A stretch of 64,000 nt of DNA from Climacium dendroides (taxonomy: Eukaryota > Streptophyta > Bryopsida > Hypnales > Climaciaceae): assembly GCA_950106755.1 (NCBI GenBank), contig OX467090.1, positions 17,607,489 through 17,671,488 of the forward strand, in the 5' to 3' direction. Positions 1-64,000 of the stretch are shown piece by piece. A program made the position numbers and the translations under genes. How positions within the stretch are numbered: the stretch's first letter is position 1; every line of letters begins with the position of its first letter. Under the pieces are notes generated by a model. That model saw only the letters and a list, made by a program, of their open reading frames with translations. It had not been told where the DNA came from and made no database searches.

Positions 1-1348
1 TTTTCATACTAGTACTTAAGGTATAAGATCCTAAAGATACTTCTCTAAAAATTAAAAAATTAAATATTGATGATTATGTAAGGCCCACATGTCATATAAT
101 TACCCCCTATTAGGAGAAGGGATTGTATGTTTTTTTGTCAATAATTGCCCCAAATCACCTTGAATTCAATTTCTTCAAATTACTATTTTTCAATATGAAA
201 ATGTACAAATTAAACAATTACAATCAAGTTCTATAAGTTAGGAAAATTTAAATTTTTCAACTTAAAATTACATCAAGAGATGCTTGACACCCCACCCCCC
301 CAAGGGAATTTACTTTTTTGTTTTCTTTTTAAATTATACGTGAATTAAAAGATAAGGTCTATGTAATTCAAAGCAAAGCCATTTTATATAACATGTATGT
401 CTTATCAAAATATGCATGTATTCTGTGGATCAAAAACATTTGTCAACTATTGAATTCAAATTTAATATTTTATAATTTCTATCCTAATTCTCCTTTTTCT
501 TTAATGTGATGAGGTTTGTACATGATCTCATAGTATCCAAAATAAGCATTACAAGACAAGTAGTTGTGGACTTAGATGTTGTTCCAAAATGAATCCAGTT
601 TCCAAGTGTTGACCAATTGTGTAATTCAAATTCAAACTCTTCATATTCATTTAATGGTATCTAATATTATTGCCCTATCGTGGACTTGCATTTAAACTTT
701 GACATATTAGCAATCAATTAGGAAATGTAAATTGAACATAAAGACATACAAACACTTTATAATTTAATCAAATTTTCTTCTATTGCACTTACACCATTGT
801 ATTCTTTAATCTAAAGGACTACCTTCATAAAAATGGCAATATAGAAACTTTATAAAAAGACATGCACATGATAAAATATTTACATATTTCGAATGTAGAC
901 TTCAATAAGAACTTAAAGGCGTAGATCAATCCATCATATCTTTTTATGTGCACTAAAATTCAAGACTTATAGGAATATAAACCGATGCTTCATGAATTAA
1001 TGTATCACATATTTTTTTATAAATGGACTAATATTTGGACAGCTAAGAAATCCATCTTCTTAAAAAAATAAATTAAAATTGTTTAGATTTTTAAAATCAT
1101 TCTGCCTATGAAAATATTTGCATCATTCTATTTTGAGCATGAGACATGTGAAAGTTACAAGTAGACGATTTGTAAAGATATTTACACAGTTTTTACTCTA
1201 AAGTATACTTCCAAATGTCCAATTTTAATACCTTCTTTGCAAAGTTTGGTAAAGCTCTACATCATGACACGGTAGAGGGCTAGAATTCATGCCTATAATT
1301 GCCCTTGCCTAAGCTAGACCTAGCCTTTTTATAGTTGCAAAATCTTTA
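1..1348. other. AT-rich intergenic DNA
   Basis: No gene, RNA or clear repeat is visible. The stretch is strongly AT-rich with many stops in all frames. Confidence 0.6.
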
Positions 1349-1468
1349 GATAAGGCTTTACCCCTTATTAATTTTTTATTCTGTTACTCAAATGTCACAA
1401 ATTCTCTAGATAAGGCTTTAGTCCTTATTAATTTTTGCTTCAAGTCCTCAAATGTTGGTCTCTTTGGT
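1349..1468 (+). repeat. 60-bp direct repeat, two copies
   Basis: The motif gataaggcttta followed by ccttattaattttt occurs at 1349 and again exactly 60 bp later at 1409. Each copy is followed by a related 'tcaaatgt' segment. This is a simple tandem duplication with no coding potential. Confidence 0.7.
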
Positions 1469-1566
1469 GCATTCAAATTCCAAGGCAATACAATCACAGA
1501 TCTTTCTTAATTGATACTGATTTAAAGATTAGTAGTGCAGTGACTCCAGACCAGCTGTCATCCCCC

Positions 1567-1990
1567 GAAATCAAGTTGGCTTTCTTTAGAATGAGACACA
1601 ACATCCCATGCTACCGTAGCAATGAAGCTACGTGACGAAATCAAGCTGTCTTTTTTCAGTTTTGCTCCTAGGCATCCATCTTTCTTCAGAATGAGACGCA
1701 GCATCCCATGCTACCCCATCAATGAAGCTGCTTGACGAAATCAAGCTGTCTTTTTTCAGTTTTGCTCTCAGGCATCCATCGCATGTTTAATGCAAGCTGC
1801 AATTTTTGTGAATTTTGGTTTTGCTAGTGCAACTCTAGCAATGAAGCTGCAGTGCAAAATAAAGTTGGCTTTTTTCAGTTTTGGCGAAAGGCATCCAAAG
1901 CATGTTCACTTCAAAGGATTTGAAGCTGCAATTTTGTGGGATTTTGGTTTTGCCAGTGCATCCTCAATGCGGTGCAAAAATATTTCACCA
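1567..1990 (+). repeat. Degenerate tandem repeat (about 70-120 bp spacing)
   Basis: The motif gaaatcaagytggct/gtc followed by ttttttcagttttg occurs near 1567, 1637, 1737 and 1857. Blocks 'ggcatcca', 'caatgaagctgc' and 'ttttggttttgc' recur between them. Short open frames here (for example 1790-2005) follow the repeat and look non-genic. Confidence 0.65.
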
Positions 1991-2272
1991 TATATACCAC
2001 AATGAATCCCCAATTGCAAAACAGTTGGGCCTAAAATTATCACAAGTACATAACTAGAAAGCATCTTGAAAGTCATCATCAGGGGTCTTATTTTTCAAAT
2101 CTCAGTGTTAAATGCAATACTAGTATTGAAAGTAAGATCAATTTACAAAGTCTAAAACCAAAATTCAGTTTATCATGCACAATTACCAAGTATTTCATGT
2201 ATCACCATTGGAAAAGTAAGTCGTATTAAAAAAAATACGGTGAAAAGGGCAAATTACAAGAGCATCTAGGTT

Positions 2273-5200
2273 CTAGTCTAATAACACGGCACACCTCAGG
2301 GCCTCATCAATGATCTCTTTGACATCTGCCTTCAATTCAAACCCTGATAACCTACTTTTGATAGGATGTGCAATAGGAGGCAAATTAAATTTGGAAGTGA
2401 GCACCAAATGGCTATAAACCGTACTTGGTTCTCTGTCATTTCTTAGCAAATACGTTCGACTCCCTTCTTTGAGCCTCTCATACCATATTCCATTGAAAAC
2501 AACATCTCCAGCAAAATACGTGTTTTCATCTGGGTCAGTAAAGGCCTCCTCAACAGTGTACGTTGCCTTCACCACGATTATGAGCCACCACGGCTCCTCT
2601 TCAAGTGGGGCTCGTACAGCAATATTATCCCCCAAGCACAAACCATCCGCAATCCACTCTCCACCAGTGCCAGCTTCCACCTCCTCATTTGCATCATAAA
2701 GTCTTCGAGCCTGAAATGGAGCTTTGGGTCTCAACCTGTACAAACTGAATTCTCGGACATGGTCTGATTGGTAGCAAGTATGCTGGGTCTCATATCCCAA
2801 ACACACATAGAAAAAACAAGACAACTGTCGATACTGCAGGAGTGTTGGGTCTCTTGCTGTCACCGAACGGCATTGATGATTCGACATGCTTCCCGGTACA
2901 CGTTCCGCTTGCCTGCTGTCACTTCGGTCCACACTACCTAGGCCAGTTCTAGGAATTAGCCAAAAAAATTTTGATGTCTCACTCCGGGCACTTTGGGATC
3001 CTGCGTGCACCTTCAGAGCTTGCTCGTTCAAGAACTGAACAATCTCAGCAGCACTCTGTAGCTTCCTTCCATCCGCTTTCAGCTGCTCTTTACGGAGCTC
3101 TCTCTTCAGCAAGGCACCTGCACCATCTACTTCTCCCTTCCCGTGACCAGACCCAAAATAATTCCAAGACATTTGGCAACCATCTACCAATGTGGCACTA
3201 CTAGTCAACTTAGGATATCTACTTATGAAATACCAAGCACGTGCACTCTTAAATTGCCCGCTACATCCATCTGACCAGACTATATGGTTATTGGGGGTGA
3301 AACCTTGGCCCTTCACATGTTCCCAATTCAGCATAAGACAATGTTAGACAAAAAGAGAGTCATGAGTTTTATCATCAGATACATAATAATGAGTTTTTTT
3401 CAACAAAAGAGCCTCATTGCTATCTCTGTTCCAATCAGGGTTTAACTTGTAAGTGATATGAACCAAGATTGTGACCTGATCATTGTGCCAATGCATACTT
3501 TGCATCTCATTTTAAACCTTTAAAGTATAATTTTCTGAAAAATCAATGCAAGAGATTAAAGTTCCAAGAGGAACAGAGGTAAACAACTCTTTAAATTGAT
3601 AATCCTGCCAAGATGCTACATAATTATGCAACACAAACGCTTACAACTTGGGTTTCAGGTAATTGATCAACTCACGGGGAGTTGTTTCTTTATATTCCAA
3701 GGTTGAGGCTTTCCTTGGAATTCCTTCCTCCATTGTCCCGACCACCTTGTATCCGATGCTCTTCCACTTGACGATCTGCTCAGATGTCATTTCCTGCGGA
3801 CAAATCCGAAGCATCTGGATTCCACAATCCACGCATTCACCCATTAAACAGTCCTGCTTGTGCCACATTGACAATTCGTCTTTCTTGCACAAAATGGATG
3901 TCCACAGGTTAGTCAGCCTCTCATACACTTGAAGATGAGCTGCACATATACTACCCGCACCTTCACCACACCCTAAGCCACCACAGATCATCGCACAATC
4001 ACAAGAACAATCTAAATGAATTCCCTGTCTATCAGTCCTCATAATGTCGAGAGCAATCATCAGCTCTGTCAACTCCTGGTGGTATTGGCAACAACAGGTA
4101 TTCCACATTCGCAACCGCTTGACCCACCACGGCTTCACGTTCTCAAAAGAAGTCAAGCTACAAACAAGGTCAAGGTTCTTGGCCTTGAAAGCTGTATAAA
4201 ATTCGAGCTGCATACCAGTTAATACAAATCAAAGAAATCAGAACCTGTGCTCAGGGGTCCACAAGCTGACATTCGCTGCAAGCAAAAGGATCACATGGTT
4301 CAAAGTACCCTAAGCATACCACCTTCAGATACAAGTCCGACAAAGTGAAAGCACATTAGGCACCTTAAAACTTGCACCAAAAGCAACCCAAGATCCTAAG
4401 CAACCCAACACTCTCAGCAACCAACACCCTAAGCAACCAACACCCTAAGCATTTTCAATACCAAAGTAGGAGTCCAAAAAAGTACTTGAACCATAAGGCC
4501 ACAAGCAATCCAGCACCCTAAGCACCTTCAATACCAAAGTAGGAGTCCAATAAAAGTACTTGAACCATAAGGCCACAAGCAATCCAGCACCCTAAGCAAC
4601 CAGCACCCTAAGCATTTTCAATACCAAAGTAGGAGTCCAAAAAAGTACTTGAACCATAAGGCCACAAGCAATCCAGTTCCCTAAGCAATCCAGCACCCTA
4701 AGCACCTTCAATACCAAAGTAGGAGTCCCAAAAAGTACTTGAACCATAAGGCCACAAGCCACCAGTACCCTAAGCAATCCAGCACCCTAAGCACCTTCAA
4801 TACCAAAGTAGGAGTCCAGTAAAGTACTTGAACCATAAGGCCACAAGCAATCCAGCACCCTAAGCACACCACTCAGCGCAGCAAAACTAACAAATGATTT
4901 CAAGTATTTCAAGTACACCCTTTTCAACACAAAAGCAAGGCAAAAGAAAGGGATATAACTGAAGCACCCTAAGCACAGGCTATAGTGCACTTTTAGCACA
5001 GCAAGTGACATTCACTGTGAGCACAAGCAACAAATGGATCTAAGTATCTCAAGCATGCAACCTTCAGCACGTAAGCAAGATAAAGGCAGTGAACTTTCTA
5101 ATCGCATTGGCATTGTAAGCAGAAAAGCCTAACGGGTGATGGCCAAAGCACCCCACTTCCAACACAGAAGTTTCATAAAGTGCAGCAGCAACAGCAGTAC

Positions 5201-6040
5201 ATTGCAAGGACAACATTTAGCATCAAATTACAATAGTGAGAAATAAAAGTAAGGCAATACCTGTGAACACTGAAGGAAATGTGTTGGATGTGAAATCCAT
5301 TGTCTCAGACCTTCATGGAAACTTACAATATCCTTCCGATTTGAAGACACTGTGGTCTCAGTAGCCCACCAATGCTCCACTGCGGCCTTCACATTCTCTG
5401 CGAGGGAATCGCTACGACTTTTTCGGCGATGATGCAGCCAGAAAGCATCGTTTGCGGTATCCAAAACAAGCCGTCTAGCCCGCGCCTTCAATATGTTTCT
5501 CTTGTCCACCTCCAACACAACAGCCAACCCCCGACCACTTCCAACCACTGAAGATGAAGCAAAGGTGCACAAGATATCTTTAGCCATTGCAATCTTTGAT
5601 GGCTTCACCCCAACCAAATGTTCTCTCATACCCTCTCTTACACTAGAAACAACATTCTGTTGCAATTTCATAGATTTCAAATTACTCAAGAATGGTGGAA
5701 TCATGTCTTTCATATAACTATGACCCAAAAACTTTTGCACAGTAAGGTGCTAAATTTTAACATTGTATTCTTCCAAGCGGGAAGAGGCAAACTCTGCAAT
5801 CTCCCTAGCAATATCTTGGCTAATTCTATTGGCCCTAGAGGCACAATGTTCAAGTCTTTGACATTCTCCCTGTTCAATTCTCCCTATAGGTGCTAGTTCT
5901 TCTTCTTCAACCAAACCGGCCTTTCTTCTTGCTCGACATCGCCGTGTTCGCTCCCATGCAGACGCCTTCCTCTTCTCTGTGGACCAAGCCAGGTAACCGT
6001 CTTCCTTGACAGGTCCCCTTTGAAGTTCAGATTCAGCCAT
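2273..6040 (-). pseudogene. Multi-exon gene of an uncharacterised transposase-like family (SDG..QFK / HGKG.DG.G core)
   Basis: I do not know a name for this protein. Exon 1 runs from the ATG at 6040 (MAESELQRG) to a donor after 5263 (...FLQCSQ, then gtattg). Exon 2 begins LEFYTAF after a cag acceptor near 4208 and ends near 3643 before gtaagc. It is Cys-rich (CSCDC, C-x5-C-x2-C). Exon 3 (about 3334-2273) holds the most telling core: SDGCSGQFKSARAWYF, then about 30 residues on NYFGSGHGKGEVDGAGA. Conserved D, Q and HGKG.DG residues recall an RNase H-like nuclease core, but that is inference. The exon 1/2 junction is phase 0 and consistent. No good AG acceptor is visible before exon 3. Exon 1 is cut by an in-frame TAG at 5750-5752, with the same frame open on both sides. 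The long intron holds a tandem repeat. Most likely a decayed member of a repetitive family. Confidence 0.6.
4442..4880. repeat. Tandem repeat, five copies, about 73-90 bp, inside an intron
   Basis: The block ccaaagtaggagtcc recurs at 4461, 4534, 4624, 4714 and 4803. Each copy is followed by 'agtacttgaaccataaggccacaag' cut into short variants and by 'ccagcaccctaagca'. The array lies inside the 5262-4209 intron of the minus-strand gene. Short frames in it are repeat artefacts. Confidence 0.85.
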
Positions 6041-6321
6041 TTCGAAAGTGAAGGTTCTGAAAATGCACCCATGGATCCACACTACATCAGTTATTCCATC
6101 CCCAGAACTTGGGAAGACACGGAGCACTGGATTGAACATAGCTAAAACCTTAAACTGCCAGCACCAGCACCAGCGCCAACAGAAAACAACAACGACGATG
6201 CTGCCAGCAGCAACAAGAACAGCGACGGTGCCACAATAGCAATGCACATGCAACAAACATGCGTGAGGACCAGCACCTAAACGCACCCTAACATAGGATT
6301 ACGTTAAAATCTGAAATTCTG

Positions 6322-6455
6322 CACTTGAATGTATTTGCGGCAACCCTTAAGCAGCTGAAGACGTCCTAAAACCGCAGTAAGATATCTACACTTGAATGTG
6401 TTTGCAGCAACCCTTAAGCAGCTGGAGACGTCCTAAAACCGCAGCAAGATAAACC
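6322..6455. repeat. 67-bp tandem duplication upstream of the minus-strand gene
   Basis: A unit starting cacttgaatgt and ending ctaaaaccgcagyaagat occurs at 6322 and 6389 with only a few differences. It lies in the presumed promoter/5' flank of the gene starting at 6040. Confidence 0.8.
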
Positions 6456-7065
6456 TACAATCGCGCCATAGTTCTCCCCAAGTACACACAGCTCAAATTC
6501 CTTCACGCTTCCTCTAAACCCTAGTAAAATTAAAAGAGCATGTCCTTCAATGTGGTTGCGCCAAACTTTCACAAGTCTCAGTAGTCCAAAACTCTAACAG
6601 CACTCTCCACAAAATTTAGTGAGAAAGGAACAACAGTAGGATGCCAGGCAAGGAAAAACCCTAAACGTGAATACAAAGTTTACACAGCTCTGCCAGAAGG
6701 AAAGAGCGAGGTCACGCGCCAGAACTCAGCGAAAGAGAAACGGCTCCACACGGCATCGAAGTTTGAATTTGGATGAATTCGTGAAGGCGCCAAAACAATA
6801 TTCATCCAAAATGTCACAATAGTCATTCAATTAAGCACTATTTAGCACAAAAAGCAAGCGTGACACTCACATTTTTGTCCTTTTTGAATATATATACATT
6901 TCTATGTATGGATGTAATCCATCTTTAAGAATCTACTTACAATATTGAATACATTAGTGTAATTGTTTTTTTAATATTCAAGAATCAATTAAAATTATTT
7001 ACAAACAAAGCTCAAGAAAAGGAAGTGTGACACTTTTATTGGCTCCTATTACCTCATATTTACCC
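6456..7065. other. Intergenic DNA, 5' flank of the 2.3-6.0 kb gene
   Basis: No gene is seen. The left part (to about 6800) has higher GC and may include the promoter of the minus-strand gene. The rest is AT-rich up to the abrupt start of the chromovirus at about 7066. Confidence 0.5.
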
Positions 7066-7800
7066 TATCGTGGTTTGAATAAGATCACCATCAAGAATTG
7101 GTATCCGCTACCCCTCATTTCTGGACTTTTTGATCAACTCAGTCAAGCAAAGATCTACACCAAGATTGATCTTCGAGGAACTTACAACCTGATCCATATT
7201 AAGGCGGGTGATGAATGGAAGATTGCATTCCGGACAAGGTATGGACACTTCGAGTATAATGTCATGCCTTTCGGTCTTACTAACACACCGGCTATTTTCC
7301 AACATCTGATGAACGATGTTTTTCATGAATTCCTTGATCATTTTGTGGTCATCTATCTCGACGACATTCTGGTCTTTTTAAAAAATAAGAAGGACCACGA
7401 AAATCAGGTCCGGTTGGTATTAAAAAAACTGCGCTCTACTGGACTTTATGCCAAGTTAGAGAAGTGCATATTTCACCAACCCGAAGTCGAATTTCTTGGC
7501 TACATTATTTCCGGAGAAGGTCTATCGATGGACCCCAAGAAGATCGAAGCGGTTATTGGCTGGAAGAGACCATCGACCATTTGAGACGTTCAGTGTTTTC
7601 TTGGTTTTGCCAACTTCTATCAAAGTTTCATAAAAAATTACTCCAAAATTGTTGCACCGCTAACCCGACTCACATGCAAGGACAAACTCGAGTGGAGTAC
7701 GGAGGCGGAGCAAGCGTTCGAGAATCTGAAAAGGGCGTTTACTACAGCGCCAATCTTGACTCATCCTGATTATCAAAAGCCTTTCTTCCTTGAAGCGATG
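7066..7800 (+). pseudogene. Ty3 reverse transcriptase fragment
   Basis: The translated RT palm is clear: [11 protein letters not shown] at the start, [17 protein letters not shown], then [11 protein letters not shown] with the catalytic YLDD, and [15 protein letters not shown] at 7582-7584 interrupts ...[18 protein letters not shown]. The same frame continues through the connection region ([27 protein letters not shown]) to a frameshift near 7796. The N-terminal part of RT, protease and gag are missing. The role was reverse transcription of the element's RNA; this copy cannot make a full enzyme. Confidence 0.9.
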
Positions 7801-8163
7801 CTTCTGACTTTGCCTTGGAAGCAGTTCTCTCGCAATCCAACGAAGATAGACGTCTCCATCCTGTCGCGTTCCATTCGCGAAAATCACGGCCGCGGAGATC
7901 AACTATGAAATCCACGACAAAGAGCTACTTGCCATTGTCGACTCATTCCAAGAGTGGCGACATTTCTTTGAAGGAGCTAAACACCCAGTAACGGTCTATA
8001 CAGACCATAAGAACCTCGAGTATTTCATGTCTGCAAAGATTTTGAATCGACGACAAGCCCGGTGGAGCATATCGTTGTTGCGTTTCAACTTTGTTATCAC
8101 GTATCGTCTTGGGACCCAACAAGTTCGGTCCGATGCTCTATCCAGAAGAGCGTATCTTGTACC
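7797..8163 (+). pseudogene. Ty3 RNase H fragment
   Basis: In shifted frames the sequence reads [13 protein letters not shown] (first catalytic Asp region), then [20 protein letters not shown], then [13 protein letters not shown] and [13 protein letters not shown], ending [15 protein letters not shown]. This is the standard Ty3 RNase H. One frameshift enters at about 7796 and a second, apparently a lost A, near 7880. Confidence 0.85.
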
Positions 8164-9298
8164 AAAGGAGGGAAACGCAGCTTATGACCAACAACGATCT
8201 ACCCTACTCAAACCCGAACAACTCCAACTCAGAACAACGCACATTACAACTTCAATGGATGTAGCGTTTCTCCAAGATATTCGAGTAAGTCTTCAATCTG
8301 ATCCTTTGGCTTTGAAATTCAAGAGCCATTCTGATATTTCAAATTCTGGAGAGATCCAAACTTTGGACTCTCAAATCCCTGATTCAGTGGTAATAGATTC
8401 GGAATCCCCAAATGAAACCACTTCTAGTCCACGGATCCATAGATCACGAGGAGGTGAAATGCCCCGAGATGATACTGATCTAAGATTCCAATTTCGTGAT
8501 GGGCTTTTGTACTATGAGGGACTACTTTATGTCCCGGAAGGCCCATGTCGACTTCGAGTGCTTTAGTCTCGACACGATTTTCCATCGGCGGGACATTTTG
8601 GTTTTAATAAAACCATGGAGCCTATTTCTAGAGACTTTTGGTGGCCACAAATGTGGAAATCCGTCAAAGAATTTGTCACAACATGTGACATCTGTTCCCG
8701 TTCCAAGATTCCAAGACATCGACCGTATAGACTATTACGGCCGCTCGAGATTCCAGAAAAGCCATGGACATCCATATCCATGGACTTCATCGTGGACCTA
8801 CCGCCTTCTAAGGGGTTTAATTCCATCTTTGTGGTGGTTGATCGATTGACCAAGATGGCACACTTTGTGCCATGCAACAAAACAATGACTGACAAAGAAA
8901 CTGCACGATTGTTTATTGACAACGTGTATAAGTATCATGGACTTCCTGACGACATCATCTCTGACCGCGGTACGCAATTCACCTCCAAGTTTTGGCAATC
9001 ATTGTTCAAAATCTTACAAGTGGAGATCAAATTGTCTTCGGCGTATCATCCTCAAACGGATGGTCAAACAGAAAGAGTTAATCAAGTTTTGGAGCAATAC
9101 CTCTGATGCTCCATCAACTATCATCAAGACAATTGAACGGACCTGTTACCACTTGCGGAGTTTGCGTACAACAACACCATCTAAGATTCAACAAAACAAA
9201 CGCCTTTCTTTGCCAACTATGGTTTCCATCCAAGGTTTGATCAATTCCAACTTTCTACTTCAAAAAGTCCTGCCACTGAAGATCTTGCAACCCGACTA
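8164..9298 (+). pseudogene. Ty3 integrase (zinc-binding and catalytic core) fragment
   Basis: After a linker, an HHCC zinc-binding module is read through a TAG at 8564: HDFPSAGHFGF, then CDICSRSKIPRHRPY. The core follows with SMDFIVDLPPS (first Asp), DIISDRGTQFTSKFW (second Asp) and SAYHPQTDGQTERVNQ (catalytic Glu). A TGA at 9104 follows EQYL. Beyond it a shifted frame still shows the integrase C-terminal half. Confidence 0.9.
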
Positions 9299-9850
9299 TT
9301 GGAGATTCAAAAAGAATTAAAGGTCAAGCTCATTGAAGCCCAAGAACGCCAGAAGCAAAATGCAAATAAGTCTCGCAAGCAACATCTACCTATTCATGTT
9401 GAAGATAAAGTCTGGCTACTCCGTCGAAACCTCAGAACTCATCTACCAAGCGATAAATTGGACTATCGACGTCTTGGACCATTCTCGGTCATCAAACAAG
9501 TCAATGATGTGGTTTACCGATTAGAATTACCACCCTCCATGAAGATTCATCCAGTATTTCACGTTTCTCTTCTTGAGCCGTATAAAGACTCTACTATTTC
9601 TGGACGGCTACAAGCACCTCTTCCTCCAATTGAAATTGATGGCGCAAAAGAATTTGAAGTCTCAGAGATCCTTGATTCTCGCATCAACCGAGGAAAATTG
9701 GAGTATCTTGTCCATTGGCAAGGTTACGAGATTCATGAACGAACTTGGGAACCTGCTGCCAACCTTGCAAACGTCCCGGAGATGATCGCAGAATTCCATC
9801 ACGAGATTCCATCACGAGTATCCATCGAAACCCAAAAATGTTTGAGCCCA
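9299..9850 (+). pseudogene. Integrase C-terminal domain plus chromodomain of the chromovirus
   Basis: An open frame reads KVWLLRRNLRTHLPSDKLDYR and HPVFHVSLLEPYK, the usual integrase C-terminal (GPY/F-type) region. A chromodomain follows at about 9655-9810: KEFEVSEILDSRINRGKLEYLVHWQGY, given here only as its key residues (Y-LVHW-GY, TWEP). Chromodomains of this type direct integration into methylated-histone chromatin. The frame continues to 10225, but the part after about 9850 shows no known domain and is probably untranslated 3' DNA. Confidence 0.88.
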
Positions 9851-10346
9851 AGACGTCTGAACCAACACCAACGCCATATCAAGATTTTGGATAGGCGCGT
9901 GTGTAGATGTAAAAGCATTGAACAGAAGCATCGAAAAGTTGGTGTGACCCACAAGGCAACAGTCAAGATAGCTCAGTTGAGGGATACGCCTACAGGCCGA
10001 AGTCAGGCTCGAACCCTCGTCACTTGTAAGTTATTTCTTCTCTTGTGCTGCCTCGCCGATGTCCTTGTTTTGCGACCATGTTACCTTTATACGGTTGCCC
10101 GCCTCCACCACTGTTCCTGCCAATGCGCTGTCTTATTTTCCGCCGCCATCTCCGATATTGTTCCCGACCAGATTCCGCCATACTTCGGCTGTTTTTTCCG
10201 CTGCCTTCCAAACATTCTCCGCTAACGGAATTCCGACAACCGTTAGTTCTGTATTTTTAGTGTGACCCACGTGAATATACGTGGGTTCCCATGTAGGTTA
10301 CTGCCAAGTCATTAGACAACAGAGGGACTTGTGAAACTCGCCCCTT

Positions 10347-10359
10347 GAAGGGGGGGTGA
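10347..10359 (+). other. Polypurine tract
   Basis: A purine run (gaaggggggg, then tga) lies directly before the LTR start TGTTACGGAC. It is the expected plus-strand primer site for Ty3 elements. Confidence 0.8.
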
Positions 10360-10877
10360 TGTTACGGACGTGACATACAAGACAAGGACGGAAGATTGAC
10401 GGCCAACGAATGAAGACCAAGACCATAGGAAGCTTCTTGAGAAACTACACATAGCAGTGGCGGTACCTTTAGGGACAAGCCACCGCCTTAGTAGAAGTTT
10501 CTAGGAAGTTTACAACGCCTTGCGGGATAAATAGATTCGCCTTGAAGGCAAAGCAAGGTAGTTTAGTTGACTTGGGGTACACTCCAAGTCGCCTTAGGCC
10601 TCAAGCAAGCTAGGTAACTTCTTCTTGAAGGCGAAGCAGATTAGCCTACTTCTAGACTAGTATAAATAGAGAGTTGGGAGACATTGCTCCTCACTCTCGT
10701 CAACACCAGTTGTACCTACTCTTGTTCCAAAGCAATCTAAAGCTTGTTCCTAGTATTCTTGACTCCAGTTTCAACCCTTGTTGGAGGAATCCCCTCTATT
10801 CTAGTCCTGTTCTTGGTCTGTTCGAGGAATCCCCTCGATTTTGGTCTCAGTTTCGCCCGTGAGTTGCGTCCGCAACA
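10360..10877 (+). repeat. 3' LTR of the chromovirus (518 bp)
   Basis: The LTR starts TGTTACGGAC at 10360 and ends GTCCGCAACA at 10877, giving a 10-bp terminal inverted repeat with one mismatch and the canonical TG...CA. A TATA box (tataaataga) lies at 10661-10670, where U3 should meet R. The short open frames inside it are not genes. Confidence 0.88.
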
Positions 10878-11176
10878 ATTGGATGAGGTTGTGTACCTTG
10901 CTTTGTTGGAATGGTACCCAAGTATCTCCAATGTTGTGGATCCGGGAGACCTTCCACTTGATACTAGTACCATGTCTCCATCTACTAGTACTTTTTTCAC
11001 TTCTTCACGTTTTTATCATCACATCTTGATTATTTCTATGCACTTTACTATTGCATTGAATTTTTATTAATATATCTTTCTATATTGCAGAGAATGGTGA
11101 ATCATCCATGAATTATTATACCAAGAAACAAAGTTTATCCATAAAGGCTGCAGATGGGTTTAGGGTTTAGGGTACA

Positions 11177-11440
11177 TTGGCATCAATGGATAAAACCAGA
11201 CTTGAGTTTGTAGAAGCAATAAGTTTAGGGCATAATCGTGAGGATATGCGCCATAGGGAAATTATAGAATTGGACAGACAAAAGTTACAGTCAGAAGAAG
11301 CACGCCACTTTGATTTGATGAGGCTTGAACGTGAGCGATTGGAGAGTGCTAGTAACACTAACAAGGCTTATGTGGATGCCTTGTTGAGCTTAAGTGATGC
11401 CATGAAAACAATTGGCAATGCACTTTTAAATAGGCGGTAG
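11177..11440 (+). CDS. C-terminal fragment of a Harbinger partner (Myb/SANT-type) ORF
   Basis: The 87-residue frame is a charged helical segment (REIIELDRQKLQSEEARHF, MRLERERLESAS) ending ALLSLSDAMKTIGNALLNRR. This resembles the C-terminal coiled-coil of the ORF1 protein that accompanies PIF/Harbinger transposases. It sits about 415 bp upstream of the transposase on the same strand, as expected. The SANT DNA-binding part is not visible upstream, so it is truncated or on an unseen exon. Function in this copy is doubtful. Confidence 0.55.
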   Translation: MASMDKTRLEFVEAISLGHNREDMRHREIIELDRQKLQSEEARHFDLMRLERERLESASNTNKAYVDALLSLSDAMKTIGNALLNRR

Positions 11441-11855
11441 ATTAAATCACTACTTCATGTGTGCCTTTGCAATCTAAAATATTCACTTACATATTTTTTT
11501 TGAACTTCATATATGTATTTAATATCTATTTGGTTATTCTTATACACATATTAATATACAAGGTTTATTACATTTTACTATGATACATTTTTTTTTTTAA
11601 ACAAAAAAACATTCTAACTCAGTATGTGTATTTTTCATATTTTGGCATAGTTGACTATTTTTTCTTTTGGTTTTTTCTCTTTACTAATTTTTTGGTGGAT
11701 GTTGAAATCTACTTTTGATTTCTAGTTCAACATTTGTTTCATCATATATGCCATGATTTGATTATGAAACATTTAGTGTTATTACTATACACAAATGTAT
11801 GATTTGAGTATATAGCTAATTTGATTTGTATTTGTTTATGTGAAGCTTGTAAAAT
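11441..11855. other. AT-rich spacer between the two Harbinger ORFs
   Basis: No gene or clear signal is seen. The spacer separates the partner ORF from the transposase and is rich in T runs. Confidence 0.5.
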
Positions 11856-13226
11856 ATGGATGAATTAGACGTTGGAGCAGCACTTGTAATGGTGGGGGGT
11901 GCAAATGCATCAATTGGGACAATGGTACAACTAGCTAGCCAAGGGATGTTTGAGAGGAATCAAAGAACAACCCCAAGAGTACCAAGTGTGAGGCATTTGA
12001 AGCGGAAAAAAAATAGAAGGAGAAGAATTGTTAATTTTGCATTCAATTATGGAATGCAATGCATTATTTCAGCAAGTTTTTGTTGAAAAACATGGCCAAA
12101 AAAAATATTTGGATCAAAATATGGTCTACACTACATCAAGCCACGTTCAATTCATTGGTGGGATCAATACTCAACTGTGGTGATGCGTGATGATCTAGAG
12201 CGATTTTGTCAATTTTTCTATTTATCGGTGCCAACTTTTCATTATCTCTGCAGTTTGGTTCATAAAGAATTGCATCATAATCCACCATTGGGTTTGATCA
12301 ATATCACTGGAAGATTGATGGATGTTCCTAAACAAGTTGCTATTGCATTACGAAGACTAGGGACTGGAGATACTCATGCTTCGATTAGTCTTTTGGGCAT
12401 AGCCAATTCAACAAGTGTGGTAGTTTGTCAACGGTTCATTGCTGCTCTGATAAAAGTGGCATTGCCTTTGCATTTAAATTGGCCAACAGGAGAAAGATTA
12501 TCTCAGGTGAAACTTGGTTTTAAAAACCTACATGGCATTCCACAATGTTGTAGTGCTATCGATTGTTCTCATGTCCGATTTGACTTACCAACAAACACCA
12601 GATCCAGTGATTGATATGATCGTGATCATAACTACTCTACAGTAATGCAAGCAATTGTAGACCATGAGGCCCGATTTATAGATGTTTTTGTTGGGGTTCC
12701 CGGATCTGTACACGATTCTCAAATTCTATTGATGTCAAATCACTTTAAAGAAGTGGTTGTAGGAACTCGATTGAATGGGTCAACAATCGAGATTCAAGGA
12801 GTTGATGTTTGTGAACTCATTGTAGGTGATGTGGGGTATGTTGGAGATAAAAACTTGTTGGTGCCTTGGCCTGGAATCCAACTTCCAAAATTATATGAGG
12901 AATACAACTTCAAACATTCCTCTACACGTATGGTAGTGGAACGTGCTTTTGGGATCCTTAAAGGAATGTAGAGGATTCTAAGAAATCCTATTACAAATCC
13001 TGATCTCAAAAGGATTCTAAGCTTGATAGTAGGATGTTGTTTACTCTATAATATCATCATTGATAGGAATGATATTATTGATGAATCAATTGTTTTATGG
13101 GGACATCATGATTTTGGGTATGCACAACAAATAGTGCAAAGTCCACCCCCAAATGATGGTGAACAAGTGCAAATGGCAATTGCAAGGCACATGTACCTCT
13201 TAGGAGCAATGCGCTTGAATGAATAA
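11856..13226 (+). pseudogene. PIF/Harbinger DDE transposase with three in-frame stops
   Basis: A single reading frame of 457 codons runs from ATG 11856 (MDELDVGAALVMVGG) to TAA at 13224-13226 with no frameshift. It is interrupted by TGA 12084, TGA 12612 and TAG 12969. Recognisable DDE_4 features are SAIDCSHVRF (first Asp), VGVPGSVHDSQIL, ELIVGDVGYVGDKNLLVPW (second Asp) and RMVVERAFGILKG (Glu). At 12612 (SSD*YDRDHNYS) and 12969 (GM*RILRNP) family members have Trp, so both stops are TGG-to-stop G-to-A changes. The enzyme cut and moved Harbinger elements and related MITEs; this copy is dead unless stops are read through. Confidence 0.9.
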
Positions 13227-14256
13227 AATGTTGTGACTTGTTTTACATTGTGCACCATTATTTAATATTTGGGATCCTTTAAGGGATACCATGAAGGATT
13301 TTGTGACTTAGTTTATATTGTGTACCATTATTTACTTTGGGATTCTTTTGAAAGATGTAGAGGATTTTTAAGTATCCTATTACATGAATCCTATTATAAT
13401 ACAACATTATTATGTATTATATTGCAATTAAATAGTATAAAAGAATACCAAATTTGTAAATATGCAAATTATATGAATTTGAGAATAACTTATGGAAATC
13501 CTTGTAAATTGTATGAAATTTTAACATTAGATTTAAACTTGTAAGTCATAACATCTTATATAAATTTTCACACTAGGTTTTTACCATTCAATTTTTGTGT
13601 GGGTGATTCCTTAAATGTGTATGGGGCTATTGGATGTGGAAAGGCCCTCATTGAGGAACTACAAAATTTAAAAAAAAGATGCATGAGTCATGAATCACAA
13701 AAGATGTCTTTCTTATCATTGCATTTTAAGAACTTCTACCATTTTTTACTTTTGATTTGAATTTTAGTCATGAAGAAGTTTTTAATAATTCAAATTGAAC
13801 TAATGAATTGAAACTTACATAGTCAAATTTCTACTTCAATTTGAAAAGATGAAAAATTCCTAGAATTGAATAGTGGACCAGTCTCAAACCATGGTTTACA
13901 AATTTTCTAATTAAGAATGACACATGAATCTAGTTTGGCACCAAGCTGTTCAAGAATATTTTCTATGCCTACGGTGAAATTTTCAGATGCATTAAACTTA
14001 TTTGTATTTGATATGAATTTTTTTCACTATTTCTCCAAAAATCCCCTATAATTTGAAGCATGCACAAACAAATCTGAAAATTTCAGCACTTATACTGGAG
14101 ATGTGATTCCCTCCTTGATGCAATAAAACTAAAAAATTTCATTGAAATTCAGTTTCACCTCGGACCATACAGTACAAATTGAATTAGTTTGGATTTTAGC
14201 CTTATATCATCCAGGGTTACCATGCCTGGCTGATGGATGAAGTCACTGAACCAGCT
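13227..14256. other. AT-rich DNA, no gene
   Basis: A direct repeat of about 60 bp ('gtgacttrktttayattgtgyaccattattta' in variants) occurs near 13235 and 13303, close to the Harbinger end. Otherwise nothing is recognisable. Confidence 0.5.
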
Positions 14257-14456
14257 AGAATTGACCCCCTCATTGCCCCTCCAGGGCAAACCCTGGAATT
14301 TTTTATTTGCAAGGCTTAATTTTTTTTTGAAATTCTGAATTCATATTTGCAATCAGAGGCCCCAAATTACTCTAGGGGGATGCAAGAATTACCCAAAAAT
14401 TAGCACAGGGGGCTTTTTTTTCAAACTAAAGTTGACCGAATGAGGGGGTCAATTCT
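14257..14456. mobile_element. MITE with perfect 18-bp terminal inverted repeats
   Basis: AGAATTGACCCCCTCATT at 14257-14274 is the exact reverse complement of 14439-14456. The 200-bp unit has no coding capacity. No target duplication is obvious in the flanks. Confidence 0.8.
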
Positions 14457-14524
14457 CCCTGCGCCACTGAACCCTGCAGGCAGGTCACCCAAGCCACCAA
14501 GGTGTCGCACATAAAAGTGCTTAC

Positions 14525-14600
14525 CATGCTGGGTGGGCGGTTCTTTACCCACCGGGTGTGGGCAAACTGCAACAGTGGTTTTGCCCACCCACCCAGCATG
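14525..14600. repeat. GC-rich hairpin
   Basis: CATGCTGGGTGGGC at 14525 pairs with cccacccagcatg at 14588-14600 across a short loop. It may be part of another small inverted-repeat element. Confidence 0.6.
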
Positions 14601-14609
14601 TAAGCAGGC

Positions 14610-15122
14610 CCTTAGTCTGGAATTTGTTCCATCAAGCATTCAAAATTGTCAACCAAGGCTTCACGCCGATGCCTTTGGAGCGCTGCAGAATTCAATCCGT
14701 TTGACCTCTCACAGCCTTCTCACTGGTACAGTAGCGGGCTTCGAAATTGTTTTTCTTTTTTCTCTTTTGATAAACAAACGCGGGCCATTGCATTAATAGA
14801 AATTGTTTCTTCAAGAAAAGCCTGCAGTAATGATCTTGCGTAGTGGACTAGTGGGTCAACTTGATGCCCAACAGCCCAAGCTTCTGGGAATAATATGCTT
14901 GATTGGATTCATTTGCCGTAACTCACTTGTGCTCCTGCAAGGGTGTCGGCTACCATATTTGCAATGAGACCATTTTTTCCTGCTCCAAGTTGCAGCAGGT
15001 TTTGAGGAGGAAAAGATGGCTTGGCCAGGATCTTATTATTCCATGTGAAAGGTTGAGAAGAAGAACAGCTGGAGTTGGAACAGTCGGTAGTCCAAGTTCC
15101 ACCAATCAGTTTCTTATTAACC
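14610..15122. repeat. Dispersed repeat, copy 1 (second copy at 31235-31744)
   Basis: About 510 bp starting at attcaaaattgtcaaccaag and ending at caatcagtttcttatta is present again at 31.2 kb in the same orientation, with a few substitutions and small indels. Minus-strand frames are open in parts, but no domain could be named. Confidence 0.85.
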
Positions 15123-15175
15123 CTTTAATGACTAAGAAGCCCAAATCGGGCCTCACATATTTTAAGCAATTTTGA

Positions 15176-16037
15176 AGAGTTTATTTAGATTTTTGAAATT
15201 TATTTTTGAAATTTATACAGATTTTTGAAAATGTACATAATATAATACACATTAAAAAAATAGAACACACACAAGGAGGCAAGACTACACTTGTTTGCTC
15301 ACTTATGAAATGAAAACTTTTAACTATATATACTTTATTTTTTTTCATTGACCTTCCTTCACTTATAATTGTCCATACCTGTTCTTATAATTTAACACCT
15401 AGGGATTTTTTACTATGTTTTTAGCAAAATTGCTCCAAGATTGCCATTTCTAATATAAGTACCAAATTTTAGGAAAAAAACATTATTGGATATATCCTAA
15501 AGTGTAGTGGTTTTGAGAAGATGTGGGAAAAATTTCAAAAATTTCCACCATGTAGATTTCAATATATTAGTATTTGAATTGACAAAAAAAAAATTTGGCT
15601 TTGCAAAAATTGTGTAGTTGCACTTTACAAGGTCACACATATATAAAAAAAAATGTCCAAAATAGTGGTACTTTTTTGGATTCATTTTTCAAGGCAAATT
15701 GGCTATATGCTTGAAAAATTTCACATCATTTGGAATTATACAACATATAGGAAAAAATTAGTAAGTAGAAAGAAGTAGAGAATGACTAAAAATACTAATT
15801 TATTAAAAATTTATTTACGGAATTGAAAAATCCAATCCAATAGTTGTGATGTTGTAATGAACAATCTACACCTTATTTTTTTTATTTTTTTTCCAAAAAA
15901 TATTGAAATTTGAGTTAAATTGAGTTTAAAATTTATTTTATAATAGAAATTCCACAACTACCCATAAACTACTTGCAAACTAAAAATCCTCGTAACTTTC
16001 GTCTCATTACTCAAAATAGAATGATTCATAGCTTCCC

Positions 16038-16072
<35 letters not shown>

Positions 16073-16600
16073 TTTAGAAAATCAATTTCAAATTTTTATT
16101 TTCTTAAAAATTCATATCTAAAGAAGTTTTTTTAAAAGTTATGAAAATTGCTAGGCCTTAAAGGTACTCTTAGGGCACATGTTGTGTGAAAATTTCAAAG
16201 AAAAATAAATAAAAATTCCATTCATAGTGAGTTGCCCAAAATTGCTATGTTGCCAAAACAGGCAATTTAAGATTTTAGGGATTAAATTCTCAAGAATGTC
16301 AATTGCAACCTTTTAAAATCCAATTCACATTTGCATTTCTGAAAAGATTTTTGAAAATAAAATTCAAATACAACCTATTTCACACCAAAATTCTGATTTT
16401 TAATTAAAATTCCATGTCCACAGTATTACTATGAGGTTTAATCTTGATTTTTGATTGTTTGACTCTCTTTTAGCATTAGTCTTGTCTAGAGTTAGTAGAG
16501 AGTAGGAAAATGTCATGCACTTGTATAATTCTATAGGAAGTAGTTGTACTTGTCAGGCAAAGCTTTTATGACAATTTGTACCAAGTCTACATCATCAATT
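15176..16600. other. AT-rich DNA with a (TA)n microsatellite
   Basis: No gene is seen. A pure (at/ta) run lies at about 16041-16069. The rest is low-complexity AT-rich sequence. Confidence 0.6.
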
Positions 16601-16639
16601 TTCATGCCTAGGCTCCTGATACTTGGTTAATTGAGCTAA

Positions 16640-17185
16640 TAGTGATGGTTGATGGTTTTATAGACATGCTCATGATGTACATGAGGTGCTCCACCTTTTC
16701 TTCTTCTAACTCTTGGAATTCTTTTGCATTTGTGGTACTTTTGGATAAGGTGACAGGTGACAAGGATAGAAGTGACTTAAGCTTTTTCTTTTTTTTTGAT
16801 TTGGGAGATCATGTATTTCCAGAGGTGGAAATTTGATGATCTCATTACTTTTGCTTCATTGAAAACTATGTTGACTTTCAACATGGTTTTGTCTGTCAAA
16901 GAATAATATTGTGCTAAGTAGAATATGTCTGTCAAAATAATACTGTGCTAAGTGTGGATTCACACTGTTGTAGTTAGAGATATCACTCATATGAAGACTT
17001 TAAAGAGATCTCAGCACTGCTCTGATACCATGTTTGAATACTGAATACAAATTATAACAAGGGACTTACATACAATAGTAGAACTCAAAGAAACAAAACA
17101 CTTGTATACACTCATACATACACAGAGGTTGCTTGAACTCATGAAGATTAAATTATAAGAGTGAACGAGGGATACTTATATAGAT
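16640..17185 (-). mobile_element. Ty1/Copia LTR-retrotransposon remnant (LTR, PBS, start of gag)
   Basis: Read on the minus strand, TGGTATCAGAGC (17030-17019) is the initiator-Met tRNA primer-binding site. The LTR begins directly beside it at 17031 (plus strand tgtttgaa, hence ...CA on the minus strand) and contains a minus-strand TATA box (ctatataag) near 17175-17183. Downstream of the PBS on the minus strand lies MSDISNYNSVNP. Farther on, SSNFHLWKYMISQIKK near 16800-16840 matches the start of Copia Gag. The LTR is cut at 17186 by a MITE copy and gag is broken. Confidence 0.75.
17019..17030 (-). other. Primer-binding site (initiator Met tRNA)
   Basis: gctctgatacca on the plus strand is TGGTATCAGAGC on the minus strand, the standard plant LTR-element PBS, directly abutting the LTR boundary TG at 17031. 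Confidence 0.85.
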
Positions 17186-17390
17186 GGGCAATTTTGTTAA
17201 ATCCGCCACTTTGACAGTTTTTACGGTCTGGATTGAGCAGTTCAACTTGTACAAATGTGAAACTTCTTAGATGTCTAAATCTACATCATTCTTAGATGTT
17301 TCAAAACTACATTTGTGCTAAATGTTACTTTTACAATTCAAATTGTACAATCTAAAATCTATACAATTTCTAATTTTAAAAAAACCAAAA
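17186..17390. mobile_element. Copy of the GGG(C/G)AATTTCGTT MITE family (one end visible)
   Basis: It begins gggcaattttgttaaatccgcc and then follows the inner sequence of the 20659-20975 copy (gtctggattgagcagttc, ttagatgtctaaa, ctacatcattcttagatg). The right terminal repeat is not clear. Confidence 0.7.
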
Positions 17391-17399
17391 CCAACTCAA

Positions 17400-19315
17400 A
17401 AATCTATAATTTTCTCACTATGAGTTAGAAGGCCACGAAACAAAGCCCATGCACCCCTCCTCGCTGAGAGCTTTCTGACAATACCAAGATTGTGACCAAA
17501 TTTTTTTTTTTAATTTCTAATTTATTAGTTCATAAAAATACTTCAAAATTCAATAACTTTCTCACCATGAGTCAGAAGGCCACAAAACCAAGCCTGTGCA
17601 CCCCTTCTCACTGAGGGCTTTCCGATGGTACTAAGATTATGACCAAAATATAAGAAAAAGTAATTTTCTAATTTTTTAGAACCAAAAATAACTCAAAAAT
17701 GCACAACTTTCACACCGTACGTTAGAACGCCACAAAACCAAGCTAGTGCACCCCTCCTCGCCGAGGGCTTTCCGCCGGCACCAAGCACACGACCGGGAGA
17801 CGCACGGTCCGGGAGATCTCAACATGACAAACAAAACAAACAAACAAAACAAACAAAACAAACCACCTATCTTAATAGAAGAGACTAGAGTGGCCTGTGT
17901 CGTTGCCACAGTTAATACAAAAGTAAAAGTAATTTTCTAATTATTTAGTTCATAAAAATACTTCAAAATTCAATAACTTTCACACCGTGAGTTGGAACGC
18001 CACGAAACCAAGCCGGTGCACCCCTCCTCGCCAAGGGCTTTCCGACGGTACCAAGCACGCGACCGGGGGAAGCACGGTCCGGGAGATCTCAACGTGACAA
18101 ACAAACAAGCAAACAAACAAAACAAAACAAACATGCTGTCTTAATAGAAAGACTAGAGTGGCCTGTGGCGTTGCCACAATCAAAATAAAAGTAAAACTAA
18201 TTTTCTATTTTTTTAGAACAAAAAACAACTCAAAAATCCATAACTTTTTTTGTTGTGAGTCAGAACGCCACAATATACATCCCATGCATCCCTCCCCGCC
18301 AAGAACTTTCTGACGGTACCAAGATTGTGACCAAAATATAAATAAAACTAATTTTTTAATTTTTTTAAAACCAAAAAATGCATAAGTTTTCTATTGTGAG
18401 TTGGAATGCCACGAAACCAAGCCGGTGTACCTCTCTTTGCTGAGAGCTTTCCAACGGTACCAAGATTGTCACCAAAATATAAGTAAAACTAATTTTCTAA
18501 TTATTTAGTTCATTAAAAAAACTTCAAAATTCAATAACATTCACATGGTAAGTCGGAATGCCATGAAACCAAGCCCGTGTATCCCTCCTCCCTGTGGCGT
18601 TGCCACAATCAAAATAAAAGTAAAAGTCATTTTCTAATTATTTTAGAACCAAAAATAACTCAAAAATACATAACTTTCTCACCATGAGTTGGAATGCTAC
18701 GAAACCAAGCCTATGCAACCCTCCTCCCCGAGGGCTTTCCAACGTTACCAAGATTGTGACCAAAGTAAAAGAAAAAGTAATTTTCTAATTTTTCAGAACC
18801 AAAAATAACTCAAAAATACATAACTTTCACGCCGTATTTCCAAATACCACAAAACCAAGCCAATGCACCCCTCCTTGCCAAAGGCTTTCCAACGATACCA
18901 AGTACGTGTATCTTGTGCCATTGCCATAGTCAAAACAGAAGTAAAACTAATTTTCTAATTTTTTCAAAACCAAAACCAACTCAAAAATGCATAACTTTCT
19001 CATCGTGAGTTGGAATGCCACGAAACCAAGCCTGTGCATCCCTCCTTCCTGAGGGCTTTCCGATGGTACCAAGATTGTGACCAAAGTAAAAGAAAAAGTA
19101 ATTTTCAAATTTTTTAGAACCAAAAATAACTCGAAAATGCACAACTTCCACACTGTACGTCCGAACGCCACGCAACCAAGTCGGTGCACCTCTCCTCGCC
19201 GAGGGCTTTCCAACAGTACCAAGCACGCGAGTGGGGGATGTACGGTCCGGGAGATCTCAACGTGACAAACAAACAAACAAAACAAAACAAACATGATGTC
19301 TTAATAGAAGAAAGA
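17400..19315. repeat. Satellite-like tandem array, about 11 copies
   Basis: Units carry the block gccacgaaaccaagcc, then a 'gtgcacccctcctcgcc' variant, gagggctttccgacggtacc and aagattgtgaccaaa. Copies are recognised near 17468, 17610, 17758, 18030, 18298, 18437, 18590 (internally deleted), 18727, 18875, 19048 and 19200. The basic unit is about 145-150 bp. Three longer units (about 17790, 18050 and 19215) add a segment with 'gcacggtccgggagatctca' and an aacaaacaaa run. Open frames in the array (for example the Lys/Asn/Gln-rich ones) are repeat artefacts. Confidence 0.9.
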
Positions 19316-19640
19316 TGGTTAGATTCACCAATGCTATTAGCAATATTTTTCTATAAATTTGGAAAGGAAAATTTCAAAATTCCTTCAAAATTTGATTATA
19401 GGTAAAATATTATCATTTTGAGCAAAACTTACTGGAATGGATTCAAAATGAGGTTATCTTGACATGGTGATTTTTTGAAGTTTTTATGTTCTTTACATCT
19501 ATGACCTCATTTTTGCAAACCTAGTTTTGAACTAAAGTCAGTGAAATTTGTATTCTAGTAATACCAAATCCAACCATTAGATAAGACAAGAACTTGGTAA
19601 AATATCACTAGAAATTAGGATGACTTTCATCCAAGCAAGA
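19313..19640. repeat. Dispersed repeat, copy 1 (second copy at 45617-45995)
   Basis: From ggttagattcaccaatgct to gatgactttcatccaagcaa the sequence recurs inside the large hAT element at 45.6 kb in the same orientation. Shared landmarks are tatcattttgag-like, ctttacatctatgacctca and ccattagataagaca. Confidence 0.85.
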
Positions 19641-19667
19641 ACTGGAACAAGACAGACATCAGGAAAA

Positions 19668-19866
19668 AGCCCCCCATTGCAACAATATTGATGCAATATT
19701 GTTTCAATGCTTGAACAGTAGAGTACTCAAAACATATTGTTTTTAGTATTGCTACAATACAATTTCAAGGGAAGGTGTACTCTATCCATTGAAAATATAC
19801 TATTGCAATATTGCAACAATATGTTCTTAGTACTCTAATGTTCAAGCGTTGAAACAAATAGGGGAA
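19668..19866. mobile_element. Fold-back (hairpin) element of about 200 bp
   Basis: gtttcaatgcttgaac at 19701 pairs with gttcaagcgttgaaac at 19840-19855. The pairing extends inward through gagtactcaaaacatattg and attgc-rich stretches. It is a long imperfect hairpin with no coding potential. Confidence 0.75.
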
Positions 19867-20032
19867 TAGTTTCATGATGGAAATAAGAACTTCAATCTGT
19901 TCATCGTCCGAAAAATGGACGTCGGAGCGCTCCAGGGTTAATGTTGAGATATAATACCAGGAGCAACGGTCTCCCTGCCGGTCTTCCTGTGCTAATCTTA
20001 AAATTGCCTGGCTTGAGTCTAACTGAGCCCCC

Positions 20033-20655
20033 CACCGAAGCTAAGATCATCTAAAGGTCCGCGTCGGTAGAGACTTGTCGCAGCCGTAGTAGATGGGAAA
20101 TTTCGTTCTAATGGCGTTATTCCATAACCATTTTTCCATTCGATATATAAATGGACAGGTATATAATTCAGACCGCACGGTCTAAACGTGAAAGAACCAA
20201 GTTTGTGGGATACCGCCATTTTAATGAAATATTGGTTAGTACGCTTTCCAGGGTGAGCTTCCTTGATTCCTCCGAGACAAGACGCTGTCAAGGCCGCTGA
20301 CAGGCAGTCTCTCTACCAGATTACTGGATCTCAGGGTTCTCACAAAAAATAATCTCAACGTGATCGATCAACCTTAGGATCGGCCTAAGACTGCTGTTTT
20401 TGTCAGTCACTTTCTAGATCTGATGCAATCAAAGATGAACTCGCTGTAATCGATGTCAGGATTTCTGCAGTGCGAGGCTCCCCTTCTCTCCAAACTACCG
20501 GGCTCGATCGGATCTGACTATGTTCCATGCACAGTGATACTGAGATCATCCGAAGGTCGACGTCGAGGCCTGCCATGGCCCTGGTCGTACGCATTTCCCG
20601 GATGAGCTTCAATTCCCTTCCTCCGAGACGCTGTCCAAGCCACTGGTCCTATAAT
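20033..20655. repeat. Duplicated segment, the first copy split by a MITE
   Basis: A segment reading agatcatcyraaggtc, then gcattt/gctttcc, 'gatgagcttc' and tcctccgagac...gctgtc occurs at about 20040-20305 and again at about 20533-20645. In the first copy it is interrupted at 20095-20235 by a GGGAAATTTCGTT MITE, so the duplication predates that insertion. Confidence 0.65.
20095..20235. mobile_element. MITE copy, short form (about 140 bp)
   Basis: It starts gggaaatttcgttctaatgg and ends gccattttaatgaaat, an inverted pair. The internal motif cagaccgcacggtctaaacg matches the palindromic cagaccgcccggtctgaa centre of other copies. Confidence 0.8.
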
Positions 20656-20658
20656 TAT

Positions 20659-20975
20659 GGGCAATTTCGTTACAATGGCGAAATTCCGCTACTTTGGCAG
20701 TTTCTACAGTTCAGAGTGGGCAGTCTGAAGTGTATAAATGTACTAGATGTCTGAAAACTATATCATTCTTAGATATGTGAAATCTACACCGGTGCTAGAT
20801 GTCGTTTTTACCATTCAAATCGTGCGGTCTGAAATCTATAGTACTATAGATTTATTAAATCTATAAAAGTTCAAGATTCGTAAAAACTATACCTGTCCTA
20901 GATGTCTTGTTTACAATTCAGAGCGGGCGGTCTGAAAATGGCACATGGAATGCCGCCATTTTAACGAAATTCCCC
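20659..20975. mobile_element. MITE copy, long form (317 bp)
   Basis: The left end GGGCAATTTCGTTACAATGG is inverted at the right end GCCATTTTAACGAAATTCCCC, given here only as its ends. The flanks carry ataatt on both sides, a possible target duplication. The internal sequence is shared in reverse orientation with 26538-26854. Confidence 0.88.
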
Positions 20976-21036
20976 ATAATTGTTCCTGTTGTCCGCGGAT
21001 CCTCGTTGCGACTGCGTTCCAGACTTGTAGGCTGGC

Positions 21037-24000
21037 TCAGTCTTCCCCTCGCCCAGCACCAGCACTTCCGACTCCGAGTCGCTCTGCAAGGATTGAGGCA
21101 ATGCGAGCCATGGAAGGCCGCTTCTCAGGTGCGATTTGGATGCACAGGAGGCACACGTTGATGATGCGTTGGACGTCACGGACTTCGTCGTCGGTAAGGT
21201 GGAGCTCCGGGTCGACGAGGTCGAGTAGTCGGTCTTGTTCGTGGAGGATCCAGGCCTGCAGGATGTTAGATGATCGATAAGTTAGAAGGACAATTCCGCT
21301 GAATTGGGGTATTCCGACCGCCATTTTGACATTAAACGATGCCATTAGTAGTCAATTTCAAATCGTTGAATTGGCACAATTCCGATCCGACACCAGAAAA
21401 ATGTGACACATATGCACACATTTTTACATACTAAAAGTCTAGAGAGTAAGATTTAAGTTTCGAAACAGATTAGGATTTACGTTTTGAAACGAGCTTTAAC
21501 TTGGCTGAGCAAGTGATACAGGGCGACCTGGGGGAGTCGATTCTTCTACTAGAATGAATGAGAAAATTACTCTTGCCTTCGACATCACTAAATTATATCT
21601 ACGTTAAGGAAGTCAACAATTACCTGAAGTAAATGCACGGTTGGAGGTAAATGTATTCCGCAGTTTTCAAATTTGGAACTTTGAGCAGTAGGGTCTAGCA
21701 AGCTACATGGTTCAACAGAGATGAAGATCATACCCATTTGGAGAGGTACACTCGGTCAGGATCATATGAAACATCAATGTTTCGTCGACCACTAATAATC
21801 TCCAAACACAACACTCCAAAGCTGTACACATCCACTTTGTCGCTCAGTTGGCCAAGGGAAGCATACTCTGGTGCCAAGTACCCTCTGCATAGTTGATCAC
21901 TTGCACAATAATCAATGAGGATAGAATATTGGAAAAACATCATTCTAAGAACAACAGATCGAAGGAGAAAATATAAAAACATGAATCATTCCTACTTGGT
22001 TTTGTAGTACTAAAAGTTGGAATTGCTTTTAAGAAAAGAGGTGGTGCTTACTTTGTTCCAGCAACATGAACGGTCATGATGTGGCTTTGCTCGTCCGGGA
22101 ATAACAAAGCCAAACCAAAGTCCGCAATCTTGGGTTCCATATTCTTATCTAACAAAACGTTGCTCGCCTTGATGTCCCGATGGATGACTCTTGGATGTGC
22201 CAGTGCATGCAGATAATGCAAACCATGCGCAATCCCCAGACAAATCTTTAACCGCACAGGCCAACTGACCACCTGTCTTTTTGTTCCTGTTGTAATGTAC
22301 ATGATGGTGAACTTAGTACTAGCTAAGTATCTAGATCCAAATACGAATGGATGTAAACAACAGTATGCCAGTGGTAGCTATCAAGACGATTTCAGGAAAT
22401 TGAAATGTCGAAACAAAGATAAGCGTGGCTCGGGGTGGATGAGTCCCCAACATACCAAGTAAAATTTGGTCGACGTCGAAGTTATCCACATACTCGTAAA
22501 CCAGCAGCTTTTGGTGTTCACGAAGGCAACATCCTTTCAGGTTCACCAGGTTTCTGTGCTTCATTCCAGTGATAAGGACAACTTCGTTTGAGAATTCATC
22601 GAGCCCTTGAGAGGTTTTGAAGAACAGCTGCTTCACAGCCATGACGTGTCCATTGGGAAGGATACCCTGCAGTGGTGCAAGAGAAGGTCAGAATGTGTTG
22701 CACAAAATCCCAAATTCACAGCAATTAAGCTTCAAATATTGACTCACATCTCATGTTAACAGATTGATGGAACGGTCGGGTAATCTAGCTGTCATGTGCA
22801 CAGTGTTGTGGAAGGAATGCAATTTATATAATATTTAGCATTTCTATCGGCACAACACGCTAATGCAAATATCAATATGACTCATGGAACACCGCCAATA
22901 TGACGGAATTGACATCAAATAGTGGTGCTTAGTACCTTGTAAACTGCGCCATAGCCACCCTGACCCAGCTTCATGTCATCGTGAAAGTCTCTTGTGGCCG
23001 CCCTGAGCTCATTGTAGGAGAATATGGTGGGCTTGACATCATACTCTTCAAATTCTGCAGAGCATAGAATAAAATTAAGTGAGCATCAAAGGAATCCAAG
23101 TACTCAAAGTGACTGTGAGAAAGTATTCATGGACAAGACTAACACAGGAAGATTCAGGGCTCCTGAGTACTCACTCTTGCTGAATTGGACTTGCAGATAC
23201 TTTTTGTATCTTCTGTTTTGATAAAGTATAGCTCCCACAACAACTGCGAGTATCAGGATCACCGAAACCACACTGGTCGTGACAGAAGCGATGATGACCT
23301 TGCGGTTGTTTGTTTTTGCTGCAAAATAACAGTGACTTATGAATTGTTAAAACATCAAATAACAGATAAGGATCCTGCTATTCATATGATTCACATAATT
23401 CTTAATCCCTAAACAAAGTTGCATAAACACACGTTTGTTTGTAGAATACAAATGCTCAGGGGCAAACGTCAGGTAAATGAATACTGACCTGGATTTAGAA
23501 AGCAGATTTGCTTGCAGAAGCATCTTTGGCCAGCATTTCCAGAGTCATAGTGATCACAATACGGATTCCCATCTAGTCTGCAAATTTGATTTATTCACTT
23601 CAAGCTCAGGACACACAAGTCTAAGTATTGCTAATAATAACCACTTTGTCTAAATTAATGCCTAGTTTTCCTTTAAATCTGAAAGAATGTTGCAAGTGAA
23701 AACTGTGATGATGGATTTGAGGGCTCTATAGAGCAGGAGGGTTATCAGTTACTGTAAATCCACTCCTGCTTACGGTAGTCAATGGAACCTGCATTCATAA
23801 ATACATAATTCATCTCCAACCACTTGTAACAATTGAATGCAGTACGTACTGGAGGCGAAGGGTCTTGGATTACATACTTGATGATAGTGGTGATGTTCTC
23901 GATGGAGAATGCGTCAAATCTTACTTGGGTGATTCTGTTGTTGTTCAAACTCAGCATCCTTAGGTTACTGTTTATTTGTAGTTCAAGCCTGATAAGGTCA

Positions 24001-27000
24001 AGAATTCCTGATAGATTGTTGCCAGACAGGTCTATCGTCGCTACTTTGGCTCTAAGATTGAAGGTATCCTGTAAATTCCCTGTCCAGGAGAAATGGTTTC
24101 TGGCCAAATTCCTGTTTCCAATCCACACATGCCAGCCGTGAGCCAAGATATTGAGATACATGCCGAATTATTCCTGTTTGTTAAAAGAGAAATGTTTCAA
24201 AGCAATATCGTGACATTCAAGGTAGTGGCCATAACCTGAAAACTAGGACTAGCATAGATTCAAGCTACGTTTCAGACGGGTGATTTCACTGACATCCGCC
24301 ACTTTCACAAATATGAGGTTCAGAGGAACTACGAACAATGTTTGTGCTCACTATCTTATGGAGTTTCAATGCAATTTCTGAATGATCATGCCCTTTGATT
24401 CGATCATTTAATTTCTGCAATTGAAGAAACAAAATTCAAAAAGGATTGGAATCGCTCATCATCAATACTTACACAGTCTGCAGGGCGGGAAGATTCCTAA
24501 GATCTGGTAACAACCCGACAAATTCATTCCCAGAGACGTCCCTGCATTATCACCAGAAATTCAAAGCAGTTAGAAGTGCGACATACCTCGAGTGCTCGTA
24601 GGTAGAAAAATGGTTACTCTCCAGGAAGCAGAATGATTAGTATAGATTTCAGCAAATTAATTTCTTCAAACGGTGTTACTTGACTTGGAAAAGTAGAGAG
24701 GTGAAGCTTACAAATAGCTCAATTTCCGCATCGGAGACAGGTCTGGCAGCTCCCCAGTGAACTGATTGTCAGTTATGTCCCTGCCAGGAATCAGCAGAAT
24801 TCATCACGCACATGTTCCAATGGGACACAAACTCAACATGTATGTACAAATATACAAAAGGAAATTTCCATTAAATTATAGAAATTATCAGTTGAAATGG
24901 CAAAGCTTTGCAACTGCATCGTACTATTCTGAAACCTATGCCTGCCCTACCACAAGACACTCATCACTCAACGTACTTTGGTTCAGCGAAAGATGCAAAC
25001 CGACTTACAGTTTTTCTAGTTCCGTCTTATTCGTGAAAGCGTCTGATCGAATTGATCCATTTAGTCTATTGTCACCAATGCTGAGTACTTGGAGGTAATC
25101 CATGGCGCTGAACTGGGCAGACGGATACGGTCCAACGAATTGATTGCCACTCAGATCCCTGTTAATAAATATTTAGAACAAAGGAATTAGAATACTGAAC
25201 CGGAATATTGGAATGAAAAGTAAACCAAGCACATTGCACTAAGTACTAAAGTGTTACCCTGGATAAAGATTATTGTAATGAATGGTCAATTTCGTTAAAT
25301 TGGCACGATCCCAGACCCCAAACCTGAAACATCGATGTAAATATAGGTGTAAAACGTAGGGTAGGTATAGATTTTGTTTCGGAAAGCGAGTTCTGAAAGG
25401 TGCCGAAGCACCGCTAATTTAACGAAATTGAAATCATCATAAACTCATGCGTAATTATACATACAGGCTCTTCAAGAGGAAACTCACAGTTTCTGGAGAT
25501 TCCAGAGATACCCCCAGTCTGGAATAGTTCCGTTGAAACCATTGTCATGAACATCCCTGCGCATATAATTATTCAGGTATAATCAGTTAGTATTATTTGA
25601 TAGCCACGTCAAAATAGTGGACAATGATAATCATCTTATCGGCTACAAATTTAACTCAATACAAATGGTAATTGGTGGCCCTAAAGTAACGGGCGGTTAG
25701 CAAACTTACAAAACATTCAGCCATAACTGTTGGAGTTCTATAGGAAGGGGACCAGTGAGGTTAGGATTTCCTGTCAATTCTCTGAAAGCATCAAAGGATA
25801 TGATTGTTAGCTGGAAGATAAGTCATGTGGGCAACATTGTTGCAGTTTTCTGATTCTAAGAAGTTTGATATGATCATTGCTACTATCTAACAAACATTGA
25901 GAAGTATGATAATAGTCAAAAACTTTGCAGATTGAAACTTATCCAATACATGTTTTTTAATTTAGGAAAATTAACACCAATTTCATTAAAATGGCATATT
26001 GGCACATTCCACTTAAATGGTTTAGCTAGAGAGTAGGGAAGGGGAATGGGTTGAGAATCCTAGTTTTGCAAGTTATCAATGCACATTCTTTGAATGAAAT
26101 GCAATTTGCATATGTATCTGCATAACAAACTAATGCAAATGTCAAAATGATGTATAGAATACCATGAATTTAATAAAATTGATGTTAACTAGAAACGACA
26201 TTTTCAAGTACTTAAGAGATTAGCTCTAGGGAACTTACAAAGTTGTCATCCATGTCAAGTTTCCCATGAATGGTGACAAAGTACCAACAATCGATGCATT
26301 GGAAATGGACCTGCTCAAAGCCATTTCAATTCATTTCACATATAGCACTCTCAGAGGTGACTTGATTAAGGTCTTGTAAAATAATTATCATCATGTACCA
26401 TATATTATTTAAGAGTAGCATGAAACAAAACAAGGACCAAAGGTTGGAATGTCAATTTTGTTATATTGGCAATTCAAAGCACTAAATGGTGGCATTCATC
26501 ACTTAAAAAATTAAGACTCTTAATGCTTTACTACTATGGGGAATTTTGTTAAAATGGTAGTGTTCCATGTGCCATTTTCAAACCACCCACTCTGAACTAT
26601 AAAAGTGACATTTAGGATAGGTATAGTTTTTAGGAATCTTAAACTTTTATAGATTTAAGAAATCTATGAATATTACAGATTTCAGACCATACGATTTGAA
26701 TTGTGATAGTGACATCTAACATGGGTATAGATTTCAAACATCTAAAATAATATAGATTTAAAACATTTATGACGTTTGTACACTTCAGACCGCCCGCTCT
26801 GAACCGTAAAAACTTCCAAAATTGAAATTTTTTGCCATTTTAACGAAATTGCCCAATACTCAAGGCTCTTCACTTGAAGCAGCATCAATTTCCTTAAAGT
26901 GGCACAATTCCATCATCAAAAATTGTGACATTTATTCATTTATTTAATCTAGGTAAGGAGAGGTATAGATTTATATTTCAAAATGCTATGTAAGTGACAA

Positions 27001-28112
27001 AGATTTGGAATACCATCACTTCAACGAAATTCACGTTGAAGGATCCAGTGTCGACAATGTCCACGGGTGTAACGAACACGTTGATTTCTTAATTGGTACG
27101 AGTTACTGGGACCCTTGCTTGGTAACCCGACGTTTCTTAAGGTGCTTGTCATCCCGGCCTTATTTAATGACCGCACAACACAACAAACTAGCTAATTGAA
27201 TAAGAGCATAGAATAGAAAGAGAGTAGAAGCATGCTTACAAGCCAACTATATCGACGTTCCAGTTGACAATACCATTCGAATCAACAGTCCGGTTATGTT
27301 TCAGGCACTGCACTCCTCGCCAACTGGGAGTTGTAGCGTCTTCCCTCAGATTCGGGCAAGGATACTCTTGCGTTGTATTCCAGCCATCCAGGTTGCTGCT
27401 CTGATCCGGGGTATCTTTCCAAGCTGCAAAGATTGCCTGGAGAGCTTCCACTGCAATCAAACAAGTGCATTCTTAATAATTAAGAATTTCATTAAATTGG
27501 CGATATTCCATGTGCCATTTGCACAGTGTGCCATTCCCACAGTTAAGACCGGGCGGTCTGAAATCTATTAGTGTACTAAATTTCAGACCGCCTGGTCTGA
27601 ATTGTGGGATGTCAAAGTCACAGAATGTTCGCCATTTTAATGAAATTCCCCATTTAATGTATATTGCAAACACAAAACCCATTGAAAACACAGAGTGACA
27701 CTCTTGCAAGTTGCAAACATGCCTTTACCTACAATGTGCATGAGTACTACGATTCTCGAGTCTGGGTGTGAATCGTAAACTCTTCACTGATAGGCACTCC
27801 AATGGGCCTTCCTGAGTCAGTCAGTCGATCAGTCACTCTACTCTGGGGCACTGCCAAACTCTCTTCATCTGTTTACCAAGGAAAAGGAATTTCGAAAACT
27901 GTCCGTCCACAACATGCCCTCTACTACTGTCAAATTGCGCACGAACTTTGTAGAGCTTTATAGAGGATTTCAAGTCATTGAAACTTACGGTCACTCTCCC
28001 AGTAATAATCGGTGCCGCTGACTTGTACAAAGCAGACTTTGCCAAGTACCAGCAGTAAGGCTATCACAGATCGGCCAAACGGATCACAAAGCAGGTGCGA
28101 CTGTTGCCCCAT
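21037..28112 (-). CDS. LRR receptor-like protein kinase, 16 exons
   Basis: A plasma-membrane receptor kinase read from 16 exons with GT-AG borders: 28112-27989, 27450-27240, 26310-26239, 25781-25710, 25556-25488, 25158-25009, 24780-24712, 24541-24473, 24111-about 23774, 23577-23489, 23318-23175, 23054-22936, 22666-22456, 22286-22052, 21884-21734, 21255-21037. Phases agree throughout except at the 3' border of exon 9, which is unresolved by one base. The product is about 780 residues: signal peptide ([18 protein letters not shown]), LRR N-cap (PSWRGVQC), about eight LRRs mostly one per 69/72-nt exon, and a Cys-rich juxtamembrane stretch. Then come a TM helix ([17 protein letters not shown]) and an RD kinase with [32 protein letters not shown] and YLAPEYAS. 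All catalytic residues are present. The kinase is closest in style to plant LRR-VIII receptor kinases. The ligand is unknown. The large introns hold several MITEs. Confidence 0.9.
25284..25432. mobile_element. MITE copy in an intron of the receptor kinase
   Basis: It starts ggtcaatttcgttaaattgg and ends ctaatttaacgaaattga, an inverted pair. This is a shorter subfamily with 'ggcacgatccc' and 'gtaggtatagatttt' inside. It lies between the exons at 25488 and 25158. Confidence 0.8.
25975..26184. mobile_element. MITE copy in an intron of the receptor kinase
   Basis: accaatttcattaaaatggc at the left is inverted as gaatttaataaaattgatgt at the right, degenerate. Internal 'ggcacattcc' and 'tagaataccatg' match the short subfamily. 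Confidence 0.65.
26538..26854. mobile_element. MITE copy, long form, reverse orientation (317 bp)
   Basis: It starts ggggaattttgttaaaatgg and ends gccattttaacgaaattgccc, given here only as its ends. Its internal sequence is the reverse complement of the 20659-20975 copy (for example ttttcaaaccacccactctg against cagagcgggcggtctgaaaa). Equal length supports a defined element. Confidence 0.88.
26884..27034. mobile_element. MITE copy in an intron of the receptor kinase
   Basis: atcaatttccttaaagtggc and tcacttcaacgaaattcacg are diverged inverted ends. Inside are 'ggcacaattcc' and 'ggagaggtatagattt', as in the short subfamily. It abuts the preceding long copy. Confidence 0.7.
27483..27651. mobile_element. 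MITE copy in intron 1 of the receptor kinase
   Basis: It starts agaatttcattaaattggcg and ends cgccattttaatgaaattccc, an inverted pair. The centre is an almost perfect palindrome around cagaccgcctggtctgaa. It lies between exon 1 (to 27989) and exon 2 (from 27450). Confidence 0.82.
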
Positions 28113-28768
28113 CTTGTTACAACTGCAACAAGGAGTTTGATCCTTACAACTGTACTAACAACAGCAAGTCGTCCACAAATTTTCAAACAACGCGTACTCG
28201 AACTGAGGTTTTCCATCACTCTTTTAACTCCGAGCACAAGCTCATATCTTCGTCGTCTCAGTCTGCAGCCTGCGCTGTATGATCGGTACACGGGTGCCTG
28301 TCTGGCGATAATCTAATTAAAGCTGTGCAGGGGTGGTAGAATCCCTTCCGGAAAAAGAGAAATGGTAAAGCGCGTGTAAAGTGTAACGCTTTGAAGCCGA
28401 GACCACTTGACTTGTCCACCAGGAATGCACAGTACGTAGAGCACGTCGTCCCAGTCCATCGTCAGGTTGATCCAGTGACTTTTTTTTTCCCATAGTACAG
28501 GAGGCAGCTATTTCTTCCATACTCATGTGATGGTGGTATTTGGTGATGCTGTATCTAATGAATTAAACATAGGTCAATTGACTATTGGTTCTAAATACAG
28601 CAGGAATCTAGCTATTTTTTTTGGTTAAAAAACTCAAGTTTAATTCCATTACAAACAAGAGACTCTGTTTTCTCTGTAGCAAAGTGGTGAAAGTCGTGCC
28701 AAAACAACACCAACACCATTGGATTGATAGAACAGTGCCGAACGTACCACGGTGGACCATAATTTATT
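28113..28768. other. 5' flank of the receptor kinase
   Basis: This is the presumed promoter region of the minus-strand kinase gene. No convincing TATA box or other site could be assigned. Overlapping short frames look accidental. Confidence 0.4.
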
Positions 28769-29687
28769 AATCCTTAAAAGGACATTTTATGTCTGGGCTT
28801 GCTCAAACTTCATGAAAAATCGGTACTAAGACATTCCTTAACCCTTTAAGGCCGAGCCTGCCCATTTTGGTCAATTTAATTGAAATTTTGGAAATAATTC
28901 AAAGCCAATGTTCCATCTGTAAGGGAGGTTTGAATGAAGTAGGAGTACATCTGAGAGCCCATACAAGGTAGCTGACCCATTTCCAACCACTTAAGTAATT
29001 AGGCATATTTGGAGTGCAAGTTTTTTGAGTGTGGAATTTTTCTCATGTACTGAAATAGAGTTTGGAAGGATTGTATATTTTTTCAAAATTTTATTATACA
29101 AAATATAATTATTATGAATTTTTTAGTGAAAGATTCTCTTTGACCTATAATAGTGATATAGACCTTTCAATTTTTCACCATAGGCTGATTGCAAAATCAA
29201 CCAAGGGTAGGTTGCAATATTGATAGCCTTACAACTAATCATAATGTGCCACAACTACTCTTCAAACTTGGCCACAACTTTATGAAAAGAAAGCAGCCTA
29301 TAGATTGGAAATGGGGTGATGGTTGAAAATGGGTCAGCTATTATATAATGATTTTGAATAAATATTGACCCTACAAGGAAGGAATCTGACTGAGTCATGA
29401 GGAACCTGAATCTCACTAAAAATCCCATTTGTTTACAAATCCATGGAACTCCACCTCCAATGATTTACCTCCAATGATTTACATAATAAGTTCATGTTCT
29501 TTCCATAAATGACACCATGGTTGCAAAGGTGCAACTACTCATCCTTCAAAATTTGTATGAAAATGGAGAGCCTTGAGTTCTAGAATAGTTTGACTTCCGA
29601 TGAATGCTTTTGCATTTTTTAATCCAACAATTCACACGGTACCAAAATAGATGATTTCCACAATGACCAACTCGTCCTTTAAGGATT
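28769..29687. mobile_element. Possible TIR element with TTAATCCTTAAA-type ends
   Basis: taatccttaaaaggac near 28769 is inverted as gtcctttaaggatta near 29668-29687. The inner DNA is AT-rich and non-coding. The terminal match is short, so this remains tentative. Confidence 0.4.
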
Positions 29688-30868
29688 AAAACACACATTT
29701 CAATTTGATATTCTTTACGTGTAGTTATACATGTTTAAATTTGTTTATTTTTATAATTAAAAACGTCAAATTGATTTTTATATGATTTTTTAAAGAAAAT
29801 TATTTGTAAAAATTATAGCAATTACAAAAAAGTTTTAAATAATATGAATTTTTTAAAGAAAATAGAAATACTAGTGAAAACAATGATGTACTCCTTGGGC
29901 ACATACTAAGAGAAATTAAATAGAAAAAGTTCAAAACAATGGTGTGTTTTGAGCTTTTGGTATGCTATTTTCAAAGTGCTATAAAAATTGCAATTTTAAC
30001 AATTTTGAAAAAATTTAAAATGGAGTAAGCAGTAGAATATCAAAGTTGTATTTCCTTAGTTAAGCTTAAAAACATTTAAAATCAATAACTTACCATGTGA
30101 AAATTCAGATTTTGATTTTCCAAAAAATTAACAATATTTCTTATAGACTTTTATCTATTCAAAGACATTTGAACCATTCAATTCTTAATAATGAAGTGAA
30201 AGTTTTGTAAAGTTTTATTTTACAACATATAAGTCATCTATTAATCTGAATTTTAAAATTTTTCAAATAAACATAAAAATAAAGACAATTAAACAATCAC
30301 TATTGGGATTAACAATTAACAATTTATTATCAAAATTATTAGTTGATTATTTTTTTTTTAATTCAGTACCATTGTACCACCTTCCACTTTATTTATTTTT
30401 TAAATATGAATATGAAAGTTTTTTGGTTAGAATTTTTTGCAAATATTTTCAACCCATTTTTAAGCATATTGACTAATGAAATGCACAAATTATAGGATAT
30501 ACATGTTTTTATCTAAAAATGTTGAAAGACAACTTCATTTTTGGGAAGGGTTAAAAAAAAATACATTTTGAAGTTTAGGCACATTGAACTCACAATTGGT
30601 GGAGATATTCACTCTAAAATTTTGGGACAATAGAATTAATTGTAAAGTGTGTTCAATGAGGGAAGAGGAGTGAAAGTTGGAGAAAAATTCAAGACAAAAC
30701 TCCTTGAAGTATACAAATTGGAGTCTAACAGAGTTTGGTGTTTTTTTTTTTTTGTACTATTCTTAGTTAAACCTTCCTCTGATACCTCTGTTTCAAACTG
30801 GGGTTTCATGGATGGTTAACTTTAGTGTATTAGAATACATTAGCAAAAGGATCTTGTAGTTGTATTTG
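29688..30868. other. AT-rich intergenic DNA
   Basis: Nothing recognisable was found. The stretch is very AT-rich with homopolymer runs. Confidence 0.55.
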
Positions 30869-31097
30869 TTAACCCTTATTGATGAACTAGTGACCATAGA
30901 AACCATCCATTTTGATACCGGGAGAATCATTGGTCTAAAAAATTCCAAAAGCACTCATTGGAAGTCAAAATACTATAGAAGATTTCTCCTTTTCACACGA
31001 AATTCTATGGACAAATAGTTGCACTTCTATCCTACACTAAAAGATTCTCTGTCATCCATCAAACACCAAACGTCCTCCTCGACATTCAAGGGTTAAG
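30869..31097. repeat. Dispersed short element, copy 1 (copy 2 at 33509-33732)
   Basis: It begins ttaacccttattgatgaacta and ends gacattcaagggttaag, with short inverted ends (TTAACCCTT / AAGGGTTAA). The same ordered motifs (aaactagtcacc, tagttgcacttttgtcctaa, gattctttgtcattcatc) recur at 33.5 kb in the same orientation. Confidence 0.65.
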
Positions 31098-31234
31098 AAA
31101 TAGATATCATTGAAGATTATGACCTTGCTTTGGAGACGAGTATTTTGAAGCAATTGTAGGCCTCTAGGCTTTTATTAATGAGAGAACTTTAGGGGTAAAA
31201 CTTATCTTCAATGCTAGTGGGGTGATTTCCTTAG

Positions 31235-31744
31235 TTTGGAATCTGTTCCGTCTTGCATTCAAAATTGTCAACCAAGGCTTCACGCCGATGCCTTTGGAGC
31301 GCTGCGGAATTCAATCCGTTTGACCTCTCGCTGTCTCGCAGCCTTCTCACTGGTAGCGGGCTTCGAAATTGTTTCTTTTTTTTCTTTTGATAAACAAACG
31401 GCGGGCCATTGCATTAATAGAAATTGTTTCTTCAAGAAAGGCCTGCAGTAATGGTCTTGCGTTGTGGACTACTGTAGTGGATCAGCTTGATGCCCAAGCT
31501 TCTGGGAATAATATGCTTGATTGGATTCATTTGCCTAAACTCATTTGTGCTCCTGCAAGTCAGGGTGTCGGCTACCATATTTGCAATGAGACCATTTTTT
31601 CCTTGCTCCAAGTTGCAGCAGGTTTTGAGGAGGAAAAGATGGCTTGGCCAGGATCTTATTATTCCACGTGAAAGGTTGAGAAGAAGAACAGCTGGAGTTG
31701 GAACAGTCGGTAGTCCAAGTTCCACCAATCAGTTTCTTATTAAT
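31235..31744. repeat. Dispersed repeat, copy 2 (copy 1 at 14610-15122)
   Basis: It has the same orientation and nearly the same sequence as the 14.6-kb copy, with small insertions (for example an extra 'gctgtctc' near 31330). The 3' flank after caatcagtttcttattaa diverges between the copies, marking an edge. Confidence 0.85.
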
Positions 31745-32240
31745 GACTCTGTGTTGTCTCTCTTCATTGGGACGGACCGCGATTGATGGCCTCTTTTTTT
31801 ACACTCCTTTTCCATATATATATATATATATATATAACACGGTACAACTCAAGTTTTTCTGTTTTGGTTTAAAGTCAATTTCAAGAAATTGGTGATACTT
31901 GAATACTTTCGAGTTTCACACCTTCCAAAACGAGCGTTTTGAAACATAAATCCATGTGCGCCCTAGATTTTAGACATTTCTGCAGAATTTTTCTGCAGAA
32001 TGTTGTTAGTTCAGCTGCTAAAGTCCTTTTGTCCCTTGAGGGGACAAAATGGATTTCCAGGGAGGCTCTTACATTGTTACTATTTGTGGTTATTTTCTGA
32101 TTTTTTGGGGGGAGATTCAAAAATTAGAGACCTTTGTGTGCATGTAATTTTTACTCTAATCTCATGTATTGTTTAGAAATTAGAGAGTGAAACATCATTC
32201 TTCATAGAAAATAAAACCAATCTCCAAGTCATTAAATTGG
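31745..32240. other. Intergenic DNA with a (TA)n run
   Basis: A tatata microsatellite lies near 31816-31836. No gene is seen. Confidence 0.5.
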
Positions 32241-32460
32241 GATATACAAAACAAGTACGAATACGGATACAAAAGATAGATACGGACACATGTACAAAAT
32301 ATTGATACAAGTACAAATCTAAATACATATACATATATAGAAGATGGATATGGATGCAAAAGATAGGTACAAGTATAAGAAATAGATACAAATATAAATA
32401 TGGAAATGAATATGAATACGGTTATGATTACAAAAGATGTATATATGTACACACTAAAAT
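32241..32460. repeat. Degenerate ATACGA/ATACAA repeat
   Basis: Short units such as gatacaaaagatag, tacggatac and aagtac recur throughout. Minus-strand Tyr/Leu-rich frames here (for example 32195-32470) follow the repeat and are not genes. Confidence 0.65.
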
Positions 32461-32519
32461 CCCATGTCAATTGCAGAACCCCATGTCAATTTGAAATTAC
32501 AAATTAGGGGTGGGGGAGA

Positions 32520-34470
32520 TGTTTAAGACTTGGGGGTGCACTCCTTTTTTTGATGTTAGCATGCAAACAAAACTTTGGACCCCCTATATATTTTTTGAAT
32601 TTTAAATAAAATGAAATGAAAAAATATGAATAGATTTTTCTGCTTTGAAAGTTTATGTTTTGAATTATTGATATTTTCATTTGTTAATAATAATTAGTTA
32701 CAAATTTTTGAAGTTGAAAGATACAATGTAGAATTGAAAAATAACTTTCTCATCCCTATATTATATAGGAAAAAATTGTCTAAAAAATGAACAAAAAATT
32801 CCGTGGTTTGTTGTAGCAGAACTAAGTGCATCCCCTAGGGTCTAAGATTTGGGTTTGGGTTTGGGTTGAGTTGGGGAATTAAAAAATATATATTTAATTT
32901 GGGTGGAGGGATTAAAACCTCTGCCTCACTATCCATTCAAAAAATAGGGTACCCTACTATTCATCCTTGGAATTAGGAGTGGAATGGGAAGATCTTCTAC
33001 AATAGTTTGATTCCTAATGAATATTTTTGTTTTTGGTAAACTAAATGATGTTACATGGTTCCAAAAGGGCTGATTTCCAAATCACCAGCTTGACATTTAA
33101 GGTTTAATCCCTGAAGGGCCAAGATTTTTTTTTCTAAAGAGACATTTTCAAAATTGCATTTTTTTGGTATGTTATTGTAAATCAAAAATCAAAAATTCTT
33201 TTTTGAACTTCAACCGCACAAAACTAAAGAAAAGTGTTTAACCTAAGTGTGGAAAAAATTTCAGCCCATCAAATGGCGCAAATTGAAAGGTTATAACATT
33301 TGAAGTGAGAAAAAGAATCTTTTTTTCATTCTTGAAAAACATAGTCAACAAAGTTTTTACCTTCTTAGAGTACAATTTTTGCTCTATTCAAAAATGATGA
33401 TTTTGACCATTCATAATTATATGATATTAGATTCATTTATGGAAAATTTTAGAAGCAATTGATATGTTTAGCTTATACTAAATCACCTTGCAATACAGGA
33501 AGGTTAATCCTTAAACAACAAACTAGTCACCGTGGAGATTATCTATTTGGATCTCGCGTGAATTGTTGGTTTAAAAAAATGAAAAAACAATTATTGGAAG
33601 ACAAGCCATTGTAGAAGACATTTCTTTTTCCTACAAAGGTTGGAGCATGAATAGTTGCACTTTTGTCCTAAATAAAGAGATTCTTTGTCATTCATCGGCT
33701 GAAAAATGTCCTCAACGTCATTTAAGGGTTAAGTGAATTGGCAATACATAATTCATTTTTTGGTGATTTCTTATATAATGAGGAAATTTTTCATTTGAAA
33801 TCTGAATAGTGGAAAGTTAGAGACAAGCATTTGAAATATGTGGCCAAAATTTCAAGAATTTTGAATTCACAAATTGCAAGATAATAGGACTTGAAATTAG
33901 AAGCTCAAGGGGTGCATTTAGTTCTACTACAACAAACCATGTGCAAATAAGTGGTTTCTAATAAACTATAATTTTAACTTCAAATTTTGAGCATTGTTTA
34001 CTAATGACTATAGGAATCTACTCCCAAAATTTCAAACTAAAATAAAATATGGAATGATTTCTAGAAAAAGTTAAAAATGCCCTAAAACGGCATGTTTTTT
34101 TAACTCAAATATTTTTAGAGAACACATTTAGATGACCGTTACATCAGTATTCATCTCAAAATGAGATTTCAAAAGAGAGTTATTTTCAGTAATTTTTTGT
34201 TTAATTTTTTAGACAATTTTTTCTTATATAATATAGGGGTGTGAAAGTTATTTTCAATTCTACATTGTATCTTTTAACTTCAAAAATTTGTAACTAATTA
34301 TTATTAACAAATGAAAATATCAATAATTCAAAACATAAACTTTCAAAGTAGAAAAATCTATTCATATTTTTTCATTTAATTTTATTTAAAATTCAAAAAG
34401 TATATAGGGGTTCAAAGTTTTGTTCGCATGTGATTTTTAATGGACACTCTAAGTGACCCCCCTGAGGTTA
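32520..34470. mobile_element. Large fold-back element (arms of about 280 bp or more)
   Basis: The arm at about 32520-32810 is the near-exact reverse complement of about 34190-34470. Landmarks are ttgttaataataattagtta against taactaattattattaacaa, and gtagaattgaaaaataactt against its inverse. Pairing resumes farther in between tggtttgttgtagcagaact (about 32797) and agttctactacaacaaacca (about 33925). The right arm therefore seems to contain an insertion of about 230 bp. The interior has no coding capacity. Confidence 0.85.
33509..33732. repeat. Dispersed short element, copy 2 (inside the fold-back element)
   Basis: It matches 30869-31097 in order and orientation, with inverted ends gttaatcctt / aagggttaa. 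It lies in the loop of the larger fold-back element, so it is nested. Confidence 0.6.
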
Positions 34471-35258
34471 AAAGAAAATGTTTTTTGTGAAATTGCCCCA
34501 ATATAGCTAACAAAGTTTGACTCGTTTTATAATGAGATTTGAGGACTAAAATTTGTTTTTATTTGGATGATTGTATGCCATATTTTATTAGTTACATACA
34601 TGCCAAATTTCAAAAGTTGAAGAGCTTTTTTGCAAAAGATTCTCTAAAGATTTTCAAATTGCCCAAGTTGCTCCAAAATTCAAGGTAGCATAACTTTTGA
34701 TTTGGACAATGGATTGAAAAAAAGATTGGTTTGTCACCAAAAAAATACACATTCACATTGTGTCCAAATTCATGAACATCCTACCAAAAGTGACTTTGTA
34801 GGAAGCTAGTAAGGATTTCTTGTATACGTTAAATGGATACTTGATCCTTTTAAAGGTTAATGCATCATGAACATGCCAAGAACAAAAAATGGGGTACAGT
34901 GTTCCTGTTTTTGAAATACATACATGCCTTTTATTTTCAATTGCAAATGGAGAATTTTTTTTCAATTCTTTTTGTTTACACTTGTAAAAAATATGTATAG
35001 CATTCAATCCACTATTTAGATCTCACATTTGTGAAAGTATGAAATGAAAATCGAATATAAAAAATGGCCAATGTATACTAAATTCAAAGCACATCTACAC
35101 ATTGTAGAATTTTATTGGAGTTGTTCTCTAGCACTATAAAAATTGGTAGATACATTATTAATATGTTCCTCATTATGACAAGGCCTGTTAAAAATTGATT
35201 TTTTTTGTTTTGATAATTTTTATTTTTTATTTTATATAAGAAGAGAAAAAGTCCAAGT
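34471..35258. other. AT-rich intergenic DNA
   Basis: No gene or repeat structure was recognised. Confidence 0.55.
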
Positions 35259-35540
35259 CATTAGATGGGATTTGAGGCCTATAGAAGGCCGTTTCAAGTT
35301 TGTCCCCTCGTTGTTCCCCCACAACAAGGGAATGGCTAGTTGTTAGGGGATTTAAAAAAAAAAATTGAAAAAATTAATCAATTCTTAAAATGAAAAAAAA
35401 TTGAATTTAAAAAAAAAAATTCTGGAAAATTGATGTGGCTGGGTCTCGGCCACGTCAGCCAGCTGCATTGTCGCTGCTCTGTCACTGTTCCCCGCCATGA
35501 TAACTCACGGCCTTCTAAAGACCTCAAATCCCATCTAATG
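35259..35540. mobile_element. MITE with 34-bp inverted ends (282 bp)
   Basis: The left arm 35259-35292 (catt-agatgggatttgagg...ggccgt) matches the reverse complement of 35507-35540 at about 31 of 34 positions. No ORF or target duplication is clear. Confidence 0.8.
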
Positions 35541-37399
35541 TTTTGTTTTTGTTTTTGTTTCTTAAAACAATAGGAGAAGTACAAGATTTTTTATTTATTT
35601 TATTTTATTTTATAACACTAATAAAAATAGAAACTATGCTACAAGAGGCTCTATCCATGTAGCATTGGCTTACTTTTCAAGTACTAAATTACTATTCAAA
35701 TTTCCTCACATGTAACTTTTGTGGATGCAAAAGCTTCCTTTTTTGAGCTAGAGTATGAGAGTTTTTCATCGCATTGGCAAATAGAAACTTAGAGTGGCTA
35801 GTGGGAAGTACATTGAACCCTAAACTAATTTTTCCTTTTAAGCAATGGACACCTATGATGCTTTTGGTCAATTTTCAATCAAATGACCTCAATGAATAAG
35901 GGGCAACCTATTTCATATCAACAAAATAAGCACCTTGCACCATGCATTCATCAATACATGCCTATATATGTTGGAGCAATGTTCCATGCAAAAGCCTCAT
36001 TGGAATTTGCCATTAGGATCCTAAATTGTACCAAATTAGGCCCTAAACACAAATTTGAGGACACTATCAATCCCGCAAACATCCCAATTTAATATGCATC
36101 AACCCAAATGAATTTGCATTACAAATTAAGCTTTAAGGTTTAATCTTATGACTATATTTTTCTAAAGATCACCATTTAGGCATCCAAATTAGCCTTGATT
36201 GAGCCATGACCAAAAAATCCAACATACTACTATATGCAAAAGTTCCCTAAGAATCACCATTAGGTCACCACAATGGGCTTTAATTGAGACACGACCAAAA
36301 ATTCTAATACAACCACCAATCACCCTAAAACATACACAATCAACATGCGGAATTGTTCAAAAACACGGCAGAGCTTTGGCTTTTTATTTATAGAATTTGG
36401 TAGAAATTCATGAAAATCCCAAACCATAGCAAAGCTTTGATCTCAAGTTGTAGAATCATAAAATACCTTAGAAATTTTTGTCAAGTTTAGTATCCAATAT
36501 TTGCAAACCAAAATTACAAATATCTGTTTTATTTGGGTGTTTAGAAATTAGAATTTTTCCAAGGAGTGTCTTTGATAAGTATTTAAAAGGTAGAATCTAT
36601 GGTTATTTTCATTTGATGTTTTAAGTGCCAAAAATTTGAATTTAAAGCATTTATAAATTCCAAGAAGAAAATTGACCAATGGGGGGGCCAAAAAATCCGA
36701 ACCAGTCAACCAGTTCAAGACTAGCTGGACCAATTCCCAAAATCTGAATTAGTTAAGAGTAGCCGAAACCAACACAAAAAATCGAACCAGTTTTGAACAC
36801 CAACTGGGACTACGGGATGGACCAGCAAGGTCACAATAGTACACAAAGAGGGGGTTCGATGAATCTAGGGCCGCTACGTCAATGCGCTACATTGATAGGC
36901 CACCTAGGTAGTACATGGAAGAGGGTTTTGGCCATGGAGGAGGGTTTTGGCCATGATAGAGGGGTCCGATGAGCCCAAGGTTGCCACACTAGCCAACCAC
37001 ACAGGTAGTATATGGAAGGAGTCTCGGCGAATCTAAGGCCACCACATGGCAGGTCCATCAGGGGGCTTGACTTTCGATACTGCCTAGGTACACTACCTTG
37101 GCCAGCCATGCCAGTTGTTGGTTTTCTTTTTGAATAAAAATTGATCTTATCTTCTGAAAACAGAGGCTAGGAACTAAAAAAAATCCAAAATATAGACTAG
37201 GAAGGTTGCATACAAACCTCATAATTTAGATAGGAAGGAGTAAATTGCAAATAAAACCATAGAAATCTAGGTAGAAAAATAGAATTCAAGGGAAATAGAA
37301 TAGAAATTGAAAGGGAAGAAGGGAAAAACATCTTCAAATCTATAAACAAGTAAAAAGCAACTAGTAGTATAGAAACAAGCAAGAGAGAGAGCTTAAATA
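35541..37399. other. Intergenic DNA, no supported gene
   Basis: Only short frames occur. A GC-richer patch at about 36835-37110 has a 76-codon minus-strand frame without a recognisable domain. The motif 'cagagctttggctttt' near 36366 resembles the repeated 'caaagcttcgccgt' motif at 62.7-62.9 kb. Confidence 0.45.
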
Positions 37400-38340
37400 G
37401 TGCTTAAGGGAAAGAAAGAAAAGGGAAGGGAAAGATGAAGTAGTATTTTGAAAACTTTGAACTTGTAATTTTTATTCCATTTCAAGCAGTGAGCAAAATT
37501 ACAAGGAGCAAGAAGGATGGCGAATGATAGAGAATTTAAGGAGTTGTACAATTACAATAATGACTCCAATTCTGAGATAAGTCATTAAATTCTTCCCTTT
37601 CTTTTGAATTCTCAAAGTTAGACAATTTTAACACATAGCCAAATTACGAGAGCAATTCAGGATCTAAAGACTAGTTTCTTACCAAAATTCATGTAATTAA
37701 TATTGTAGGTCTCTCTTAGAGGTTTCCAAAAGTATATTACAATTAGGATTCCGAGTTAAGTTGAGAAAGATATTAGCAGATGAAGTTTAGGAGTCATATT
37801 GGATGAAAATTAGTACATTTCACCCAAGAGGAACAAGAGTGGAAAATTGTATAGGTTAAAAAATCTAAAAGTTATAAGTTAAAGAAAAAATTAAATTTGA
37901 ATTGTAGATTGGTAGAAAACCATGGATGAAGTTTGAAGTACTGATTAGCGATCAAACTTCATCCCTTCATAATTTTCACTAGGAAGGTCCAAATTTAGAG
38001 TTCTTTATCAACATAAAAAGGGAAAATTATATTTTACAAGAAACCAAATTTGACAATCTAAAATTAGTAAGTCATCTAGAGGAGGCTTAGAGCCCTAGAA
38101 ACCCAAAGGAAGCCAATTAGGAACTCTAAGATAATTACTTAGGCATCTTTGGTAATGGGGTAGGAAGTGAGAAAATTCTCTAAAATCATAGGTGTAGGAA
38201 GTTAGAAAGATCAATTGCTTAGAAGGCACAATGGACTGATGTTAAAATACCCATAGGATATAAAACAAACCAAGAACCTGATTGTGTTTACTCATTTACC
38301 AAGAGTGGGTAAATAAGTGCTCACAATAAGACATGTTTTT
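37400..38340 (+). repeat. Dispersed repeat, copy 1 (inverted copy at 60690-62100)
   Basis: Landmarks match the reverse complement of the 60.7-62.1 kb region in order: gaggtttccaaaagtatat, gatgaagtttaggagtcata, ccatggatgaagtttgaag, aaggcacaatgga and gagtgggtaaataag. It may be part of a larger decayed element; no protein is recognisable. Confidence 0.75.
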
Positions 38341-38574
38341 GCAAATTTTGGCATGTTTTTAGCCTATTCATTATAATGAATTTTAGGAGACATCTAAATA
38401 GATCCCTTCTATGTCAAATTGAACTCTTAGACCTATTTTTTTGGACATAAAAATAACTTTGTTTTTTTATAACTAGTAAAAAAAAGGGTAGCATTCTAAA
38501 ATTACCAAAGTAGTTAAGTACCTCGTTACAACCCACAATCACCCAATTGAGCACTCATGTGGATTAAGGACACA

Positions 38575-39260
38575 TCAGCCTACACTTCAACAATGGTCTA
38601 ATCATGCTTCAACAAGGGTCTATTCATAGTTTAACATTTCAACTTTGAAAAATTAAAAAAAATTAAATTCTTGTCGGAATGTCTTCATTCTTTTTGCAAT
38701 TGACTTCTTTCAAACAATTCAATCTTTGAAAAATATGAGAGCTCATAAATAGCTTCTCCAAAGTACCTAGATAACAAATCTTTATGGTAATGGATAGCTC
38801 TATCTTACCCAATACTACCATTTATCTAATTTTGCCATCTACAAGTTCTTTCCATTTCCATCACTAACCCATCTATAAATACACTTTTATTAATCCTTCA
38901 TCATCATGGCAATGTACTTGGGGAGCGAACACATTAGCCCATGCTTCAACAATGGTCAGGTCATGCTTCAACAATGGTCAGATCATGCTTCAACAATGGT
39001 CAGGTCATACTTCAACAATGATCAGGTCATGCTTCAATAATGGTCAGGTCATGCTTCAACAAGGATCTACTCATAGTTTAACATTTCAGCTTTGAAAAAT
39101 CACAAAAAATTCAATTCTTATTGAAATGTCTTCATTCTTTTGCAATTGACTTCACTCAAACAATTCAATCTTTGAAAAATATGAGAGCTAACAAACAGTT
39201 TCTCCAAAGTACCTAGATAGTAAATCTGTGTAGTAATGGATAGTTCTACTTTTAGCCATT
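38575..39260. repeat. Tandem duplication (unit about 460 bp)
   Basis: The stretch from cttcaacaagg-tctattcatag through aatgtcttcattc, caattcaatctttgaaaaat and ccaaagtacctagataa to taatggatag occurs at about 38608-38800 and again at about 39052-39245. Confidence 0.75.
38941..39072. repeat. 22-bp minisatellite, six copies
   Basis: atgcttcaacaatggtcagg-tc is repeated at 38941, 38963, 38985, 39007, 39029 and 39051, exactly 22 bp apart, with few changes. It lies within the larger duplication. Confidence 0.9.
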
Positions 39261-39539
39261 CCTCCTGTAATGAAAGCCTTTGGCTATAAGTTGTCATTAG
39301 ATAATTTTTGGATCCAAAATAAGACTACAAGTTTCTTAAAATTTTCAAACAAGGAGATCGATGGAAACTTTACCAAATCAACCATCCGATGTGGCTGCAA
39401 TCGTGCCACATCAAATATAATTAAATTTTTTTACTAAAAAAATTATTATTATTAAAATAAAATTCTAAATATTAAATATTTTGATTGGTTCACAACTTGG
39501 AAAATAGGCCTGAATTGGCCCTCCCTTGACATTAAATCT

Positions 39540-40080
39540 CATTTAATGTTGTTCCCTCAATTGTAAAGGAAACATTTTTTTATTATGAAAACAAACCATG
39601 ATACCCTTATCAATCAACAAGCCAATTGAAAATAAGTTTTTTTCTCAGACCATGGATGTATAGAATATTAGAAATGTTCTTTATTTCACCATTTGTTAAT
39701 GTGAAGTGGACAGATCCATTCCCTAAAATTTGGTGGTTGTCTCCACTAGTAGTCTTAATAGTGCTTTTATTAAAATTGGCGTCCAATAATTTTGGATGGT
39801 ATATGTTCATATTTAAATTAGTATATTAAAAAATTCATAACTTATGTCTTCATTGTGAATATCAAGGGACATAGAGACGCTTCAAACATCTCAAAATTAT
39901 TAGCATTTATGTGGTTGATACGTTGCATGCCTTAATTAATCGCCCATAGTACTTTATGAATGACTTTTGCTAAAAATTGCTTTATATCTAGCTTGGCATG
40001 TCTATTTGCCTCAAGTTTGAGTATATCTACCAAACGCTCTAGGCACATGTCCTCGGGGTCCTAAGCAACCACAATAAAAA
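39540..40080 (-). mobile_element. Ty1/Copia gag-pol fragment
   Basis: The minus strand at 39810-39610 reads TTSGDNHQILGNGSVHFTL and NGEIKNISNILYIHGLRKKL, the region between Copia protease and integrase. The next codons (39600 downward) continue as a pre-integrase-like stretch. Upstream (about 40075-39960) a broken zinc-knuckle-like segment (YCGC..RGH) is visible. Several stops and frameshifts make it a dead fragment. Confidence 0.65.
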
Positions 40081-40224
40081 CATTGAATTTGTCAATTTTG
40101 AAAATTGCTAAAATTATTGGAGTTAACCCCCAAATGACCTCGAGGATAGAATGTGTCCTTGACCAATTTTTGGAGTTAAATAAAACCTTATGAATTTTTT
40201 TTTAGTAGTTTATATTTTTGAAAA

Positions 40225-40780
40225 AATCTTTTTGAAGTCTAGTTTTAGCTTCAAAAATCCGATTTTGAAAATGACTGATTATGATTTTTTTATTCAAGAT
40301 TTTGTGTACGGGTGTCCATTGCAATCTTGACTTTTTGTAGTGTTGAGGGCTCTTGGGAATGAGCCTCAAATACACTAGATTTTTAAGAAAAAATCACATT
40401 AGAAATTCATTTAAAAAAAATTGTAGAGTATATTTTGAGAAGTCATAAATTGATTGGGATTATGCACATTAGGCCCTTTAACCTCATATTTTTTTGGTGC
40501 CCAACTTTTTAGATTTGACATGTGAAAAGAGGATTGAAAGACTTCAAATCACTTTCACAGTTTTAACACCCTCATGATCAAACACTATAATCTTTCAATC
40601 CATAAGAGATATTGTTGTGTTTTCTTTTTTAATGTGATCTTAACATGTCTAGATTGATTTTGTATGGTTACAATTAAAAAAAAATGATACAACTTATTAA
40701 AATCTTGGTTTTTAGTTTAATTTAGAGCAAATTCCTAGAAGCTCAAGAAATTCTAAGGTCATTTAGGGGTTAAGGTAAGA
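40225..40780. repeat. Dispersed repeat, copy 1 (copy 2 at 46125-46690)
   Basis: Landmarks tgcaatcttgact, gcctcaaa-acac, cataaattgattggg, gaaaagaggattg-aagactt and tttagagcaaattc recur in order and orientation at 46.1-46.7 kb inside the hAT element. Confidence 0.85.
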
Positions 40781-40982
40781 GACTTGAAATATGAGCAAGC
40801 ATTTAAATCCAATCCTATAAAATAGGAGAAAAACAATCACTACTTAGTTGAAAGGAATGAAGATTAATTTGAAAACAAATTGGCGTCCCATTCATGCGAT
40901 TATGTAGTGTACTTGCGTTGTAAATGAAAATGTACATGACTTGGTTAGTTGTGCACGATGTACAGGATTGAATTTCAATAAT

Positions 40983-41121
40983 GGGCAATTTCGTTAAAAT
41001 GGTGGTGATTTTTTGCCATTTTTCATAGAATGTCATGTCATCTTTGACATATTCAATGCCATTTTAATTAAATAATGTAGTGCCATTCTACAGGAATACT
41101 ACCATCTTAACAAAATTCACC
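40983..41121. mobile_element. MITE copy, short form (139 bp)
   Basis: gggcaatttcgttaaaatgg is inverted at the right end as ccatcttaacaaaattcacc. The flanks show ataat on both sides, a possible target duplication. Confidence 0.8.
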
Positions 41122-42249
41122 ATAATAAAGTATTCTTCTTCTTATGTAAGTTACAGATTTGCTTTTAGAATGGCGCTTGGGTTAAATGACAACTTGCAAT
41201 GGGTGCTTTCTATACTCAACATTGAAATTCAAAGAACTAGATGGTGACTGTACAATTCATAGACATACTACACTGTCATATTAGAACTTAAAGTAAAATA
41301 TATTTACAACAATGGCCGTCACTTTATGTAACATTGATGATTTTTTTTAAAAGAGACCTTTAAAATAACAAAAAGGAGTTAAGGAATGCCACATGAAATG
41401 GCATTTAGAACTTCCTAGGCAAACTTAGAGCTAACATACAATTTGAGTATATAGTGACAATTGCCACACGTAGAACTCCTTGTTCTCACAATGCTTTGAA
41501 TGAAGTCCTACTAAATGAGAGTAAGTATTAGTAAATCATAAAAAGTATCAGTCAAGCAACCTTGATATTACTAAAGCTATAGTTGAACTACATGATGTGT
41601 TCTAAGTTAATAGTGTACTACATCAACATTATGATCATAATAGACAACAACTTTCCCAATGAAGGTAGCGAGGGTTATCATCGAAGTTGGCAGCAACATC
41701 ACAGTTGGAGCAATAGTTAGTTGGACTACGTAGGAGATGGCATTGACAACAACGATGATGAGAATACAAGATTATTCCATTGAGCTAATGATGCAATAGA
41801 GAAGAATTCATTCCTTGAATTCATAGAGCTTGGAGTTTTTGATGGGGAAACCAACTTTGATGATGATCCTATTGAAGTTATGGATGCGCCACACAATCAA
41901 AGCATAGTCTAGAAGCAACGTAGCAAAGTCCTGGAAGGTGATCCGAAAGATTCTACTGTGGGTGTCGACACCAAAGTCCAGTAGGGCAGATCTAGGAGTT
42001 GGATTGCAAGATGGAAACGACTAGCTCATTGTAGCAACTCTAAGGAAGATCCACGGCAGTCAGGTTGAGTACCAAGATTGCTTAACTTCAACAGAGGTGG
42101 AATCAATGACAATGTTCTAGAAAGCTCAATTGGTCCACAAGGTAGGAGTTGGCGCAACAATGACATTGATGATTATACTGCAGCAACGATGGAGGACAAT
42201 TAGACTCCAGTAGGTAAGAATGATGCTTATTCAATTCATCTGCAGCCCA
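41122..42249. other. Degraded DNA upstream of the pogo-like pseudogene
   Basis: No domain is recognisable. The stretch has short coding-like pieces rich in Asp, Asn and Glu and may be the decayed 5' part of the pogo-like element. Confidence 0.4.
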
Positions 42250-44100
42250 TCCCAAAATGTTGAAGAAGTAAGTTACATCCTAAAAAAAAGTTCAATGGGA
42301 ATTAGTCTGGTCAACAACTTAGTAACGCTTTTGTTGCAGTCGATGATGGAATCTCCCTATACACAATAGGTAGAGACCATGGAATCCCTACAACTAATCT
42401 TCGAGGTCATGTCTATGGTACAACAGTACATTGCAAAAGAGATAGATGTGGTGTTCTAACAGATAAAGAAGAGTGACAATTAGTGGAGTATTTGCTGAAC
42501 ATGTTGAGTATAGGCTTCGCTTTGAACATTGGGCAATTATAGGAGATAGTGCTCATTTTCACTCAAATGAGAATCACTCATTTCAAGAATGGTGTTCCAA
42601 GCTCATGCTAAGTGACTGAATGTTTTAGGAGACAACATCATGAGTTAAACATGCAAAAACCTCAAGCATTGGAATAAAAACAAGTCCATCATCTTTATCC
42701 AAAAATTGTAGCTTCGTTCTACAACATCTTACAAATGCTTTATGACACTCATTAATATGACTCTCACCAAATATAGAACTACGATGAGAGCGGCACCTAA
42801 GCTAGTAAGGATGGAGGTGATTATGTCCATGCCAGAAAAGGATCATGTAACGTATACAAAGTGACACTAGATCAACATAAGTAGTTATCTATACTTTCAT
42901 GTATCAATGCTAAAGGGGAACATCTACCAAATTTCTACATCTTCAAGGGGAAGAGAAGAACTAGAAACTACCTTAAAAAGACAAGTGAATGAGGCATTGT
43001 ATGGCCATGCAACCAAAGGCATGGATGACTCACTTCTTGTTCAAAGTATGGATCTATCAATTTTTTGACCACAAAAGCCAAGATGTATGAGATTTCAGCA
43101 ACAAATAGGCGTCTCCTCATTCTTGATGGACATGGATCACATGTTACTATGGACGTCATCAAAATCACACATGAGAAAAGTCTAGATTTACTCACATTCC
43201 TATCTCACACCTCTCATGCCCTTTAGCCTTTCGATGTGACTTGTTTCAAGACTTTCAAATTTATTTTTCATGCCTATAGGGATAAGTGGACTCTAGAACA
43301 CATAGATAAGATGTAAGTGAAGGAGAACCTTACGTAGTGGGTTTCACATGCATTAAAAAGAGCACTATCCATCAAGAATATTCAGAAAGGCTTTGAAGCC
43401 ACCAACATTTTTTTAATCAATTCAAGAGCAATGGACAAGAAGATGGGCCCCAACAGAACATACAACCTACCTTCAAGACTAGGGGGACAAGCAAGTAGTG
43501 AAGAGGCTGATGGTTAGGTTGAAGAAGTGCATCAATTAGAGCTGTGGGAGATCACCAAAATTATGAATGAGGTAACCTTTGACTTGCTCAATTGCCAACA
43601 ATACTATGTCGACCTGGACGAAGAAGACAAAGATTGTGTAGGATATGAGGATGTAAGTGCTAGTTCAAGTGAATCAGAACAAGATGCACCATAAGTAGAA
43701 GGTGGGGAAACAAACTCTTTTATTACTTTGCTTCAGCTTCCGCAAGTGCAGTTGCTACGCAATTCTAAACTACGAATTAAATCTCTTATAGACTACCAAA
43801 AGTCAATTTTTTTGACTATTGAAGAACACATTCAAAACCTTGAAGACGTTGCCATCAAAAGAGTTGAAGTTGCCAAAAAGAGAGATCGAAGAAAGTTAGA
43901 AGTTGAAGCCAATAAAGAGAAGAGAGATGAGGAGAAGAAACAAAAGGTATAGGCAAAATTCGATAGAGCAGAGATGACAAAGGCAAGGAAGAAGCACAAG
44001 GAACTATGGAGTGTCAAGAATGTGACAGCTATAGGAGAGAGACTTCATGTTGCTATAAAATCTAATATTTCTATCCACAACTATCAAGCTCTATATTGTG
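42250..44100 (+). pseudogene. pogo/Tigger-like DDE transposase pseudogene
   Basis: Reading through stops and shifts gives an HTH-like start (AFVAVDDGISLYTIGRDHGIP, TTNLRGHVYG), then a first catalytic region YDESGT and GGDYVHARKGS. The best-preserved stretch is at about 43075-43290: RRLLILDGHGSHVTMDVIK (second Asp), SHTSHAL.PFDVTCFK and FHAYRDKW. These are hallmarks of the DDE_1 (pogo/Tigger) superfamily. A charged coiled tail follows (43830-43950, KRVEVAKKRDRRKLEVEANK). Many stops make it inactive. The giant hAT element has inserted about 250 bp beyond. Confidence 0.8.
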
Positions 44101-44350
44101 GCATAATTTCTCAAGTGTGCAAAGACAACTAACACATAGCAATAGAAAGGAGGCATATAAAGAAAAAAAAGGGAGAGTACTGCAAATATACCTCTGCTTC
44201 AAGAAGTCTGGAGTGCTGCCTCAACGCCATTCTTCGGACAAAACCTTCATATGCCAAGCTTCACATCAACAGTCTTCCACCAGTATGCTAGAACTGCAGT
44301 ATACACTTATGGTGTGCAATGTTTTCAATGCCTCCAAGTGTTCCTATAGA

Positions 44351-44360
44351 CAGGGTTGTC
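44351..44360 (+). repeat. Left terminal inverted repeat of the hAT element
   Basis: CAGGGTTGTC is the exact reverse complement of 58680-58689. The next 90 bp on both ends are rich in CGTCC/GGACG and GTCAC/GTGAC motifs but not colinear. Confidence 0.88.
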
Positions 44361-44364
44361 CCCG

Positions 44365-45470
44365 TCACGTCGCGTCCGTCAGGATGTCCGGACGGACGTC
44401 AGGATCCATCCCCGGCGTCCGTCAGGATGAAATCCAAATGACAACCGACGACAGAGGATGATTTAGACTACAGAAATGGATGGACGAGCTTCGTCGCCGG
44501 GAGCTCTGGACGGCTGCGATGGACGGTCGGATGAACGGTTGATGTGGACGGTTGGGCTGGACGGTCGATCTGGATGGTCCGGTTGGATGGCCGAGATGGA
44601 CCGTCGACCTGGATGGTCCATTTGGACCGTCGATCTAGACGGTCTGGCTGGACGGTTGATCTGGACGGCCTGGCTAGATGGTCGATCTGGACGGCCTGGC
44701 TGGACGGTCGATCTGGACCGTCGATCTAGACGGTCTGGCTGGACGGTCGATTTGGATGGTCGATCTTGACCGTCGATCTAGACGGTCTGGCTGGATGATC
44801 GATCTGGACGGCCTGGCTAGACGGTCGATCTGGATGGCTTGGTTGGATGGTCGATCTGGACGGCCTGGCTAGACGGTCCGGCTGGACGGCCGAGATGGAC
44901 GGTCGATCTGGATGGCTTGGCTGGACGGTCGATCTGGACAGCCTGGCTGGACGGCCGAGATGGACGGTCGATCTGGACCGTCGATCTAGACGGTCTGGTT
45001 GGACGGTCGATCTGGACGGCCTGGCTAGACGGTCGATCTGGACGGCCTGGCTGGACGGTCGATCTGGACGGCTTGGCTGGACGGTCGATCTGGACGGTCC
45101 GGCTGGACGGCCGAGATGGACGGTCGATCTGGACCGTCGATCTAGACGGTCTGGCTGGACGGTCGATTTGGACGGTCGATCTTGACCGTCAATCTAGACG
45201 GTCTGGTTGGACGGTCCGGTTGGACGGCCGAGATGGACGGTCGATCTGGACGGTCTGGATGGACGGTCGAGATGGACGGTTTGGCTGGACGGTCAAGATG
45301 GACGGATTGGCTGGACGGTCGAGATGGACGGTTTGGCTGGACGGTCGAGATGGACGGTTTGGCTGGATGGTCGAGATGGACGGTTTGGCTGGATGGTCGA
45401 GATGGACGGTTTGGCTGGACGGTCGAGATGGACAGTTTGGTTGGACGGTCGGGATGGACGGGCTTTGAAT
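44365..45470. repeat. GGACGG array A (left subterminal; 13-bp units in 26-bp dimers)
   Basis: From about 44476 the sequence is a run of 13-bp units of the type ctggacggtcgat alternating with ctggacggcctgg or gatggacggtttgg, roughly 75 units. Units with 'ggaccgtcgat' create local palindromes. Because 13 is not a multiple of 3, all forward frames stay open for up to 209 codons with a 13-residue period (WTVDLDGLAGRSI). These are not genes. The array sits just inside the left TIR, where hAT elements carry clustered transposase-binding sites. Confidence 0.92.
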
Positions 45471-45616
45471 TTGTTGCACTTAACCCCTAAACATCTAGAC
45501 TCTTCTTCCAAAATGACAATTTGGAAAATACCATTATAAAGTATGATTTAGAAGAATATTTTTGAATTGGTATACAAACAGAAGTTGTAGATTTTGAGTT
45601 GTAGATTCCATCCGTA

Positions 45617-45995
45617 AGGTTAGATCCACCAATGCTATCACCAATCTTTTTCTATACATTTTGAAAGGAAAAATTCAAAATTCCTTATTCCTTCAGAATT
45701 CAATTACAAGCAAAATATTATCATTCCTCGATTGAAATTTGTTGGAATGGACTTAAAATGAGGTTGCGTTGATATGGTGATTTTTTGAAATTTTTATACT
45801 CTTTACATCTATGACCTCATTTTTGCAAATTCAATTTTGAACTAGGGTCAATGCAAGTTGACCACTTGACACACTTCCACATTTGTAATTTTAGAAAAAT
45901 GTGTATTCTAAGAACAACAAATCAAACCATTAGATAAGACATGAACTAGTCAACTAGATAAAGTATCACCAAAAATTAGGATGACTTTGATCCAA
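45617..45995. repeat. Dispersed repeat, copy 2 (copy 1 at 19313-19640), inside the hAT element
   Basis: It has the same orientation and order as the 19.3-kb copy (ggttagatccaccaatgcta, ctttacatctatgacctca, aaattaggatgactttgatc). No coding capacity. Confidence 0.85.
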
Positions 45996-46124
45996 GCAAA
46001 AACCAAACTGAAATAGGAAGCTGAATTTGTTCATCGTCCAAAAAATGGTTAACCCCTACATGCCCAAGGCACCCAAATCTGGTGTTGTTCAAACTTTGAA
46101 GTTAAAAAGTTGTTCTTGAATTCT

Positions 46125-46690
46125 AGTTATAGCATCAATAGTCTGTTCTTAAAAATATGTGATAGTGATTTTTCTATTCTAAACTTTGTGCAAGGGTACC
46201 TATTGCAATCTTGACTTGTTGTAGTATTGAGAGGTCTTGGAAATGTGCCTCAAAAACATTGGATCTTGGAGGAAAAATCACATTCAAAATTCATTTAAAA
46301 TTAAAGAAAATTATGGTATAGATTTTTAAAAGGCATAAATTGATTGGGGTTATACATATTAGGTCCTCTAATCTCATATTTGTTTGGTCACCTATTTTTT
46401 AAATTGGACTTGTAAAAAGAGGATTGTAAGACTTCACATCATTTTTTTAGTTTTAGCACCCTCCTGGGCAAACATTATAATCTTTTACTCCATAAGTGAT
46501 ATTGTTTAGGATTTCTTTTCTATGAGGTAACTAACATGCCTAGTTCGAATTTATACAATTACAATTTTTTGAAAATTGATACACCTAATGAAAATGTTGA
46601 TATGTTGTTCAATTTAGAGCAAATTCTACAAAGCTCAAAGCAAACCTTGGGCATCTAGGATTCTAAGGATAAGGGATTAAAGTTTGTTAT
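46125..46690. repeat. Dispersed repeat, copy 2 (copy 1 at 40225-40780), inside the hAT element
   Basis: It is colinear with 40.2-40.8 kb in the same orientation (tgcaatcttgacttgttgta, ataaattgattggggttata, tttagagcaaattctacaaa). It follows the previous repeat closely. Confidence 0.85.
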
Positions 46691-47014
46691 TGAATTTCTA
46701 ATTACAAAAGTTGCTAAATTGATTTTACATTGTTTGGCAAGAAATAAAAAAATAATAATCCGTGAGGGTTCTACCATCTAAGTATATAAGATTCTTCTAC
46801 ACTAATAGGAAAACGGCCAATGGATTAACCCAAAAGACAAAGGCAAAGCAACAATACACGAGGAGAAAAGAAAATGATAAATGTACAATGTTTTATAAAT
46901 CCATCAAAACGTGGTACATTGGTTTAGGCTTTACATTGCTCTACTTTGTACAACTTTAGAAATTTAATTCTATGCATCTATCTATTTGTACACAGCGTCA
47001 TCCAAAACTATCTA
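46691..47014. other. 3' flank of the RING gene
   Basis: AT-rich DNA without a gene, probably including the 3' untranslated region of the minus-strand RING gene. Confidence 0.45.
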
Positions 47015-49304
47015 TTATATTTCTTCAATTACAATGCCTCGTGCTATGCTGCTTCTCAAAAATCTTTGCAACTCTTCTCTTGATTGCAAAGTCGTCAAAA
47101 GCTGATGTGCATCATAATCATATATGTTGTGTAAATGGGAGAAAATGGCACTTACAAGTGTAGGCTCATGGAAGGTATTGTCTTCAATGTAGTTCATTTC
47201 TTCCTCAAAACTCAATTCACCTTCGAATCCAACAGGCATGCCTTGAGAGTTAAACATTATGCCTTGTGGATGTGGTGCACGCACAAAAATGGAGAGGTCC
47301 GGGTCCCAATGTCCACCAGCAATTTGACCAAAATATAATCGCCGCCCTGGATCACCATCTCCAATTACCCTCTTAATCACCTCTGTCACCGCGTCATCAT
47401 TCTCCCAGTGTATCTCTACAACCGTTCTTGCCGGGAGGTATCGATTGTCGTGGCCCCACTTCCAAAGCCAAGTCATGTCCATCCCCCAATGCGCTCTATT
47501 CGTGGGCCCCGGTAAATTTTCTTCATTGTGCTCGTAATGTTCACGCATGTGGGCTTGGAGGCCAAACATTTTGTACAGCCTCGGATGAAATGGAGCCTTG
47601 CATTGTGCACATCTTTTTCGGGTGACCATGTGTGGAATGAGGCACATGGGGTGGTATAAATGGCCACATGTACCAAGATGCCATCCACCCTCGGGGCCAA
47701 ATGGTTCTTGGCACATAATACATATGGTGCCGTCTTGTACAAAATCGGGAACCAAAGGCCACACTAGTGGCCTAATCCCATCGCCGTTCGTTGGCTCGTA
47801 TCGATAGCGCTCCGTGTCGTATTGGAATTCCAAGTCTGGAGAACTATTCCAATCGATGCTTGCATTCTCGAGCTTCACTAGCAAATCATCAGTGAACATT
47901 TCTTCCACTCAAGGCCACGAGGTCAAGCCAAAATAACGTTCGCCGCCATCATTGAACTCCGCAGCCACTTTCTTCACTTCACGTTGCATTTGCTCAACCT
48001 CGCTTAGTGCTAAGCTGCATGTCAACTTCATATTGCACATTTGAAGCAGCATGCGTTCCTTTTGCGGGTTTTGGACCAACCGCATATTTCGAGCACTTAA
48101 TGCGGTCATGGTCTGCTCCAAGCCAGCTTGAGTTGTAGTAAGCACCACCACATCTGCCTCGGCTTTGTTGGCGCGAAGTTCCAAAGCCCGCATAGCGTTT
48201 GTCAATTCTTCAACGTGGGCTTTAGTACTTCCAACCTCTGCTTCAACTCGCTCCGCACGTGCACGCATAATATCCAACGTGGCACCTCCAACACTTGGAA
48301 ACAAGGACCGTGACCGCACCCTAAACTCGTTTGCATTGCTGGGGCTTGGTCTGTCTTCGTTTGCACCGTATGTAGCACGTTCGACCACCACATCAAGTGG
48401 TGGAATTTCGTCCGTACTCAACCGCCTTTCACGTGCTATGAGGTCGGCCTCGCGTGCGATGAGTCTTGCATTCTCATCCATAAGGGCCTGCACCCTAGCC
48501 CTTTGCCCTTCCAACTCTGCAGCATGTTGTCGTAATGCGGCTTCCTTTTCTGCTTGCAGTGTTTGGACTAATTGTCGCAAGCGAAGTACTTCATCACCTT
48601 CACCTTCCACTCCACCAATCGCATCTTCATTGGGTAGGTCTTCTCCGGTGCCCATGCCACCCTCTACCTCCATCACCTCCATCCCGGATTGCTCCACTTG
48701 CTCTTCCGGGTTTTCTTGCACATTGGGTACATTGTCCAATGGCACGGTAGGGTTTGGTAGAATGCTGCGAGGTCTATTTGGTGATTGACCATGACGCATC
48801 TTGCCGAGGAAGGTTCTCCAATCCACATCCTTCCCAAGAAAAACTTCCGCATATGCTATTGGCACAACGAAAGGGTCCCATCTCTTCTGGATCTCGAACC
48901 CCAAATTGCCAATGCCACTTCAATCAATCTCTTCTTGAAGTGCGGATGTCGGCACTGGTCGAAATTTACAATCCCGCATTTCACATTTATCTCGTACCGG
49001 TCAGGTGCCCAATGGCGGTTGATGTGGGCCCAATCTACGAACTTCCGACACGTCACTCTTGTTCACGGTGAATCTTCATTCATCCACCCCTCGTTTGCCA
49101 GAATCTCCGGGGCATTGAGTGTGCCCCAATCTAAGGTTGCCCTGTTCCCCCTCTTCTTTCTATTTGCGGGCTCACCTCTATGTCCTGAACCTCGTGCTGC
49201 ATCCTCTCCGTCTATTTTGGATACCTGTCCAAAATTTCCCTGTACCTGTAGTCTCTTTGCGGATACACTGACAATTTGCTTTGCCTTCTGTTGCGTGAAG
49301 GCAA
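47015..49304 (-). pseudogene. Cargo gene: coiled-coil protein with RING-H2 finger
   Basis: A minus-strand gene whose visible exon starts after a tttgctacttttcag acceptor at 49304. It reads through TGA 49063, a one-base frameshift near 48905 and TGA 47909 to its end at 47015. Domain order: a lysine-rich start (NRKKRGNRATLDWGTLNAPE), a conserved block (DWAHINRHWAPDRYEINVKC...), then WDPFVVPIAYAEVFLGKDVDW and an acidic linker. Two long coiled-coils follow (about 48600-48430 and 48260-47960). Last comes a RING-H2 finger, CIMC...CGHLYHPMC...CAQC (C-x2-C, C-x-H-x2-H-x2-C, C-x2-C), and a 180-residue C-terminal domain of unknown type. RING fingers usually act as ubiquitin ligases, so a role in protein turnover is inferred. 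An upstream exon was not identified. It is convergent with array A and downstream of array B. Confidence 0.72.
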
Positions 49305-49430
49305 CTGAAAAGTAGCAAAACAAATGCCAGATGTATAACACTTCCTCTCGAATTACAATGCAAAGCTTTCTCAAGCAAGGACAAAGCAACTCAAAAGAGG
49401 AAGCGATTTCAAATGAGGGGGATAAACATA

Positions 49431-49436
49431 CTTATA
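49431..49436 (-). promoter_or_regulatory. Candidate TATA box of the RING gene
   Basis: tataag on the minus strand, about 55 bp downstream of array B and about 130 bp before the recognised exon. The same site (ggag|gtataagt) could instead be a splice donor, so the assignment is tentative. Confidence 0.35.
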
Positions 49437-49489
49437 CCTCCGAATTACCGATCCAATTACGCCCGGTGATTAGGACGTAATCATGTCGT

Positions 49490-49945
49490 CCAGCTCGAAT
49501 CCGGACCGTCCAGGGATGTGGGACGGCCCTGGAATGGACGGTCAATCCGTCCACGAAGGTTCGGGACAGGTTTGGAAAGCCGTCCAGAGGTTCGGGTCAA
49601 GTTTGGAAAGCTGTCCGAAGGCTCGGGGCGCCGAAAAGAGGATTGGAAAATCATTACGGCGCCGTCCGCGACGGCGAAAAGAGGATTGAAAAATCATTAC
49701 GGCGCCGCCCGCGAGTTCCTTCGACAGCTTGCCCGTCCTGCTGGACGGCTTGCCCGTCGAGATGGACAGCCTGCCCGTCCCCTCGACAGCTTGCCCATCG
49801 AGCAGGACGGCCTGCCCATCCCCTCGACGGCTTGTCCGTCGAGTTGGACGGCCTGCCCGTCCCCTTGACGGCTTGCTCGTCCCCTCGACGGCTTGTTCGT
49901 CGAGCTAGACGGCCTACCTGTCCCCTCGACGGCTTGCCCTTTGTG
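49490..49945. repeat. GGACGG/CCGTCC array B, upstream of the RING gene
   Basis: Units such as gacggcttgcccgtcgag and tggacggcctgcccgtcccc recur, with a first part carrying gtccagaggttcgggtcaag-like repeats. Both orientations of GGACGG are mixed. The GC content contrasts sharply with the flanking AT-rich DNA. Short open frames here are repeat artefacts. Confidence 0.88.
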
Positions 49946-51224
49946 TGTTCATGATTGAAATTTTCTATTGCTACTACCAAATGATGTGAAAAATTCATTC
50001 AATTGAAGCAATTTTGGATCTCTCAACAAAGTTGTTTACAAAGTTTTTGAGATTTACAAGTTTTCTTTTCAATTCTTAAATTTGTTTTGCCATTGTTTGT
50101 AACAATTGAATCAAATTAGTAATGCATTTTATTATATATTTTATCTTTTACAACATTCACCATTGGATATATTTCATTCATGATTGAATAAATATTTATT
50201 TTATATTTCAATATATTCTTATTTATAAAAAATTTATATAAAGATTTTAATAATTTGGATTTGAAAATTTATTGGAATTTGTGTTCTGCATTTTGTCAAA
50301 TACATTAAAATTCTAATAATACATGTAGATCTTTTACATATTGCCCATTGCATATATTTTATTCATCATTCAATAAATTTCTATTGTACATTTCAATATA
50401 TGCTTATTTATAAACAAAATTATATAAAGATTTTAGTAGTAAATAGAAGGTTTATTGAAATTTGTGTTCTTTATTTTATCTAATACATAAAAATTCAATA
50501 AAATTCAAATGATGAATGTATAGCATAGCAAGCGCCAACCACTATCATACTACTAAAATCACAAGGTCCTTTGTAATACCATAATTTTACACAGTGTGAT
50601 ATTACAGAGGCCCAATACCTTTATAATATCACATTTTAACACCGTATAATAATACAAAATTGCAACAGCCACTCCACTTCTGTAACATCACATAGTGTTA
50701 AAATGTGATATTATAAAGGTACAGGGAATATTATGGATGTTAAGGTATTCTTGGCTTCACACTTCATTCAACTTGCATGGTTCGATGATTTTGAGAATTA
50801 ACTAGCGGTTATATGAGGATGTCAGTATTTCCATTTAAAGATTATATATTCTTTAATTATCTACATTCTATTATGTGAAACACCATATTGGTTCACTTTT
50901 AATGTAATAGGAAATAAGTAAAATATAGATATGAGTTTTAGATTCAAAAGTGTTAGTATCCTAAATTAAACTAAAACCATTAGTTAGAAGACTTTTAGTA
51001 TATAGGACAAGAAACTAGATCAAAATTTCAACCCAAAGGACAAATGTAATATATTACGATTTTTGGCGAAACATTTGTTAGAAAACTATATGAAATATTA
51101 GAAGACATTCATCTATTTTTGGATTTGGTCTTACTTCAATTTGAAATTATTTGCTAAAATCACATAAAGTTGAGCAACATCAAATAGTCTTAAAAGGAAA
51201 ATAAGAAAGAGCATTTAAAATATA
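49946..51224. other. AT-rich spacer inside the hAT element
   Basis: No gene is seen. Similar blocks recur near 50150-50240 and 50330-50430 (attgaataaat/caataaattt, ttcaatatatdcttatttataaa), an old duplication. A perfect inverted repeat is listed separately. Confidence 0.5.
50617..50720. repeat. Perfect 26-bp inverted repeat with 52-bp loop
   Basis: 50617-50642 (acctttataatatcacat...) is the exact reverse complement of 50695-50720. Imperfect copies of the arm (gtgatattacagagg, about 50594) lie just outside. It could be a MITE remnant or a hairpin-forming transcript. Confidence 0.85.
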
Positions 51225-51420
51225 GGTTTAGGATATAGGGTGTGGGGTTTAGGGTATAGGGTACAAAGTATAGCGTATAGGGTTTAGGATATAGGGTATA
51301 GGGTTTAGGGTTTAGGGTATAGTGTATAGAGTATAGGGTTTAGGATATAGGGTTTAGGGTTTAGGGTTTAGAGTATAGGGTTTAGGGTATAGGGTATGGA
51401 TTATTAGAGTTTAGGGTTTA
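51225..51420. repeat. Degenerate interstitial telomere-type repeat
   Basis: TTTAGGG units alternate with variants TATAGGG and TTTAGGATATAGGG over about 195 bp. TTTAGGG is the plant telomere unit. A short opposite-strand run (cctaaaccctaaaccc) occurs at 52085-52100. Confidence 0.88.
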
Positions 51421-52329
51421 CTTGGAAACATAAATCAGAGTATAAGTTTATCTTCCAGCATAGATAGGGGAAGTCCTCTTGTTTTTGTGTATTGGATCAA
51501 ATGCAAGAAGTAAGAATGTTTGTAATGAATCAATGATTCTATATTATACATTTTTTTTTCGGCGTTTTTTAGATATCTTTTTTAATGAACGATTTTAAAA
51601 TTAAGTTTACGATATCAGAGTTTAGCTTTTAGAGGGCCATTTTGTCTTTGATTCTGTATATTTGATATGGACTTAGTAAATTAGTGAATGTTTGTATGTT
51701 TGAATTGAGTACATGCAGGTTGAATATTCAAGAAATACTAAATTGTGAAATTGTTAGGTGCACTTACATATAGGGAAGCTTGGAATCAAATTACAATAAT
51801 CCCAAAGGTGAAATTACTCTATATGGAATTCTAAAATTCATTGCATTTAAATTTGATCCATATAAATTATTTAAGTTGTGAGGGGATGCCTTGATCGTTG
51901 TAATACAAACATTGGCCACGACTTTCTTATTATGAGTGCAAATGAAATGACCCAATTTTTTATGTGAACATCAAAAATATTCCAGGTCTTAAATTAAGAT
52001 GTTTTGAATATGCCCTTTTGTAGTTTTGGTCTATGTTTTTCCCTTTATTTATGTGCAACTAAATAAAATTCCATTTTATTCGAGCCTAAACCCTAAACCC
52101 TTCATCTGCATTTGAATGTCATTATTGGTATTTATTTGTACATCCATAGGAACAAACATGAACATTTAATTGGCACTCCAAAACTTCCCACCACCATAGA
52201 CAATGTAGTAGTTCAAACATGGACACCTGTCCTGACAAGTCCCAGGGTGGAAAACAAGATAATTGAGAAATTCCCTAAACAAGGATTCGCAATTAATTCC
52301 ATGCTTCCAGCACTTTGGGCGACAGCTTG
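51421..52329. other. AT-rich spacer upstream of array C
   Basis: No gene was recognised. Confidence 0.5.
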
Positions 52330-52560
52330 TTTCGACGGTCTTTTCGTCCTCTGGACGCCCTGGACGCCCGTGGATGGGGGACGGAGTCCGTCCTCTTGAC
52401 GGCATGACCGTCGATCTGGACGACGCGACCGTCCACTCGACGGCATGTCCGTCCTGTCGACGGCCTGACCGTCGATGTGGACGGCATGACCGTCCTCTTG
52501 ACAGCATGTCCGTCCTGTGGACGGCATGCCTGTCCAGCTCGACGGTCATGCCGTCGAGAG
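52330..52560. repeat. GGACGG/CCGTCC array C, upstream of the kinase-like gene
   Basis: Units such as ctcgacggcatgtccgtcct and gacggcatgaccgtcgat recur in mixed orientation. The array stops about 10 bp before a TATA-like box (52569). Confidence 0.88.
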
Positions 52561-52568
52561 GAAATGGG

Positions 52569-52575
52569 TATATAG
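52569..52575 (+). promoter_or_regulatory. Candidate TATA box of the kinase-like gene
   Basis: tatatag lies directly after array C and about 190 bp before the ATG at 52763. The spacing fits a core promoter with a leader of about 150 nt. Confidence 0.5.
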
Positions 52576-52762
52576 AAGGGGGTTGGATTCATTTCTGCCA
52601 CAGTCTCTCTTGCTCTGACGGTGCTCGCTTGTCTTGGATTGGTTGCAGTCCTTGCTTGGGAGCGCGGGTGCTTGTGAGAGGCTGGTTTGAGGAATAAGGG
52701 GGCGGTTTTTTACTTTGTGGAATCCGAATTCCTAATTCCTCTGGATTATCACTACTATCACA

Positions 52763-54406
52763 ATGGCTGGTCGCGATTTCTCGAAGAGGAAGGTTGATGC
52801 GTGGTTTTTAGGAGTTGGAGATGGAACGAGTTTGGACCCGTTTGAGGAATCAGAAAGCCAGATTTCAGAGGCTGTAGCTGCAGAAGGAGCCATAGCAATT
52901 GTGGGTGCGGGAGAGTCTTTGAAGTCGAAGAAAAAACAACGGAAAAGGCACAAGGCCACAAATCTAGAGAAGTGGCCAAGCAAGGTTGCAACGCGCAAAT
53001 TGCATGAAGTGGCGTTGGGTTTTTTTGAGTAGTATTCGATTCCGCAGTTGAACACAACATATGTGTCGCGCGGATTACAAGGGGTGGATGCCATCAAACA
53101 AAAGTTCCACCATATATTTTGGACAACAATGAGCGAGGATGAGTGGTTGGAAGACCGCACAAAGGAATCCTTCAATCATTGGCTAGAGTCACAAGTGCAA
53201 ACGTGCATCTTCAACCTTGCCCAAGTTGCGGAAAAAATCAAAGGCTTTCAAAAGAGTGTAGTTCCCAAACAACAAGCATTGAATTTGTTGCATAAGAAGG
53301 TGTATTGGTGGCATGAAGCAATGCGGGGACTATCTTCAAACAACATCCGTTTTGCTCCGTGGTTTCAGCGAAGTCAAAACTTGGCCTTTGGTCAACAAGC
53401 TGCGGGTGGAGTGGTTTTTCTTGAGAGAGGAGTTGTGGTGGTTCCGTTGTCTGGCCATAACAAACAAGGGGGGCACGGGAGGGTGCGCAAGGTTTGTCTT
53501 CAGAATTCGAACCATATTCCCGAGAATATGGAATTAGCTGGGAAGTCGGCCGTGCGCGTTGATGACTTGAAGAAGTCAAGGGAAAAGTTGTCCATTGAGG
53601 CATTGGTTTGTCCATGCGATCATCCAGGGGTCATCAAATTCTTTGCCATAAATGACATGACCATGGAGTGTTATTCTCAATGGTGGAATGGAGGTACTCT
53701 GGGCGCCATGTTTACCCTCGATGAGAAGACCCGAGATCTAGACGAAATTGGGGAGGTGGCTTACCATGCAACTCCACAAACAATGCAAGCTATGAAACGA
53801 CTTATGGCATACAGACGGAAGCGCACCGAACTTGCGTGGGCGTTGCTCTGCATTGTGGATGCAGTGCAACAATGTTCAGTACTGCACAACGACATCACAC
53901 CGGAGAACATCATGCTTCACTTTCCGAATGACGATGGAAGAACCGTGTGGATTGGTCTATGTGATTGGGGAATGGGTAGCCGCATCAATAAAGAAACCCC
54001 TTCTCTTTACCAATTCAGTTGTGCAAATAAGTTGCAGGCAACTCGCAAGCAATGTTGGTGGGTGGCTCCGGAGTTGATGTACATGGTTGGAGAGACAGGA
54101 ACTTCAATATCTCCTAGTCGCATGGGTGAGCCACCATCTGTTAGTATACACACGGATGGATACTCCATAGGGAGATTGGCTATGAAGGTATGGAAAAAGG
54201 ATCGCGAAAATACAGAGATGATTTCTGACCATACGGCATTTGATACATTTCAAGCGACACTGGGTGAATTGTGCAAGGTGGAGCCACTACAACAATGCTC
54301 AGTGACATTTGCCATGCAACGTTTAAGTGGTGCTCCAACGTTTTGGACACCACCCGTGGATTGCTACCGCGAGGCCCGGAAAGAACAAGACCTTCAAGAT
54401 GACTAA
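52763..54406 (+). pseudogene. Cargo gene: protein-kinase-like protein with one in-frame stop
   Basis: One frame runs from ATG 52763 (MAGRDFSKRKVDAWFLGVGD) to TAA 54404-54406, 547 codons, broken only by TAG 53030-53032 (GFFE*YSIPQLN). The N-terminal third has a basic patch (KSKKKQRKRHK), a possible nuclear signal. The kinase fold follows: Gly loop QGGHGRVRKV, strand AGKSAVRVDD with Arg where the ATP-binding Lys is expected, and helix C EALVCPCDHPGVI. Next come the hinge (YSQWWNGGTLG), catalytic loop VLHNDITPENIML, CDWG in place of DFG, VAPEL for APE, and HTDGYSIGRLAMKVW. Catalytic Asp, Asn and metal Asp are present. The Lys-to-Arg change suggests weak or no activity. It has no introns, points towards the transposase, and has array C and a TATA-like box upstream. 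Partner and substrate are unknown. Confidence 0.78.
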
Positions 54407-54993
54407 ACGTGCAATGAGGATTCAGGATTAGATGATAGTGTATTACCATAGATTTGCAAAATTAATGTTTTCTTAGCAAATGTGGTTATTATAGTATCGG
54501 CTTGAGGACATCCATAGCAATGTAGCACACTTTGTGCCCTCAATCCATTTTGTACTCGTTTTTATATATATATAAATGTATTTTATCTAAACATTGAGTG
54601 TATCTTTTTTTTATCACACCTCAAATAAGTAAACAACTACAACAAACACCTTGAAGTCAAATTTGACTATCAACCCAAATTTATCTTTTTATTCAAAATC
54701 AGTAGAATATTTTAATATTTTTGGCTAGTATAAGAATCCATTTTCTAGTTATGCCTTTTTTAATTTAATGAAAAAATCTATTTATTTTGATTTTAGAAAA
54801 GCTAAACATGGAAATCAAATCATATTAGTTACAATATGTATCAAAATAAATTGAAACCCTTACCATAAATGAAGGATAGAATGAAAGGAACAAAAGTACT
54901 TCATATTAATGCCGACTTCAATATGTAAGGTATTGAGCCTCAAAATCCATTGCATTTGAAAACATGAATATCCTATTGTCTTTTGAAAAACAT
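54407..54993. other. Convergent intergenic spacer
   Basis: AT-rich DNA between the 3' ends of the kinase-like gene and the hAT transposase. No further feature is seen. Confidence 0.5.
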
Positions 54994-57900
54994 TCAACGT
55001 CTTCCATACCTAAGAACGCGCCTAGAAGTATTGGTCGTTACTTCTGCTACAATTAGTTCATTACCACCACTTTCTACTCGTGGACCTTGTCGAGGCATTG
55101 TCCCTAGATAATCACTATCTCTTGGAACCTCACCATCTTCGCCTATACTAGCACCGATGGACTCGCCATCATCACTGGATGTTGCACTACCACTTTCGCT
55201 AGAGGCATTCGAATTTCGATTTCGTTGTGGTCGAATTATAGAAGACAATGTTCGAAGAGGCCGTTGGCCCGTTGCGTCCATAATGCCATCTATACTAGGC
55301 CCTCCTATGTGAACTTCTCTTGAAAATGGTTGGGATGTCGCTTCTTCTCTCGTTAGTCTTCTACGTGTTCTAGGACTCACACGTTGACTAGTAGTACCTT
55401 CATGTCGTGGATGCTTCCCTCGATTATTGGCGCGTGTAGGTAGGTGCAATGAAGTCGGGTTTGTAGTCGTATGCTGGGACACCATACTAGCCAATCGTGT
55501 ACCTATCATTGAAGTGGGTCCATGTAGACGAACTCCGGAATTAGATGGCCTGGCTGAACTTTGGATTTGTAAATTCTCTAGTATTGGTGTTTGATGTTGT
55601 AGTGCAACATCCCCTTGACTTGGAGGGGGCATATCTAATTCTCCACCATGAGGGGGCCCTTCTCCGTGGGTGGTCCTCGTAGGCAATGATTGTGGTACTA
55701 CTACGTCTTGTTCACGTCCTCTTTCTATGTCAACACTATCTCTTTCCATTGGGGCATCAACTTGTACATCGATAGGATCTGGATTTAGTGGTCTCGGTGC
55801 CACAATGTCTTCATTCGTATTTCCCCCGCTTGGCCCAACATTCCACCCTTGTGGCATTTGTAGTGGACTTCCATCATATCCCTCGTGGTTATTGTCGTTA
55901 TTATCCCCCTCTTCAAAGTCAAATACAGATGCATCAATTAGAAGACGCACTCCTCTCGCCCCCTGAAATCCATGGAATGGTGGGTCATCGCCATCATTGG
56001 AACTATCATCTGAATCGTCATCATTGGGGTTAGAGCGAACCGAACCACGGTCTAGACCATCCGATTCATCTGTCATGGAATCTTCTGACATCATGTTCTC
56101 GGTGTACCACCTTGTCGGATTTGTTGCAGCCCTTTCTCTAAGAGTTTTGGAATTGGTGTAAATGTAAACCAATTCCTGAGCACACTCTGATGTCAGTCTA
56201 TTGCGTGATTTGTTGTAGACAAATGAATACATGCTCCAATTGCGTTCACACGACGATGCAGAGCACACTTGGACGAGGATCTTTTTTGCAATTGGTGCAA
56301 GTGTACGAGCACCGGCTCCGAGAAGGTCCCACCATTCGTAAGGCTACAAATTTAAAGTGTTTACATCGGGAAGTCTACCAAAAATGCCCCGACGATCTCG
56401 AAATGCTTGGTACTCAGACAAAGCTGAAGCAAATGCTTGATCTGGAACAGCCAATTTGCGCAATACTCTCAATATGCCTTCTCTTGCCTCGTCATCATCC
56501 ATTAGCAAAACTTCGTCAAGTAAAAAAGGATTCAATAGAGCCCCAGCATAATGCAAATCTGTCCTTAGCATGCCCCAACGCTTGTAGAAATCATCGATGG
56601 CAGGAATTGCATACCGTGGTTCCAAAGAAAATGGTGGATCCCGTAGAGATAAAACATGCTTTTCCACCTTTTTCATCACAAGCCATGCCTTGTCTAAGCA
56701 TGGGTGCTTGCCATCAAACTCTCTAAGAGCAACCAATACGGGCTCCACTATGTGCACAAAGTTTAAACATCTCCTCCAAAATTCATCAGTTCGTACATAC
56801 CGTCGCACATCGTTGGCTTTTCTTTTCTTTTCCTCTGATGTCAATCTCTCTGTGTACTCATTCCATTGCGGATCGTGGATTGTTGATTCTATCGCTACCC
56901 TCACATGTACCAAACGCTCAATCATAAGGAACATGGTTGCAAAGCGTGTTTCAACGGGATTCTTCAAAATGAGATTAGGAGAATGTCGTCGAAAAATTGC
57001 AAGTGGTATGTGATGTGTGCGAATGTATTTCACAATTGACTTGGCTTTCTTGACCATACTTTTTATCCAATCTTGTTTGCCCCAATCTTCAAGTAGAAGG
57101 TCAAGTGCATGTGCTGAACACCCTTGAAAATATAAGTGTGGAAATTGACAAAGTAACAAAGCACTAGCAGCCAACATGTTCCCTGCATTGTCTGTACAAA
57201 CTTGTACCACATTTTGCACCCCTACCCTGTCAATATAATCACCCATGCAATTAGCCACATAAGTAGCATCTTTGCGTTCGCCTGTTGTGTCTATTGCTCC
57301 AAGAAATACCTCTCCACTTGTACATGCCAATATGACATTCATCAATGGTCGATGGCTGACATTGTCCCATCCATCAAAGCATATTGTAACGCCGTACTTG
57401 TGGATTGGTGCCTTTGTCTTCTCCGCTACCATTGCCGCCACTTCGTCTTTTGTAGATTTCATGAGGTTTGTACGAAGTGCATGGTACGCTGGAGGTTTGT
57501 AGCCAACTCTCGATTCTGATGTTGATTTCACGGCATTCAAAAAAGCCGGATGCCTCGCTACATTGAAAGGTATATTGGCTTCATAGAAGAACTTAGCCCA
57601 CTTTTTGTTTAGTACTTGCTTGTTTGATGTATTCATTCCTTCTTGCACAGACAATTGCCTCATTGATCGACTGTGGGCCAAACTCGGGTTGGGTGCGTCT
57701 GATGATCGTACTTGAGAGCTTTGTCCCCTAGTGTTTTCTCCTCCATCGTTTCCTGAGATTGAGGCATCAGGTTCTTGTTTACCACGTACAACACTCAGAA
57801 GTACCATTGATGGAGATGTCACTTCCACATCCTGTCCACTCCTGTCCGAAGTGCTTGCAGGTATATCCCCTCCGCAATTAAAAAACATTAGCTTCACGGT

Positions 57901-58077
57901 TGCACTAACTTTAGTGCAGGCTCTCACTCCAGGGAGCTTGTCTATTCGTCGGTACCCCAAATGGAAAAGCAACCGATCTTTTCGATAGCTTAGCAAAGCT
58001 TCGCAAAACTTGCAAGCAACTTTTCCATCCACTCGTAATGTGTACCAAGGTTCCCAATGTGATCTTCCTCCACCCAT
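54994..58077 (-). pseudogene. hAT-family transposase with a long C-terminal tail and one in-frame stop
   Basis: A single frame of about 1027 codons from ATG 58077 (MGGGRSHWEPWYTLRVDGK) to 54994, interrupted only by TAG 56344-56346. Order: a BED-like zinc finger (CKFC...H...C) in the first 60 residues, and a Ser-rich linker. A DUF659/RNase H-like core follows (GVTICFDGWDNVSHRPLMNV, VVQVCTDNAGNML with acidic catalytic residues, CSAHALDLLLEDWGK). After the stop lies the hAT C-terminal dimerisation domain (PYEWWDLLGAGARTLA, CSASSCERNWSMYSFVYNK). The last 370 or so residues are a low-complexity acidic, Ser/Asn-rich extension not usual for the family. Without readthrough the product lacks the dimerisation domain and should be inactive. 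It is the enzyme class that would move this element. Confidence 0.9.
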
Positions 58078-58293
58078 TGCTCTTATCTATTCTTTCCTAC
58101 TTGCCCCTGCACAAGAAAGAAGATTAGTATTATGTATGAAATGCGATGTAGAAGCAATACTTGTTGCTCTCACAACAAGTGCCACCACAACACATTCTTC
58201 TTGGATTTTGCTTTACCGCAATGGTTGTACTCCAACCAAGTCATGAAAGCCAAAATCAGCAAGGAAAAGTAATCTTGAATAGGCGTAAGTCCT

Positions 58294-58300
58294 TAATATA
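58294..58300 (-). promoter_or_regulatory. Candidate TATA box of the hAT transposase
   Basis: tatatta on the minus strand, about 220 bp before the ATG at 58077 and about 85 bp downstream of array D, the same arrangement seen at the kinase-like gene. Confidence 0.45.
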
Positions 58301-58384
58301 CACCTTTCAGGGCGATCCTAAAACCCTAAAACCCAGCTATACGGACTAATGCAAGCGGCTGATGTGTCGACGGGTGGACCCTAA

Positions 58385-58679
58385 ACCCAACGGAAACGGC
58401 CTCCCGTCTTGGGGACGGCTTCCCGTCCTGGGGACGGCTTCTCGTCTTGGGGACAGCTTCCCGTCCTGGGGATAGCTTCTCATCCTAGGGACGGCCTGCC
58501 GTCCGGGGGACGGCTTACTGTCCGGGAGGCCGTCCAGGAGTCCGTCCACAACTGGACAGACTTCATCCATGCTGAAACGGTCACGTCAGTATTGGTGACG
58601 GATCCTGACGACGTCACGACACGTCAGGACGGACGCGTCATGACATCCGGACGTGAAAAGCCCACGTCACGTCCGGATA
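58385..58679. repeat. GGACGG/CCGTCC array D (right subterminal, upstream of the transposase)
   Basis: Units cccgtcctggggacggctt are repeated with small changes from 58400 to 58530. They are followed by a looser stretch of cgtcac, gacgtca and ggacg motifs up to the right TIR. It mirrors the left subterminal array in motif content. Confidence 0.88.
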
Positions 58680-58689
58680 GACAACCCTG
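58680..58689 (-). repeat. Right terminal inverted repeat of the hAT element
   Basis: GACAACCCTG is the exact inverse of the left end at 44351-44360. It is followed by cctgtaga, the right target-site copy. Confidence 0.88.
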
Positions 58690-58697
58690 CCTGTAGA

Positions 58698-60689
58698 AAG
58701 CCATGGAGGAGGAGTTAGTTTTCATCGTGTAGTCTCTTTATAATGAGGTTTGTTGAAGGATTTTATTGACTGAATGTTGCTGCCACGGAGAAGGTCGATC
58801 CATTGCAACTAAGGAGGAAAGATTACATTGTATTACCTGCAGCTATGATGTGCTTCTTGTTCAGTAGTTTGTATAACACTAGATTGTACATATGTTTTGG
58901 CTATGTTGTTGCAGTGTTGTTGCTTTGTAGCAACAACAGCTTAGACTCTGGAAAACAAGAAAGGCACATTAGTTTAGACATGTATAGTTGTATGAGGTTG
59001 TTCTTGAAAAAAAATTAGAAAAAACAAGATGGACCTAAAGAACACAGCAAAAAGGAGTTGTGGTACATTAACAATGTGCAATTGTACAGCTGCATCAGGT
59101 TTCTCAAGGAAAAAAAATTAAAATAAAGGTAGTACAGTTGTGCATTTCCTTATCTAAGTGACTTGCATCAAAGGAAGTAGCACTGCGATGTTGTTGCTAC
59201 TGTAGCAACTAGAGAAGAGGATCAAGGTAAGTGGGAAGAAGCAAACGTGGCTTGCTTTGCGAAGGGGGGCGGCTCTAGTTACTTTGAACGAGTTGTGAAA
59301 CACATATTATCTTGGGTAGTTGTCCTTGTTGTAACGATTGAAGGACAAAATAAGGAGAAGCGATAGGACATGAGGAGCGAGCTATTACGGGAGGAAGGAG
59401 TAATTTGTTGTGGCCATTGCTAAAGGAAGTTACAGGCCACCATGAAGCACATTGAAGGCATCTAGAGCGAGCGAAGTTAGAGAACTAGCTCTGAGACGAC
59501 ATCCTCACTTACGGAAGACTCTCAAAACTTGCTAGAGCATGGTTGTAGGATGGAGAAAAATAAAATGTAGTAAGAGCAAGGAACTGCGACATCTACAAAT
59601 GAGAGAATGGCAGAGGACGGCCATTGCTTAAAACATTGGGGGAAGAGAGCTTTACCTCATCATTAAACTAATCTTCATTGGCGGCTTCATCTCCATGGTG
59701 CATTCATCTTCATCAGATCTAGGATGAGTGTGATAGAGACATGCAAGGCGAGACAGAAAAGGAAGAAGGCGGGACATGGGAGGCGGGAGTGGCAGTTGAA
59801 GAAGCCGTAGGAAGAAGAAAAAGATTGTCCACAACAGCTCCTTCATTTCTGGTGTCAAATTGGGTTTGGTTGTTTTTTGGATTTCAGAGCTCTAGTTTAT
59901 CATTCTTTGTTGGGACAATTTACATCTTTGTGAACACAATCTTGAAATTCATTTTGTGGTGCCAAGATGTTGTCAAGCTATAAAGTGGGCAGAGGAATGG
60001 AATGAGATAGGTCATTTTGAACTACTTTTGCATGCTTTAGGGATGCAAATGCTCTTGATGAGTACAAACATTATCACTTTTGGACTATAGCACTAACTAC
60101 TTACATACGACGTGCAATTTCTTTGTGCACCTACTTATGTATATAAATAGCTACCTACAAGCATTTGTCTTCTATAAATCATATTTAATGCAAATGGGGT
60201 TTGAAAATTTTCATTTCAATTGCCAAAAACGACCAACCAATTTTTCTTGCTGCCATAAAAACAATAATTTTTTTGCTTCATTGACTGCTTCCCAGAGCTC
60301 TATTTCTCTTTAGATGCTCGCTATATGAGCCTCTTACCTTACCTTAAAATCTTGTAGGTTGATTGGATTGTTTGCTTTGAAAGTTGTTGTTGCCTTGAGA
60401 CCAATAGAGCTGCTGATTATAATGATAATGTATTGCTCCTTAAAAGATTGAAGCTTCAATATTTGTAGTATAGAAAAAAAATGGGAGATAATATAACAGA
60501 ATGGGTTCTTTTGGGGGAAGATTCAAGTTAGGTAGAGCTTGTAGTAGCTAAGGTCACATATAGGTAAATGACATTTCATTTAGAAATAATATGTTATTTG
60601 GCTCATAAAAGAATGTCAATACTAAAAATATTTATGTACAATTCATATGAAAACCTATGACTATGCCTGTCAATTATTATACTAGGGAT
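58698..60689. other. DNA downstream of the hAT insertion, no supported gene
   Basis: This is probably the continuation of the pogo-like element's 3' region, then unique DNA. Short frames only (for example 58803-59018 and 59741-59983) with no recognisable domain. Confidence 0.45.
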
Positions 60690-62100
60690 GTATAGGCGCT
60701 TATTTACCCACCCTTAGTAAATCAGCAAATACAACTAGGTTTTTTTAATTGGTTTTATCCTATAAGTGTTCTAACGTCGATTCATTATTGTGCACTTTTT
60801 TACCCACCCATGGTAAACTAGCGTTGCACAACCAGGTTCTTAGTATTGTTTTGTAAGTTTTGTCCTAAGGGTGCCTAGCGCCAATCCATTGTGCCTTCCA
60901 AGCAATGGATCTTTTCTAACTCCTACATGTGAAAAATAAACAAAACAACAAGAAATTCTAAATAACTATAAGTTTTACCCTTTTATCTCAACTAACTAAG
61001 CTAATGTGGTTTTTATTCAAAATGAATTCAGTCTAGATTTATCATTTTTAGGTGATATAACATGTTATGCCATTTCTAAAAATGTAAAACTTGACCTCAT
61101 CCGAGCCTTCTAATAATAGTTATGGAAGGATGAAGTTTGACCGCTAATTGGTTCATCAAACTTCATCCATTGATTTCTACTAATCTACCTTATAATTTTT
61201 CTTGAGATTTGACTTTTGGGCTCTGAACTCTATTTATTATTTGACTTTCTAATATGGTTGACTTTGGATGATTTATCTAACTTTCATCCATTTTGACCCC
61301 TAAACTTCATCCTTCCATATCTTGGTCGTTTTAACTCGGTTTTCTAAGTGTTATATGTTTTTGGAATCCTCTAGACCTAATCTACAAATATAAAATGATA
61401 AACTTTGACTAAAATCTACTCTAGACCCTCTGAATCATATTTGAAGTTCGGTTTAATGGTATAAATGCTAAACTTTGGACATCAAAAGAAATAGGAGAAG
61501 TTGAGTTCATACCTCGATGGAGACATAATCCAATAGGTTGTCCATCACTCCATTGAGATCCCCATCATTTGCCATTAGTTGAAGTCGTTTGGTAATTTTG
61601 CTCACAGCTTAAAGTAGGGCTGAAAATACAAAAGATAAGGCTTGTACTATTCCTTTTCTTTTACTATCACTTCTTTCCCTTCTACACTATTCCCCCTCCA
61701 TTATTGTATTCAAATGGTTGACTTGGCCTTTAAACAATAATTGATCTTCTATCAACTCTTCAAGTCAATTATTATTTTATCTAAGTTCTATTGGTTCAAA
61801 ATGACTCCCACGGATTTCCACCTAATCCGACTTCTAATTTTCTCTTCAACTTCCAATTGTCACTTCAACTTCTAATTGGACTCTTCTCCTTCTTCATTTG
61901 CATTCCATTCTATTGAGTTTTGAAGAGAGTTGAGGAGTCTATGAGAGGTTCTAAGTTCTATTCTATTCTTTTCTTATGGTTGTATTTGTAAAGTGAAGAG
62001 TTGCAATTGATACTACTTTTAATTTCTCTCTTTTAATTCTATTTCTAATTTCTGTCCTCCCATCTACTCTACTTCATCTCTCTCTCTATTTTTTAAAAGC
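60690..62100 (-). repeat. Dispersed repeat, copy 2 (inverted relative to 37400-38340)
   Basis: The reverse complement reproduces the 37.4-38.3 kb landmarks in order: gaggattccaaaaacatata, gatgaagtttaggggtcaaa, atggatgaagtttgatgaac, aaggcacaatgga and gggtgggtaaataagcg. An internal direct duplication of the 'acccacc...taaaytagc' block occurs near 60705 and 60790. Confidence 0.75.
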
Positions 62101-64000
62101 CTCTTCCTACATATAAAATTTAGCTTGTCCTTTGATCTATTTTTCTCTTTTATTTGAGTTTCCTCTCAATGGAAAATCTGAATTTTTTACCAAAGGCCGT
62201 GGCAATCCAGCAGTCCAGTGCATAGACCAGAGAGCCACCGAAATACAGACCGGGAGCCCAGAACACATGACCAGCAAGAAGTCACCAGCACACTCGATCA
62301 GGCAGGAACACAAGACCGGGAGTCACCACTACGCCACATGTCTCCCTCGGGTTGCTTGGACCCGTCCCAATCATCGATGAGGTGGCACTGCCACGTGGCA
62401 ACCCGAGATAAGCCAAACCCCTTTCCTATGTGGCCTTTTGTGAGCCGGTTCTTGACAGTTCAATTTCTTCTCTGGACAGTTCGGCTCGGGGGATGTTGGA
62501 GGGTTTTTTGGACTCTTTTTCCTACTGAAATTTTGGTACTACTTTTTGGTGACTATTAAAAATAGAACACTAATTTTTGGAGGTTAACACAACAACTATG
62601 GTGCTAATTTTGGATACTAAGCTTGGGGTTCCCAAAGTGCATTTTTTCCGAAAACTAAGCTTGGTGAGAATTTCTTGCAAAGCTTTGCCGTATTTCTAAA
62701 CACTCTAAAATTTAAAAAAAACTCTATTTCTTTCTAAAGTCAAAGCTTCGCCGTCTCTTGGGAATTCACTAAAAATTCTATAACTTCCTTCTAATCAAAG
62801 TCAAAGCTTCGATGTGGTTTTACGAAAATCACTAAAAAGACTCCCGACTCTAAACACACAAAGTCAAAGCTTCGCCGTATTTTTAACTACGGAGGAAATT
62901 CTAACCAAATTCTTCAAGAGCTTTGTTGCCTAGGGACAATTAGAGGTCAAATAACACACAAAAACCACTAAGACAACAAGTGAGTGTTAATGGTACAAAA
63001 CACTACTACAATTAGTACAAGTTACAGGAATAGCAAGCTAAAGGACTTTCCTAAGCGACATCGCCAATCACAAGGGAAGAACCTCTAGTATTAGTACATA
63101 CTTAGTTCAAAACACCTACAAGACCGCAACAAAATATAAGAGCTCCACAAAACATCACCCAAGCTTCAAATAACCCACAAAAAACACCACAAGAAAATAG
63201 CTAAGCTTGAAGGGACCCCAAGTCCTTCAAGAGAGCTCCAAAAACAACAAAAAAGGAGCTTGAAATGCTCCAAAAACAAGAAAATTTGGCAACGTGGCCT
63301 AAATGGCCAAAATCCAACTAAATGGACCCAAATGAAAACAAGGCGGTTCAAAATGAACCTAAGGGGTGTTTTGAGAGGAGAATGGGTGCCCTTATATACT
63401 CTCTCAAGGGCACCCCCCTCCTTTCTTTTCCTACAAGGTAATCTTATCAATTAAGATTTTCATCTAATTTGCCCAATTTTCACTTCTACGTTGGTCCAAA
63501 TTCCTAACTTTTGGAGAAATGCTCCAAATCACAAACGGATTGCGCCATTGGCTTCAGAAGGCCATTTTTAGTCTAAAGGAATCCCCTCCCCTTTTTCCTA
63601 CATCAAAATCACAAAGATTTCTAGCGCTAACTAGAAGACCAAAATTGGATAAAAACCCAACTTTTGGAGATCAACTTTTCTAAGAAAAGTAACTATCCTA
63701 GGCTCTTTAGTAGGTGTAAGGGAGTAAGAAAAGACCCTGCTTTGACCTTAATCCAATTCCATATGCTCCCCGTACGCCGATCAACTCCACGATTAATCTT
63801 TAAATTTGCCAATTTTGGAGGATCTTGATGGTTTTGCATCTTCTGACTATCGGAATGCCATGAAACTTATTGGAGCTTGTTATTAACATAAAAAAAGCTA
63901 ACCTAATTTTTAGTGAGATTTTACCGCTGCCTGGGTAATTTCTAGGAATTTCCCATCATTACTTTCAGCGGTTGACTACCCGGAAAAAGATCTTTTGAAG
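62101..64000. other. Terminal stretch, no supported gene
   Basis: A GC-richer patch at about 62195-62520 contains overlapping frames of 82 and 113 codons without recognisable domains. The motif caaagcttcgccgt (with variants gcaaagctttgccgt and caaagcttcgatgt) occurs four times between 62680 and 62880. The remainder is AT-rich. Confidence 0.45.

Follow-up and report, generated by a model that had tools for sequence, protein, structure and literature searches.

Genes for a RING protein and a protein kinase recur with the transposase and with family-specific motif arrays in a hAT transposon clade of Climacium dendroides

A decayed hAT element with three recurring genes

We analysed a window of 64,000 nucleotides from contig OX467090.1 of the Climacium dendroides assembly GCA_950106755.1 and found that the 14,339-bp unit at positions 44351-58689 is a decayed hAT transposon, one copy of a family here called F1. 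The RING gene, the protein-kinase gene and the transposase gene of this family keep a constant arrangement at dozens of loci, with the same terminal inverted repeats (TIRs) wherever both ends are resolved. A second and divergent family, F2, has the same TIR and the same three genes in a different gene order. The best reading of these observations is an old hAT clade in which the RING and kinase genes are accessory genes and not the chance cargo of one copy. F1 itself is best explained as an autonomous family that amplified fairly recently, of which the window holds a decayed member with all three genes broken.

The left TIR, CAGGGTTGTC (44351..44360, plus strand), and the right TIR, GACAACCCTG (58680..58689, minus strand), form a perfect 10-bp inverted match, and the left one is short and begins with CA, as in the hAT superfamily. 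The adjoining target-site duplications, CCTATAGA (44343..44350) and CCTGTAGA (58690..58697), agree at 7 of 8 positions. The initial annotation had placed the 10-bp inverted ends, this imperfect duplication and a hAT transposase on a single set of borders, and all of these were confirmed. When the window was shuffled at the dinucleotide level, 5 of 20 shuffled windows contained a 10-bp inverted pair beginning with CA together with a duplication matching at 7 or more of 8 positions; the TIRs and duplication of the window copy alone are thus not beyond chance. We therefore examined the borders in other F1 copies, which settled them.

Two further segments lie within the unit. Telomere-like TTTAGGG/TATAGGG repeats occupy 51221..51420, internal to the element, and host repeats located at 19.3 kb and at 40.2 kb are relatives of the segment at 45618..46638. 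We had considered the latter (45.6-46.7 kb) as a fresh nested insertion and dropped this idea, because several other F1 copies have a counterpart at the corresponding place between the left TIR and the RING gene; the segment is therefore older than the spread of F1.

Recurrence of the unit across the genome

In order to follow the gene set through the 412.6-Mb assembly, we examined the neighborhoods of every F1 kinase locus. Both the RING gene and the transposase were found within 30 kb at 72 of 76 kinase loci, as compared with a mean of 0.775 and a maximum of 4 for random positions in the same test. A partner kinase or transposase accompanies 72 of the 78 RING loci and 73 of the 76 kinase loci. 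Ten other F1 copies were fetched and searched for the TIRs, allowing at most two mismatches per TIR; the pair was recovered in seven, the ends of C16, C2 and C37c being unresolved. Six of the ten are flanked by perfect 8-bp duplications, all different (CTTGCCGG, CCTCTTTC, CTATACAA, CATGCTAC, CTCCACGT and ATTGGAAT), and one by a duplication with 7 of 8 matches. These copies were picked by a stop-free kinase match, so the stop counts among them favour the kinase.

Therefore, the proposal of the initial annotation that a hAT element stably holds RING and kinase genes is supported, since the gene set is enclosed by the same TIRs at further loci, where the duplications differ. Cargo genes lying always outside such TIRs, or TIRs belonging to separate insertions, had been named there as outcomes that would speak against it, and neither occurred as stated. 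Its suggestion of looking for empty sites succeeded in part: for one other F1 copy there is a paralogous empty site, gapless and with a single copy of the target 8-mer, and none was found in the assembly for the window insertion, where the only matches are its own two flanks.

Domain composition of the encoded proteins

The transposase gene (54994..58077, minus strand; one in-frame stop) encodes DUF659 (PF04937, E-value 3e-38) and Dimer_Tnp_hAT (PF05699, E-value 1e-7) domains, both over the Pfam cut-off, and a long acidic tail that is kept in relatives and is probably disordered. A C-x2-C ... H pattern is visible by eye at the N-terminus, where no Pfam BED match was obtained. Open transposase frames of about 1030 amino acids, with no stop in the match, occur elsewhere.

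The kinase gene (52763..54406, plus strand) spans 548 codons with one in-frame stop. Its product scores 33.9 bits against PF00069 (cut-off 31.7), and the window kinase and seven of ten relatives keep the glycine loop, the lysine (K), the glutamate (E), HND, the asparagine (N), DWG and APE. One relative, P0006, has an N in place of the catalytic HxD Asp, and two further relatives are fragments that do not have the full motif set. Ten kinase matches elsewhere are free of stops, within open frames of 553-562 amino acids. No kinase relatives were found in the viral or prokaryote contigs searched.

The RING-H2 gene (47015..49431, minus strand) is broken in the window copy, where reading of the frames indicates at least two stops and one frame change. 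The RING finger lies in 47015-47908, a coiled-coil-like upstream part in 47909-48919, and further upstream frame pieces extend to 49431. Its zf-RING_2 score of 22.4 is under the Pfam cut-off of 27.3, which the relative P0001 exceeds with 31.2 bits; the C3H2C3 spacing of a RING-H2 finger is found in both. Open RING frames of 792-806 amino acids, with no stop in the match, also occur elsewhere. No RING relatives were found in the viral contigs searched. Our first RING search of public proteins was limited to candidates of 0.55-1.75 times 297 amino acids, so full-length RING relatives could not appear in it.

The two structure models built in the analysis gave low confidence, with mean pLDDT values of 44.9 and 46.2.

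Motif arrays at the ends and upstream of every gene

In both families a short family-specific motif, GGACGG in F1 and GGGCGYGGAC in F2, forms arrays at the element ends and upstream of each gene. Four F1 arrays totalling 2.6 kb contain 113 of 139 motifs. The left-end array (44361..45500; present in 8 of 10 copies) consists of GACGG/CCGTC motifs, mostly in 13-bp direct repeats, with 64 motifs in 44351-45500 against at most 23 in shuffled sequence. The other three are present in all ten copies and contain oppositely oriented neighbours 8-11 bp apart: the RING-upstream array (49506..49932; 20 motifs in 49440-49990; 8 of 11 neighbours so arranged), the kinase-upstream array (52334..52555; 16 motifs in 52300-52600; 11 of 11), and the right-end array, which is also the upstream region of the transposase (58369..58632; 13 motifs in 58080-58689; 5 of 9). 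TATA-like boxes were recognized by eye near 49434, 52570 and 58300 in the RING, kinase and transposase upstream regions, respectively. The first of these is followed by TCCTTGCT as its complement at 49374 and the second by the same sequence at 52649, and its complement is found at 58258 in the third region; these are three of the five occurrences in the window, and all three are in gene orientation.

The inner arrays look like end arrays, and could be read as the ends of a second element, in which case the unit would be composed of two or three elements, neighbouring or nested, and its TIRs would come from different insertions. The frequency of comparable borders in shuffled windows would also fit such a composite. 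We rejected the inner arrays as nested ends because no internal 10-mer resembles the TIR with zero or one mismatch, and the inner arrays enclose only one exact inverted pair of at least 10 bp, whose flanks do not match. The F1 unit is moreover found at many loci, six of ten copies having perfect duplications, and we regard a composite origin as having a negligible chance of being correct.

A divergent family with the same genes

Identity between F2 and F1 is approximately 32% for the kinase, 33-44% for the RING protein and approximately 39% for the transposase. Exact matches to the common TIR are seen on the left side of F2 locus A and the right side of F2 locus C. An F2 transposase lies near 55 of 80 F2 kinase loci, 52 of them in one geometry (random positions: mean 0.98, maximum 4). 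F2 RING loci were taken from the matches listed for the F1 RING query; 31 of the 46 divergent RING loci so listed are head-to-head with an F2 kinase, and 28 of the 46 have both partners. At 20 of the 80 kinase loci neither partner is among the matches listed within 30 kb. All 43 motifs at locus A fall inside four array regions, with none in 16,025 bp of flank, and the right-end array there has only two motifs. No matching target duplication was found at locus A. The alignment of loci A and B stops short of the transposase, which had suggested an F2 with no transposase; this was dropped given the transposase near 55 of the 80 kinase loci, and locus B appears to be cut by the end of another element where the match stops.

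Decay of F1 copies

Of 988 changes among F1 copies, 797 are C-to-T or G-to-A, at rates of 5.0% in CHG, 4.0% in CG and 1.5% in CHH contexts. As judged from sequence, this pattern, highest at CHG and CG, resembles the decay that methylated DNA would undergo. The ratio of non-synonymous to synonymous changes among F1 copies is 0.56-0.82; it is the conservation between families, and not this ratio, that suggests selection on the RING and kinase genes.

Possible roles of the RING protein and the kinase

Conservation of the gene set and its arrays makes it reasonably probable, in our judgement, that the F1 RING and kinase genes are the element's own, co-regulated via the arrays and aiding transposition, most plausibly against host silencing. 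The transposase, probably through an N-terminal BED-like finger, would bind the end arrays to form a transposition complex, and its binding to the arrays at the three promoters would place all genes under joint control. The RING protein, as a putative E3 ubiquitin ligase, and the kinase may in turn modify either the transposase or some host factor, and this modification could allow transposition to proceed, most plausibly in the face of host silencing. The targets of both proteins are inferred, and countering host silencing is the boldest possibility. The initial annotation had suggested that they might act on silencing, on the stability of the transposase or on chromatin. We advance only tentatively a more specific version, in which an element protein that binds the arrays activates both genes jointly and their products block a step of host silencing on behalf of their own family, the motif, binder and module of each family co-evolving.

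Alternatively, the RING protein and kinase might tune only their own transposase, through its stability, localisation, dosage or a phosphorylation switch, with host silencing not the target. The upstream motif common to all three genes would fit such a closed feedback circuit, and the acidic transposase tail is a candidate substrate; however, such genes are absent from most hAT elements, and we consider this restriction to self-tuning rather doubtful. It is also conceivable that both are passively captured host genes, Pack-type cargo that hitchhikes with no use to the element, given that DNA transposons of plants frequently pick up pieces of genes (PMC13317346; PMC6431247), and that the substitution ratios among copies give no sign of strong constraint. 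However, the genes are full-length and not fragments, the kinase catalytic motifs are kept, the gene set is the same in F1 and F2 despite approximately 32-44% identity, and the same arrays precede cargo and transposase genes in both families. Passive cargo is therefore quite improbable.

Relation to known transposons

F1 resembles the hAT elements Ac/Ds, Hermes and Tol2 in its DUF659/Dimer_Tnp_hAT transposase, 8-bp duplication, short TIR and subterminal motif repeats. Classical members are a few kb long with one transposase gene and are generally regarded as one-gene transposons, whereas F1 is about 14 kb long, has two extra genes and carries its motif before every gene as well. In En/Spm, the element protein TnpA, which binds a motif in the ends, acts on the methylated promoter as well; this element differs from F1 in belonging to the CACTA superfamily and in having no RING or kinase gene. 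BED fingers of Hermes bind its subterminal repeats (PMC10368747). VANDAL elements with VANC (Hi, VANDAL21) are similar in combining accessory genes with dense family-specific non-coding motif arrays, and VANC binds the VANDAL motif and removes DNA methylation; however, their transposase is of the Mutator type, the F1 arrays also occur at the termini and immediately before each gene, and VANC is not described as a kinase or RING protein in that study (PMC5735166). ToxhAT of fungi is likewise an approximately 14-kb hAT-type element with a non-transposase gene, but that gene is host-directed cargo and the summary consulted makes no mention of a RING-kinase pair (PMC12506042). The Burro giant retrotransposons of planarians encode ubiquitination-linked domains, although these are LTR retrotransposons with the domains inside a huge polyprotein (PMC6431247). 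We found no description of a hAT element with a RING and kinase pair in the open-licence literature that we searched, a scope outside which most subscription journals lie.

The clade has kept two enzyme-type accessory genes while these diverged to about one-third identity, and it employs a single motif at its ends and also before every gene. Whether DNA transposons of eukaryotes carry genes for post-translational machinery directed against control by the host thereby becomes a testable question, for which F1 and F2 offer defined parts (kinase, RING protein and arrays) and natural contrasts (two motifs and many copies). If the RING protein and the kinase do act as a signalling module, they would represent a kinase/ubiquitin counterpart of VANC in an unrelated transposon superfamily.

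The element in the window and its borders

A unit of 14,339 bp ends in perfect 10-bp inverted repeats (44351-44360 and 58680-58689), and the 8-bp sequences flanking it are alike at seven of eight positions. The borders described in the initial annotation were re-found in this way at 44351-58689, and the hAT transposase, RING and kinase genes that it had placed in one unit were all located between the terminal inverted repeats (TIRs). Rightwards from the left TIR, the element consists of a long stretch of arrayed 13-bp units, the RING-H2 gene (minus strand), an AT-rich central part, the protein-kinase gene (plus strand) and the hAT transposase gene (minus strand). Telomere-like TTTAGGG/TATAGGG repeats are present in the AT-rich middle (51221-51420), between the RING and kinase genes. 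A comparable inverted pair with flanks was obtained in 5 of 20 shuffled windows, therefore the window by itself is no proof of the borders. With its target-site duplication, TIRs and transposase domains, the element is a variant of hAT. As for an N-terminal BED zinc finger, a C-x2-C ... H pattern is visible by eye in the transposase, and Pfam reported no BED domain.

The kinase scores above the PF00069 cut-off and carries the glycine loop, Lys, Glu, HND, Asn, DWG and APE motifs. There are ten kinase relatives among public proteins, including seven of 474-569 aa that match at 58-82% and one of 626 aa at 35%; the HxD motif of P0006 has no Asp, and neither P0011 nor P0012 is complete. The RING protein combines a C3H2C3 finger with a conserved C-terminal part, and named land-plant transposases match that of the window copy at only 27-31%. 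The source contigs of kinase P0008 (71%) and transposase P0018 (73% over the core) are both 6480 long, and those of RING protein P0002 (96%) and kinase P0011 (95%) are both 10923 long; these equal sizes suggest gene linkage in other samples, short of proof.

Elsewhere in the window we observed Ty3/gypsy pieces whose integrase end bears a chromodomain (SH3_Tf2-1, Chromo; 6958-10225), a long tandem array of ~150-bp units (17264-19227), and two minus-strand ORFs (356 and 195 aa; 2273-4228) that match no Pfam family and are perhaps parts of another mobile element.

The three genes co-occur throughout the F1 family

The assembly searched (412.6 Mb, 123 contigs) contains at least 93 kinase, 77 transposase and 132 RING matches. 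After neighboring pieces were merged, the family of the window copy (F1) comprised 76 kinase, 75 transposase and 78 RING loci, the last including three rows of 62-67% identity and numbering 76 without them. Within 30 kb, a transposase is found at 73 of the 76 kinase loci, in every case on the other strand and downstream, usually ~1.94 kb off, and a RING gene at 74, upstream and divergent in 73 of these. Both partners are present at 72 of the 76, against a mean of 0.775 (maximum 4) for random positions in 200 trials, which bears out the co-occurrence of RING and kinase genes at other loci; 64 of the 76 follow a strict layout. An F1 kinase is absent nearby at 3/75 transposase and 6/78 RING loci. 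Two pairs of F1 kinases in opposite orientation, ~23-27 kb apart (C2:12950981/12977837 and C34:9751191/9774180), have equally shortened transposase matches and are either inverted duplications or assembly effects.

Ten further F1 copies, selected for a kinase match without a stop, were read. All contain the kinase and transposase, and nine contain the RING finger part, copy C37c having a piece of the upstream part only. Seven have a TIR pair (at most two mismatches per TIR) spanning 13.7-16.4 kb, with duplications alike at 8/8 positions in six and 7/8 in one, and share the TIR borders of the window copy; in the other three, TIR pair and duplication were not resolved. When the flanks of copy C37b are joined with one duplication, they match a repeat on the same contig (498 bases, 87%, gapless) that holds one CTCCACGT at the junction, and this repeat is an empty site. 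The joined flanks of copy C1 match, at 67-74%, a repeat also present inside F1 elements, a weaker case than C37b. Recovery of empty sites, at the orthologous locus of relatives, had been proposed as a check in the initial annotation; a paralogous one exists for C37b, and none was seen in the assembly for the window insertion, whose flanks match only themselves.

The coding regions of 11 copies are 0.7-2.9% off the majority sequence. C-to-T or G-to-A substitutions make up 797 of 988 changes, and single changes of this kind created 37 of 40 new stops; change rates are 5.0% at CHG (196/3895), 4.0% at CG (247/6147) and 1.5% at CHH (354/23,886). This is the spectrum that silencing and methylation would be expected to leave on copies in a plant-like genome; together with the TTTAGGG-like repeats it is in keeping with a host of the green lineage. 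The per-site ratio of non-synonymous to synonymous changes is 0.56-0.82 among F1 copies, therefore these changes are mostly decay and by themselves no sign of selection.

A divergent family keeps the gene set

Kinases 31-34% identical to that of F1 (84 matches, 80 loci once merged) mark a second family, F2. A RING gene whose product is 33-37% identical to that of F1 lies head-to-head with the kinase in all three F2 loci read. At locus A, read over 30 kb, the RING side of the kinase encodes a hAT transposase that is ~39% identical to that of F1 over 565 residues and 52-56% to the related proteins P0022 and P0024. An F2 transposase is found within 30 kb of 55 of the 80 kinase loci, 52 of them sharing one geometry, where random expectation gives a mean of 0.98 and a maximum of 4. 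Among 46 divergent RING loci, which come from the F1 RING query and form an incomplete F2 list, 31 lie head-to-head with an F2 kinase, and both kinase and transposase accompany 28. The F2 TIR is that of F1, with an exact copy on the left side of locus A and another on the right side of locus C. At the right end of locus A the TIR carries two mismatches, and because the flanks of this locus differ, they show no duplication. Comparison of F1 and F2 therefore indicates that the three genes stayed together while their order changed and their identity fell to about one third, in agreement with the stable holding of RING and kinase genes by a hAT element proposed initially.

Judged by identity, seven kinase rows in the F2 list (52-58% to the F2 kinase) may represent a third family. 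Kinases at 52-56%, probably from a third family, lie at C1:2488351, C1:5355107, C39:24656422, C41:19608999, C2:6283727 and C37:6742502, one of the six adjoining the F2 element at locus B. At C34:6380398-6384856, a diverged transposase (74%) and RING gene (64-67%) lie ~2.1 kb apart on one strand, with no kinase there among the matches listed. Five decayed F2 kinase copies spaced ~44.6 kb apart, with four likewise spaced F2 transposase pieces, occupy C39:4403943-4583573; this series reflects either an assembly effect or the tandem multiplication of a block that includes an F2 element.

Motif arrays at element ends and upstream of genes

Of the 139 GACGG/CCGTC motifs in the window, 113 lie within four arrays totaling 2.6 kb: at the left end, upstream of RING, upstream of the kinase, and at the right end, which is the region upstream of the transposase. 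In every array the motif count is higher than in any of 200 shuffles of that array's sequence. Motifs at the left end are mostly direct repeats, every 13 bp, and opposed neighbors spaced by 8-11 bp, roughly a turn of the helix, make up 8/11 in the RING, 11/11 in the kinase and 5/9 in the transposase upstream array. By eye, a TATA-like box comes after each upstream array, and all three then have TCCTTGCT, present five times in 64 kb, in the orientation of the gene. In 250-bp bins, the RING, kinase and right-end arrays recur in 10/10 other copies and the left array in 8/10, while TCCTTGCT is at its expected position in 10 for the kinase and 8 each for RING and transposase.

The F2 motif, GGGCGYGGAC and close variants, is unlike that of F1. 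Locus A has 43 in the element, distributed over the left end (10), transposase upstream (24), RING/kinase intergenic (7) and right end (2), regions delimited after motif positions were seen; none occurs in 16,025 bp of locus A flank or in the window.

Possible roles of the arrays and cargo genes

We found no description of a hAT element with RING and kinase genes in the open-licence literature, which misses most subscription journals. Here, one element holds three genes, a motif is common to its ends and gene fronts, and the gene set is kept between families. In Hermes, transposase BED fingers bind short repeats inside the ends (PMC10368747); F1 and F2 have arrays at the ends and also before genes. 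In VANDAL elements, motif arrays are family-specific and bound by VANC to lift methylation (PMC5735166), and the F1 and F2 motifs likewise differ by family. The transposase or a partner would read the arrays, for transposition as well as for gene control.

The target modified by the RING and kinase proteins would be either the transposase or some factor of the host. That they are passive cargo, in a gene set found in both families, seems improbable to us, and that they tune the transposase is conceivable, at odds barely below those of anti-silencing; roles not named here take up the remaining odds. Anti-silencing, our tentative choice at less than even odds, is a possible role of the RING and kinase pair.
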